Of a stretch of 64,000 nucleotides of DNA, positions 1 through 64,000 are shown in pieces. The translations under genes were made by a program, and so were the position numbers. Within the stretch, counting starts at the first letter, position 1; each line of letters begins with the position of its first letter. The stretch comes from Lepisosteus oculatus (lineage: Eukaryota > Chordata > Actinopteri > Semionotiformes > Lepisosteidae): positions 41,734,490 to 41,798,489 of the forward strand of contig NC_090709.1 in the NCBI RefSeq assembly GCF_040954835.1, written 5' to 3'. The notes below the pieces were generated by a model, which did no database searches, had not been told where the DNA came from, and was given only the letters and a program-made list of their open reading frames with translations.

Positions 1-180
1 CAGAGCCAGACTGCTGCCCTCAGATGCACAAACCAGTTGTCACAGCTGTGCAGCCTACAGCAGTGTGTCCTGCTCTCTGAGCTCATACACTGCGAGCCAC
101 AAAGGTCAGGGGTCGAAGGTCAAGATTGACTCCAATACACAAGTTTCCAGAGGCAGCCAGTGGGAAGACCAGTGTGGATG

Positions 181-2180
181 GAGGTTGAGGCTCTGTTCTG
201 TGTTCATTTCTGTAGTTTTCCAGAATGTCCAGAGGCAGACAGTGGGGAAGACATGTATGAAGATTGAATCCTGTATTCGTTTTCCCAAATTTTCATGGCT
301 TTCCAGAGGCTGACCGTGGGAAGACGGGTCTGGAGAAGGAGCTGGAATGGAGGTGGGGTGCTCTCTCCTGTCCCTCTTTTCCCTAATTTTCCAGAGTCCA
401 GAGGTTGCCAGTGTGAAGATGGGTATGGATGAAGATTGAACCCTCCCCTATGTTTTCCCTAACTTTCCAGCATATTCAGTGGCAGACAGTGGAGAGGCAG
501 GTGTGGATGGGGAGTTGGATGGTCTCACCTGTCTTTTTCCCTGATTTTCCAGGCTGTCCAGGAGGCTGCCGGTTATGTTGGAATGGAGGTGGGATACTCT
601 CTCCTGTCTCTATTTTCCAGCAAGTCCAGAGGCTGACAGTGGGAAGATGGGTATGTATGAAGATTGAACCCTCTCCTGTCTCTTTTCCCTTATTTTCCGG
701 GCTGCCAGTGGGAAGACGGCTATGGTTGGGAGATGGAATAGTGGTTGGATACTTTCTCCTGTCTAAAAGAACTGACAGTGGGAAGACGGGAATGGATGAG
801 GAGTTGGAATGGAGGTGGGATGCTCTCTCCTGTCTCTTTTCCTTGGTTTTCCAGGATGTCCAGAGGCTGACAGTGGGAAGGCAGGTATGTATGAAGATTG
901 AACCCTCTCCTGTTTTCTTTTCCCTGATTTTCCAGGTTGTCCAGAGGCAGACGGTGGAGAGACCGGTACGGATGAGGTGTTGGGATTGACGTTGAACTCC
1001 TTCTCCTGTGTTTTCCAGGTTGCCCAGATCCTGCCAGTCAGAAGAGAGGTAGGGTTGGGATAGAGCTTGGATACTCTCTCCTGTCCCTCTTTTCCCTAAT
1101 TTTCCAGGGTGTCCAGGGGCAGACAGTGGGAAGACGGGTATGGATGTGGTGTTGGGATTGATGCTGAACTCTGTTTTTTCCAGGCTGTGGAGAGGCTGAC
1201 AGTGGGGGAAAACGGGTATAGTTGGGATAGAGGTTAGATGCTCTCTCCTTTCCCTAATTTTCTAGGATGTCCAGGAAATTGACGGTGGGGAGACATGTAT
1301 GTTTGAAGATTGAACCCTCTCCTGTGTTCTTTTCCCCAGTTTTCCAGGCTGGCCATGGGCAGATAGTGGGAAGATGGGTACGGATGAGGAGTTGGGATAG
1401 AAGTGGGATGCTCTCTCCTGTCTCTTTTCCCTTTTCCGTTTTCCAGGCTGACCAGAGGGTGCCAGTGGGAAGACGGGTATGGCTGGGAGTTGGGATAGAG
1501 GTTGGTTACCCTTTCCGGTAATTTTTCCCTAACTTTCCAGGATGTCCAAAAGAATTGACGGTGGGAAGACCGACATAGATGGGAAGATGGATTGGAGTTT
1601 GGGTGCCGTCTAGGATGACCAGTGTGGATGGAGGTTGAGGCTCTGTCCTGTGTTCATTGCTGTAGTTTTCCAGAATGTCCAGTGGGAAGACGGGTGAGTC
1701 CAGAGGCTGCTAGTGGGAAGATGGGTATGAAAGGTGTTGGGATTGACATCGCACTGTATTTTCCTTAAATTTCCAGGCTGGCCGGAGGCTGATAGTGGGA
1801 AGACGGGTATGTATGAAGATTGAACCCTCTCCTGCGTTCTTGTTCCCTAATTGTCTGAGAAAGACAGACAGTGGGATGACCGGTATAGATGGGGGTTGGA
1901 TGGTGTCTCCTATGTTTCTTTTCCCTCATTTTCCAGGATGTCCAGAAAAGTCAGTGGGAACACCACACCAGTGTGGAGGAAGTGTTGGGGTGGAGGTTGA
2001 CGCTCTGTCCTGTGTTCATTTCTGTAGTTTTCCAGGCTGCCCAGAGGCTGCCAGTGGGAAGATGGGAGATTTCAAATCTTCATACATACCCATCTCCATT
2101 TTCCAGCATGTCCTGAGGCTGCCAGTGGGAAGACGGGGTATGGCTGGGAGTTGGGATGGAGGTGAGAAGCTTTTTCCTGT
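181..2180 (+). repeat. Degenerate 75-90 bp tandem array resembling acceptor-microexon-donor units
   Basis: About 22 units. The typical unit is a pyrimidine tract ending like CTTTTCCCTAATTTTCCAG, then about 30 bases beginning GATGTCCAGAGGCTGAC, then GTATG or GTATGT. Each unit thus has the layout 3' splice site, short exon, 5' splice site. Clear examples have the putative acceptor just before 224, 1,110, 1,267 and 1,342. The common 30-base segment would encode ten residues of the pattern DVQRLTVGRR. Some units lack a good donor or acceptor. No flanking coding exon or promoter is recognised, so this may equally be a non-coding minisatellite. Confidence 0.75.
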
Positions 2181-2329
2181 CTCTTTCTTCCTCCTTGTCA
2201 GTCTCTGTGACATCTCTGCCCGTCTCTTGAACTGTGTGTCTTTCTCTCAGTCCAGCTGCTTGTGCTCTGTAAAACACTACACTTCTGCAGTATTAAACAG
2301 AGCTTCTTGACTGTGGATTGCAGGTTTGA

Positions 2330-5300
2330 TTCCAGAGGGGGACATAGTCTTGTACCCCAGAGTGAGATACTTTGCTCAGATAGACTGTTCTGATCGTGGT
2401 TATCAGTGGCTGTACTGTAGGGAGTGGAGTGTTGACAATGGTGTACTCAATTCTCAAGAGGATTGTACCTTAATACACTGACACATCTGTGTGTTGATCT
2501 TCCACCTGTCCTGGACTTTAGTACTCAATGATACACCAGTGTGCTGAAGTCTTTCCTATATCATACTTTAATACCCACACCTGTGTACTTTACTCTCGTC
2601 TCCACTGAGCGTCGATACAGAAATAACTGGTAATACTCACATTCATACAAAACTCTCCTGTACTGAGCTTTAATACTCGATGACCTACCTGTATGCTGAG
2701 CTATCCTGTGGACTGTACTGGAATACCTCAACCAGTGTGCTGAACGAGCACTCATACTGAGCATTAATTCTCACAGTGACACACGAGTGCTGAACTCTCA
2801 CCTTTACTGTGCTTTCATACTCGGTGTGTACTGAAGTGGACCATATCATCATACTTAAACCAGTGTAACCGGTGTGCTGAACTCTTAACTTGTAAGTGAG
2901 TTTTAGTACTCGGCGATACACCTGTGTGCTAAACGTTAACCTTTTCTGTGCTTTCATACTCAAATCTGTGTGGTCAGCTCTCACCTGGACTGTACTAAAA
3001 TAGTAAACCGGTGTACTGAACTTTCATACTCGGTGCCACAGCTGTTTGTTGAACCTTCACCTGCAGTGTGTTCTAGTATTCAAACCTGCGAGATGAATTG
3101 TCGCCTGTACTGTTGTAATAGTCAGATGTGTGAGCTCACGTCTGACTGGTACTATTTTGCAATGCTCAGATGTGTGTACTGAACTCTCACCGGTACTGAG
3201 CTTCAATACTCAGTGACACACCAGTATGCTGAACTGTAATATGCAATGTTCTTCAATACTCAAATCTTTGTGCTACACTCTTGCCTTTACTGAGTTTTAA
3301 TACTCCATGACGCACTTAAGTGCTTTACTCTCTTCCTTTTTTTATACTCCGATCTATGTGGTCAGCTCTCACTGGGACGACACTAAATTACTTACCTGCT
3401 GAACTCCAACTTGTAAGTGGGGTTTAATCGTGAGACACCTGTGTGCTAAACTCTCTCCTTTACTGTGTTTTGATACTCAGACCTCTGTGCTCAGCTCTCA
3501 CCTGGGCTAGACTGAAATAATTAAACCAGGGCTTCTTTCTGTGCATTAAAACTGAAACCTGTGTTCTGAACTCTCCTCTCCACTGAGCTTTAATACAAAA
3601 ACCTGTGTGTGGTAATACTCAAAACTGAAAACTAAACTCTCACCTTTATCGTGCTTTAATACTCAAAGCTGTGTAGTCAGCTCTCACCCTGACTGTACTC
3701 AACTACTTAAACCAGGGAGGTGAGCTTGTACTGAGCTTTAATATTCAGTGATGTGCATGTGTGCTCAATGTTCATCTGTCAGGTACTTTGATACTCAGAT
3801 CTGTGTGCTACACTCTTACCTTTACTGACTCAATGACACACCTGTGTGCTTTACTCTCTCACCTTATACTGTAATTGTTTTTAATGCTCAAATCTGTGTG
3901 GTCAGCTCTCACCTGGACTGTGCTTAACAGACTTCAACCAGTGTCCTGAACTCTTGCTACTACTGAGCTTAAATACACAGTGACCCAACAGTTTGCCGAA
4001 CTTTCACCTGCTGTGTATTTCAATAGGACGTGCATGTGTGCTGAATGTTCATCTGTAGTGTACTTTTAATACTCTAATCTGTGTTGTACTGTTAAAAACG
4101 CAGCCCTGTGTGATGAACTGTCACCTGTACTGTTGTAGTGTGAACTCACAGGTCTGACTGGTACTATCTTGCGATGCTCAGACTTGTTCTGAACCATTGC
4201 CAGTACTGAGCATCAATATTCAGTGCTACACCTGTGTGCTAAATTCTCACCTTTACTGTGCTTTAATCCTCAAACCTCTGTGCCGAGCTCTGTTGTTCTA
4301 TTGCAATACCCAGCCCTGTGTACCGTACTGTTGTAATCCTCAGCTAAGTGGACTCACTGGTACCATTTTGAAATGCTCAGACCTGTGTTCTGGAGACTCA
4401 GCAGTGCTGAGCTTTCATCCTCAATCACACACCTTTGTGTCGAGTTCTCACCTGTACTGTACTATAAAACTTGAACCCATGTACTAAACTTTAGTACTCG
4501 GTGACACACCAGTATGCTGAGCCTTATTCTGTAGTAAACTTTAATACTCGAGTTGGCGTGGTAAACTCTCACTGTTACTAAGCTTTAATACTCAAACCAG
4601 GGTGCTGAACTCACTTGTACTCGGTGACATGCATGTACGCTGAACCTTCATCTGCGGTCTCTTTCACTACTCAAATCTGTGCGCTTTATTTACTGAGTTT
4701 TAATAAACAAATGATACACCTGTGTGCTTGACTCTCTCACTTTTTTTTTTTAAATACTTTTCTTATACTCTAAACTGTGGTCAGCTTTCACCTGGACTGT
4801 GCTAAACGACTGCAGCCAGTGTTCTGAACATTAATCCTTAATGACACAACTATTTGTTGAATCCTCACCTGCAGTGTGTTTTAGGCTCAAATTTGTGCTG
4901 AACTCTTGTTTTGAGCTTCGACACTCAGTGATGCACAGTCTGTCGAACATTCATTTGTGGTGTACTTTAATACTCGTGTGTGCTACACTCTCATCTGTAC
5001 TGAGTTTTAAAACTCATTGACACAGCTGTGTGCTTTACAAAAATACTGCTGAGGTCTCACCAGTACTGAACTGTAAAACAGAGTGACCCAATCGTTTGTT
5101 GAACCTTCACCGGTGGTGTACTTTAATTCTCAGATCACTGGGCTGAACTGTCGGGTGTACTCTTATAATATTGGGCTCTGGTTACGGGTTTGTAAGACAG
5201 CCCTGTGTGTTGTGTTGTAATCCAGGGACTGGTATACTGAACTGTCACTCGTACTGTGTAGTAACACTCAGCCCTGGGTACTGTATTTCTTTTTAACATG

Positions 5301-7200
5301 TAGACGTATGTCCCAGACTGTCACTTGTATTCAATTTGTAAAATTCAGACCTGTGTACAGTTATGTGATGTAATACTGTTCATCAGTGTGCTGAACTATC
5401 TTCACCATTGTGTTGTAGGATGTGGATCTGTGTGCTTAACTCAGATGGGACTGTATTGTTAAACTCAGCCTTATCTACGGTGCTGTGAACTGTCACCTCT
5501 ATGATATTGTATTACCTATGCCTTGGTTCTCTGCTGCAGAGTATTAATCAGACCCCTGTGCCAAATTGTCACCTGTACTTAATTTGTAAAAGTCAGACCT
5601 GTGTACAGTTCTGACGTAATACGGTTCTTTAGTGTACCAAATGGTTACTGGACTGTATTGTAAAACTCAGCCTTATCTACTGTACTGTCAACTGTCACCT
5701 GTATGATATTGCAATACCTACACATTTGTTCTCTGCTGCAGAGTATTAATCAGACCCCTGTGCCAAATTCTCACTTGTACTCAATTTGTAATACCCAGAG
5801 CTGTGTCCTGTGCTGTGAATGATCACCTAGACTCTATTGTAAGATGTGGACCTGTCGTCTGCTTCTATTCTATGAGCCTGAAATGTGTACTGGGATGTTA
5901 ACTGTCACTTGATTGTATGCCAAGATGTGGTGTTGTCACCTGTACTCTCTTGTACTACCCTGAGCTGTGTACTGTACTATTGCAAACGGTCACCTGGCCT
6001 GTATTATAATAGGGGGACCTGTGTCCTGAACTGTCACTTCTACTGTACTGTAATTCCCTGTGATGTGAAATTTTATTTGTACTGTATTCTAAAATGTAGT
6101 TTGGTCAGCTATACTCTCCTATAATACCCTGAGCTGTGTACTGTACTGTTGTGAACGGTCACCTACACTGGATTGTAATATGAAGATTTAGGCTCTGAAC
6201 TGTCATCTGTATCCTGAGCTATGTACTGCGATGTGAACTGTTGTCTGTACTGTATCCTAAGATGTGGTGTTGTCACCTGTATTGTAAGACCCTGACCTGT
6301 GTACTGTACGCTGTTGTGAACTGTCACCAAGACTGGATTGTAATATCCTGAACACTGTACTGTGATGTGAACTGTCACCTGTACTGTATTCTAAGATGTG
6401 GAACTGTGGCCTGAACTGTCACCTCTACTGTATTATAATACCCTGAGCTGTGTTCTGTACTGTGAACTGTCATCTGTACTGTTTTGTAAGATGTGGAACT
6501 GTGTCCTGTATTGTAATTCCCTGAGGTGTGTACTGTGATGTAAACTTTCATCTGGACTGTATTGTAATGTGGAACTATGTCCTGACCTGTCACCTCTACT
6601 GTATTGTAATATGCTGAGCTCTGTACTGGCTGGTGCTGTGAATTATCTGTACTATTTTATATTAGGTGGATTTATGTCCTGAAGTTTTTTTCTATTGTAT
6701 TGTAATATGCAGAGCTGGAGCCCGTGTTGGAACAGTTGGACCTCTCACCTCTATTCTAGTGTAATGCCCTGTGCAGGGTGCTGTACTGTACGGTGAACTA
6801 CTATCTGTACTGTTTCACAATATGTAGATTTGTCTTGCAGTTTTCTTTACTGTATTGTAATGGGCTGAGCTGTGTATTATCCAGTGCTGTGAGTTGTTCT
6901 GTTTTGTACAATGTGGAGTTGTGTCCTGTGGTTTTCTCTACCGTATTGTAAAACCTAGAGCTGTAAGCTGTTGTGAACTGTGCCTTGGCCTGTATTGGAA
7001 CAGGTGCACCTGTGTTATGAATTATCTCTACTCTATGGTAACTGTCCATGGTAGACTTACAGCTCTACTCTTTTCTCTTCTGCACGGCGTAGACCTGTGT
7101 CTTTACGTCTTCTTGCATCTGTTGTAATATTCAAACCTGTCCTTTCACCAGTATTGTGCTGTAATGGACAAAGGGTGGTGCTGAAATCTCACTTCCAGTG
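2330..7200 (+). repeat. Long degenerate satellite array, left arm
   Basis: Nearly 5 kb of poorly conserved tandem units, roughly 45-60 bp long. Recurring words are TGTGTGCTGAACTCTCACC, TGTACTGTGCTTTAATACTC and, in the inner half, CTGTACTGTATTGTAATACC. Short open frames here are composition artefacts. The inner and outer halves have different consensus units, suggesting successive expansion waves. The mirrored array is at 15.53-20.83 kb. Confidence 0.85.
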
Positions 7201-7985
7201 AGCCTCAGTAGTAAGAGGTTGACCCCTTTCCCTGCTGGCCTGTTTCCTGTGTTTTATTTCAGCTCCCTGAATTCACCGCCTGTGTGAAACTCCCTCTATT
7301 TCTGCTCAAGGCGAGAGGGGTATGTGTCCTATTCGGCTCTGAGAGGCATAGGTATCTCCTGAGAACAGTAGCCTCTGTGCCTCATGCCCTCTGTTCTACA
7401 TTCCCTACCCATGGGGCTGCCGTGGAAGAGCTGGTGCCTCTGTGCCTATTGCCCGTAGTGCGACTACTAATTTGCCTGGGGGTGGGAGGGCCTCAGGTTT
7501 AGCTGTGTCCCTTAATGGTGAAAGAGGAGAGAGCCGACCTGTATCTCCCATTGTCCACACAAATCGCTGGGAAAGGACTGTGCGGCCTGACATTGCCCAA
7601 GGGCAGGGGCTGTTGGCTTTGTCCTCACTTGAACACTCTCCTTCTGGTTTGATTTTTATTAAGCTGAGGCTTTTATCCCCTTCTTGCTGAAAGGGGAGTC
7701 ACTTTTTTCAATGGGAAAGGGCTGCCTCGCGTTTCTCATGAAGACGTGGGAGGGAGCCGAGGTCCAGAAACAGTCTTTCTCCGCCAGAGGGGAGGGTGTG
7801 TATGAGCGCATGTTTCCTGCTTTCGGTTAAAGCTCATGTCCTACCCTGCTGGTAGTCCCACGGAGCAGTCGCCCAATCCAGGCTGGACTCGTCCTACAGC
7901 GTGAGATAAAGGTGGGGGGGGCGGTGTTAGTGTGTGAAGAGGGAGGAGTGCAATCTCAACCCCCTGTCACTTTCTCACTGACGCT
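7200..7985. other. Unique palindrome-arm sequence, no gene recognised
   Basis: Non-repetitive arm sequence between the satellite and the promoter-like block. Its counterpart is about 14,590-15,370 on the other strand. Short open frames of 60-80 residues are not conserved in frame between the arms, so coding is not supported. Confidence 0.5.
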
Positions 7986-8007
7986 GTCCTGCTGCCGGCC
8001 TTCATGA

Positions 8008-8026
8008 ACTACATCTCCCAGCAGGC
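8008..8026 (+). promoter_or_regulatory. ZNF143-type (SBS) site, left arm
   Basis: ACTACATCTCCCAGCAGGC closely matches the known vertebrate ZNF143/THAP11 motif (ACTACAANTCCCAGNATGC class). A CCAAT-type word (GGCCAATAAG) follows at about 8,042 and a TATA box at 8,104, giving a compact promoter-like block. Binding is inferred from the motif only. Confidence 0.6.
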
Positions 8027-8103
8027 CATGAGGATGATGGTGGCCAATAAGCTGCCTCCCCTGGGTTGGTGCAGGTGTAGTCTGTTCGAGCCCAGAGCCT
8101 GTG

Positions 8104-8111
8104 TATATAAA
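8104..8111 (+). promoter_or_regulatory. TATA box of promoter-like block, left arm
   Basis: TATATAAA lies about 80 bp downstream of the ZNF143-type site and 60 bp downstream of a CCAAT-type word. The mirrored right-arm block has one base fewer (TATATAAT). If it is used, transcription would run rightward toward the exon-like remnant at 8,932. Confidence 0.4.
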
Positions 8112-8199
8112 TGAGCTCAAAAAGAGAGAGAGAGAGCCCAGGGCTGGTTTGATTTCCTGCAGAGGGCTGGAGCCTGGAGGTGTGAGTTCATACATGCTG

Positions 8200-8930
8200 G
8201 GTGGGTTTGTCAGGGGGAAGGAAAAAGTTTAAGAACAGGGAAGCGGTGATGAAGGAATATGCATTTGTCAACAAGCTGGGTTCATTTAAATAAAATTGAA
8301 AGCTGCTGAATAAAAGTTCTGCTGCCTAAGATCCTGGTTTTTTTTTTTGCCCCAGGCTATAACTTTTTAATTCACTCTCCAGAACTTTTAATCGGTATTT
8401 TGCTTCCTTTTGACACTCCAGCTCATAGCTTGACCAATTTTTGCTGTGATGGTACTTGGTCACAACTGCATGACCCAGAATGCAGTGTAGCTGTCAGTCA
8501 GCTGACCAGCTGGAGAAACATGATTGGTCAGGTGAGGTTTAAAAAGCAGGAAGTAGAGTCTCCCAGTGTTGCTGCAGCCAGAGCAGCGAGTGGAGGAAGG
8601 AGCTGCTGGAGAAGACCAGTTCACAGCTCTGTCTGTGTCCTTCGCAGTACAACCCCCTGCTCTCCTACAGTCAGGGCAAGAGTTTCATCTCTCTCACTTT
8701 AACAGAGCCCAGCAGGATGGGTTTGCTTAGCTTTGGACAGCTTTCAAATAAGAACTTGGATGCTGTGCACATACTCTACTACACATTTCTCCTGTTTTTC
8801 ATTGATCAAGATTGGAAGTTTGCTGGTGACCCTGTGGCACCTCACAGATTCACCCCTCCTGAGGATCAGCCTTTCTCATCAGGCCAGCAGAGTCCCTGGC
8901 TGACCAGAAGCTAAACCCAGTTGTTTTTCA
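8200..8930. other. Unique palindrome-arm sequence, no gene recognised
   Basis: Moderately conserved with 13.73-14.40 kb on the opposite strand. Open frames at 8,400-8,702 and 8,717-8,914 are interrupted or altered in the other arm. A partial ZNF143-like word (CATTCTGGG in reverse) occurs near 8,475. Confidence 0.4.
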
Positions 8931-8931
8931 G

Positions 8932-9049
8932 CTCAGAGGAGAGAAGAGACTGGTCCTGTCCCAGTGTCCAGTTGACAGCCCCAATCCTCCACCTCCTCCA
9001 GATGAGACACAGGTGGACAGCTCTCAGAACAAACTTTCACAGCCACAAG
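8932..9049 (+). pseudogene. Possible exon remnant bounded by splice-like sites, left arm
   Basis: Polypyrimidine plus AG (TTGTTTTTCAG) ends at 8,931 and an open segment of 118 bases runs to a GTAAAG donor-like sequence at 9,050. It would encode a proline-rich stretch (PNPPPPPDETQ) but matches no family I recognise. In the right arm (complement 13,617-13,719) the same segment is shorter and has an in-frame TGA soon after its start. Either a decayed exon or chance. Confidence 0.25.
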
Positions 9050-9600
9050 GTAAAGAAACAGTGCTCTTTATTCGGTTTGGGATAAAACATTCCAGAAACC
9101 ACAAAACAAACCTGTTCTTCTCTGAGCTCTAGGTAGACTTGCAGTCGTCTTCAGAGCAGGTCTCTGTGAAGACAGCCAGACTCACAGCTCCCAGGCTCAG
9201 CAGTCAGACCTCCTCCCCCGACACAGCTCCGCTCTGCAGCTCTTCCCTCCTGCTCTGCTCAGCACAACTGACCTCTGTCCCCAGGCAGCACCAGACTGAA
9301 GGCCTCCCCTCCTGCCTTTTAACTGTCTCCCCACCAATCGTCTTCCACCAATTAGGCAGCTAATTATAGGCAGCAGGTTGTTCTCCTCGGCCTCGTTGGG
9401 GATGAAGGTCAGACAGGCGCCACTGTCTTGCCTGAACCTGCTGCGCTCTTAGTGTGGAAATCGAGTGGTTCGGGAGAGGTGTGTGACGGGAAGGTTAAGC
9501 TGTTTTGTGTGTCTTTCTGATCCGATATTATAATCAGTGCTAAACCTGTGCTGTAGTTTGTTTTGGGTCACGGGATTCATCTTGCTGGATGTCCTACAGG
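9050..9600. other. Unique palindrome-arm sequence, no gene recognised
   Basis: Well conserved with 13,060-13,610 on the opposite strand, including an AATAAA-type word near the exon-like remnant in the right arm. No convincing open frame, RNA gene or known element is seen. Confidence 0.4.
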
Positions 9601-9763
9601 CTCACCCTCCTCATCCTCTGTGTTGGGGCTCAGTTGTTCCTGAAATCAATAAAAATAAATCCAATTCCACTAGAAAAACAGTGATAAGTTTTCCAGGATG
9701 AGTAAAAGCATAAATATGTTAAAATATGCAGAAAATTAAATGAAAACAAACAGATTGTTTTCC

Positions 9764-9832
9764 AGAGGTTTTGATCCCACAGCCTCTGTGTTAAAAGCCC
9801 AGAGCTCTTCCACTGAGCCACAGTGTCTCTGT
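9764..9832 (-). repeat. tRNA-like module 1, left arm
   Basis: On the minus strand a box A-like TGGCTCAGTGG and a box B-like GGGATCAAAAC are spaced as in a tRNA gene. The acceptor stem is not paired, so this is a tRNA-derived repeat head, not a functional tRNA. The mirror copy is at 12,833-12,900. Confidence 0.55.
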
Positions 9833-9919
9833 GAGTCTGGGGCTCCTGTGTGCTCTTGGTCTTCCCAGCTCAGGGTTCGAAACTGAGGGATAAAAGACAG
9901 ACTGAATGAATTCTCCTTC

Positions 9920-9998
9920 AGGCTGGGAGCCAGTGGAGGAGTGGAGATGGTGCTGAGCTCATGACCAGGAGGTCGTGGGTTCAAGTCCTGGCTAAGAG
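9920..9998 (+). repeat. tRNA-like module 2, left arm
   Basis: On the plus strand, GGTCGTGGGTTCAAGTCC has the T-arm/box B form, preceded by an anticodon-arm-like GAGCTCATGACC. The D-arm region is degenerate. The mirror copy is at 12,664-12,742 on the other strand. Confidence 0.5.
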
Positions 9999-10124
9999 CT
10001 GAGGTGGGTTTGCAGTGTGATCCTCCCCAGCAGTGACAGGGTGAGAAGTAAAAGCCCACAGCCCTTGTGTCTTTATTTATCAGTGTGTTATGGTCCACAA
10101 GAATTAAATTAACAAAAGTTCCTG

Positions 10125-10195
10125 ATCCTTCCAGGATTTGAACCCACAACCTCCAGGTAGAAGTCCAGAGCTCTTCCCCTGAGCCACAGCAGGTC
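10125..10195 (-). repeat. tRNA-like module 3, left arm (Arg-like)
   Basis: The minus strand reads TGGCTCAGGGGAAGAGC (box A-like), GGACTTCTA in the anticodon-loop position and GGTTGTGGGTTCAAATCC (box B-like). This resembles the anticodon and T arms of vertebrate tRNA-Arg(TCT). Terminal stem pairing is lacking. The mirror copy is at 12,470-12,535. Confidence 0.5.
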
Positions 10196-10296
10196 TTTGT
10201 AGGTCTGGGGCTCCTGTGGGCTCTTGGTCTTCTTCCCAGTTCAGGGCTGAAACGGAGGGATAAGAGACAGACCGAATCCCTCTCCCAGCGGGATGG

Positions 10297-10365
10297 CAGA
10301 TGGAGGAGTGGAGATGGTGCTGGGCTCATGACCGCAAGGTTGTGGGTTCAAATCCTGGCTGATCC
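10297..10365 (+). repeat. tRNA-like module 4, left arm
   Basis: Plus-strand GGTTGTGGGTTCAAATCC is preceded by GGGCTCATGACC, the same type as module 2. It marks the outer border of the purine-rich block. The mirror copy is at 12,298-12,365 on the opposite strand. Confidence 0.5.
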
Positions 10366-11430
10366 CTGGTAAGTATCACCCAGGTGAGTATCCAAGGTAA
10401 GTATGTGGGCTGGGTAGACAGGAGAGGTAGAGAGGGCAGCCAGGGTGAGGGGGTGGGATAGGTAGAAGGGAGGGGTAGACAGGGCTGGCTAGCAGCAGAG
10501 TGTTAGACAGGGCAGGTAGGGCCAGTGAGGTGGGGTAGGTAGGTAGATAGGAGGGGTGGGCTGGGTAGCAGCAGTGTCAGACAGGTAGGAGGGGCAGGTA
10601 GGGCCAGTGAGTGGGGAGGGGTAGGTAGGAGGGGTAGACAGGTGCAGGCAGCAGAAGGGGGTAGAGTAGCAAGGTGGGTAGACAAGGCAGGGGTGCAGGC
10701 AGTTGTAGTAGAGGGGTAGGCAGGGCTAGGGGGTGGGGTAGAGTAGGTGGAGAGGTAAGGGAGGAGCTAGGAGGAGACTAGGCCCTGGGGGGGGTTGGGG
10801 CAGGTAGAGTAGGGAGGGTCAGGTGAGGCAGGAGGTGGCCTGGGCTGAGGAGAGGAAGAGAAGGAGCTAGGCAGAGCCCAGGCCACAAGTGGGTAGGAGA
10901 GGCAGGCAGGTAGGGTAGATAGTGGGGGGGGGTAGACAGGTCCAGGGAGGGTAGAGTAGGCAGGAGGTGGCCTGGGCTGAGGAGGAGCAGAGGAAGAGAA
11001 GGAGCTAGGAGGAGCCCAGGCCACAAGGGGGGTGGAGTAGGGAGGAGAGGCAGGTAGGGTAGAGGGGGTAGGTGAGACAGGGTAGGTAGTGGGGGTGGTG
11101 GGTAGACAGGTCCAGAGAGGGGCAGGGTTAGGTGAGGCAGGAGCTGGCCTGGGCTGAGGAGGAGCAGAGGAAGAGAAGGAGTGAGGAGGAGCCCAGGCCA
11201 CAAGGGGGTGGGATAGGGGGTAGAGAGGGTAGGTAGTGGGGGTGGTGGGTAGGTGAGGCAGGAGGTGGCCTGGGCTGAGGAGGAGGAGCAGAGGAAGAGA
11301 AGGAGTGAGGAGGAGTGCAGGCCACAAGGGGGTGGGATGAGAGGGGTAGGGGAGGCAGGAGGCAGGAGGTGGCTGAGGAGAGAGAGAGTGAGTGATGAAG
11401 ATAGAATAGGGGAAGTTTATTCTTCCTCCT
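10366..11430 (+). repeat. Purine-rich, G-rich tandem block, left of palindrome centre
   Basis: About 1 kb with the G-rich strand on top, built from words such as GGTAGGTAGGAGGGGTAG and, nearer the centre, a roughly 65-140 bp unit containing GGCCTGGGCTGAGGAGGAGC. The mirrored block is shorter (about 0.8 kb), so unit number differs between arms. Many G-runs could form G-quadruplexes. Open frames on either strand are low-complexity and not genes. Confidence 0.8.
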
Positions 11431-11431
11431 T

Positions 11432-11509
11432 CCCCCCCCCATACACTTCATCATGAAGTTAAGTTTATGGGGGGGAATAAAACTTCATGATGAAGTGTAT
11501 GGGGGGGGA
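11432..11509. repeat. Palindrome A centre, short-spacer hairpin
   Basis: A 29-base sequence at 11,432-11,460 is repeated in reverse complement at 11,481-11,509 with only 20 bp (11,461-11,480) between. Close to the centre the arms are essentially identical for roughly 200 bp on each side (about 11,255-11,440 against 11,500-11,685), whereas they differ clearly further out. The geometry would allow cruciform extrusion or fold-back replication. Confidence 0.9.
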
Positions 11510-12297
11510 AGGAGGAAGAATAAACTTCCCCTATTCTATCTTCATCACTCACTCTCTCTCTCCTCAGCCACCTCCTGCCTCCTGCCTCCCCTACCCCTCT
11601 CATCCCACCCCCTTGTGGCCTGCACTCCTCCTCACTCCTTCTCTTCCTCTGCTCCTCCTCCTCAGCCCAGGCCACCTCCTGCCTCACCTACCCACTACCT
11701 ACCCTCTCCTCCCTACTCCACCCCCCTTGTGGCCTGGGCTCCTCCTAGCTCCTTCTCTTCCTCTGCTCCTCCTCCTCAGCCCAGGCCACCTCCTGCCTAC
11801 TCTACCCTCCCTGGACCTGTCTACCCCCCCCCACTCTCTACCCTGCCTGCCTCTCCTACCCACTTGTGGCCTAGGCTCCTCCTAGCTCCTACCTTACCTC
11901 TCCACCTGCTCTACCCCACCCCCTAGCCCTGCCTACCCTTCTACTACTACTGCCTGCACCCCTGCCCTGTCTACCCACCTTGCTACTCTACCCCCTTCTG
12001 CTGCCTGCACCTGTCTACCCCTCCTATCTACCCCACCCCACTCACTGGCCCTACCTGCCCCTCCTACCTGTCTGACACTGCTGCTACCCAGCCCACCCTG
12101 TCTACCCCTCCTGTCTACCTACCTACCCCACCTCACTGGCCCTACCTGCCCTGCCCAACACTCTGCTGCTACCCAGCCCTGTCTACCCCTCCCTTCTACC
12201 TATCCCACCCCCTCACCCTGGCTACCCTCTCTACCTCTCCTGTCTACCCAGCCCACATACTTACCTTGGATACTCACCTGGGTGATACTTACCAGGG
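11500..12297 (-). repeat. Pyrimidine-rich (G-rich on minus) tandem block, right of centre
   Basis: Reverse-complement partner of the left block, with fewer tandem units. The G-rich strand switches from top to bottom exactly at the palindrome centre. Confidence 0.8.
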
Positions 12298-12365
12298 ACC
12301 AGCCAGGATTTGAACCCACAACCTTGCGGTCATGAGCCCAGCACCGTCTCCACTCCTCCATCTGC
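12298..12365 (-). repeat. tRNA-like module 4, right arm
   Basis: Mirror copy of the left-arm module, with box B-like GGGTTCAAATCC readable on the minus strand. Confidence 0.5.
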
Positions 12366-12469
12366 CGTCCCGCTGGGAGAGGGATTCGGTCTGTCTCTTA
12401 TCCCTCCGTTTCAGCCTTGAACTGGGAAGAAGACCAAGAGCCCACGGGAGCCCCAGCTCTACAAAGACC

Positions 12470-12535
12470 TGCTGTGGCTCAGGGGAAGAGCTCTGGACTT
12501 CTACCTGGAGGTTGTGGGTTCAAACCCTGGGAGGA
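12470..12535 (+). repeat. tRNA-like module 3, right arm (Arg-like)
   Basis: Box A-like TGGCTCAGGGG, GGACTTCTA in the anticodon position and GGTTGTGGGTTCAAACCC on the plus strand. Mirror copy of the module at 10,125-10,195. Confidence 0.5.
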
Positions 12536-12663
12536 TTAGGAGCTTTTGTTAATTTAATTCTTGTGGACCGTAACACACTGATAAATAAAGACAAGGGCTG
12601 TGGGCTTTTACTTCCCAACCCGTCACTGCTGGGGAGGATCACACTGCAAACCCACCTCAGCTC

Positions 12664-12742
12664 TTAGCCAGGACTTGAACCCACAACCTCCTGGTCATGA
12701 GCTCAGCACCATCTCCACTCCTCCACTGGCTCCCGGCCTGAA
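12664..12742 (-). repeat. tRNA-like module 2, right arm
   Basis: Mirror copy of the module at 9,920-9,998. The box B-like GGGTTCAAGTCC is intact on the minus strand. Confidence 0.5.
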
Positions 12743-12832
12743 GGAGAATTCATTCAGTCTGTCTTTTATCCCTCAGTTTCGAACCCTGAGCTGGGAAGAC
12801 CAAGAGCACACAGGAGCCCCAAGCCTCCCAAA

Positions 12833-12900
12833 GACACTGTGGCTCAGTGGAAGAGCTCTGGGCTTCTAACACAGAAGCTGTGGGATCAAGCCCTCTGGAA
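12833..12900 (+). repeat. tRNA-like module 1, right arm
   Basis: Box A-like TGGCTCAGTGG and box B-like GGGATCAAGCC on the plus strand. Mirror copy of 9,764-9,832 with several substitutions. Confidence 0.5.
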
Positions 12901-13616
12901 AACAAGCTGTTTGTTTTCATTTAATTTTCTGCATATTTTAACATATTTATGCTTTTACTCATCCTGGAAAACTAATTACACATTTTTTCTAGTGGAATTG
13001 AATTAATTTGTATTGACAGTTATTTGAAGAACAGCTGAGCCTCAACACAGAGGATGAGGAGGGTGAGCCTGTAGGACATCCAGCAAGATGAATCCTGTGA
13101 CCCAAAACAAACTACAGCACAGGTTTAGCACTGATTATAATATGGGATCAGAAAGACCCACAAAACAGCTTAACCTTCCCGTCACACACCTCTCCCGAAC
13201 CACTCGATTTCCACACTGTAAGAGCGCAGCAGGTTCAGGCAAGACAGTGGCGCCTGTCTGACCTTCATCCCCAATGAGGCCGAGGAGAACAACCTGCTGC
13301 CTATAATTAGCTGCCTAATTGGTGGAAGACGATTGGTGGGGAGACAGTTAAAAGGCACGAGTGGGAAGCCTTCAGCCTGGTGCTGCCTGGGGACAGAGGT
13401 CAGTTGTGCTGAGCAGAGCAGGAGGGAAGAGCTGCTGAGCTGCGTCAGGGGGAGGATGTCTGACTGCTGAGCCTGGGAGCTGTGAGTCTGGCTGTCTTCA
13501 CAAAGACCTGCTTTGAAGACGACTGCAAGTCTACCTAGAGCTCAGAGAACAGGTTTGTTTTGTGGTTTCTGGACTGCTTTATCCCAAACTGTGAATAAAG
13601 AGCACCGTTTCCTTAC

Positions 13617-13719
13617 CTTGTGGCTGTGAAAGTTTGTTCTGAGAGCTGCCTCACTAGGAGGAGGGGGATTGGGGCCATGAACTGAACTGGACAGGATAGG
13701 TCTCCTGTCACCCTCTGAG
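13617..13719 (-). pseudogene. Possible exon remnant, right arm (broken)
   Basis: Counterpart of 8,932-9,049. Splice-like borders are kept, but the segment is about 15 bases shorter and the frame open in the left arm hits TGA almost at once. Supports decay, or that it was never coding. Confidence 0.25.
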
Positions 13720-14455
13720 CTGCAAAATTACCAGGTTTAGCTTCTGGTCAGCCAGGGACTCTACTGTCCTGGACAGAACAGCTGGATTCTGCTCACAGAG
13801 GGAGAAACTGAACTGCTGGAGGGGCACCAGTGATCTTCCAATCCAGATCAAGGGTAAAAACAGAAGCAATAAAACGATGAGTACCTGCAAAATATGCAGG
13901 ACCTTGTTTTAGGTGATGGATGTCTTAAGTTAGGCACACCAGTGCTCCTGTGCTGTTAAACTGGGAGAGAAATGATACCCCTGCCCCTGCCTGGCGAGAG
14001 CTTGGAGGGGCTTGTTGTAAACTGGTCTGTCTTCTCTGGCTGCAGCAACACTGGGAGCCTCCACTTCCTGCTTTTCAAACCTCCCCTGACCAATCATGTT
14101 TCTCCAGCTGGTCAGGTGACTGACAGCTACACTGCATTCTGGGTCATGCAGTTGTGACCAAGTACCATCACAGCAAAAATTGGTCAAGCTATGAGCTGGA
14201 GTGTCAAAAGGAAGCAAAATACCGATAAAAGTTCTGGAGAGTGAATTAAGATATAACCTAAGAGAAAATAAATAGGATCGTAGATGGCAGAACTCTTATT
14301 CAGCAGCTTTCAATTTTATTTAAATTAACCCAGCTCGTTGACAAGTACATTATCCTTCATCACAGCTTCCCTGCTCTTATCTACCTCCAGGCTCCAGCCC
14401 CCTGCAGGAAATCGAACCAGCCCTGGGCTCTCTCTTTTTGAGCTCATTATATACA

Positions 14456-14549
14456 CAGGCTGTGGGCTTGAACAGACAACACCTGCACCAACCCAGGGGA
14501 GGTAGCTTATTGGCCACCATCGTCCTCGTGGCCTGCTGGGAGATGTAGT
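14456..14549 (-). promoter_or_regulatory. Promoter-like block, right arm (TATA and ZNF143-type site)
   Basis: On the minus strand the ZNF143-type motif occupies 14,531-14,549 (identical over 19 bases to the left-arm copy) and a TATA-like word lies at 14,456-14,463. Retention of the full ZNF143 word in both diverged arms is notable, but activity is unproven. Confidence 0.5.
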
Positions 14550-15529
14550 TCATGAAGGCCTGCAGCAGGACAGTGTCAGTGAGAAAGGGACAGCAGGTTG
14601 AGACTGCACTCCTCCCTCTTCACACACTAACACTGCCCCCCCCACCTTTATCTCACCCTGTAGTACGAGTCCAGCTCAGAGTGGGCGACTGCTCCGTGGG
14701 ACTACCAGCAGGGTAGCACATTAGCTTTAAAAGAAAGCAGAAAACATGCGCTCATACACACCCTGCCCTCTGGCAGAGAAAGACTGTTTCTGGACCTCGT
14801 CTTCATGAGAAACGCGAGGCAGCCCTTTCAAATCGGAAAAAGTGCCTCCCCTTACTGGAAGAAGGGGGTAAAAACCTCAGCTTAATAAAAATCAAACCAG
14901 AGGGAGGGTGTTCAAGTGAGGACAAAGCCAACAGCCCCTGGCCTTGGGCAATCTCAAGCCTCACAGTCCTTTCCAGTCGATTTGTGCGGACCGTGGGAGA
15001 TACAGGTCGGCTCTTTCCCCTTTCACCATTAAGGGACAACTAGACCTGAGGCCCTCCCACCCCCAGGCAAATTAGTAGTCGCACTACGGGCAATAGGCAC
15101 AGAGGCACCAGCTCTTACACAGCAGCCCCATGGGTAGGGAATGTAGGACAGAGGGCATGAGGCACAGAGGCTACTGTTCTCAGGAGATACCTATGCCGTT
15201 CAGAGCCAAATAGGACACATACCCCTCTCGCCTAGAGCAGATATAGAGGGAGATTCACACAGGCAGGCAGTCGGTGAATTCATGAAAGGAAGGGAGTTGT
15301 GATCAGGGACAGAGTGACTCAGGGAGCTGAAGTAAAACACAGCGAACAGTCCAGCAGGGAAAGGTGTCAACCTCTGCCTCCTGAAGCTCGCGGGAGGTGA
15401 AATTTCACCACAGTAGGGGTGAAAGGGGAGGTTTGAATATTACAACAGTCGCAAGAAGAGTTTAAGACACAGGTCCGAGCACTGCAGCATAGAAAGGGGC
15501 AGAGGCAGAAGCCCAGCCTGGACAGTTGC

Positions 15530-18500
15530 AATAGAGGAGAGGTGACGTCTCAGGACACAGGTCCACCTGCACCAATACAGTCCAGGGGCCAATTTACAAC
15601 ACCGCCTACAGCTCTAGGTATTACAATACAGTCGAGCAAACTTCAGGCCACATGTTCACAATACAAAACAGTACAGATGACAGTTCACAGTACTGGACAG
15701 TACACAGCTCAGCATATTACAATAGAGTAGAGGTGACAGGTCAGGACTCAATTACACATCTTAAAAAACAGTACAGATGACAGTACACAGCACAGAACAT
15801 AGCTTAGGATGTTATAATACAGTAGAAGTGACAGTTCAACATATTAGAACACAGTACACAGCTCAGGATATTACCATACAGTCCAAGTGACAGTTCACAG
15901 CACTGTACCGTACACAGTTCTGGGTATTACAATAGTTGAGCAAACTTCAGGCCACATATTCACAATAGAAAACAGTACAGCTAACAGTTCACAGCACTGG
16001 ACAGTACCCAGCTCCGCATATTACAATAGAGTAGAGGTGACAGTTCGGGACTCAATTACACATCTTACAAAACAGTACAGATGACAGTTCACAGCCCAGC
16101 ACTGAACACAGCACAGGATGTTACAATACAGTAGAAATGACAGTTCAGGACACAGTGCAGCATATTAGAATACAGTACAGTTCACATCACAGTACACAGC
16201 TCAGCATATTACAATACAGTAGAGATGACAGTTCAGGACACAGTAACACATGTTACAATATAGTCCCGGTATCAGTACCACATATTATAAAAGATCACAG
16301 TTGTAAGTTCACAATGCAGTACAGGTGACAGTTCAGGACTCTGTTACACATCTTACAAAACAGTACAGATGACAGTTCACAGCACAGAATATAGCTTAGG
16401 ATGTTACAATACAGTAGAACTGACAGTTCAGGACAGTTCCACATCTTAGAAGACAGTTCACATCACAGTACACAGCTCAGGACATTACCATACAGTCCAA
16501 GTGACAGTTCACAACACTGTACCGTACAAAGCTCTGGGTATTACAATACAGTCGGGCAAACTTCAGGCCACATATTCACAATACAAAATAGTACTGATAA
16601 CAGTGCACAGTACAGAACACAGCTCAGCATATTACAATACAGTACAGGTGACAGTTCAGGACTCTGTTACACATCTTACAGAACAATACAGATGACAGTT
16701 CACAGCACAGAACAGAGCTTAGGATGTTACAATACAGTAGAACTGCCAGTTCAGGACACAGTTCAACATATTAGAGTACAGTACAGGTGACAGTTCACAT
16801 CACAGTACAGAGCTCAGCCTATTACAATACAATAGAGGTGACAGTTCAGGACACAGTTACAATACAGTACCGGTATCAGTTCCACCTATTTCAAAACAGT
16901 ACAGATGACAGTTCACAGAGCTTAGGATGTTACAATACAGTAGAACTGACAGTTCAGGACAGAGTTCAACATATTAGACTGCAGTACAGGTGACAGTTCA
17001 CATCACAGTACACAGCTCAGGATATTACCATACAGTCCCAGTGACAGTTCACAACACTGTACAGGACACAGCACAGAGTATTACAAGAGACTACAGGTGA
17101 CAACAACACCTCTTCGAATACAGTACAGCTCAGCATATTACAATACAGTACAGGTGACAGTTCAGGACACAATTACACATGTTACAACAGAGTCCAGATA
17201 TCAGTCCCACATATTACAAAACATTACAGATGATAGTTCACAATACAGTACAGGTGACAGTTTAACATATTAGAATACAGTACAGGTAACAGTTCAGGAC
17301 ACAGTTCAACATATTAGAATACAGTACAGGTAACAGTTCACAACACAGTACAGTACACAGCTCAGCATATTACAATACAGTACAGGTGACAGTTCACAAC
17401 ACAGTACCGTACACAGCTCAGGGTATTATAAAACAGTATAGGTGACAACACCACATCTAAGAACACAGGACAGGTGACAGTTCACGGCGCGGTACACAGC
17501 TGGGGCACTTACAACAGTACAGGTACAGGCCACAGGTCCACCTATTACAATAAAGTCCAAGTGACAGTTCACACCACTACCCTACACAGCTCAGGGTATT
17601 ACAACAGAGTAAAGGTGACAGCACCCCTTCTTAAAATATAGTACATGTGACAGTTCAGGACACAGGTGCACATCCAATACAGTCTAGGGGGTAGTTCACA
17701 GCCCAGGACATTACAATAGAGGTGAGGTGATAGTTCACAATACAGTACACAGAGGTGGGTATTACGTCACAGTACAGCGCACAGCTCTTGAGTTTTACAA
17801 TTGAGTACAGGTGACAATTTGGCACAGGGGTCCGATTACTACTCTGCAGCAGAGTACAAACAGCTGGGTATTGCAACATATAAGTGACAGTTCACAGCAC
17901 CGTAGGTAAGGCTGAGTTTTACAACACAGTCCCATGGGAGTTTAGCACACAGATCCTCATCTTGCAACACAAGAGATGGCAGAGAGAGTTCAGCACACTG
18001 ATGAACAGTATTACATCACATAACTGTACACAGGTCTGGATTTTACAAATTGAGGACAGGTGACAGTCTGGGACATAAGTCTAAATATTACAAAGAAATA
18101 CAGTACCCAGGGCTGAATGTTACTACACAGTACAAGTGACAGTTCAGTATACCAGTCCATGGATTACAACACAATACACAGGGCTGTCTTACAAAACCGT
18201 AATCAGAGCCGAATATTATAAGCGTACACCCGACAGTTCAGCCCAGTGATCTGAGAATTAAAATACACCACAGGTGAAGGGTCAACAAACGATTGGGTCA
18301 CTCTGTTTTACAGTTCAGTACTGGTGAGAAATCAGCACACTGGTTTAAGTAGTCTGGTACAGTCAGGGTGAGAGCTGACCCTACAGATAAGTATTAAAGC
18401 AGGATACAGGTAGAGGTTTAGTTGACAGGTTTGAGTATCACCACGCATTACAGTCAGAGAGATACGCACACAGGTTTTTGAAACAAAGGTCAGCGGAGAC

Positions 18501-20830
18501 GAAAGTTCAGAACACAGGTTTCAGTCTTAAAAGCACAGAAAGAAGCCCTAGTTGAAGTTTTTTTAGCACAGTCCAGGTGAGAGATGACCACACCGGTTTC
18601 AGTATTGAAGCACAGAAAGCTGAAAGCTCAGCACACAAATTTAAGTATTAAACTTATGTCACTATGTATTAAAATTTAGTACAAGTGAGGGTTCAGCACG
18701 TTGATTAAAGTCTTTTAGTACAGCCCAGGTGAAAGCTGACCACAGATGTGAGTATAAAAACATTAAAATGATAAAAAAAATACTATTAAAGCACAGAGCT
18801 GTCAATGAGTATTAAAACTCAGTATAGATAGGAGTGTAGCACACACATTTGAGTATTAAAGTACACTACAGACGAAGGTTCGACAGACTGCGTCACTGAG
18901 TGGCAAAGCTCAAAACAAACAGTTCAGCACACAAATTTGAGCCGGAAACACACTGCAGGTGAAGATTCAACAAACAGTTGTGTCATTGAGTATTAATGTT
19001 CAGCACACTGGCTGCAGTCATTTAGTACAGTCCAGGTGAGAGCTGACCACACAGTTTAGAGCATAAAAAAGGTAATTAAAAAAGGCGAGAGTCAAGCACA
19101 CAGGTGTCATTTGTTTATTAAAACTCAGTAAGTGTAACGCACAGATTTGAGTAGTGAAGGAGACTGCAGATTAAGGTTCAGCATACATGCACGTCACTGA
19201 GTACTGAAGCTCGGTACAAGTGAGTTCAGCACCCTGGTTTGAGTATTAAAGCTTAGTAAAAGTGAGAGTTTACCACGCCAACTCAAGTATTAAAGTTTAC
19301 TACAGCAGAAGGGTCAGCATACTGGTGTGTCACTGAGTACTGAAGTTTAGTACACGGGTTCAAGTTTTATAGTACAGTACAGGTGAGAACTCAACACAAA
19401 GGTGTGTGATTGAGTATGAAAGCTCAGCACTGGTGAGTCTCCAGAACACAGGTTCGAGCGTTTCAAAATGGTACCAGTGAGTCCACTTAGCTGAGGATTA
19501 CAACAGTACAGTACACAGGGCTGGGTATTGCAATAGAACAACAGAGCTCAGCACAGAGGTTTGAGATTAAAGCACAGGAAAGGTGAGAGTTTAGCACACA
19601 GGTGTATCACTGAATATTGAAGCTCAGTACTGGTGATCGTTCAGAACACAAGTCTGAGCATCGCAAAATAGTACCAGTCGGACTTGTGAGCTCACATTAC
19701 AACAGTACAGGTGACAGTTCATCACACAGGGCTGAGTTTCTAACAGTACAACACAGATCTGAGTATTGAAATACACTGCAGGTGAAAGTTCAGCAAACTG
19801 TTGGGTCACTGTGTATTTAAGTTCAGCACACTGGTTGAAGTCCGTTAAGCACAGTCCAGGGGAGAACTGACCACACAGGTTTGAGCATTAAAAAAAATTA
19901 AAAGGTGAGAGAGAGTAAAGCACACAGGTGTGTCATTGAGTCAGTAAAGGTAAGAGTGTAGGACACAGATCTGAGTATTAAAGTACCTGACAGATGAACA
20001 TTGAGCACACATGCACGTCACTGAATATTATAAAGCTCAGTACAAGCTCACCTCCCTGGTTTAAGTAGTTGAGTACAGTCAGGGTGAGAGCTGACCACAC
20101 AGCTTTGAGTATTAAAGCACGATAAAGGCGAGAGTTTAGTTTTCAGTTTTGAATATTTTCACACACACAGGTTTTTGTATTAAAGCTCAGTGGAGAGGAG
20201 AGTTCAGAACACAGGTTTCAGTTTTAATGCACAGAAAGAAGCCCTGGTTTAATTATTTCAGTCCAGCCCAGGTGAGAGCTAAGCACAGAGGTTTGAGTAT
20301 TAAAACACAGTAAAGGAGAGAGTTTAGCACACAGGTGTCTCACTATTCAACTCTACTTACAAGTTAAAGAGTTCAGCAAACTGGTAACACTGGTTTAAGT
20401 ATGATAGTCCAGTCCACATGAGGGGTCGGGTACACACTTTTGAGTATGAAAGCCCAGTAAAGATGAGAGTTCAGCACTCGTGTGTCACTGTGAGAATTAA
20501 TGCTCAGTACAAGTGAGTTCAGCACATTGGTTTAGATATTATAGTACAGTTCACGTGAGGGTTCAGCACACAGGTAGGTCATTGAGTATTAAAGCTCAGT
20601 ACAGGAGAGTTTCGTATGCAAGTGTGAGGATTACCAGTATTAAGGCTCAGTGGAGATGGGAACACAGTACAGCACACAGGTGTGGGTATTAAAGTATGAT
20701 ATAGGAAAGAATTCAGCATGCTGGCGTATCATTGAATACTAAAGTTCAGTACGCAGATGTGTCTGTATTAGGGTACAATACCCTTGAGAATTGAGTACAC
20801 TATTGTCAACACTCCACTCCCTACAGTACA
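15530..20830 (-). repeat. Long degenerate satellite array, right arm
   Basis: About 5.3 kb, reverse complement of the 2.3-7.2 kb array, with words such as GTACAGGTGACAGTTCA and CAGCTCAGCATATTACAATA. Many short open frames (for example in 15.5-17.0 kb) share TVQ/VTVQD-type repeats only because the satellite unit is repeated. Confidence 0.85.
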
Positions 20831-21059
20831 GCCACTGATAACCAGGATCAGAACAGTCTATCTGAGCAAAGTACCTCACCCTGGGGTACAAGACTGTGCC
20901 CCCCTCTGGAATCAAACCTGCAATCCACAGTCAAAAAGCCCTGTTTAATACTGCAGAAGTGTAGTGTTTTACAGAGCACAAGCAGCTGGACTGAGAGAAA
21001 GACACGTCACAGAGACCGACACAAGGAGGAAGAAAGACAGGAAAGAGCTCCTCACCTCC

Positions 21060-21385
21060 ATCCCAACTCCCAGCCATATCCGTCTTCCCACTGTCAAGTT
21101 TGTCAACAGCCTGGAAAATTAGGAGAAAGATTGCATGAGAGAGCTTCCGACTTCTATCCCATCTCCCAACTATTATTATTATAATACCTGTCTCTCGCCA
21201 ACCTGGAAAATTAAGAGAAAAGAATACAGGAGAGGGTTCAATCTTCATACATACCTAACTTCCTACTGTCAGCCTCTGGATATCCTGGAAAATTAGGGAA
21301 GAGAGGGACAGGAGAGAAGAGAGAGAATGGAATTTTACCATTACATTCCAACTCTACCTTTCTTCCCACTGTCGGCCTTTGGACA
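21060..21385 (-). repeat. Microexon-like repeat units, right arm
   Basis: Three to four units of the array seen at 181-2,180, here on the minus strand (CTGGAAAATTAGGAGAAA words are the reverse of the acceptor-like tract). Two more units lie at about 22,090-22,260. Far fewer units than in the left arm. Confidence 0.7.
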
Positions 21386-21394
21386 TCCTGGACA

Positions 21395-21397
<3 letters not shown>

Positions 21398-21428
<31 letters not shown>

Positions 21429-21530
21429 TGCTTACACTTACATAGCGCTTTTCTAGACACTCCACTCATAGCGCTTTACAGGTAATGGGGAATCCCACTA
21501 CCACCACCAATGTGCAGCATCCACCTGCCA
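21398..21530 (-). mobile_element. 5S-derived SINE, 3' tail fragment with (ATT)n
   Basis: Starts with a (TAA)n run, then the tail TTGCTTACACTTACATAGCG and CACTCATAGCGCTTTACAGG, followed by the CCACTACCACCACCAATGTG segment. Only the 3' part of the element is present. Its insertion coincides with the end of clear palindrome pairing. Confidence 0.75.
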
Positions 21531-22880
21531 ATTAAGGAAAATAATTCAGCAGAAAGAGTCCAACCTATGTCCGATCTCTCCATCCATACTTGTTGTGAAC
21601 GGACGTGCCCACTGACCTCAGACCTGGACAGCTCCCGGGCTCGGTAACCCGCTCTGTAGAGTGTAGAGGAGAAGGGCAGCTCTCTGCAGATCGCAGTGGC
21701 CCTGAAAGCAAGGAAACAGCTCCTGTGTGCTCTGGATGTGGACAGAAGGGACATTATAAGTCCCCCAGTTTGTGTCCCGTCCCCACAGTGAAAGGGATTC
21801 CGATGCGTCCCACACCTGACACACCCAGGTGACATTAGCGATGCTCTAACTCCAGGGAGGGTCTCCTCCCAGTGACGACTGTGGGAAGATCTGACAGCAC
21901 ACAGCCGCTGAGAAGACCTGCGCTGCGGTCATGGAGATCAGGAGGAAGACCCTGAAGCAGACAGGACCGTCAGAACCGAGGGACACGGCTCGAGGCTCGC
22001 CATGGGTAGTACTGAGGAGTCACTGTACCCGGCAACTCTCGGACAAGACGTACCCATCCTGGTGGACTCGTTGCAAGATTCCAATACAAGCTCCTGTCTC
22101 TCCATCGTCTGCCTCTGGACATCCTGGAAAATTAGGAGAAAGACGGACAGGAGAGAGAATCCCACCTCCATTCCAGCTCCCAAACATACCCGTCTACCCA
22201 CTGTCTGCCTCTGGACATCCTGGACAATTAAGGAAAATACAGTAGAAAGAGTCCAACCCATGTCCGATCTCTGCACCCATACTTGTTGTGAACTGACGTG
22301 CTGGTGGACTCGTTACAAGATTCCAAGTGTCGGGATGCAAGGAGTCCCAGCACAGTCCCCGGAAGGATTGAGATGAGTTCAACTGTAACGAAAATGCCGG
22401 AGAACACAGGAGACACACACACACGAGGTGTTATTTCCCCACAGAGCCCAGAACCGGAACAGCTTTCCAGAGGTTTTTATAGGCCGAGCCCAGCCATGTT
22501 CTTACCCTGAAGGGGGACTGAAGAGTCTGCTTACGGCCCAGTGGCTGTTCTTGATGATGCTGTCCCAGGCTCTCGGCTGTTTCTCTGGTGTCAAGTTCAG
22601 AATCCTGCCAGGCCAGGTCAGGAGACCAGGTCAATGACCCCCCCCCCAGACCGGAGCCCGATATCCACACGGAGCGTGCGTGACCCCCAGGTCTCGCGCC
22701 AAGGGCAGCGAGACAGCGGTACGAGGCGAACTCCCTCCCTCCGCTGCGGGAGACTGAGAACACCCTGTAGACGGGACAAGAGAGAGGGGAACGGGTACGA
22801 CCGGGCCCGGAGGAGGCCGGTGCTGTACCTGTGCCCAGGGGTGGGGAGCAGCTCGTCTGCAGAGAGAGACGAGCCCCTCC
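21531..22880. other. Rearranged spacer, no gene recognised
   Basis: Contains two related copies of a segment (GTCCGATCTCT, ACTTGTTGTGAAC; near 21,560 and 22,260), two microexon-like units at 22,090-22,260, and then unique GC-rich DNA. No family-like open frame; those present are short and overlap on both strands. Confidence 0.45.
22085..22260 (-). repeat. Isolated microexon-like repeat units
   Basis: Two units of the 181-2,180 array on the minus strand, each with TCTGCCTCTGGACATCCTGG (reverse of CCAGGATGTCCAGAGGCAGA). Separated from the right arm by about 700 bp of other sequence. Confidence 0.65.
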
Positions 22881-22884
22881 CCGG

Positions 22885-25690
22885 CCTCGTGCTGGGAGGA
22901 GCTCACCTGCGGAGATGGACCCCTCCCCAGCCTCTTGCTGGGAGCAGCTGGGAGGAGCTCACCTGTGGAGATAGACCCCTCCCCAGCCTCTTGCTGGGAG
23001 CAGCTGGGAGGAGCTCACCTGCGGAGATAGACCCCTCCCCAGCCTCTTGCTGGGAGCAGCTGGGAGGAGCTCACCTGCGGAGATGGACCCCTCCCCGGCC
23101 TCTTGCTGGGAGCAGCTCACCTGCGGAGATGGACCCGGCCTCTTGCTGGGAGCAGCTGGGAGGAGCTCACCTGCGGAGATGGACCTGGCCTCTTGCTGGG
23201 AGCAGCTGGGAGGAGCTCACCTGCGGAGATGGACCCCTCCCCAGCCTCTTGCTGGGAGCAGCTGGGAGGAGCTCACCTGCGGAAATGGACCCGGCCTCCT
23301 GCTGGGAGCAGCTGGGAGGAGCTCGCCTGCGGAGATGGACCCGGCCTCTTGCTGGGAGCAGCTGGGAGGAGCTCACCTGCGGAGATGGACCCCTCCCCGG
23401 CCTCTTGCTGGGAGCAGCTGGGAGGAGCTGACCTTCGGAGATAGACCCCTCCCCAGCCTCTTGCTGGGAGCAGCTCACCTGCGGAGATGGACCTGGCCTC
23501 TTGCTGGGAGCAGCTGGGAGGAGCTCACCTGCGGAGATAGACCCCTCCCCGGCCTCTTGCTGGGAGCAGCTGGGAGGAGCTCACCTGCGGAGATGGACCC
23601 CTCCCCAGCCTCTTGCTGGGAGGAGCTCACCTGCGGAGATGGACCCCTCCCCGGCCTCTTGCTGGGAGCAGCTGGGAGGAGCTCACCTGCGGAGATGGAC
23701 CCCTCCCCGGCCTCTTGCTGGGAGCAGCTGGGAGGAGCTCACCTGCGGAGATGGACCCCTCCCCAGCCTCTTGCTGGGAGCAGCTGGGAGGAGCTCACCT
23801 GCGGAGATGGACCCCTCCCCAGCCTCTTGCTGGGAGCAGCTGGGAGGAGCTCACCTGCGGAGATAGACCCCTCCCCGGCCTCTTGCTGGGAGCAGCTGGG
23901 AGGAGCTCACGTGCGGAGATAGACCCCTCCCCAGCCTCTTGCTGGGAGGAGCTCACCTGCGGAAATGGACCCGGCCTCCTGCTGGGAGCAGCTGGGAGGA
24001 GCTCGCCTGCGGAGATAGACCCCTCCCCGGCCTCTTGCTGGGAGCAGCTGGGAGGAGCTCACCTGCGGAGATGGACCCCTCCCCGGCCTCTTGCTGGGAG
24101 CAGCTGGGAGGAGCTCACCTGCGGAGATGGACCCCTCCCCAGCCTCTTGCTGGGAGCAGCTGGGAGGAGCTCACCTGCGGAGATAGACCCCTCCCCAGCC
24201 TCTTGCTGGGAGCAGCTGGGAGGAGCTGACCTTCGGAGATAGACCCCTCCCCAGCCTCTTGCTGGGAGCAGCTCACCTGCGGAGATGGACCTGGCCTCTT
24301 GCTGGGAGCAGCTGGGAGGAGCTCACCTGCGGAGATAGACCCCTCCCCGGCCTCTTGCTGGGAGCAGCTGGGAGGAGCTCACCTGCGGAGATAGACCCCT
24401 CCTCGGCCTCTTGCTGGGAGCAGCTGGGAGGAGCTCACCTGCGGAGATGGACCCGGCCTCTTGCTGGGAGGAGCTCACCTGCGGAGATGGACCCCTCCCC
24501 GGCCTCTTGCTGGGAGCAGCTGGGAGGAGCTCACCTGCGGAGATGGACCCCTCCCCGGCCTCTTGCTGGGAGCAGCTGGGAGGAGCTCACCTGCGGAGAT
24601 AGACCCCTCCCCGGCCTCTTGCTGGGAGCAGCTGGGAGGAGCTCACCTGCGGAGATGGACCCCTCCCCGGCCTCTTGCTGGGAGCAGCTGGGAGGAGCTC
24701 ACCTGCGGAGATGGACCCGGCCTCTTGCTGGGAGGAGCTCACCTGCGGAGATGGACCCCTCCCCAGCCTCTTGCTGGGAGCAGCTGGGAGGAGCTCACCT
24801 GCGGAGATAGACCCGGCCTCTTGCTGGGAGGAGCTCACCTGCGGAGATAGACCCCTCCTCGGCCTCTTGCTGGGAGCAGCTGGGAGGAGCTCACCTGCGG
24901 AGATGGACCCGGCCTCTTGCTGGGAGGAGCTCACCTGCGGAGATGGACCCCTCCCCGGCCTCTTGCTGGGAGCAGCTGGGAGGAGCTCACCTGCGGAGAT
25001 GGACCCCTCCCCGGCCTCTTGCTGGGAGCAGCTGGGAGGAGCTCACCTGCGGAGACAGACCCCTCCCCGGCCTCTTGCTGGGAGCAGCTGGGAGGAGCTC
25101 ACCTGCGGAGATGGACCCCTCCCCGGCCTCTTGCTGGGAGCAGCTGGGAGGAGCTCACCTGCGGAGATGGACCCGGCCTCTTGCTGGGAGGAGCTCACCT
25201 GCGGAGATGGACCCCTCCCCAGCCTCTTGCTGGGAGCAGCTGGGAGGAGCTCACCTGCGGAGATAGACCCGGCCTCTTGCTGGGAGGAGCTCACCTGCGG
25301 AGATGGACCCCTCCCCAGCCTCTTGCTGGGAGCAGCTGGGAGGAGCTCACCTGCGGAGATGGACCCGGCCTCTTGCTGGGAGGAGCTCACCTGCGGAGAT
25401 GGACCCCTCCCCGGCCTCTTGCTGGGAGCAGCTGGGAGGAGCTCACCTGCGGAGATGGACCCCTCCCCAGCCTCTTGCTGGGAGCAGCTGGGAGGAGCTC
25501 ACCTGCGGAGATAGACCCCTCCCCGGCCTCTTGCTGGGAGCAGCTGGGAGGAGCTCACCTGCGGACATAGACCCCTCCCCAGCCTCTTGCTGGGAGCAGC
25601 TGGGAGGAGCTCACCTGCGGAGATGGACCCCTCCCCGGCCTCGTGGTGGGAGCAGCTGGGAGGAGCTCGCCTGCGGAGGTGGACCCCTCC
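22885..25690 (+). repeat. 56-bp minisatellite (about 50 units)
   Basis: The full unit is 56 bp: GGAGCAGCTGGGAGGAGCTC, then ACCTGCGGAGATGGACCCCT, then CCCCGGCCTCTTGCTG. Shorter forms lack either 10 bp or 6 bp. Rare variants recur in blocks: a GGAAATGG variant at 23,281 and 23,961, and an ACCTTCGG variant at 23,431 and 24,229. This shows higher-order duplication of several hundred bp. All units contain E-box words (CAGCTG, CACCTG), and on the minus strand CCGCAG followed by GTGAGC, a donor-like sequence. The long open frames across it arise because the unit lacks stops; they are not genes. Confidence 0.95.
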
Positions 25691-27769
25691 CCCTCCCAGC
25701 TTCGTACCCGGAGCAGGCTGTGGAGGCCGAGGAAGACTCCGTGGCGAAGGGTGACTGGCTTTAACACACAGAAGACAAAGAACAACAGCTAGTTTAGAGG
25801 GGGGGGGGGGGGGAGACTGCAGACTGGTTCTTAAATCTCGGTCACAAAACAAATTCACCGACGTCACTGAGAACGTTTTACGCCTTTTAAATTGGAGCAC
25901 CAAAGCGTGAACTCCCCCCCAGGTCTGGTCGTAGGCGAGAGAGCGAGACTTCGTGAACCGGCCCTTCGCGCTCGCGAGTCCCTGTGATGGGACTGGCGAG
26001 GGACCACAGGCTGCGCATTACTGCAGAAATGTTTCGGCGTGATCTGCGGGCAGTCAGGCAGCATAGGCGGGCAAAACCGTCTTGAAGTCGAGAGCGATAT
26101 TCCTACTGGATCACAAGAGGCCTTTTTCCCCGCAAGCCTGCTCGTTTCCAAAAGTAATAAGGACACTTCGCCTCGTCGGAGACGTTTCGTGCCTCGTCCT
26201 CAATTGGAGGATATGGAGACCTGCAGCAGACCTGGAAACGTCCCTCGATCCTGTGGTGTCAACTTGGAAGGTTTCCCCCAAGTTGGCTTGGACATTTGAC
26301 CGTGATCGTGGTTTGAAATGCACTCAGCGACGCCGAATCTTTCTCACCCCGAAAGAGAAACCGAGCTGCAGTGCCCCCTTTAACCCAGGGCACTGAGTGG
26401 CCAGACGTTTTCACTGGCCCTGCCCGGTCCAGATTGCCAGCTCACCTGCAGCTCTGAGCAGCAGCAGCAGGGGGGGTTACAGGGTTTCCGGTCAGCGCCG
26501 AGCTGGTCTCTCACGCGGCGAGATGGAGACCGTCGGGCCTCCGGAGAGGAGCAGGACAGGGAACCAGGTCCATTCGGCTACCCCGCTGTTGACGCCGCCC
26601 GGTATCCCAGAGTCCGCCCCTGGGAGAAAAAACAAAAACAAAAACCAAGCAAATGATTCTGCACTGGTCCAGCTATTTTCACCAGTAGGAATCCCACGCG
26701 CGACTAAACACACCAGGGAACTCATTTTACTCTGAAACCACTGGGGGCCCCAGTACAGACCTCGCCGGGAATCCGAGGGTGGAAGTCGTCTCCTTACCCA
26801 GTCTTAACAGTTCCTGAAAAACCGGCTTCGGAGATCAGGGCCGCGCCGATCCGGACTTCCCAGGCCGATTAACCACCGGCGATAATTAACAGCTCGTCGT
26901 GGCCGATACGGACAGCCGATCGTTTCACTTTCCGGGCATTTTTTTGAGTTCACGCCAGAATCCACGGTTGATGCGCAACGAGGGTAAGAAGGCTAAAACC
27001 GTCAAGCTCGGTGCTGCTCGTCGGACCGACGTCAGAAAGTCCGCACGTCCGTCGTGAAGCGGTCTCCGACGCGCACCCCATCAGAAATCCGTTTCCCGTG
27101 TCGGGACTCCTGGCTGCCGCAGTTGACGTTTGCCTCTGGAAGAGGGGACTTCGCAGGCTTCCCCGCCCCAACACCACCACCCCGGTCGGGCTGCTCTGTG
27201 GCCGTACAGCGTGAGGACACCGCCCCCCCCTCCCACTGTCTGTAATAAAAGAGGCAGGAGAGAATGACCAGGCCCCCCCTCAGCAGCTGCACGTCCTAAA
27301 GTCCCGTTGGAAAAATGAGAGACGGGCGCCGGGATTAAGACATGTTCAAGGGGGAACACCTTTCACTCCCGGACCGAAAGTCCCACCGCTGCTGCTGGGG
27401 ACGATTTCCCATTAACAGCGCGAGACCACCCCCCCCCAGTCTGGAGGGAGAGGGGGCAGGAAGGAACGAACAGCTGCACGTCCCAAGTGACGCTTTAAAA
27501 GCAAGGGATGAGCCGGAGGAAGGAGTCGGGTCCGAGCAGCGGACCTCCACGGTCCCGGACAGAGGGTCCCGCCGGCCGCCTCCTCTCTGAGGGGGCAGGT
27601 TTCCCTACGAAGTCATCTCCACGACTCGCGAAAGGTCCGTGCCAGACGGGGGGGGGGGGGGGGGGAGACGCACCAAGCTTTCCGCGGCGATTTGCGAGAA
27701 GTGTGGCCGAGGGTGGGGGGGGCAGCTTCCTGCGAGACTCTTCTCCCCCTCCCGGACGCATCGGGGGCG

Positions 27770-28050
27770 GAGCCGGTGTCTCTGTGGCTCAGGATCTGCG
27801 CCTGGGGCTGGAAGGGGTTTGCCGGTTCGAATCCCGCGGCCGGCAGAGGAATCCTACTCCGTTGGGGGCCCCCTGAGCGAGGCCCCGAACCCCAGCTGCC
27901 GTAGAAATGGCCGACCCTGCGCTCTGACCCCCAGGTTCTCTCTCTCCCTGTCTGTGTGTCTCCTGGAGAGCCAGCTGGGGTCTGCAACAAGACCGATTCC
28001 TCATGCCAGACACTGTAAAGGGTTAATAAAGTGATCTGGTCTTACCTTCC
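27770..28050 (+). mobile_element. tRNA-headed V-SINE-like element
   Basis: The head has box A-like TGGCTCAGGATCTG and a perfect box B, GGTTCGAATCC. The body includes CAGAGGAATCCTACTCCGTT and CCCTGAGCGAGGCC, and the 3' end has GGTTAATAAAGTGATCTGG. tRNA head plus LINE-type tail is the known V-SINE layout. One insertion-like G run and several substitutions indicate an old copy. Confidence 0.75.
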
Positions 28051-29659
28051 GAGCTGTATTTCCCAGGATTGAGGTCCGAGGGGGACCCCTGCTCACCTCG
28101 CCCCATTCCCCATCCCCGGCTTTTATCAATCCCGGCCTCTTAAATAATCTCCAGTTCTGAACTGGTTTCATCCGTCCTCACCGAGAGCTGAGGATGGGTG
28201 GGGAGAGTACTTCCGCACACTGGTGGCCATCGCGCCATGACGCCGCTGTCCGCACGAGAGTCCCCGTTACCGGTGAAGTGCCAAGTGAATCCAAGCGCCG
28301 ACGGACCACCTTCCGGAAGGACATATAAGCGACGATGGACCAGCGACAGGAGTCCCGCGCCTCTCCCGCTCTGTCCAGGGGCTCGGCAGGAGGGACGGCG
28401 GCGGCGGCGGTCCCGGTCCCACAGCGTTGAGCCGACGGGGAGAAGGGGCCGGTCCCGAAACGGGACTCGAGGAGGGGCGCCGGCGCACCCAGTCCAGGTG
28501 CCGAAACGAGAATTTGGAGACCCCGACCAGAACCGGACCGAACGTCCGGTCCCGACGCAAGAAAGACGGAAGTTTCAGATTCTGCGGGGACTTGACCTCT
28601 GACATCTCCCATGTGCGACACTGGAAGAAATGCTGCCGGGGGGGGGGGAGGGGGGAGGGTTAGGAACAGATATCGGCACAGGAGACCTCCATCAAGGACA
28701 CAGACGGTTGCCACTAACTGACCCTTAACGAGAGAGGGCCCGATCAACGTTTTGTGAGGCTGATTCCGTCAGCAGGACCGGCGACTGGCCGATACGGATA
28801 CGATCCCTGGTGTGTGTGTGGGTGGCGCGTGTTACTATCCAGCCCAAGACGCACAAGACGGTACGAGCTCAAACGGTTTCTTTAACAAGACGGACAGCGA
28901 TTGCTACAAGCGGCCGACGAGACGGTTCTTTTATCCAAAGCAGACGACCGGACGCCATGATCCGAAGAGTACTTCCGACAGGAAAGGGCAGAGCGCACGC
29001 GCGCCGCTCCAGGCGGGATATCAAGCGACAGGATCCTACATCTTCGGCAACCGGGAAACGACTGGTTATCTCGCGCGATAAATCCCGTTATTTCGGTCGT
29101 GATTCCTTTGGCATCTCTCGAACGCCGCGCTGTACCGTCGGTCGCCTTGGCGTCTGTGGAGCTTCGTCCGTCTCCAGCTCTGCTGGTTTCGGATACCTGC
29201 CGGCTTCTTGAGTGTCGCATCAGGCGAGCCGTGGTCAATTCTTTGCGTTGCTCCCCACCCCGCCCACCAGAGATGCGTTCGTGTCGCAAACGCTGCAAAC
29301 GGCGGCGGCCGGGCCTGGAGCAGATGCGTTCAAGAAACTGCCCGAGGGACGAAGGCACGCGGCGAAAATTCTGGCGCCGCGGATCGGCCCAACGCAAGGA
29401 GCACGGGCCGGTTCTGATCTACTGCCCAGCGATCCCACCACCCCGACCTTTAACTGCTTTCCAAACACCCAGAGGTCCGTTTCCAGTAAGGTGAGGCCTT
29501 CTGGATTACAGGAGGCCACAGTGACTGAAGCATGAAGCGCTGAGGGGGGGGTGGAACACACAGGGGCAGACGGTGGTGATGTCATCATCTACGGCCCCTC
29601 CCGGACCGAGCATCCCCAAACGACAAAGACGTCTTTCAAGGGAACCGCAAAGCGGGCAA

Positions 29660-29795
29660 GGAGGTGTACGTCGAAGGTTCCCTCCTCCCAGCCCGGCTCA
29701 GGCCTGAGGAGTCTGGGAGAAGCCAACAGGAAGCAACTCCTCCCGGACCTCGACTCTGGGAGGAGCCCCAGCGCCTGGACCCCCCCTCCCCGGAC
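29660..29795 (+). repeat. Left member of short inverted repeat flanking the second minisatellite
   Basis: Contains GGTTCCCTCCTCCCAGCC and CGGCTCAGGCCTGAGGAGTC. The same sequence occurs in reverse complement at about 32,195-32,325, on the far side of the 30.7-32.2 kb minisatellite, with a 20-30 bp indel. Confidence 0.75.
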
Positions 29796-30399
29796 ACATC
29801 CGTAGCTCCCTTCCTGGGCCTAGAGGGGTGGTACCGCAGAATTGTTCCTGGGTTCGCCCCACAGAGACCCGACTGAAGACACTGCTTGGCGAGACAGCAC
29901 GACAGACCGAAGGAGGCGAGCCAGCATTTTCCGACTCGAGACGGACCACTGGGAGCAGGACCTCAGTTGCAGCGTCCAGGCCGGCTTCTCTTCCGCTGTC
30001 TGGACAGGACTACAGGAAGAGAAGCTCCTGTATCAGGAAGCTGCTGTATCAGGAAGACGGCCGGTCGAGGTGCCGTCTTCCTGCATCAGCAGGAAACTCT
30101 TACCCCGTGGACCCAGGTCTTCCGTCGGGGAACCCGAGTGGGTCTCCGGACACTCGGAAGCATCACCTGCAAGGAAAACGACTCTCTCGTTGCGACTGAC
30201 CACCGTAAGGGTGCAGGGTCCCCGGACAGCCTTTTCCACGGGATAGAGAGCCGATAAACTCGGGAGGCGGTAAGAGAGCCGGCGTGCGGACCCTCAGGGA
30301 TTAGGATCCCTCGCTAGGGCGAGACGGGGCGCGCCGGGAGGAACACTTCGAAAGAATTCTCCCGAGAGGTGAAAGAGTGCGCCGTGGCTCTGCGGGCCG

Positions 30400-30714
30400 C
30401 TGGCGGGGATCTAGGGCGGACGAAGGCTGAAGACCGGGCGTCGCCTGCGAGGGAAATCCGGAGAAGGAGAGACTCACCTGGTCTGTGCTTATCTGCCTGG
30501 CTGATGGGGGGGGGGGGGGGGACCCTGCTCCCCTTGTCCTCCACCTGCAGGTCTGGGGGTTCCCCCTCCTGCGTGGTACAGTGTTACCCCACTCTGCCCC
30601 TGGCTGCCTGGTCCTGTTTCCTAACATGGGGAGGGGAGCTCCTGCAGGAGCTGCGTCTGGTGGGAATAAACGTGCCTGAGGGCAGCCTGTGCTCCACCGA
30701 GTCCCGACCGCTCC
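30400..30714 (+). repeat. Minisatellite-flanking repeat block, copy a
   Basis: Shares CGTCGCCTGCGAGGGA, GGAGAGACTCACCTGGTCTG and an AATAAAC word with the block at 35,195-35,520. Reverse complements of pieces occur at 57,475-57,700 and 57,960-58,070. No coding evidence. It marks the outer part of the duplicated unit in region C. Confidence 0.7.
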
Positions 30715-32190
30715 GGTCCAGATGTCGGGGCTCCTTCTCCTGGCCAGCCTGAGTCTTCGGGGGGTCCAGATGTCGGGGCTCCTTCTCCTGGCCAGCCTGA
30801 GTCTTCGGGGGGTCCAGATGTCGGGGCTCCTTCTCCTGGCCAGCCTGAGTCTTCGGGGGGTCCAGATGTCGGGGCTCCTCCTGGTCAGCCTGAGTCTTCT
30901 GGGGGGTCCAGACGCTGGGCTCCTCCTGGCCAGCCTGAGTCTTCTGGGGGGTCCAGGCGCTGGTGCTCCTCCACCTGGTCAGCCTGAGTCTTCTGGGGGG
31001 TCCAGGCGCTGGTGCTCCTCCACCTGGTCAGCCTGAGTCTTTGGGGGGTCCAGGCGCTGGTGCTCCTCCACCTGGTCAGCCTGAGTTTTTGGGGGGTCCA
31101 GGCGCTGGTGCTCCTCCACCTGGTCAGCCTGAGTCTTTGGGGGGGTCCAGGCGCTGGGGCTCCTTCTCCTAGTCAGCCTGAATCTTCGGGGGGTCCAGAT
31201 GTCGGGGCTCCTCCCAGTCAGCATGAGTCTTCTAGGGGGTCCAGACGCTGGGCTCCTCCTGGCCAGCCTGAGTCTTTGGGGGGTCCAGGCGCTGGTGCTC
31301 CTCCACCTGGTCAGCCTGAGTCTTTGGGGGTTCCAGGCGCTGGTGCTCCTCCACCTGGTCAGCCTGAGTCTTTGGGGGGGTCCAGGCGCTGGGGCTCCTT
31401 CTCCTGGTCAGCCTGAGTCTTTGGGGGGGTCCAGGCGCTGGGGCTCCTTCTCCTGGTCAGCCTGAGTCTTCAGGGGGTCCAGATGTCGGGGCTCCTCCAC
31501 CTGGTCAGCCTGAGTCTTCTGGGGGTCCAGATGTCGGGGCTCCTTCTCCTGGCCAGCCTGAGTCTTCTGGGGGGTCCAGATGTCGGGGCTCCTCCACCTG
31601 GTCAGCCTGAGTCTTCGGGGGGTCCAGGGGCTGGGGCTCCTCCCAGTCAGCCTGAGTCTTCAGGGGGGTCCAGGCGCTGGGGCTCCTCCACCTGGTCAGC
31701 CTGAGTCTTCTGGGGGGTCCAGATGTGGGGGCTCCTTCTCCTGGCCAGCCTGAGTCTTTGGGGGGGTCCAGGCGCTGGGGCTCCTTCTCCTCGTCAGCCT
31801 GAATCTTCGGGGGGGTCCAGATGTCGGGGCTCCTCCCAGTCAGCCTGAGTCTTCGGGGGTCCAGGCGCTGGGGCTCCTTCTCCTGGTCAGCCTGAATCTT
31901 TGGGGGGTCCAGGCGCTGGGGCTCCTCCTCCTGGCCAGCCTGAGTCTTTGGGGGGTCCAGGCGCTGGGGCTCCTTCTCCTGGCCAGCCTGAGTCTTTGGG
32001 GGGTCCAGGCGCTGGGGCTCCTTCTCCTGGCCAGCCTGAGTCTTTGGGGTATCCAGGCGCTGGGCTCCTCCTCCTGGCCAGCCTGAATCTTTGGGGTATC
32101 CAGGCGCTGGGGCTCCTTCTCCTGGCCAGCCTGAGTCTTTGGGGGGTCCAGGCGCTGGGCTCCTTCTCCTGGCCAGCCTGAACCTTCGGG
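30715..32190 (+). repeat. 48-50 bp minisatellite (about 30 units)
   Basis: The unit contains GGTCCAGATGTCGGGGCTCC or GGTCCAGGCGCTGGGGCTCC, then TTCTCCTGGCCAGCCTGAGT and CTTCGGGGG. Two unit types (GATGTCGGGG and GCGCTGG) are grouped rather than mixed. Two units also occur inverted at 57,715-57,800. Long open frames through it are repeat artefacts. Confidence 0.93.
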
Positions 32191-32194
32191 GGGT

Positions 32195-32330
32195 CCGGGC
32201 ACTGAGGCTCCTCCCAGAGTCGAGGTCCAGGAGGAGTTTCTCCCTGTTGGCTTCTCCCAGATCTCCCAGACTCCTCAGGCCTGAGCCGGGCTGGGAGGAG
32301 GGAACCTTCCCCGAGATCCTGGAGTCCGAC
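32195..32330 (-). repeat. Right member of short inverted repeat flanking the second minisatellite
   Basis: Reverse complement of 29,660-29,795 (CCTGAGCCGGGCTGGGAGG and neighbours). Confidence 0.75.
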
Positions 32331-33790
32331 GTCCAGACGACACGACCGGAGAGATGGAGCCGATGGGGGAGGATGTGGGCGTCGGGGCTCCCGGTGTCCG
32401 ACTGGGGGAGAGCTCCGATGTCGGGGCGTCTGTCCTTCCTCTTGACCTGAATGTTCCTCTTCAGGGTTCCACAAATAATTCGGTAGCCCGATACCCCCGC
32501 TCTCAGCCAGCTGATACCCCGTTCCTACTGCTCTCACCCAGCAGATACCCCAACACCTGCTCTCATCAAGACCATCATGATCTTAGTAACAATTACAATA
32601 AACATCTAGTACATTGAATATCCAGAACAAAAAATGATTCAGGACAGAGACTGACTAGCAATTACAGCGAACATATACAACAACTATTCAAGAAATCCAC
32701 TGGTTTAGTGCTAAACAATTACGGTAAAATCCCAGTAGAGTCAAGTCAGTAATTATCCAGAATAGGAACTGACTGGTTCCGCGATTAAACGTTACTGGGG
32801 ATACGCAGTCCACCGATTCTTTATTGATGGACATTCACTGTACGTCGGCGAACCCCTACGGTGAATTCCCACGAAAAGTTCAGGACAGAGACTGCGTAAG
32901 TGACAAAGCACCGACGTGGACACCCAGCGTGGAGAAAACGTAGGACAGCCGTTCGCGAAAAAAAACACCGCCTGGTTCGGCGGCTCCAATTTCACTGCGC
33001 AAACAGTCCAGCAGATGCATCCTAAAATAAGTAAGAAAACTAGAACTAGTACAGTACAAAATGGGTACATCCCAGAAAAAGGGCTCCATGTTATTTCTTT
33101 GCCCGGTTTTGTACACGCCGTTGTGTCTAGCGCACATCCGGTCGATGACGGGACAGGAGTTCCGGTCTTCGGCGAACCGAAGACTGCTCTGCCGCGGGTC
33201 GCCCGCAGAGCTGCGTCAGGGAGGAGTGAAAAGTACCTTTGCGCGGGGACCACGCCGAACTCTCACTCCCCAGTCTCCCACCCCGCGCGATTAAAACAGG
33301 ACTCTGGTATACAGCGGAAAAACCAGGTGAACATCCAACACACTCATGGCTCAGGACAGAAACCAATGCGTTTAATAAGAAGCCATGAGTGTGAACATAC
33401 TGGAGAGTAATTATTCAGGAGAGACGCCCCCCCATCATCTGCAAGTGGTGTTCAATATCCCCTCCATAGGTCGATTGAGTTTGCTTGCACAGCAGTGGGA
33501 CTATTCTGTAATAAACAAGTTAACAGCGTAACTCTTGACAAAACGCTGACAGAAACGGCGCATCAGGCGAAGAATAGGTCTTTTTACCCTCAAAATCAAA
33601 AACGCAACACTCGGGACTATACATCACAAAGCACAAGGCAGCCTACGCTTGTCAGAACGGTTTCCTACCTAGATACACCAGCAAAAAAAAAAAAAGCAAA
33701 TGAACCTCTTTTTTCCACAGAGATACTCACCTCCCGTTTCAGTTGAGAGAAGCGTCAAGATGGACATTTGCTGGAGAACTGGTCAATTAT
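32331..33790. other. Unique and weakly repetitive DNA, no gene recognised
   Basis: Words such as TTCAGGACAGAGACTG recur at 32,637 and 32,879 and a variant near 33,350, suggesting a very degenerate tandem origin. Open frames (for example 32,916-33,410) have no family-like features. Confidence 0.4.
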
Positions 33791-33797
33791 CCATCAC

Positions 33798-34374
33798 AAG
33801 CCATACCACCCTGCAACTCACAACTGGCAGCCCCCCCACTGGAGCTCAGCAGGTGTGAGCCTGGTCAGTACCTGGAGGGGAGACTCCTGGGAAAAACTAA
33901 GGTTGCTGCTGGGAGAGGTGTGAGTGGGGCCAGCAGGGGGCGCTCTCGCCCTGCGGTCTGTGTGGGTCCTGATGCCCCAGTATAGTGACGGGGGACACTG
34001 GACTGCAAACAGGCGCCGTCCTTCGGATGAGACGTCAAACCGAGGTCCTGACTCTCTGTGGTCATTAAAAATCCCAGGGCGTTTCTCGAAAAGAGTAGGG
34101 GTGTTACCCCAGTGTCCTGGCCAAATTTCCCATTGGCCCTTACCCATCATGGCCTCCTAATAACCCCCTTCTCTGAACTGGCTACATTACTCTGCTCTCC
34201 TCCCCACTGAGAGCTGCTGTGTGGGGAGCGTTCTGGCGCACTATGGCTGCCGTCGCATCATCCAGGTGGGGTCTGCACATTGGTGGTGGTAGTAGGATTC
34301 CCCATTACCTGTAAAGCGCTTTGAGTGGAGTGTCCAGAAAAGCGCTATAGAAGTGCAAGCAATTATTATTATTA
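33798..34374 (+). mobile_element. 5S rRNA-derived SINE, full length
   Basis: The head matches 5S rRNA: CCATACCACCCTGCAACTC at the start, CAGCAGGTGTGAGCCTGGTC and AGTACCTGGAGGGGAGACTC at the internal promoter (5S box C form). The body holds GACGTCAAACCGAGGTCC and GGGTGTTACCCCAGTGTCC. The tail is GTAAAGCGCTTTGAGTGG, AGAAAAGCGCTATAGAAG and (ATT)n. This is the SINE3-type layout (5S head, LINE-like tail). No protein is encoded. Confidence 0.88.
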
Positions 34375-35190
34375 AAAGCTTGCTAAAAATAATGTTGCTT
34401 CTCATCTCGGAAAAGGAACATTTCTAGAGTAAAATTAAACCACCAACGCTCACAAACACATCACAGACACAACAACTGAAGCGCCCGAAATATTTAAAAT
34501 CCACCAGCTGAATTCTGACCAGAGACTGAAACCTTCCTTTTCATATCGTGTGCAGGGGCAGCTTTTTAAACCCGTTTCTCATAATTATGTATGGGGGGGG
34601 CCCTCTCCCAACAGCGGGAAAATAACAGCAATACTGCTCCAACGAGTCCTGCTCCTGCTGAAAATAACTGTTTCTGACACACGTACTGCTAATGGAACAG
34701 TCCTGCTAATAGTGTTACTGTGAATTAAACTAGAACACTTCTTGATTAGAGTACTAAATCAAGGCACTTAAAATGATACCAGCACTCCTCCCTCACCAGC
34801 AGGGTTGTGTTCATGCCCCGAGTGTGATATAGGAGTGACAGGACTAACCTGACCTTGTGCTTGTGCTGGAGGCTGGTGTTGGACTCGGGTACGAGAGTGT
34901 AGGGTCAACAGCACACTGACCAGGTTCTTGTGGGCGAGAGACAGCAGGAGGTCAGGACACAGCCCTGAGGGTCACTCCCTGACACCCCGATAGGAGGAGT
35001 CCACTGGCTCTCCGCATGGAGCTTGTCTCTAAGGAGCAGCCTGAATCAGGGTCACCTGCAGCTCTTCACAATCATCATCATCCTCACAGGCTCCAGCAGG
35101 CAGGAGATCGGGACACCCTGGATGTCTCCCCGAGACGACTCCTACTCTGTCCCCTCAGAGTCTGCGGATCCCAGATTGGTCCGATCAGCC
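34375..35190. other. Unique DNA, no gene recognised
   Basis: About 0.8 kb between the SINE and the duplicated unit of region C. No conserved open frame, RNA gene or known repeat seen. Confidence 0.4.
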
Positions 35191-35194
35191 CCGA

Positions 35195-35530
35195 TCATGC
35201 AAGACCAGCGTCGCCTGCGAGGGACAGCCAGTGAAGGAGAGACTCACCTGGTCTGCACTCACCTGCCTGGCGCCTCGTGTCCTTCAGTGCTGATGGGGTA
35301 CCCTGTCCCCCTCCTGTGCTGACCAGGTCAAGCACACCCCCTGTCCTCTGAACAGCAGGTCTGGGGGGCGCCCTCTCCTGCGTGGTACAGCCCTGGCTGC
35401 CTGGTCCCGTTTCCCCCCCAACATGGGGGGACAGCTCCCACATTCCCTGCCTGCTGGGGGCGAGATCCTCCTCAGCAATAAACACGCCTGTGCCCCACCG
35501 AGCCCCGACTGCCCCGGTCACCTCGGATAA
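35195..35530 (+). repeat. Minisatellite-flanking repeat block, copy b
   Basis: Diverged direct copy of 30,400-30,714 and inverted partner of 57,470-57,700 (shared words CACCGACACTGCGGTTTATC, TGATGGGGTACCCTGTC). Outer edge of the clear inverted pairing between region C copies 1 and 2. Confidence 0.7.
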
Positions 35531-35679
35531 ACCGCAGTGTCGGTGAACAGCAGCTCCACCTCATCATCGGCGAACACAGGGACTGAGGTCTTCTCCAGGC
35601 TCCACGCTGCAGGTCCGAGCTGAGAGAGTCACTGTAGGCAATATATCACTGGACAGGCCAGACAGCCCTCGCACAACAC

Positions 35680-38545
35680 ACACACGTAGCCGCAGGTGCA
35701 GACAGACACACACACACACCTGTAGCAGCAGGTGCAGACATACAAACGCACAACCGAGACACACACACACCTGTAGCAGCAGGTGCAGACATACAAACGC
35801 ACAACCGAGACACACACACACACACCTGTAGCAGCAGGTGCAGACATACAAACGCACAACCGAGACACACACACACACACACCTGTAGCAGCAGGTGCAG
35901 ACATACAAACGCACAACCGAGACACACACACACACCTGTAGCAGCAGGTGCAGACATACAAACGCACAACCGAGACACACACACACACACCTGTAGCAGC
36001 AGGTGCAGACATACAAACGCACAACCGAGACACACACACACACCTGTAGCAGCAGGTGCAGACATACAAACGCACAACCGAGACACACACACACACACCT
36101 GTAGCAGCAGGTGCAGACATACAAACGCACAACCGAGACACACACACACACACCTGTAGCAGCAGGTGCAGACATACAAACGTACAACCGAGACACACAC
36201 ACCTGTAGCAGCAGGTGCAGACATACAAACGTACAACCGAGACACACACACACCTGTAGCAGCAGGTGCAGACATACAAACGTACAACCGAGACACACAC
36301 ACACCTGTAGCAGCAGGTGCAGACATACAAACGCACAACCGAGACACACACGTATAGCAGGAGGTGCAGACATACAAACGCACAACCGAGACACACACGT
36401 ATAGCAGGAGGTGCAGACATACAAACGCACAACCGAGACACACACGTATAGCAGGAGGTGCAGACATACAAACGCACAACCGAGACACACACGTATAGCA
36501 GGAGGTGCAGACATACAAACGCACAACCGAGACACACACGTATAGCAGGAGGTGCAGACATACAAACGCACAACCGAGACACACACGTATAGCAGGAGGT
36601 GCAGACATACAAACGCACAACCGAGACACACACGTATAGCAGGAGGTGCAGACATACAAACGCACAACCGAGACACACACGTATAGCAGGAGGTGCAGAC
36701 ATACAAACGCACAACCGAGACACAAACGTATAGCAGGAGTTGCAGACATACAAACGCACAACCGAGACACACACACCTGTAGCAGGAGGTGCAGACATAC
36801 AAACGCACAACCGAGACACACACACCTGTAGCAGCAGGTGCAGACATACAAACGCACAACCGAGACACACACACCTGTAGCAGGAGGTGCAGACATACAA
36901 ACGCACAACCGAGACACACACACCTGTAGCAGGAGGTGCAGACATACAAACGCACAACCGAGACACACACACCTGTAGCAGCAAGTGCAGACATACAGAC
37001 GCACAACCGAGACACACACACCTGTAGCAGCAAGTGCAGACATACAGACGCACAACCGAGACACACACACACACCTGTAGCAGCAGGTGCAGACATACAA
37101 ACGCACAACCGAGACACACACACACACACACACCTGTAGCAGCAGGTGCAGACATACAAACGCACAACCGAGACACACACACACACCTGTAGCAGCAGGT
37201 GCAGACATACAAACGTACAACCGAGACACACACACACCTGTAGCAGCAGGTGCAGACATACAAACGCACAACCGAGACACACACACACACCTGTAGCAGC
37301 AGGTGCAGACATACAAACGTACAACCGAGACACACACACACCTGTAGCAGGAGGTGCAGACATACAAACGCACAACCGAGACACACACGTATAGCAGGAG
37401 GTGCAGACATACAAACGCACAACCGAGACACACACGTATAGCAGGAGGTGCAGACATACAAACGCACAACCGAGACACACACGTATAGCAGGAGGTGCAG
37501 ACATACAAACGCACAACCGAGACACACACGTATAGCAGGAGGTGCAGACATACAAACGCACAACCGAGACACACACGTATAGCAGGAGGTGCAGACATAC
37601 AAACGCACAACCGAGACACACACGTATAGCAGGAGGTGCAGACATACAAACGCACAACCGAGACACACACGTATAGCAGGAGGTGCAGACATACAAACGC
37701 ACAACCGAGACACACACGTATAGCAGGAGGTGCAGACATACAAACGCACAACCGAGACACACACGTATAGCAGGAGGTGCAGACATACAAACGCACAACC
37801 GAGACACACACGTATAGCAGGAGGTGCAGACATACAAACGCACAACCGAGACACACACGTATAGCAGGAGGTGCAGACATACAAACGCACAACCGAGACA
37901 CACACGTATAGCAGGAGGTGCAGACATACAAACGCACAACCGAGACACACACGTATAGCAGGAGGTGCAGACATACAAACGCACAACCGAGACACACACG
38001 TATAGCAGGAGGTGCAGACATACAAACGCACAACCGAGACACAAACGTATAGCAGGAGGTGCAGACATACAAACGCACAACCGAGACACAAACGTATAGC
38101 AGGAGTTGCAGACATACAAACGCACAACCGAGACACATACACCTGTAGCAGGAGGTGCAGACATACAAACGCACAACCGAGACACACACACCTGTAGCAG
38201 CAGGTGCAGACATACAAACGCACAACCGAGACACACACACCTGTAGCAGGAGGTGCAGACATACAAACGCACAACCGAGACACACACACCTGTAGCAGGA
38301 GGTGCAGACATACAAACGCACAACCGAGACACACACACCTGTAGCAGCAAGTGCAGACATACAGACGCACAACCGAGACACACACCTGTAGCAGCAAGTG
38401 CAGACATACAGACGCACAACCGAGACACACACACCTGTAGCAGCAAGTGCAGACATACAGACGCACAACCGAGACACACACCTGTAGCAGCAGGTGCAGA
38501 CATACAAACGCACAACTGAGACACACATACATACACCTGTAGCCG
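35680..38545 (-). repeat. CA-rich 47-bp minisatellite, copy 1 (about 59 units)
   Basis: The core unit (plus strand) is 47 bp: GTATAGCAGGAGGTGCAGAC, ATACAAACGCACAACCGAGA, CACACAC. Variants have CTGTAGCAG and longer (CA)n runs. Three zones are visible: CTGTAGCAG units with long CA at both ends, and homogeneous GTATAGCAG units in the middle, arranged twice (36.35-36.77 and 37.38-38.11 kb). No unit has a stop on the minus strand, so all three minus frames stay open for about 3 kb. The unit length is not a multiple of three, so the frames are interchangeable. Confidence 0.95.
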
Positions 38546-38671
38546 CAGGTGCAGACACACAAACACAACTGAGAAACCGAAAACGCTATTTGTTACAGAA
38601 GTCAAGATCCCGAATAAGAAGCGGTGACGACAACCAGCGGACCCGTCCGGCTCCTCTCGCCAGAGCGCAGC

Positions 38672-38760
38672 CATGAAGCCGTCTCCCCCGCTTCTGTGCG
38701 GGGCCGGAAGTGACGAAGTGAAGAGGCGCCCCCGACGTTGCTCGGCGACGCACTTCCGGC
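38672..38760. promoter_or_regulatory. CpG-rich bidirectional promoter-like block, copy 1
   Basis: CCGGAAGTGAC (ETS/CRE-like) at 38,704-38,714, GTTGCTCGGCGAC (RFX X-box-like) at 38,737-38,749, and CACTTCCGG (ETS, opposite strand) at 38,751-38,759. On the minus strand an ATG at 38,674 follows 30 bp after the first ETS site and opens into the minisatellite frame. Downstream on plus lies the gene promoter at 39.4 kb. Motifs match known vertebrate promoter elements; activity is inferred. Confidence 0.5.
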
Positions 38761-39376
38761 GCAGGTCGCCGAGAGGGAGAGACCAGCTGAGGCGGCGGTT
38801 TCCCTCAACGCGAGTTAACTGTCCTGCAAACTGACCGGCTCCCCTCTTTTGTTTTTTTCCGCGACGCTGTTGGGGGGAGAAAATAAAGAGACATCCCCCT
38901 TATTCCGTCCTCCTATGAGGTCGAATGGCCGTGACTAAAGTAGAAAATATGTGGGAAAAAAAACAAGCTCCTTTCTTTTTTGGCGCACTAGGATTAATTT
39001 TCGGGGGGAGGGCCGTCTCTCTCTCTCTCTCCAAACCGGGTGGAAACTCTCCCCCCTTCAACCAAGAGAAACGCGTCGTTAACAATAAAACACAGTTACA
39101 AACAGCGTCAACTTCCACTTCTGTCTTCGCGTTGTTGTTTTTTTTTTAAAAAACAAAACCATCCCCACCCTCTCAGTTGCTAAAGCCACAGAAAGGAGAT
39201 TCACCCTCCTCCCTTTATATGAACCTGTTAGCTGTTCCCTGTCCAGTCTGGGGCGGCTCAGTGGGAGAAAGAGAGGATGAAGAATGGCGTCGTCTCCCGG
39301 CCCCGGGAACGAGGCATGATGGGAACCCGCTGCTACAGGTGTTTCAGGCGAGAGGGGGGAGGGGCATACCACATGT

Positions 39377-39500
39377 GGGCGGGGTTTCGCGGCCCCGCGA
39401 ACCTTATATGGAGTTCCTGTGGGCGGTTCTCAGCCCTATAAGAGAGGCCTGGAGGGTGATCCCAGTTCTTCCAGTGGAGTTGAGGTTTACCTTTGATCAG
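39377..39500 (+). promoter_or_regulatory. Gene copy 1 promoter and 5' UTR exon
   Basis: GC box GGGCGGGG at about 39,377-39,385, a perfect CArG box CCTTATATGG at 39,402-39,411 (SRF site consensus) and TATAAGAG at 39,437-39,444. Transcription would start near 39,465-39,470. A donor (TCAG then GTGAAG) ends a short 5' UTR exon at 39,500, and an acceptor (TCGTGACAG) at 39,906 begins the exon carrying the start codon. CArG, TATA and both splice sites recur in copies 2 and 3. Confidence 0.6.
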
Positions 39501-39957
39501 GTGAAGACTTGTTGGTGTTCTCCGATGGCGGTCTGTTGCGTTTCCCGAGTGTGTCGCTTCTGGTTCCGAACTGGGGGTGGTCTCTCAGTGCTCTGACTGG
39601 CTTTAAACGCTCAGTTTGAGCTTTCAGGTTTATCTTCTGCTGTAGCTTTTTTTTCTAGTTGAATAGAATTGCAGCCTGTGTTTTTACAGTATGGGATGGT
39701 TGTATTGAAGGCTGCTCAGTGTGGAAATGTGGGAGACTACAGAGGTATTTTTTTTTCCTTCTTGGTTGGGCGGGGGAGTGAGTCCTTCAGGTTCTTGGTG
39801 AAGACTTAGAATGTGCCTTTCCTGCAACTGTCTCATTGCTAGGTCAGTCGTTGGAAGTGTCTTCACACCTGTTTGTCTAAATAACTTTTTCCCCCTGTCG
39901 TGACAGGATAAATTGGCTCTTTCTCTCTCCGACGGTCGCCTCCGACGTACCATAACC

Positions 39958-42900
39958 ATGTCTCAGTGTCAAGGTAAGGAGGAGTGGAGTGTTCTGCTGA
40001 AAAGGTCTGAACAAGGTCTTGTTTATCTGACTTCAAAAATATTCTTTTTGGGACATGCTGTAATAGTGTAAGGCAGTATTGTGTGTGTGTGTGTGGGGGA
40101 GAAGTGGTTCCCCAGTCCAGTTGGCCTTATCCCCAGTCTTGTTATCCAACTACGTTTGGGGAGGGATACAGGCCTTGCCCTCCCTGATAAAATAACCTCC
40201 CTGTGAATGGATCTGGAGCTTGTGTGCTGGTTTCCAAACCAGTAACCAGCCCCCAGCCCTCTAGGCTCTCGGTACTTGATTTGCTATAATGAGTCGCATG
40301 GTGTTTGTAGATCAGGAGCTCCTATAGTGGTTTCTTTTTTTATTGCACCTCATTGACAACATTAAGCTGATAATGGACCAGTGTAAAGAATTAAGTGGGT
40401 TTCTGGGCACTCCGCATGTACCATCCTAAATGCTTGTTTTTGACTAGTTCTGGAGAGGGTGGGCTTTGGCGGGGGGGGGGATCCACCTGGATGATGTGAC
40501 ACCAGTCAGTGTGCCAGAACACTCAACCCACAGCAGCTCACAGTGCAGAGCAGAGAGATGGAGCCAGTTCAGAGAGGGGGGTTATTAGGAGGCCATGATT
40601 GGTAAGGGCCAATAGAAAATTTGGCCAGGACGCCGGGGTTACACCCCTATTCTTCTCCAGAAACGCCCTGGGATTATTAATGACCACAGAGAGTCAGGAC
40701 CTCGGTTTGACGTCTCATCCGAAGGACGGCGCCTGTTCACAGTCCAGTGTCCCCCGTCACTATACTGGGGCATCAGGACCCACACAGACCGCAGGGTGAG
40801 AGCGCCCCCTGCTGGCCCCACTCACACCTCTCCCAGCAGCAACCTTAGTTTTTCCCAGGAGGTCTCCCCTCCAGGTACTGGCCAGGCTCACACCTGCTGA
40901 GCTTCAGTGGAGGGGCTGCCAGTTGTGAGTTGCAGGGTGATGTGGCTGCTGGATATTTCCACTCCCAATAAATGGGAATTCCTAATGATCTCTATAGTGT
41001 TTCTGGGCTCTCCACTCGGAGGTATTCCTAGGTCATGGGGATCCCCTCCAACCCCCCCAGTGTGCAGCCCCACCTGGATGATGCTTTCCTAAGAATACAA
41101 CTGCTCAGCACCCTGGTCTATGGCAATCGAGAGGGCTGATGTCCTCACTTGGATATCCACATTCTCAGTTTGCTCAAAGTGGATGTGCGGTCGTCTTCAC
41201 CAAGCTTGAGTGCTCGATGTTGTGGAAGCTAAGACTTTAAAGCCAACTTCAAATTTTTTTTTGTCCCACTCAGACCTAGTGCCTGCTGACCAGCAGCTGA
41301 TGAACGACATGGGGATGTTCCGAGATCTGCTCCCGGCCGCAGAGAAGACGGCTCTGCTCTTCCACCTGTCCTACCTGTGTCTGGCCACCCACCCCGAGCT
41401 GGAGAGGAAGCTGAGGCTCAAGGCCACCGAGAGCCAGCAGCTGTTCGCCTCCTCCGAGGTCCTGCTGCTCCAGGTGGGTCTGTGTGCCTGCTGCTCCAGG
41501 TGGGTCTGTGTGCCTGCTGCTCCAGGTGGGTCTGTGTGCCTGCTGCTCCAGGTGAGTTTGTCTCTTGGGTCAGAGCTTAAGAACACAAGTTGAGTGATTT
41601 TAGGACCTGTCAGGCCCGTTTGGTATCTGCTTCAGTAACTGGGCTGGCCAGCTTGTTCCACACCCCCACCACCCTTTGTGTGAAGTGTATGTGTATCACA
41701 ATCAACCCAAGATACACTCCACCCCCAAGATTTAATACGTGTAACCCTTCAGCTTGGTGGTGTGGGCATCTAATTAGTGAGACTTTCTCTTTTCATCTGG
41801 ATCTAATGGAAGACTTGTTTTGGCTCATGACTATTGATGTCTTAGTTCTATGAAACCTATTCTACCTGTTGCCCTAGATCTTCATGGGGGGGGGATGGAA
41901 GAACTATACCTTTGGCATAAATGTCAGTGTGATGTTTGAGGAGATGGGTGCTAAAATTGCCATAGAGAGTTGCATTCCTAGTTGAATGAAGGGCCCTTGA
42001 ACTGGTCAGTTAATACTGAGGACACCCCAGTGGCTTTGTCCTGTGGAAGCCATTTTGGCTCAGGTATAGCTCCATAGAAGAGCCAAAATGGCTGCTGACG
42101 GCAGCATGAAGGTCCTACCAGCTGTTTTGTGGTTCTGCAGGGCCACAGGATTTAAGTAGGCCGAATAAGGGGCATCCTTAACTCGAGCGTGAAGGGGTGG
42201 GTGGGGGGGGGCGATGGGAGCAATGGTGCTGATGCTTGATCTCTCGCTCGCAGTGCGCCAGTACAGCGACCAACATCCTCGGCACCATGCTGCCGATGAT
42301 CCGGACGGCGGTGAAGAAGAGGAACGTGGAGCTGGCCAAGAAGTTCCTGGACAAGTCGAAGGGCTGGATCGAGGACATCTGCCACCAGGTGGACCGCTCG
42401 GTGGAGAAGTAAGCTCTGGCTTCGTTTTGTGGGAACCAGCCATTGGAAAGAGCCAAAGACTCTGGCTGCTTGTAAGCACATGAAAGGAGATATCCTGTTC
42501 TAACTGAGCGGCTTGTTCCCCCTCCCACCCCTCTTGGTGTACAGCACACAACCCTGCCTGGCTCGCTTGCTGGGATTCTCCTGTCCCATAACCTGCGACC
42601 TCTCCTCTTCACAAGAGGCTTACCACTCCCATCTCTTCCAGGTACGAAGCTCTGGGCAGGGGCGTGGGCGACACCTGCAGCGACGTGGTCAAGACCAAGG
42701 CGGACAAGGAGCAGCAGGAGAAGGAGAAGAGCGCGGAGGCCCAGGCCCTGGAGGGACAGTGCAGCAAGCTGGAGACCTCGGTCAAACAGCTGCAGGGGGA
42801 GAGGAACCAGCTGGAGACGGACATCCAGGACAAGAACAAGGAGCTGCAGGACCTCATCATCAGCATCGGGGAGCGGGACCGCAAGTTCGCCATCGTGGCG

Positions 42901-44335
42901 GCCGTGGTGCCCATCCTGGGCAACATGATCAACGCCATCCAGAAGGCCGCCAATGACCCCAAGGACAAGGCGGCCGTGGAGACCCTCAAGGTCCAGCTGG
43001 AGGAGCTGCACAAGAGCAAGGACGCCAAGGTGTCGGAGCTGTGGCAGAAGGAGAAGGAGCTGATCCGGCTGCAGCTGGACTACGCCAAGGTCCAGATCGA
43101 CATCGGTAGGCAGGCGGGTTGCCAGATCATGGGGCCGCTGGGACGTGTTTTGTGTGGGGTATTGGCTTGTTCCACACCCCTACCACTCGGTGTGAAGAAG
43201 CCACTCCTGTCCTGACCGAAGTCCCGTTCTCGGCTTCAAGTCCATAGTGAAGTCAGGATTTAGGGAAATGCGTTTTTATTTTTTACGTGATTGTTTGCTT
43301 TTAACAGACCTGAGCTGTCACCAGAGTTGGAAACCACTTCTGTCTCTAATCCATTTCTACCATCCAAGAGTTAAATCTGCCAGCTGAGCTCGGGAGATGA
43401 TTCCTGCTTTCCTCTTCCTCTGCCTCCCAGGATCCATTGGCGATCCCAGCACGCTGGCGGAGGTCCAGAAGTGCCTGACCAGGATCCAGGAGATCCTGCT
43501 GCAGATGAAGAAGTTCTGGGAGATGACTGGCGTGGCACTGGACAACCTCAAGCAGAGGACCTTCGCCGGAGAGGACATGCTGGACTTCCTGGAGGAGTGC
43601 GAGGCTGACTTCCTGTCCAGCTTGGATAAGGCCGAGCCGGTCAGTTTGTTTTTCTGCTCGATTCTGGTAGATCCATCTCAGAGGGTGGGGTGGACAGAGC
43701 TGTCCTGCTTGGGGTCTCTCTGTCGGGTTGAACTTCTCTGATCTGGTACCTGCTGGCCCAGATCTCTGTCCTGGACACCCCCCAGACACTCTGACTTGTC
43801 CAGAAATTGTGCCACAGCACTAACAATCCTACAGGCAGCCCCTGAGCTGCTGATACGCTGGTTAGCATAGGTAGGGGGAGACCTTTCTCCACAAAAGGCA
43901 ACGCTGTTCTCGGGAAGGAAGAGCCTTCCCCTGGGAAGCCGGGACCCGAATGCCGTGATCTACGTCGTTGAGCGGATGAATTTCCTGGAAGTTTGGCCTC
44001 TGCCCTCAACTGTCATCCTAGATATTGTGGGTGGTGGTGGTGGGGGGGGGGCGCTTCCCAGTGGCTTCTGGGATATTACCCCGGTCGCTGAGTCTCATGT
44101 CGGTGCTTCTTCTCCCCCTTCCCCGCAGATCTGGAAGAGCTTCTGCAACGTCTGCATGCACGTCCGCGGGATGTTCATCCTGCAGTCCAAGGAGGCCTAC
44201 AGGTTCCTGGAGGTCAGCCCCTCGGCCCTGAGCAAGGAGCAGTGGCAGCAGGAGTACGACGGCGTGGTGGCGCAGCTCGACAAGCTGAACCCCCCCGCCC
44301 CCCAGGAGGCGCTGCAGGTCGAGGGGCCGGAGTAG
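39958..44335 (+). CDS. Gene copy 1: uncharacterised helical coiled-coil protein with central hydrophobic segment (416 aa)
   Basis: Six coding exons with consistent phases: 39,958-39,973; 41,274-41,473; 42,254-42,408; 42,642-43,105; 43,431-43,639; 44,129-44,335 (stop TAG at 44,333). All introns are GT-AG. Starts MSQCQ, with no signal peptide. Residues about 5-123 are helical and amphipathic. Residues about 140-204 form a charged coiled coil, 206-223 are hydrophobic (FAIVAAVVPILGNMINAI), and about 232-276 form a second coiled coil. The rest (280-416) is helical with a low-complexity PPAP tail. Helix, hydrophobic hairpin, helix is a layout known from several unrelated membrane-inserting families, including alpha-helical pore formers, but I recognise no diagnostic motif and assign no function. 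Coding exon 2 ends in a tandem array of four donors. The AATAAA at 44,421 is the likely polyadenylation signal. Confidence 0.85.
40490..40955 (-). mobile_element. 5S-derived SINE in intron 1 of gene copy 1, tail truncated
   Basis: On the minus strand from the 5S-like head (near 40,950) to the mid-body; the LINE-like tail is missing. Absent from the same intron of copies 2 and 3, which instead carry an L2-type LINE fragment. A further SINE tail scrap (CCAGTGTGCAGCCCCACC) lies at about 41,030-41,095 and is shared with copies 2 and 3. Confidence 0.8.
41474..41557 (+). repeat. Tandem 26-bp splice-donor repeat, copy 1 (four donors)
   Basis: The exon end CTGCTGCTCCAG followed by GT recurs at 26-bp spacing, with GT at 41,474, 41,500, 41,526 and 41,552. 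The first three are GTGGGT; the last is the perfect consensus GTGAGT. Donor 4 adds 78 nt, which is in frame and has no stop, inserting 26 cysteine-rich residues. Donors 2 and 3 shift the frame. Confidence 0.9.
41590..41770 (+). repeat. Dispersed repeat fragment in intron, copy 1
   Basis: Contains GGCCAGCTTGTTCCACACCC and CCACCCTTTGTGTGAAG. A related fragment (GGCTTGTTCCACACCCC, CACTCGGTGTGAAGAAG) lies in the intron after coding exon 4 at about 43,160-43,210, and both recur in the other gene copies. Likely an old dispersed element; class unknown. Confidence 0.5.
42048..42093 (+). repeat. Perfect 13-bp hairpin in intron, copy 1
   Basis: AGCCATTTTGGCT (42,048-42,060) and its exact reverse complement AGCCAAAATGGCT (42,081-42,093) with a 20-bp loop. 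Conserved in copy 2 at 53,085-53,130. Both stem halves include a YY1-like AAAATGGC word. Confidence 0.7.
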
Positions 44336-44420
44336 CGCGATGGGGCCGAGAGAAGTGGGGGCAACCTCCTGACTCAATCTTGGGGTTCGTGGGCTTCTGG
44401 CGCTGTGCAGTATGAACCGC

Positions 44421-44426
44421 AATAAA
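44421..44426 (+). terminator. Polyadenylation signal, gene copy 1
   Basis: AATAAA 86 bases after the stop codon, followed by a GT-rich stretch (CCCTTGTGTTTTGG). Its mirror is TTTATT at 50,746-50,751 for copy 2. Confidence 0.75.
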
Positions 44427-44577
44427 AAACATTTGAGCAGTACCCTTGTGTTTTGGCACTGTTTTTGCAGCAACAAATGAGTTTTTTTGGGGGGGGGACG
44501 ATGCAACTTCCCCTCCCCAGCAGTGGGTCCTCGACTTTCTGGATTGTATTGGAAGGGGGGAAATAAGATCTGACGAG

Positions 44578-44641
44578 ATGGCGGTGGCGGCCCTTCTCTG
44601 GAACTACATTCCCCAGAAGGCTTTGCAGAGTGACCCGCCAT
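44578..44641. promoter_or_regulatory. ZNF143-type site flanked by inverted YY1-type sites, downstream of copy 1
   Basis: ACTACATTCCCCAGAAGGC (44,603-44,621) is a ZNF143-type motif. ATGGCGG at 44,578-44,584 and CCGCCAT at 44,635-44,641 are YY1-type cores facing each other. An ATTGGTTCCC (reverse CCAAT) follows near 44,672. This looks like a TATA-less bidirectional promoter 250 bp after the gene end, though no downstream exon is recognised. Confidence 0.5.
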
Positions 44642-45039
44642 CTGCAGTCAGCTGACTCGTTTGGAAGGACACCATTGGTTCCCTCCCTCGCGCTTAATTG
44701 ACAGTGCGGTTCTTGGTCTTGCCTCTGCTCTTGGTTTCTGGATTCCCTTTCAGTCACAAGGGAGGGGTGGGGTGTCAAAGTTCAGTCATGCGGTTCATGA
44801 AATTGTTCATGCTGTTCTGATGGGGGGGGTCCCTTTGTTTTGCTAAATGTTTCAGCTTCCTCAAATGGGCATGGTAACCCAAAAAGTGCCCCTGGAATAA
44901 ACTCCTGGCTGAACTGGGCTTTGCAAGCAGATAGTAGCCTTTAAGAAGAAATCATATTTAGGAAGAGTAGACCTGGGATGGTTTTCCTTTCCTTTTAGAA
45001 ACAAATGTTAAAGGAAAATGAACTATTTTTCCCCTCTCA

Positions 45040-45535
45040 TACTGAGTTCTGACGGTGTTCAAGAGCCTTCTTGTGATGTTTCTTGAGGGGTGGAACAGTG
45101 GTTTTAGCGCTTGATTGCGTACCTCTGGTGTGTATTTATAAGCGCCGGACAAGAGGCTGTAGACGTTCACTTCACTGACGGGGAAATAAACTACAACCGG
45201 AAGGACCGCCCCAGGAAGAGGTTTCCTAGATCTCTGATTGGTCAAGAGGTGCTGAATGACAGCTGGTTCTACCTATCGGAGCAGCCCCCTTTCCTAAACC
45301 GGTCGATCTGAAAAACTATGAACATTTTCGGCCGCGATTTGATTTTGTTTCCTTATCGCCCCGGGATAAATTTCTCTGGACAACCGTTTTTATGCGTTTT
45401 TGGCGCATTTGAGCTTTTGCGATTGTGTTTTGCTGGAGAACTGATGCGCTTTCGGGACGTCTGAAAACTGCGACGCGAGATAAATATTCCTATGGAAAAG
45501 CAGTATTTTGGTTTTAAAAAAAAAAACAAGTAACA
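45040..45535. other. Unique DNA with promoter-like words, no gene recognised
   Basis: Lies in the spacer between the inverted copies. ACCGGAAGGAC (ETS-like) at about 45,197 and TGATTGGTCA (CCAAT) at about 45,236 could be promoter elements. No open frame with family features. Confidence 0.35.
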
Positions 45536-45612
45536 GGTTTATTCCCTGCTGAAAAGAGAAGAAAGAAAACGCAACGTTTCGGCCGTGGATCCTTCTACAG
45601 GTGTGAGTATTT
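45535..45612 (+). mobile_element. Dispersed element end with CAACGTTTCGG motif
   Basis: TTTATTCCCTGCTGAAAAG, GAAAACGCAACGTTTCGGCC and CTTCTACAGGTGTG are typical of a widely dispersed vertebrate retroelement terminus (Penelope-like assignment is a guess). Only the end is recognisable. The AT-rich open frame after it (45,619-46,224) is not protein-like. Confidence 0.4.
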
Positions 45613-46051
45613 TGGTTTATGCTGTTTTATCTGGTTGAGAAAAATAGTGTTGGCAAATTAAATGTAAGTTGTTTTATGACATATAGTCCGCGGTGTTTTG
45701 ATTTCGCCGGTGAAAATATTTGTATTTATTTTCGCCTTGTTTTTACACCTGTTATGCGGTTTCTGCCCGAGATGTTGTCCTCGGTATTATGCTATTGGTT
45801 TGTTTGTTTATTGCCAAATAGATTCGCCGCTGTAAAAATAAACTTTATAGTTGTGTTCAGAGGCTACTGGGAATCTTTTGCGTTTGCGACGTTTTTTAGG
45901 AGCGCGTATTGTGTTTGTGGCAATGTACGCTTTGTAGTGTTAAACCGGGGACTGCTGGCCCAGTGTCTCCGACCGGTTATTAAATCTCCGTCTCAGAAGA
46001 AATTATTAAGGGTACTGCACAATGTGAGACATTCCGAGATCTTCACAAATT

Positions 46052-46610
46052 CCAGCAGCCAGATCACCCTGCAGTTCACAACTGGCAGTCCACTGGAGCC
46101 CAGCAGGTGGGAGCCTGGTCAGTACCTGGATGGGAGACTCCTGGGAAAAACTAAGGCTGCTGCTGGAAGAGGTGTTAGTGGGGCCAGCAGGGGGCGCTCA
46201 CCCCGCGGTCTGTGTGGGTCCTGATGCCCCAGTATAGTGACGGGGGACACTGGACTGTAAACAGGCGCTGTCCTTCGGATGAGACGTAAAACCGAGGTCC
46301 TGACACTCTGTGGTCATTAAAAATCCCAGGGCGTTTCTCGAAAAGAGTAGGGGTGTAACCCCGGCGTCCTGGCCAAATTTCCCATTGTCCCTTACCAATC
46401 ATGGCCTCCTAATAACCCCCGTGTGTGAACTGGCTCCATCACTCTGCTCTCCTCCCCACTGAGAGCTGATGTGTGCTGAGCGGACTGGAGCATCATCCAG
46501 GTGGGGGCTGCACATTGGTGGCGGTAGTGGGATTCCCCCTGACCTGTAAAGCGCTTTGAGTGGAGTGTCCAGAAAAGCGCTATATAAGTGTAAGCAATTG
46601 TCATTATAAT
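46052..46610 (+). mobile_element. 5S rRNA-derived SINE, full length
   Basis: Head AGATCACCCTGCAGTTCAC and AGTACCTGGATGGGAGACTC (5S box C form), body and GCGCTATATAAGTGTAAGC tail. Its tail plus 250 bp of downstream flank is repeated in the same orientation at 49,744-50,103. Confidence 0.88.
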
Positions 46611-46857
46611 TATTACTATTAAATTTGGGAACGTTGTGCAAGTCCCGCATGGGCGCCATGTTTGTGGAGATCAGCGCAGGGCTGCTCTCGTCACGGGCGA
46701 GAGCTCAGGAGAATTGTGACGTGGGGGCGGCTCTTCCTGCTGACCGGTCACTGTGGGGTCAGAAACAATAAAGCCAGGAAAACGTATGATATATGTAAAA
46801 AAAAATACAGTTTGATCACATAATTTACTTCATTACCTCCTGGCGGTTAAATGTTTT
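46498..46857 (+). repeat. Direct repeat, member 1 (SINE tail plus flank)
   Basis: About 350 bp (GGTGGGGGCTGCACATTGG through CTGGCGGTTAAATGTTT) recurs nearly identically at 49,744-50,103. Since both SINE tail and non-SINE flank (AAGTCCCGCATGGGCGCCAT) are shared, this is segmental duplication and not two insertions. Confidence 0.88.
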
Positions 46858-46871
46858 TTTTTTCTCTTGTA

Positions 46872-47163
46872 CCTAGGGCTGGGCGATATGGCCCAAAACA
46901 TTATCACGATAAAAATGTTCATATCAGTCGATATCGATAATTATCGCGCTAAATGTCAAATCGTTGTTTCTTTCAAGTTTGAAGGCAGATTTTTTTCCTC
47001 CTGAGTGAAAGTTGAAGAAACCAGACAGTTAACTGGTCAATTGAGCAACTCTTTTATTTTAAGAACACGACAAACGCTTGCCAACCAGCAGAGACGTTCA
47101 GCAAATCTGTGAGCTGCCCGGTTGGCAAAACACGCACGCGCACTCGCGCAAAGCATAAACGTA
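46872..47163 (+). mobile_element. DNA-transposon-like terminus (GGGCTGGGCGATATGG)
   Basis: The start GGGCTGGGCGATATGGCCC followed by repeated ATATCG/CGATAT words is characteristic of a widespread vertebrate DNA transposon end, probably hAT type (superfamily uncertain). No transposase. It is cut on the right by the LTR at 47,164. Confidence 0.5.
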
Positions 47164-48119
47164 TGTAGCGGGATGGACATCTGGACTGCCTTCCTAGGTG
47201 TCAGGTGTAAGGGAGTCGTATCTCACCTTGATCAACCAATCATGGACTGGTAACCCACGTGGGTCTCTGATGCCCACGAAACTTTCAGCCAATCAACGAG
47301 CTGAAGTTCCTCCAGGTAAAAACAGGCAACACAGCGAGCCTGGAGGAGGAGAATCTCTAGGGAGAATTCCAGCGGTGGGAGACAATTCCGGGGCAGGACG
47401 GCCCAGGAGCAGAAAGGCTCCCAAGGGCAGGACATTCTCGCAGAGCGCGGCCCCTGACCGTCCCGAGACTCAGCCCGGACCACCGTGGAACGGCCCGTGG
47501 GTCCGAGTGCCAGAACGTTCCTCTGTTCTAAGAGTCAGGAACGAACCGGTCCTCTTCCTGACCTGCTGGGACACCGCGGTCATCTTTTCTCCCGTGCTCG
47601 CAGGCCGGACAGCAGAGCCTGGCCCGGAGCCAGAGAGCGCGGATTGGACAGCAACAAGCCTGCAGCTGCCTCTTTGTGCCCGCAGGAGGTCTGAATCCCC
47701 ACAGATCGGATGAGTCTTCACCTTCACTGCACTACAGCTCGAGAATTCAATTGCTATCCCAACCAGTTGATATCACTTTAATTCCTTAGAGTTAGGTACT
47801 CGTTTTGAGTATCTAGTGGAGACGTTGTGACCAAGTTCATTTCCGAAACGGTCTAAATGAATGATATACCGAACGTATGCCCTCTTGATATGTATAACTC
47901 TTTGTGACTGAATGAATATATACCTTTTGTATTCTGATAACCCTCAGGATAAGATCTGTTAGGTTTACATGCATATTGTATGTATTAATAAATGTATCCT
48001 TGTGTATTAGTACCTGTGTGTGTGTATGCGTTGTTTGAGTTATAAGGCTATTAAAATAATCAATTTTGTGACTTACTGCTACAGTTAATAATTGTCCCAG
48101 TAAATGTCCAAACCCTACA
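47164..48119 (+). mobile_element. Candidate LTR (956 bp, TGTAG...CTACA)
   Basis: Begins TGTAGCGGGA and ends CCCTACA, with 5-bp perfect terminal inverted repeats in the TG...CA form of LTRs. Near the 3' side are an AATAAA word (47,986) and TG-rich sequence, the R-U5 layout. Directly after it, ACTGGTGCC (48,121-48,129) resembles a tRNA primer-binding site, so this would be a 5' LTR with about 80 bp of leader, cut by the SINE at 48.2 kb. No gag or pol. The 171-residue open frame 47,198-47,713 inside is unrecognised. Confidence 0.45.
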
Positions 48120-48200
48120 GAACTGGTGCCTCGTGAGAGCACACTACAGTTGTAAGGTCAGCAGGGATTGAAAAAGGACAGCAATTTCAAGTCTGGCTAC

Positions 48201-48757
48201 ATATAATAATAATTGCTTACACTTCTATAGCGCTTTTCTGGACACTCCACTCAAAACGCTTTACAGGTCAGGGGGAATCCCACTACCACCAGTGTGCAGC
48301 CCCACCTAGATGATGCGACGGCAGCCATAGTGCGCCAGAACGCAGCTCTCAGTGGGGAGGAGAGCAGAGAGATGGAGCCAGTTCAGAGAGGGGGGGTTAT
48401 TAGGAGGCCATGATTGGTAAGGGCCAATGGGAAATTTGACCAGGACGCCGGGGTTACACCCCTACTCTTTTCGAGAGACGCCCTGGGATTGTTAATGACC
48501 ACAGAGAGTCAGGACCTGGGTTTGACGTCTCATCCGAAGGACGGTGCCTGTTTACAGTCCAGTGTCCCCCGTCACTATACTGGGGCATTAGGACCCACAT
48601 GGACCACAGCACCCCCTGCTGGCCCCACTAACACCTTCCAGCAGCAACCTTATTTTTTTCCCAGGAGGTCTCCCCTCCAGGTACTGACCAGGCTCACACC
48701 TGCTGAGCTCCAGTGGGTTACCAGTTGTGAGTTGCAGGGTGATATGACTGCTGGCTA
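48201..48757 (-). mobile_element. 5S rRNA-derived SINE, full length
   Basis: Minus-strand copy: (ATT)n and tail at the left end, 5S-like head at the right (TGACCAGGCTCACACCTGCT in reverse). Several small deletions in the body. Confidence 0.87.
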
Positions 48758-49277
48758 TGTAGGTCCCATTAGATTGAAATCGGGACGTTGAGTGGGCAAC
48801 TCAAGGACATTGTGCTTCGGGTTTTGAATTGTTGTCCCAAAGAAAGGTACATTTTCCAGGTTTTTGGACACTCCACTCAAAGCGCTTTACAGGTCACGGG
48901 GAATCCCACTACCACCACCAGGTTTTTGTTTTTTAGCAGACTGAATCAGATTATCCTGTATATGTGATTTTAATTTAATTTCTCCAGTAAATGTAACCCT
49001 CAGTTTTGGGTTCAACTAGATATTTCGCTGTGCATTTGGACCAAAACTAGCTCCCTTCCTTTAACTTTGCCATGCAGACCAGCTTTGTGGAGAGACTGAG
49101 ATATTGATTCATGGGTAGCTTTCTCCCATCTCTGCCACTGAAGTCTGTTGCTCTTTTAAAGCCCAAAACTGGCTTTCCGAGGACATCCTGAACCGTTTTC
49201 TTCCTTGCCCACCTGCTTACTTTAACAGTGTAGCCCGATCTCGGCAGTGTCTCAGTGATAGTTTATTCCTGGGTTAA
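48758..49277. other. Unique DNA with a SINE scrap, no gene recognised
   Basis: A 57-bp SINE tail scrap at 48,866-48,922 interrupts otherwise unique, AT-rich DNA. No gene seen. Confidence 0.4.
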
Positions 49278-49740
49278 TAATAATAATAATTGCTTACACT
49301 TATAAAGAGCTTTTCTGGTGTGCCGCACTCCCTCCTGCTAAATACACAAGCAGACGTTCTGAAAAACTTGAAATGTGCGAAATCAGCACAAATGTCCCCT
49401 GCAGCTATTCAGGTTGTTTTGTTTTTGTTTTTTTGTACCGCAGAAAAGTCCAAAGAGCGACAGCTCGGCAGCAGTTTCCCTAATTTCACACGCTAGGGTA
49501 AAAAACGAGATTGGCACGCGCATTGTGAAACAGAGCAGAAAGAACCCTTGCTCGCCCTGGATTCGCCCACCGGGCAAATCGCCGGCGCCAGCAAGGAAAA
49601 CGCTTACAAACGGAAAAATGACAACAGCCCTAAAAGCCAAACGGGAACTGAGAACAAAAGCCACCGTGCTCCCAGTTCTGCCGAGGTCAAAACAAACCGA
49701 GGGCCGCGTCTCAGCTCTTAACAGATCATCCCATCACTAA
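49278..49740 (+). repeat. Inverted duplicate, member 1 (partner at 59,177-59,745)
   Basis: A SINE tail scrap, then about 420 bp containing GCGAAATCAGCACAAATG and CGGGCAAATCGCCGGCGCC. The reverse complement occurs at 59,296-59,720. Frames are not conserved between members (single-base indels), so it is non-coding. Confidence 0.85.
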
Positions 49741-49743
49741 GAG

Positions 49744-50103
49744 TCCAGGTGGGGGCTGCACATTGGTGGCGGTAGTGGGATTCCCCGTGACCTGTAAAGC
49801 GCTTTGAGTGGAGTGTCCAGAAAAGCGCTATATAAGTGTAAGCAATTGTCATTATAATTATTACTATCAAATTTGGGAACGTTGTGCAAGTCCCGCATGG
49901 GCGCCATGTTTGTGGAGATCAGCGCAGGGCTGCTCTCGTCACAGGCGAGAGCTCAGGAGAATTGTGATGTGGGGGCGGCCCTTCCTGCTGACCGGTCACT
50001 GTGGGGTCAGAAATAATAAAGCCAGGAAAACGTATGATATATGTAAAAAAAAATAGTTTGATCACATAATTTACTTCATTACCTCCTGGCGGTTAAATGT
50101 TTT
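49744..50103 (+). repeat. Direct repeat, member 2 (SINE tail plus flank)
   Basis: Second copy of 46,498-46,857. It ends exactly where the inverted gene unit (copy 2) begins, so the duplication breakpoint lies at about 50,104. Confidence 0.88.
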
Positions 50104-50504
50104 GACATCAGAAAAATAGTTCATTTTCCTTTATTTGAAATTTGTTTCTAAAAGGAAAGGAAAACCATCCCAGGTCCACTCTTCCTAAATATTATTTCTT
50201 CTTAAAGGCTACTATCGGCTTGCAAAGCCCAGTTCAGACAGGAGTTTATTCCAGGGGAACTTTTTGGGTTACCATGCCCATTTGAGGAAGCTGAAACATT
50301 TAGCAAAACAAAGGGACCCCCCCCATCAGAACAGCATGAACAATTTCATGAACTGCATGACTGAACTTTGACACCCCACCCCTCCCTTGTGACTGAAAGG
50401 GAATCCAGAAACCAAGAGCAGAGGCAAGACCAAGAACCGCACTGTCAATGAAGCGCGAGGGAGGGAACCAATGGTCTCCTTCCACACGAGTCAGCTGACT
50501 GCAG

Positions 50505-50568
50505 ATGGCGGGTCACTCTGCAAAGCCTTCTGGGGAATGTAGTTCCAGAGAAGGGCCGCCACCGCCAT
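50505..50568. promoter_or_regulatory. ZNF143/YY1-type block downstream of gene copy 2
   Basis: Mirror of 44,578-44,641: ZNF143-type motif at 50,525-50,543 (minus strand), ATGGCGG at 50,505-50,511 and CCGCCAT at 50,562-50,568. All three motifs are retained between diverged copies. Confidence 0.5.
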
Positions 50569-50835
50569 CTCGTCAGATCTTATTTCACCCCACTTCCAAT
50601 ACAATCCAGGAAGTCGAGGACCCACTGCTGGGGAGGGGAATTCAAGGCCCTTGAGCCAGCCTGTCTATAAGTGAAGTTGCCTCATTTCCCCTCCCAAAAA
50701 ACTCACTTGTCGCTGCAAACAAAGTGCCAAAACACAACAAATGTTTTTATTGCGGTTCATACTGGACAGCGCCAGAAGCCCACAACCCCAAGATTGAGTC
50801 AGGCGGTTGCCCCCACTTCTCTCGGCCCCATCGCG

Positions 50836-53800
50836 CTACTCCGGCCCCTCGACCTGCAGCGCCTCGGGGGCGGGGGGGTTCAGCTTGTCGAGCTGCGCCA
50901 CCACGCCGTCGTACTCCTGCTGCCACTGCTCCTTGCTCAGCGCCGAGGGGCTGACCTCCAGGAACCTGTAGGCCTCCTTGGACTGCAGGATGAACATCCC
51001 GCGGACGTGCATGCAGACGTTGCAGAAGCTCTCCCAGATCTGCGGGGGGGGCGGGGAAGGGGGAGGAGAAGAAGCACCAACATGAGACTCAGCGACCGGG
51101 GTAATATCCCAGAAGCCACTGGGAAGTGCCCCCCCCTCCCACCACCACCACCACCCACAATATCTAGGATGACAGTTGAGGGCAGAGGCCAAACTTCCAG
51201 GAAACTCATCCGCTCAACGACGTAGATCACGGCATTCGGGTCCCGGCTTCCCAGGGGAAGGCTCTTCCTTCCCGAGAACAGCGTTGCCTTTTGTGGAGAA
51301 AGGTCTCCTCCTACCTATGCTAACCAGTACATCAGCAGCTCAGGGGCTGCCCGTAGGATTGTTAGTGCTGTGGCACAATTTCTGGACAAGTCAGAGTGTC
51401 TGGGGGTGTCCAGGACAGAGATCTGGGCCAGCAGGTACCAGATCAGAGAAGTTCAACCCGACAGAGAGACCCCAAGCAGGACAGCTCTGTCCACCCCACC
51501 CTCTGAGATCGATCTACCAGAATCGAGCAGAAAAACAAACTGACCGGCTCGGCCTTATCCAAGCTGGACAGGAAGTCAGCCTCGCACTCCTCCAGGAAGT
51601 CCAGCATGTGCTCTCCGGCGAAGGTCGTCTTCGTGAGGATGTCCAGCGCCACGCCAGTCGTCTCCCAGAACTTCTTCATCTGCAGCAGGATGTCCTGGAT
51701 CCTGGTCAGGCACTTCTGGACCTCCGCCAGCATCTTGGGGTCGCCAATGGATCCTGAGAGGCAGGGGAAGAGGAAAGTAGGAATCATCTCCCGAGCTCAG
51801 CTGGCAGATTTAACTCTTGGATGGTAGAAAGGGATTAGAGAAAGAAGTGATTTCCAACTCTGGTGACAGCTCAGGTCTGTTTAAAGCAAACAATCACGTA
51901 AAAAATAAAAACACATTTCCCTAAATCCTGACTTCACTATGGACTTGAAGCCGAGAGCGGGACTTCGGTCAGGACAGGAGCGGCTTCTTCACACCGAGTA
52001 GTAGGGGTGTGGAACAAGCCAATACCCCACACAAAACACGTCCCAGCGGCCCCATGATCTGGCAACCCGCCCGCCTACCGATGTCGATCTGGACCTTGGC
52101 GTAGTCCAGCTGCAGCCGGATCAGCTCCTTCTCCTTCTGCCACAGCTCCGACACCTTGGCATCCTTGCTCTTGTGCAGCTCCTCCAGCTGGACCTTGAGG
52201 GACTCCACGGCCGCCTTGTCCTTGGGGTCGTTGGCGGCCTTCTGGATGGCGTTGATCATGTTGCCCAGGATGGGCACCACGGCCGCCACGATGGCGAACT
52301 TGCGGTCCCGCTCCCCGATGCTGATGATGAGGCCCTGCAGCTCCTTGTTCTTGTCCTGGATGTCCTTCTCCATCTGGTCCCTCTCCCCCTGCAGCTGTTT
52401 GACCGAGGTGTCCAGCTTGCTGGACTGTCCCTCCAGGGCCTGGGCCTCCGCGCTCTTCTCCTTCTTCTGCTGCTCCTTGTCCGCCTTGGTCTTGACCACG
52501 TCGCTGCAGGTGTCGCCCACGCCCCTGCCCAGAGCCTCGTACCTGGAAGAGACGGGAGTGGTCAGCCTCTTGTGAAGAGGAGAGGTCGCAGGTTATGGGA
52601 CAGGAGAATCCCAGCAAGCCAGGCAGGGGTGTGTGCTGTACACCAAGAGTGGTGGGAGGGGGAACAAGCCGCTCAGTTAGAACAGGATATCTCCTTTCAT
52701 GTGCTTACAAGCAGCCAGAGTCTTTGGCTCTTTCCAATGGCTGGTTCCCCCAAAACGAAGCCAGAGCTTACTTCTCCACCGAGCGGTCCACCTGGTGGCA
52801 GATGTCCTTGATCCAGCCCTTCGACTTGTCCAGGAACATCTTGGCCAGCTGCACGTTCCTCTTCTTCACCGCCGTCCGGATCATCGGCAGCATGGTGCCG
52901 ACGATGTTGGTCCCCGTACTGGCGCACTGCGAGCGAGAGATCAAGCATCAGCACCATTGCTCCCATCTCCCCCCCCTTCAAGCTCGAGTTTAGGATGCCC
53001 CTTATCCGGCCTATTTAATCCTGTGGCCCTGCAAAACCCCAACACAGCTGGCAGGACCTTCACGCTAATGACCTTGCCGTCAGCAGCCATTTTGGCTCTT
53101 CTATGGAGCTATACCTGAGCCAAAATGGCTTCTATAGGACACAGCCACTGGGGTGTCCTCAGTATTAACTGACCAGTTCAAGGGCACTTCATTCAACTAG
53201 GAATGCAACTCTCTATGGCAATTTTAGCACCCATCTCCTCAAACATCACACTGACATTTATGCCAAAGGTATAGTTCTTCCACCCTCCCCCCCACCATGA
53301 AGACCTGGGATAAGGGGTTGAAAAGGTTTCATAGAACTAAGACATCAATAGTCATGAGCCAAAACAAGTCTTCCATTAGATCCAGATGAAAGGAGAAAGT
53401 CTCACTTATTAGATGCCCACACCACCAAGCTGAAGGGTTACACGCATTAAAACTTGGGGGTGCAGTGCATCTTGGGTTGATTGTGATACACATACACTTC
53501 ACACAAAGGGTGGTGGGGGTGTGGAACAAGCTGGCCAGCCCGGTTACAGAAGCAGATACCAAACGGGCCTGACAGGTCCTAAAATCGCTCAACTTGTATT
53601 CTTAAGCTCTGACCCAAGAGACAAACTCACCTGGAGCAGCAGGCACACAGACCCACCTGGAGCAGCAGGCACACAGACCCACCTGGAGCAGCAGGACCTC
53701 GGAGGAGGCGAACAGCTGCTGGCTCTCAGTGGCCTTGAGCCTCAGCTTCCTCTCCAGCTCGGGGTGGGTGGCCAGACACAGGTAGGACAGGTGGAAGAGC

Positions 53801-55238
53801 AGAGCCGTCTTCTCTGCGGCCGGGAGCAGATCTCGGAACATATCCATGTCGTTCATCAGCTGCCGGTCAGCGGGCACTAGGTCTGAGTGGGACAAAAAAA
53901 ATTGAAATTGGCTTTAAAGTTTTAGCTTCAACAACCTCGAGCACTCAAGCTTGGTGAAGACGTCCACACATCCACTTTGAGCAAACTGAGAATTTGGATA
54001 TCCAAGTGAAGACATCAGCCCTCTCGATTGCCATAGACCAGGGTGCTGAGCAGTTGTATTCTTAGGAAAGCATCATCCAGGTGGGGCCGCACACTGGGGG
54101 GGCTGGAGGGGATCCCCATGACCTAGTAATACCTCTGAGTGGAGAGCATTAGGAACTCTTGGCTTAACGAGAATTATCTGAACCATTTGTTCCCAGCTCT
54201 TGAACACGATGGGGCTTTGACTACTGTAGTTTGCTCACAAAAAGAGTCACCACCATGTAGACTTTAAAACCCTCCTGCTCACCTATAAGGGTCCGCGTGG
54301 CTTGGCACCTCAGTACCTGTCTGAGCTATCATCGCCCTACTCCCCTGCTCTCCTTACTCTCCCCCCCAAGCCCGTCTGCATTGTAGGGGTGACAGGGCCT
54401 TCTCCTGTTGTGCCCCCAAGCTCTGGAACTCTCTGCCCAAGGATATCAGAGAGTCACCTTCTCTAAACTCCTGCCAATCCAGAGTCCAAACCCTCTTCTT
54501 CAGAAGAGCCTTTATTGAACTGGTTCTGTTCTTCACCCCTCTGCTTCTCTTCGTACCACCATCCACAGTCTCCTCTGTACATTGTGATTGTGTACTCTTA
54601 CTTATTGTTGTCATCCTGTAAAGCGCTTTGAGAAGCCACCTTTGAGCAGGAGGATTTTAAAGTCCACACAGAATTTGACCGGAAGCCAGTGCAGGGACTC
54701 CAGGATAGGAGTTATGTGAACACTTGCACCAGACCTGGTCAGGATTCTGGCTGCTGAATTTCGGACATTCTGCAGTTTGTTCAGAGTAGATTTAGATACC
54801 CCCAGCGAGTAGAGCATTCCAGTAGTCAATTCGAGAGAACACAAATGTGTTGATCAGCTCTTCAGCCACAGTTAACGATAGCACAGGGTGTAGTCTTGCG
54901 ATATTTCTGAGGTGAAAACAAGATTTTTTGGACAGTATACTGTCCGAGTTGGACCGAGTTTAAGAGTCAGGCGTGCAGCCTGGAGAGAACTGGGGCTGGT
55001 TACTGGTCTCGAAACACACAAGCTCCTGTGTGAACCAGATCGATTCACAGCAAGTTTATTTTACTGGGGAGGGCAAAGCCTGTATCCCTCCCCAAATATA
55101 GTTAGATAAGAGTGGGGTGCCCTGAGCTGTAAGGCCAACTGGGTTGGGGAACCACTACTCCCCAATACTGCCTCACAATTAAACAGCATGTCCCAAAAAG
55201 AAAATTCTTGAAGCCTCCTTACCGTGACACTGAGACAT
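50836..55238 (-). CDS. Gene copy 2: paralogue of copy 1 (415 aa)
   Basis: Six coding exons on the minus strand: 55,223-55,238; 53,683-53,882; 52,772-52,926; 52,079-52,542; 51,545-51,753; 50,836-51,039. Sizes 16, 200, 155, 464 and 209 are identical to copy 1; the last exon is one codon shorter (a Q is missing in the PAP tail). Every frame and splice site is intact. The hydrophobic segment (206-223) is unchanged, while the coiled coils and exon 5 carry scattered replacements (for example C164S, and DNLKQRT to DILTKTT). The gene appears functional. Compared with copy 1, the start peptide is MSQCH. Family unknown, as for copy 1. Confidence 0.85.
53085..53130 (-). repeat. Perfect 13-bp hairpin in intron, copy 2
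   Basis: Same stem as at 42,048-42,093, with both halves unchanged although the surrounding intron has diverged. Confidence 0.65.
53626..53682 (-). repeat. Tandem 26-bp splice-donor repeat, copy 2 (three donors)
   Basis: On the minus strand the donor of coding exon 2 is followed by two further donors at +26 and +52. The last is GTGAGT. Use of the last donor adds 52 nt and shifts the frame, unlike copy 1. Confidence 0.88.
54340..54610 (-). repeat. Dispersed repeat next to LINE fragment, copy 2
   Basis: Contains (minus strand) AGAGTTCCAGAGCTTGGGGG and GAGAAGGCCCTGTCACCC, a segment common in fish repeats. Shared with copy 3 at 62,820-63,070. Confidence 0.5.
54611..55040 (-). mobile_element. 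L2/CR1-type LINE reverse transcriptase fragment in intron 1, copy 2
   Basis: Encodes the C-terminal end of a non-LTR reverse transcriptase, with motifs LQNVRNSAARILTR, HITPILESLHWLPV and DFKILLL known from L2/CR1-type LINEs. A frameshift splits it after the DYWNALLAG motif. The same broken fragment is in copy 3 and absent from copy 1. Confidence 0.75.
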
Positions 55239-55773
55239 GGTTATGGTATGCTGGAGGCGACCGTCAGAGAGAGAGAGAGAGAGCCAATTTATCCTGTCAC
55301 GACAGAAAAAAAAGATGTAATTTAGACAAACGGGTGTGAAGACACTTCCAATTACTAACCCAGCAATGAGACAGTAAGCAGCCCAATTGGGATTGAGTGG
55401 AGAAGCAGGAAAGGCACAGGCTAGTTCTTAAACAAGAACTTGAAGGACCCACTCCCCCACCCACCCAAGAAGAAATAAAACCTCTGGAGTCTCCCACATT
55501 TCCACACCGAGCAGCCTTCCAACACAACAGTCCGGCTGTGACACAGGCTGCAATTCGCTTCAATTAAAAATGCTCAAGTTGAGCTTTTAAAGCCAGTCAG
55601 AGCGCTGAGAGACCACCCCCAGTTCGGAACCAGAAGCGACACACTCAGGAAACACAATAGACCCCTAGCGGAGAACACCAGCAAGTCTTCACCTGAACCC
55701 AGCCCTGAAAGACCACTGTCTGAACCTCGACTCTACTGGAAGAACTGAGAGCACCCTCCCCCCTTCCGGGCCC

Positions 55774-55816
55774 CTCTTATAGGGCTGCGCACTGCCCACA
55801 GGAAGTCCATATAAGG
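55774..55816 (-). promoter_or_regulatory. Gene copy 2 promoter (CArG and TATA)
   Basis: On the minus strand CArG box CCTTATATGG (55,807-55,816) and TATAAGAG (55,774-55,781). The upstream GC-box region of copy 1 is missing. The 5' UTR exon ends with the same GTGAAG donor, and the start-codon exon begins at 55,293 after TCGTGACAG. Confidence 0.55.
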
Positions 55817-55869
55817 TTCGCTGTTTGTAACTGTGTGTTATTGTTAACGACGCGTTTCTTTTCTCTTGG

Positions 55870-56140
55870 TTGAAGGGGGGAGAGTTTCCACCCGGTTTGC
55901 AGAGAGAGGAGGGAACTCAGTTGATCTGGCAGCCCAGTATGTGATCTCCTACAGAATATGTCAATATTTTATAATATGTCTTTGTTGTAAATGTCTGTAA
56001 CATGTCTGTAGATTTTATTTTACTTCTATTTTTTGTTTTGTTTAATGTAAATATCATTACTTTCATCTGCTTTGGCAACACTGATTGTACCCATCGGTCA
56101 TGCTAATAAAGCACCTTGAATTGAATTGAATTGAGAGGCC
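55870..56140 (-). mobile_element. LINE 3' tail insertion, copy 2
   Basis: About 270 bp ending in AATAAAGCACC then TTGAATTGAATTGAATTGAG (plus strand), a LINE/SINE tail with repeated TTGAA. Inserted in the promoter-proximal region; also in copy 3 (61,225-61,520) but not copy 1, where the flanks are joined near 39,005-39,040. Confidence 0.7.
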
Positions 56141-56400
56141 GCCCTCCCCCCCCGAAAATTAATCCTAGTGCGCCCAAAAAAAAAGGAGCTTGTTTTTTTT
56201 CCCCATATTTTCTACTTTGGTCACGGCCATTCGACCTCATAGGAGGACGGAATAAGGGGAATGTCTCTTTATTTTCTCCCCCCAGCAGCGTCGCGGAAAA
56301 AAAAGGAGGGGAGCCGGTCAGTTTGCAGGACAGTTAACTCGCGTTGAGGGAGACAGGGCAAACCGCCGCCTCAGCTGGTCTCTCCCTCTCGGCGACCTGC

Positions 56401-56495
56401 GCCGGCTGTGCGTCGCCGAGCAACGTCGGGGGGGCGCCTAGTCTTTTCGTCACTTCCGGCCCCGCACAGAAGCGGGGGAGACGGCTTCATGGTTG
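56401..56495. promoter_or_regulatory. CpG-rich promoter-like block, copy 2 (one ETS site lost)
   Basis: TCACTTCCGG (56,450-56,459) and X-box-like GTCGCCGAGCAAC (56,412-56,424) are kept, but the second ETS core is changed (GGAAG to GGCTG near 56,403). Copy 3 has the same change. Confidence 0.45.
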
Positions 56496-56594
56496 CGCTC
56501 TGGCGAGAGGAGCCGGACGGGTCCGCTGGTTGTCGTCACCGCTTCTTATTCGGGATCTTGACTTCTGTAACAAATAGCGTTTTCGGTTTCTCAG

Positions 56595-57330
56595 TTGTGT
56601 ATGTATGTCTGCACCTGCTGCTATACGTGTGTGTCTCAGTTGTGCGTTTGTATGTCTGCACCTTCTGACATACGTGTGTGTCTCGGTTGTGCGTTTGTAT
56701 GTCGGCACCTGTGGCGACAGGTGTGTGTGTGTGTCTCAGTTGTGTGTTTGTATGTCTGCACCTGTGGCGACAGGTGTGTGTGTGTGTCTCAGTTGTGTGT
56801 TTGTATGTCTGCACCTGTGGCGACAGGTGTGTGTGTGTCTCTCAGTTGTGCGTTTGTATGTCTGCACCTGCGTGTGTGTCTCAGTTGTGTGTTTGTATGT
56901 CTGCAACTGCTGCTACAGGTGTGTGTGTGTCTCAGTTGTGTGTTTGTATGTCTGCACCTGCAGCTACAAGTGTGCGTCTCAGTTGTGCGTTTGTATGTCT
57001 GCACCTGCAGCTACAAGTGTGCGTCTCAGTTGTGCGTTTGTATGTCTGCACCTGCAGCTACAAGTGTGCGTCTCGGTTGTGCGTTTGTATGTCTGCACCT
57101 GCAGCTACAAGTGTGCGTCTCGGTTGTGCGTTTGTATGTCTGCACCTGCTGCTACAGGTGTGTGTGTGTGTGTCTCAGTTGTGTGTCTGTCTGTCTGCAC
57201 CTGCAGCTACAGGTGTGTGTGTGTGTGTCTCAGTTGTGTGTCTGTCTGTCTGCTCCTGCGGCTACGTGTGTGTGTGTGTCTGTCTGTCTGCGCCTGCTGC
57301 TACAGGTGTGTGTGTGTTGTGCGAGGGCTG
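56595..57330 (+). repeat. CA-rich 47-bp minisatellite, copy 2 (about 16 units)
   Basis: Plus-strand reading of the copy 1 unit (GTTTGTATGTCTGCACCTG, GTGTGTGTCTCAGTTGTG). Contains variants not in copy 1: GTGGCGACAG, GCAGCTACAAGTGTGCG. Long open frames are again due to absence of stops in the unit. Confidence 0.93.
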
Positions 57331-57469
57331 TCTGGCCTGTCCAGTGATATATTGCCTACGGTGACTCTCTCAGCTCGGACCTGCAGCGTGGAGCCTGGAG
57401 AAGACCTCAGTCCCTGTGTTCGCCGATGATGAGGTGGAGCTGCTGTTCACCGACACTGCGGTTTATCCG

Positions 57470-58075
57470 AGGTGACCGGGGCAGTCGGGGCTCAGTGGGG
57501 CACAGGCGTGTTTATTGCTGAGGAGGATCTCGCCCCCAGCAGGCAGGGAATGTGGGAGCTGTCCCCCCATGTTGTGGGGGGAAACGGGACCAGGCAGCCA
57601 GGGCTGTACCACGCAGGAGAGGGCACCCCCCCAAGACCTGCAGTTAAGAGGACAGGGGGTGTGCTTGACCTGGTCAGCACAGGAGGGGGACAGGGTACCC
57701 CATCACCCGGAGCCCCCCCGAAGACTCAGGCTGACCAGGAGGAGGAGCCCCAGCGCCTGGACCCCCCCCCCGAAGACTCTAGGGAGGAAGGGGGAGCCCA
57801 GTGGTGCCACAACAATGAAGGGGAGCCCAGGGGTGTCAGAACCCCTGAACGTGGTGAGGAATGGGGAAAGAGAGAGCCTGTGGACCACACGCTTGTGTCT
57901 TTCCAGGACGGGTCACCAGAACAGCAGCTCTGGACCGGAAGATGGAGTCTGGACCGGTGTAGTCGGACTTGATGGAGCACAGGCTGCCCTCAGGCATGTC
58001 TATTCCCACCAGACGCAGCTCCGGGAGGAGTTCCCGGCCCCCGTTAGGAAACATGACCAGGCATATCGGTTACAA
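57470..58075 (-). repeat. Compressed copy of region B flanking repeats
   Basis: 57,470-57,705 pairs with 35,290-35,530; 57,715-57,800 holds two inverted units of the 48-50 bp minisatellite; 57,960-58,070 pairs with 30,610-30,715. The outer arm of the palindrome thus continues, with about 4 kb absent relative to the left side. Confidence 0.75.
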
Positions 58076-58185
58076 CTGCGAACGGGCCAACCTGAGAAAA
58101 GGCAGTTATGGTTCAGGTTTTCTTCAGCTCTCTGCTCTTAAACTGTGAAAACCATAAATTCTTGCGATACTAATCAGTATTAAAT

Positions 58186-58675
58186 AGTAGGTTGCTGCTG
58201 GGAGAGGTGTTAGTGTGGCCAGCAGGGGGCGCTCTCACCCTGCAGTCCTTGTGGGTCCTGATGCCCCAGTATAGTGACGGGGGACACTGGACTGTAAACA
58301 GGCGCCGTCCTTCGGATGAGATGTAAAACCGAGGTCCTGACTCTCTGTGGTCATTAACAATCCCAGGGCGTTTCTCGAAAAGAGTAGGGGTGTAACCCCA
58401 GTGTCCTGGCCAAATTTCCCATTGGCCTTTACCAATCATGGCCCCCTATATAAATCGCCATCTATAAACTGGCTTCATCCCTCTGCTCTCCTCCCCACTG
58501 AGAGCTGCTGTGTGGGGGAGCGTTCTGGCGCACTATGGCTGCCGTCGCATCATCCAGGTGGGGGCTGCACACTGGTGGTGGTAGTGGGATTCCCCATGAC
58601 CTGTAAAGCGCTTGGAGTGGAGTGTCCAGAAAAGCGCTATATAAGTGTAAGCTATTATTATTATTATTATTATTA
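58186..58675 (+). mobile_element. 5S-derived SINE, head truncated
   Basis: Starts at GGTTGCTGCTGGGAGAGG, just after the 5S-like head, and runs to the tail with (ATT)n. Confidence 0.85.
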
Positions 58676-59176
58676 ACTTACCGTTACACAGCGTTTTGGA
58701 CCGTGCAAATGGAGGAGAGGCTCGTCAAACCTTTGGAGCCAGCACAGATGTCCGTCCGCTGTCCCGTGTTGGTTGTTTGTTGACTTTCGGACGGCGCTCC
58801 TCGTCGAATGGCTGCCAAATGAGGCGGCCTTGCGGTATTTGTGATCCTGAAACCCTGGAGCTGTGAGGCAGCCGTGCCATTCAGAGAAACCCCCCCCAGT
58901 TTCCAGGCAAACTGCTAAAGTGCTTTGGCAGGTGTCTTTCGGGTTAAATAAAACAGCTTTGAAGAGTGAGTGATGTTCATGATGGTTATCTCGTGTGCGT
59001 GTGGGGGGTGGGGGGGCAGAACTGTACCGTTTTCCAATGCATTCGACAGGATCTGTCGAGTTCTTGGCACATACATGGTCATTAAGAAAAACTGCATAGC
59101 GCCCCAACATCATATGACACTGTAGTGACTTTGATTCGAAAAACACGAAGTGTAATACCGTTCATTCTTTAGATAA
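58676..59176. other. Unique spacer DNA, no gene recognised
   Basis: Between two SINE pieces. A minus-strand open frame of 157 codons has no recognisable features. Confidence 0.4.
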
Positions 59177-59298
59177 TAATAATAATAATAATAATTGTTT
59201 ACACTTATATAGCGCTTTTCTGGACACTCCACTCAAAGCGCTTTACAGGTCACGGGGAATCCCACTACCGCCACCAATGTGCAGCCCCCACCTGGACT
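59177..59298 (-). mobile_element. 5S-derived SINE tail
   Basis: (AATA)n then TTTACACTTATATAGCGC and the CCACTACCGCCACCAATGTG segment. Orthologous in position to the tail at 49,745-49,862, because flanking DNA is shared. Confidence 0.8.
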
Positions 59299-59745
59299 CT
59301 TAGTGATGGGATGATCTGTTAAGAGCTGAGACGCGGCCCTCGGTTTGTTTTGACCTCGGCAGAACTGGGAGCACGGTGGCTTTTGTTCTCGGTTCCCGTT
59401 CGGCTTCAGGGCTGTTGTCATTTTTCCGTTTGTAAGCATTTTCCTTGCCGGCGCCGGCGATTTGCCCGGCGGGCGAATCCGGGGCGAGCAAGGGTTCTTT
59501 CTGCTCTGTTTCACAATGCGCGTGCCAATCTCGTTTTTCGCCCTAGCGTGTGAAATTAGGGAATCTGCCGAGCTGTCGCTCTTTGGACTTTTCTGCGGTA
59601 CAAAAAAAACCCAAAACAACCCGAATAGCCGCGGGGGACGTTTGTGCTGATTTTGCACATTTCAAGGTTTTTCAGAACGTCTGCTCGTGTATTTAGCGGG
59701 AGGGAGTGCGCTTTTGTGAGCTGTGGTTGACCCCAGAATAAATTC
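59299..59745 (-). repeat. Inverted duplicate, member 2 (partner at 49,278-49,740)
   Basis: Reverse complement of 49,316-49,740, including CCGGCGCCGGCGATTTGCCC. It places a second, smaller inverted pair around gene copy 2. Confidence 0.85.
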
Positions 59746-60071
59746 CCGCTTGTGGATGTCCTCTTAATCCCCTTAATACCCTGTGCATGTGGCACAAAAA
59801 AAGCTCTTGCTACGGCGCTAAAAAATATGTGTATATTTTCAACAGGTTTACACTCTGAATCTATAGATTCCTTTCTAAAGTCTCCTCTATGGTTGATGAA
59901 TTAGGAAAGAGCTGCTGGTACGGGTGCCTCTATTACACACACAACCATGAGACCCAGTGATGCCGTTTTCTTAGCAAATGGTAGATTTCTGTCCAAGCCA
60001 TTTGAAAAAGTGTTGCTTGTGAGATCTGCGTTCTTGGTTTCAGGCATATCTAGAGCAAGCACTTCAAGTTA
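59746..60071. other. Unique AT-rich spacer, no gene recognised
   Basis: No open frame, RNA gene or known repeat seen. Confidence 0.4.
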
Positions 60072-60254
60072 AGGGCCAATGGGAAATTTGGCCAGGGTAA
60101 CACCCCTACTCTTCTCCAGAGACACCTCGGGATTGTTAATGAGCACAGAGAGTCAGGACCTGGGTTTGACGTCTCATCCGAAGGACGGCGCCTGTTTACA
60201 GTCCGGTGTCCCCCGTCACTATACTGGGGCATCAGGACCCACACAGACCGCAGG
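60072..60254 (-). mobile_element. 5S-derived SINE body fragment at duplication breakpoint
   Basis: The mid-body of the SINE (GGGCCAATGGGAAATTTGGC to CAGACCGCAGG) stops inside the element and joins directly to duplicated unit copy 3. SINE and unit share CAGG at the join. Confidence 0.85.
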
Positions 60255-60329
60255 CTCCACGCTGCAGGTACGAGCTGAGAGAGTCACTGTAGGCAATATA
60301 TCACTGGACAGGCCAGACAGCCCTCGCAC

Positions 60330-60775
60330 AACACACACACACACCTGTAGCAGCAGGTGCAGACATACAAACGCACAACTGAGACGCACACTTGTAGCCG
60401 CAGGTGCAGACATACAAACGCACAACTGAGACGCACACTTGTAGCCGCAGGTGCAGACATACAAACGCACAACTGAGACGCACACTTGTAGCCGCAGGTG
60501 CAGACATACAAACGCACAACTGAGACACACACACACACACCTGTCGCCGCAGGTGCAGACATACAAACGCACAACTGAGACACACACACACACACCTGTC
60601 GCCGCAGGTGCAGACATACAAACGCACAACTGAGACACACACACACACACACCTGTAGCCGCAGGTGCCGACATACAAACGCACAACCGAGACACACACG
60701 TATGTCTGAAGGTGCAGACATACAAACGCACAACTGAGACACACACGTATAGCAGCAGGTGCAGACATACATACA
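60330..60775 (-). repeat. CA-rich 47-bp minisatellite, copy 3 (about 9 units)
   Basis: Same unit as copies 1 and 2, with the CTTGTAGCCG and CTGTCGCCG variants. The shortest of the three arrays. Confidence 0.93.
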
Positions 60776-60889
60776 CAACTGAGAAACCGAAAACGCTATT
60801 TGTTACAGAAGTCAAGATCCCGAATAAGAAGCGGTGACGACAACCAGCGGACCCGTCCGGCTCCTCTCGCCAGAGCGCAGCCATGAAGC

Positions 60890-60985
60890 CGTCTCCCCCG
60901 CTTCTGTGCGGGGCCGGAAGTGACGAAAAGACTAGGCGCCCCCCCGACGTTGCTCGGCGACGCACAGCCGGCGCAGGTCGCCGAG
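60890..60985. promoter_or_regulatory. CpG-rich promoter-like block, copy 3 (one ETS site lost)
   Basis: CCGGAAGTGAC near 60,914 and X-box-like GTTGCTCGGCGAC near 60,948 are kept; the second ETS core is lost as in copy 2. Confidence 0.45.
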
Positions 60986-61224
60986 AGGGAGAGACCAGCT
61001 GAGGCGGCTGTTTGCCCCGTCTCCCTCAACGCGAGTTAACTGTCCTGCAAACTGACCGGCTCCCCTCCTTTTTTTTCCGCGACGCTGCTGGGGGGAGAAA
61101 ATAAAGAGACATTCCCCTTATTCCGTCCTCCTATGAGGTCGAATGGCCGTGACCAAAGTAGAAAATATGGGGAAAAAAAACAAGCTCCTTTTTTTTTGGG
61201 CGCACTAGGATTAATTTTCGGGGG

Positions 61225-61520
61225 GGGAGGGCGGCCTCTCAATTCAATTCAATTCAAGGTGCTTTATTAGCATGACCGATGGGTACAATCAGTGTTGCCA
61301 AAGCAGATGAAAGTAATGATATTTACATTAAACAAAACAAAAAATAGAAGTAAAATAAAATCTACAGACATGTTACCGACATTTACAACAAAGCCATATT
61401 ATAAAATATTGACATATACTGTAGGCGGCTGGAGCATTATTGGGAGACAGACTCACTGTTCCTCAGGCTGGGACACGAGATCACATACTGGGCTGCCAGA
61501 TCAACTGAGTTCCCTCCTCT
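61225..61520 (+). mobile_element. LINE 3' tail insertion, copy 3
   Basis: Same insertion as 55,870-56,140 (reverse complement), beginning AATTCAATTCAATTCAAGG. Slightly longer than in copy 2: it keeps about 60 extra bp (GGGAGACAGACTCACTGTTC region). Confidence 0.7.
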
Positions 61521-61612
61521 CTCTCTCTGCAAACCGGGTGGAAACTCTCCCCCCTTCAACCAAGAGAAAAGAAACGCGTCGTTAACAATAACACACAGTT
61601 ACAAACAGCGAA

Positions 61613-61736
61613 CCTTATATGGACTTCCTGTGGGCAGTGCGCAGCCCTATAAGAGGGGCCCGGAAGGGGGGAGGGTGCTCTCAGTTCTTCCAGTAGAGTC
61701 GAGGTTCAGGCAGTGGTCTTTCAGGGCTGGGTTCAG
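61613..61736 (+). promoter_or_regulatory. Gene copy 3 promoter and 5' UTR exon
   Basis: CArG CCTTATATGG at 61,613-61,622, TATAAGAG at 61,648-61,655 and a 5' UTR exon ending at the GTTCAG/GTGAAG donor near 61,736. The acceptor at 62,135 precedes the start-codon exon. Confidence 0.55.
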
Positions 61737-62186
61737 GTGAAGACTTGCTGGTGTTCTCCGCTAGGGGTCTATTGTGTTTCCTGAGTGTGTCGCTTCTGGT
61801 TCCGAACTGGGGGTGGTCTCTCAGCGCTCTGACTGGCTTTAAAAGATCAACTTGAGCATTTTTAATTGAAGCGAATTGCAGCCTGTGTCACAGCCGGACT
61901 GTTGTGTTGGAAGGCTGCTCGGTGTGGAAATGTGGGAGACTCCAGAGGTTTTATTTCTTCTTGGGTGGGTGGGGGAGTGGGTCCTTCAAGTTCTTGTTTA
62001 AGAACTAGCCTGTGCCTTTCCTGCTTCTCCAGTGAATCCCAATTTGGCTGCTTACTGTCTCATTGCTGGGTTAGTAGTTGGAAGTGTCTTCACACCCGTT
62101 TGTCTAAATAACTTTTTTTTTTTCTGTCGTGACAGGATAAATTGGCTCTCTCTTTCTCTGACGGTCGCCTCCAGCGTACCATAACC

Positions 62187-64000
62187 ATGTCTCAGTGTCA
62201 CGGTAAGGAGGCTTCAAGAATATTCTTTTTGGGACATGCTGTTTAATTGTGAGGCAGTATTGGGGAGTAGTGGTTCCCCAATCCAGTTGGCCTTACAGCT
62301 CAGGGCACCCCACTCTTATCTAACTATATTTGGGGAGGGATACAGGCTTTGCCCTCCCCAGTAAAACAAACTTGCTGTGAATCGATCTGGTTCACACAAG
62401 AGCTTGTGTGTTTCGAGACCAGTAACCAGCCCCAGTTCTCTCCAGGCTGCACGCCTGACTCTTCAACTCGGTCCAACTCGGACAGCATACTGTCCAAAAA
62501 ATCTTGTTTTCACCTCAGAAATATCGCAAGACTACACCCTGTGCTATCGTTAACTGTGGCTGAAGAGCTGATCAACACATTTGTGTTCTCTCGAATTGAC
62601 TACTGGAATGCTCTACTCGCTGGGGGTATCTAAATCTACTCTGAACAAACTGCAGAATGTCCGAAATTCAGCAGCCAGAATCCTGACCAGGTCTAGTGCA
62701 AGTGTTCACATAACTCCTATCCTGGAGTCCCTGCACTGGCTTCCGGTCAAATTCTGTGTGGACTTTAAAATCCTCCTGCTCAAAGGTGGCTTCTCAAAGC
62801 ACTTTACAGGATGACAACAATAAGTAAGAGTACACAATCACAATGTACAGAGGAGACTGTGGATGGTGGTACGAAGAGAAGCAGAGGGTTGAAGAACAGA
62901 ACCAGTTCAGTAAAGGCTCTTCTGAAGAAGAGGGTTTGGAGTCTGGATTGGCAGGAGTTTAGAGAAGGTGACTCTCTGATATCCTTTGGCAGAGAGTTCC
63001 AGAGCTTGGGGGCACAACAGGAGAAGGCCCTGTCACCCCTACAATGCAGACGGGCTTGGTGGGGACAGTAAGGAGAGCAGGGGAGTAGGGCGATGATAGC
63101 TCAGACAGGTACTGAGGTGCCAAGCCACGCGGACCATTATAGGTGAGCAGGAGGGTTTTAAAGTCTACATGGTGGTGACTCTTTTTGTGAGCAAACTACA
63201 GTAGTCAAAGCCCCATCGTGTTCAAGAGCTGGGAACAAATGGTTCAGATAATTCTTGTCAAGCCAAGAGTTCCTAATGCTCTCCACTCGGAGGTATTCCT
63301 AGGTCATGGGGATCCCCTCCAGACCCCCAGTGTGCAGGCCCACCTGGATGATGCTTTCCTAAGAATACAACTGCTCAGCACCCTGGTCTATGGCAATCGA
63401 GAGGGCTGATCGAGAGTCTTAACTTGGATATCCAAATTCTCAGTTTGCTCAAAGTGGATGTGCGGACGTCTTCACCAAGCTTGAGTGCTCGAGGTTGTGG
63501 AAGCTAAAACTTTAAAGCCAATTTCAATTTTTTTTTGTCCCACTCAGACCTAGTGCCCGCTGACCGGCAGCTGATGAACGACATGGATATGTTCCGAGAT
63601 CTGCTCCCGGCCACGGAGAAGACGGCTCTGCTCTTCCACCTGTCCTACCTGTGTCTGGCCGCCCACCCCGAGCTGGAGAGGAAGCTGAGGCTCAAGGCCA
63701 CCGAGAGCCAGCAGCTGTTCGCCTCCTCCGAGGTCCTGCTGCTCCAGGTGGGTCTGTGTGCCTGCTGCTCCAGGTGGGTCTGTGTGCCTGCTGCTCCAGG
63801 TGAGTTTGTCTCTTGGGTCAGAGCTTAAGAATACAAGTTGAGCGATTTTAGGACCTGTCAGGCCCGTTTGGTATCTGCTTCAGTAACCGGGCTGGCCAGC
63901 TTGTTCCACACCCCCACCACCCTTTGTGTGAAGTGTATGTGTATTGCAATCAACCCAAGATGCACTGCACCCCCAAGATTTAATGCGTGTAACCCTTCAG
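62187..64000 (+). CDS. Gene copy 3: paralogue of copies 1 and 2 (partial, window end)
   Basis: Coding exons 1 (62,187-62,202) and 2 (63,548-63,747) are present with the same sizes and phases; the remaining exons lie beyond the window. Start peptide MSQCH as in copy 2. Exon 2 shares R and D replacements with copy 2 (ADRQL, NDMDM) and has private changes (PATEKT, LAAHPEL). Nothing visible breaks the gene. The intron between holds the L2-type LINE fragment. Confidence 0.8.
62395..62820 (+). mobile_element. L2/CR1-type LINE reverse transcriptase fragment in intron 1, copy 3
   Basis: Same fragment as 54,611-55,040, with motifs HLRNIARLHPVLSL, FVFSRIDYWNALLAG and, in another frame, LQNVRNSAARILTR and SLHWLPV. 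The frameshift is shared with copy 2, so the LINE had decayed before this duplication. Confidence 0.75.
62821..63180 (+). repeat. Dispersed repeat next to LINE fragment, copy 3
   Basis: Same block as 54,340-54,610, with AGAGTTCCAGAGCTTGGGGG. Class unknown. Confidence 0.5.
63748..63804 (+). repeat. Tandem 26-bp splice-donor repeat, copy 3 (three donors)
   Basis: GT at 63,748, 63,774 and 63,800; the last is GTGAGT. Same number as copy 2, one fewer than copy 1. Confidence 0.88.

Follow-up and report, generated by a model that had tools for sequence, protein, structure and literature searches.

In this work we describe three copies of one gene in a stretch of DNA of 64,000 nt (the window), in all three of which the boundary between coding exon 2 and intron 2 is spanned by a 26-bp tandem array with CAG/GT in every unit (the slash marks the exon-intron junction). 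Because CAG/GT recurs in each unit, the array would offer several 5' splice sites in competition. The anatomy of the array, the reading frames that it gives in silico, its presence in all three paralogues and the difference of one unit between them are established here (Table 1). The explanation that we favour, with about even confidence, is that the competing 5' splice sites are a mutational by-product of this boundary minisatellite and that their use would be mixed and unregulated. A regulated or selected switch is a conjecture; rival donors that arise as a by-product of such a minisatellite account for what is seen just as well.

Table 1. Positions in the window of the three gene copies, their donor arrays and the individual donors of copy 1
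Feature	Positions	Strand	Basis
Copy 1 gene, coding span, six coding exons	39958..44335	+	Open frame of 416 aa; GT-AG boundaries
Copy 1 coding exons	39958-39973, 41274-41473, 42254-42408, 42642-43105, 43431-43639, 44129-44335	+	In-silico gene model
Copy 1 coding exon 2, up to donor 1	41274..41473	+	Six-exon spliced frame open
Copy 1 array: three CTGCTGCTCCAG/GTGGGTCTGTGTGC units and a terminal CTGCTGCTCCAG/GTGAGTTTGTCTCT	41462..41565	+	TRF; unit comparison
Copy 1 donor 1, CAG/GTGGGT, offset 0, in frame	41474..41479	+	Splicing in silico
Copy 1 donor 2, CAG/GTGGGT, offset +26, stop after 95 aa	41500..41505	+	Splicing in silico
Copy 1 donor 3, CAG/GTGGGT, offset +52, stop after 245 aa	41526..41531	+	Splicing in silico
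Copy 1 donor 4 (terminal), CAG/GTGAGT, offset +78, in frame, 26 added residues	41552..41557	+	Splicing in silico
Copy 1 exon 3 start: begins TGCGCCAGTACAGCG, clustered AGs including ones ending at +8 and +13	42254..42266	+	
Copy 2 gene, coding span, six coding exons	50836..55238	-	Open frame of 415 aa from donor 1; GT-AG boundaries
Copy 2 array: two GTGGGT units (donors 53682, 53656) and a terminal GTGAGT (53630)	53617..53694	-	TRF; unit comparison
Copy 3, first two coding exons (remainder past window end)	62187..63747	+	
Copy 3 array: two GTGGGT units (donors 63748, 63774) and a terminal GTGAGT (63800)	63736..63813	+	TRF; unit comparison

Judged from their alignments, copies 2 and 3 are the closer pair: they share a long alignable block (53430-57036 with 60325-64000, 95.7%), which takes in intron 1 sequence to which copy 1 has no match. 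Flanking divergence between the copies is about 2-5%. Upstream of each copy lies a minisatellite with units of about 47-55 bp (at 35.7-38.5, 56.6-57.3 and 60.3-60.8 kb). These upstream minisatellites (35710-38493, minus strand; 56907-57315, plus strand; 60335-60664, minus strand) carry CTGCTGCTACAGGTGTGTGTGT on the strand opposite the gene in three of three cases, one mismatch away from the exon-end-plus-donor pattern, a likeness that is probably a low-complexity coincidence. Elsewhere in the window, a 56-bp minisatellite of about 54 copies (22891-25692, minus strand) holds 48 of the 60 minus-strand CAGGTGAG sites, a donor-like core, and a large inverted repeat occupies positions ~2120-21096, with its centre near 11.3 kb (arms 6021-11054 with 16517-11581, 80%; 3161-5037 with 20632-18787, 84%; 2120-3378 with 21096-19854, 75%).

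The encoded protein looks like one of the long-helix type. None of the 21 Pfam families matched by the copy 1 protein reached the cut-off (best DUF3450, E 0.0021, 17.8 bits versus 32.6), and a PDB sequence search gave five sequences, of which one, formin-binding protein 1, was below 0.001 (E 0.0002, query residues 94-231). With exon 4, 15 NCBIfam families were matched, none at the cut-off; the best was prokaryotic SMC (E 0.00025), and there was a weak match to a Bacillus enterotoxin subunit (E 0.028, 13.3 bits versus 500). Exon 2 with its array matched no NCBIfam family. An AlphaFold2 model of exon 4 alone, built from a two-sequence alignment, had a pLDDT of 71.6, and none of its 209 Foldseek matches up to E 10 was at E <= 0.001.

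The sequence-only reading of this DNA had placed donors every 26 bp at the end of coding exon 2, four in copy 1 and three in copies 2 and 3, with GTGAGT always last; TRF and a count of the spaced pattern confirm the period, and the coordinates and donor counts were right. TRF delimits 3.9 copies of the unit in copy 1 (41461-41561, 97% matches) and 2.9 copies in each of the two others (53621-53695, in the minus-strand gene, and 63735-63809). The pattern GTGGGT-N20-GTGGGT, with at most one mismatch, occurs seven times in the window versus 0.56 expected, a number reached in none of 100 shuffles, and all seven occurrences fall in the gene copies (3, 2 and 2). Each unit consists of 12 nt of exon end and 14 nt of intron start. 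The internal unit, CTGCTGCTCCAG/GTGGGTCTGTGTGC, is present in triplicate in copy 1 and in duplicate in each of the other two copies, and is followed by CTGCTGCTCCAG/GTGAGTTTGTCTCT; beyond donor 1 there are thus three extra units in copy 1 (+26, +52 and +78) and two in copies 2 and 3 (+26 and +52).

The seven internal units are identical to one another, as are the three terminal ones, and the two kinds differ at 5 of 26 positions. This is as expected of an array that would have been homogenised inside and have diverged at its edge. In each pair of copies the array shows 0 differences over 65 aligned positions, while exon 2 before the array differs at 5, 7 and 4 of 187 positions (copies 1-2, 1-3 and 2-3, respectively) and the sequence just after it at 8, 8 and 4 of 201. 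Independent drift would be expected to leave 2.8-3.3 substitutions in the internal units, and the probability of none is about 0.04-0.06 with hand-set branch lengths. The identity of the internal units weakly hints at homogenisation or constraint.

By frame arithmetic the first donor stays in frame however many units there are, and the terminal donor only with 0, 3 or 6 extra units, that is, multiples of three. The proposal that each gain or loss of a unit alters which donors are productive therefore stands for the donors beyond the first and fails for the first, which is always in frame. Splicing of copy 1 in silico gives a product of 416 aa when donor 1 is used and one of 442 aa, with the insert VGLCACCSRWVCVPAAPGGSVCLLLQ (26 residues, five of them cysteine), when donor 4 is used; the earlier prediction that this last donor adds 78 nt, in frame, and 26 cysteine-rich residues is borne out, the 442-aa frame being intact. 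In copy 2 the frame from donor 1 runs for 415 aa, that from the +26 donor stops after 95 aa and that from the +52 donor after 354 aa, and copy 3 was followed only through exon 2, where the window end cuts the gene. The predicted frameshift at +52 in copies 2 and 3 is accordingly right in its arithmetic and is seen in silico in copy 2. The long shifted frame of copy 2 was considered as a conserved product and rejected, as in copy 1 the frame from the +52 donor already closes after 245 aa. Under the usual 50-nt rule, premature stops far enough upstream of the last exon junction mark a message as a candidate for decay. The stops reached from copy 1 donors 2 and 3 lie 782 and 358 nt before that junction, and the copy 2 +26 stop lies 782 nt before it, which makes these three messages decay candidates; the copy 2 +52 message might escape decay, because its stop is only 31 nt before the junction. 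All these outcomes presume one acceptor for exon 3. In copies 1 and 2 alike, an AG at +8 in exon 3 would bring the +26 donor into frame, and in copy 1 an AG at +13 would restore the frame for the +52 donor; the second AG of the TGCGCCAGTACAGCG cluster of copy 1 is lost in copy 2.

The absence of stops from the copy 1 insert had been pointed out in the sequence-only reading. The insert is indeed stop-free, but so are 14,756 of 20,000 triple units made by fully shuffling the letters of the unit, and we rejected this property as evidence of selection. Of 20,000 sequences of random bases drawn at window composition, with GT and CAG fixed, 6,175 were stop-free, and shuffling with GT and CAG fixed gave 20,000 of 20,000, a result forced by design because the only A of the unit then always sits in CAG. 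At least five cysteines were reached in 344 of 20,000 full shuffles, in 17 of 20,000 random sequences and in 2.6% of the shuffles with GT and CAG fixed. These controls make the stop-free insert unremarkable and the count of five cysteines unusual; the count is a consequence of reading a single TG- and GC-rich unit in each of three frames. The unusual cysteine count speaks against the view of a mere by-product, as does the available part of PMC8055015, according to which a significant fraction of tandem splice sites is expressed above noise, with signs of selection and regulation.

The comparison of copies 1 and 2 bears on which donor has mattered. Over exons 2-6, 36 of 1,232 positions differ, exon 3 accounting for 6 over its 155 positions, and there is a single indel, of 3 nt, and none that is frame-breaking; over introns 2-5, compared without the extra array units, 67 of 1,733 positions differ and six of eight indels are frame-breaking. 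Had the exons gained frame-breaking indels at the rate of the introns, 4.3 of them would be expected versus 0 seen (Poisson P ~0.014), and therefore frame 0, and hence donor 1, seems to have mattered in copy 2, where frame 0 is intact over 1,248 nt and is reached with the standard acceptor from donor 1 only. For these two copies the dN/dS ratio comes to 0.81 overall, with 0.44 in exon 2 (about six changes) and 0.94 in the exons after it, the contrast between exon 2 and the rest not being significant (Fisher P 0.62, rounded counts). The ratios of 0.81 and 0.94 point to weak coding constraint, which makes the case for donor 1 use in copy 2 a soft one. Exon 5 (43431-43639; 51753-51545) is the most diverged of exons 2-6 between these copies, with 12 of 209 positions different versus 67 of 1,733 in the introns, possibly as a result of relaxed or positive selection.

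Donor strength was assessed from predicted pairing with U1 and from an approximate donor frequency matrix. Both donor types form nine pairs in the predicted U1 duplex (-11.1 kcal/mol for GTGGGT and -11.9 for GTGAGT), and the donors of copy 1 exons 1, 3, 4 and 5 are predicted to pair more weakly (-10.0, -4.5, -7.9 and -4.9 kcal/mol, respectively). With this matrix the terminal donor scores 8.51 of a possible 8.63 bits and the other array donors 5.94, a distance of 2.6 bits, and the terminal donor is the top-scoring site of both complete genes. RNA structure was rejected as a ground for donor choice, since none of the three stretches folded was unusual relative to shuffles (z 0.57, 0.21 and 0.64). 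From these sequence properties, strength and position would favour the terminal donor, and frame maintenance in copy 2 would favour donor 1.

The maintenance of frame 0 in copies 1 and 2, without any frame-breaking exon indel, is what would be expected if donor 1 alone were used in every copy, its context favouring it and the rest of the array being inert intron. The dominance of one major site that PMC8055015, in its available part, describes as usual for tandem sites fits such a silent array, and so does the finding, in the accessible text of PMC1877881, that in competing-donor reporters 84% of the tested conserved intronic elements, when they stood between the rival sites, reduced splicing at the intron-proximal one, although the action of such elements here is putative. 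Since the best-scoring donor of both complete genes lies 52-78 nt downstream of donor 1, exclusive use of donor 1 strikes us as rather unlikely.

Of two strong 5' splice sites, the intron-proximal one tends to be preferred, and the terminal donor of the array is both the best-scoring and the intron-proximal one. Were it dominant, copy 1 would make mainly the 442-aa form, and copies 2 and 3 mainly frameshifted messages, with loss of function, an outcome with which the low constraint downstream of exon 2 and the possible escape of the copy 2 +52 message from decay are consistent. The intact frame 0 of copy 2 argues against such dominance, as do the lack of a significant dN/dS difference between exon 2 and the rest and the differing lengths of the shifted frame in copies 1 and 2. 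Moreover, in the portion of PMC2423196 available to us, human alternative donors are split about 59% proximal-major versus 41% distal-major, and because of this split position alone is undecisive for donor choice. We consider dominance of the terminal donor to be unlikely.

The sequence-only reading saw in the array a length-mutable splicing switch; in the form weighed here, frequent gain and loss of units would tune productive output under selection. It is true that 26 is not a multiple of three, that unit number differs between copy 1 and copies 2 and 3, and that the frame status of the terminal donor changes with it. The mutability itself is not supported: three paralogues whose flanks are about 2-5% apart show one unit difference, which leaves a high rate of unit change unsupported, three copies being too few to exclude it. 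As donor 1 is always in frame and simple accidents account for the observations, a switch under selection seems quite improbable. The more elaborate form of this idea, which we regard as equally doubtful, is that unit number would be a heritable modulo-3 setting: with three extra units a dominant terminal donor would add 26 cysteine-rich residues, with one or two it would shift the frame, and slippage would set output and isoform for each paralogue, perhaps for each individual.

That the 78-nt GT...AG span would itself be spliced as a nascent intron, at once or stepwise with each CAG/GTGGGT serving as acceptor and then as donor, is barely credible: AG/GT stands at every unit boundary, so the 78-nt and 52-nt spans start with GT and end with AG, and tandem duplication of AG/GT is a published route to introns (PMC2891723, available part), but the span holds no branch-point-like motif and the outcome would be the same in mature mRNA as use of donor 1. 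Within these 78 nt, where A occurs only in the three CAGs, the motif scan found no yTnAy, although a relaxed branch point could escape such a scan; recursive splicing was rejected on this ground.

Among known systems, the array appears to belong with the variable tandem repeats found at exon-intron boundaries of recent human paralogues (De Grassi & Ciccarelli, 2009; PMC2812944), its distinctive feature being a 26-bp, frame-changing unit. In the available part of that paper, the repeats have units of 30 bp on average, repeated four times, splice sites are activated in some cases, transcripts retaining the repeat also exist for 66% of intron modifications, and coding intron modifications with units below 40 bp comprise three in-frame and no out-of-frame cases (its Table 2). 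Here too a minisatellite-sized unit lies across an exon-intron boundary, exon 2/intron 2, and unit number varies between near-identical paralogues (3 versus 2). Unlike those human, transcript-supported cases, the present array is described from genomic sequence and has a unit that moves the terminal donor in and out of frame. As in tandem donors (PMC8055015 and PMC2423196, available parts), there are several close donors at one exon end, with in-frame and out-of-frame outcomes and candidate decay targets, and four (copy 1) or three (copies 2 and 3) CAG/GTGRGT donors pair with U1 in predicted duplexes. Because the spacing is 26 nt, set by the repeat unit, and not the 2-12 nt of the subtle tandem sites of TassDB2 (PMC2878309, available part), the array falls outside the subtle class. 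The available text of PMC2891723 presents duplicated AG/GT proto-splice sites as a route to introns and to new splice choices. The likeness to intron gain by this route lies in the tandem duplication of an AG/GT boundary, with AG/GT at both span ends, and in the new splice choices; the difference is that the donor of an existing intron is multiplied here, and no new intron position is seen. An origin of introns from tandem arrays was also reportedly described by Zhuo et al. in 2007. Titles and abstract openings gave no description of a whole-donor repeat with a unit not divisible by three, which is no proof of absence.

In conclusion, we propose that a tandem duplication of the exon 2/intron 2 boundary would have preceded the separation of the three gene copies, and that the 26-bp unit would then have been amplified to two or three extra copies, presumably via slippage or unequal exchange. 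Among the rival donors so formed, the terminal one, which matches the consensus best and lies nearest to the intron, would be in frame in copy 1, with 26 more residues, and out of frame in copies 2 and 3. We infer that donors beyond the first are used, and that their use is mixed and unregulated, as in ordinary splicing variation, unit number being a mutational by-product and not a selected switch. If donors beyond the first are used, these paralogues would be a natural experiment on the competition of identical, evenly spaced 5' splice sites, and would also show how a coding boundary tolerates a repeat whose unit is not divisible by three; if donor 1 alone is used, the array would be neutral, a curiosity that can mislead gene annotation.
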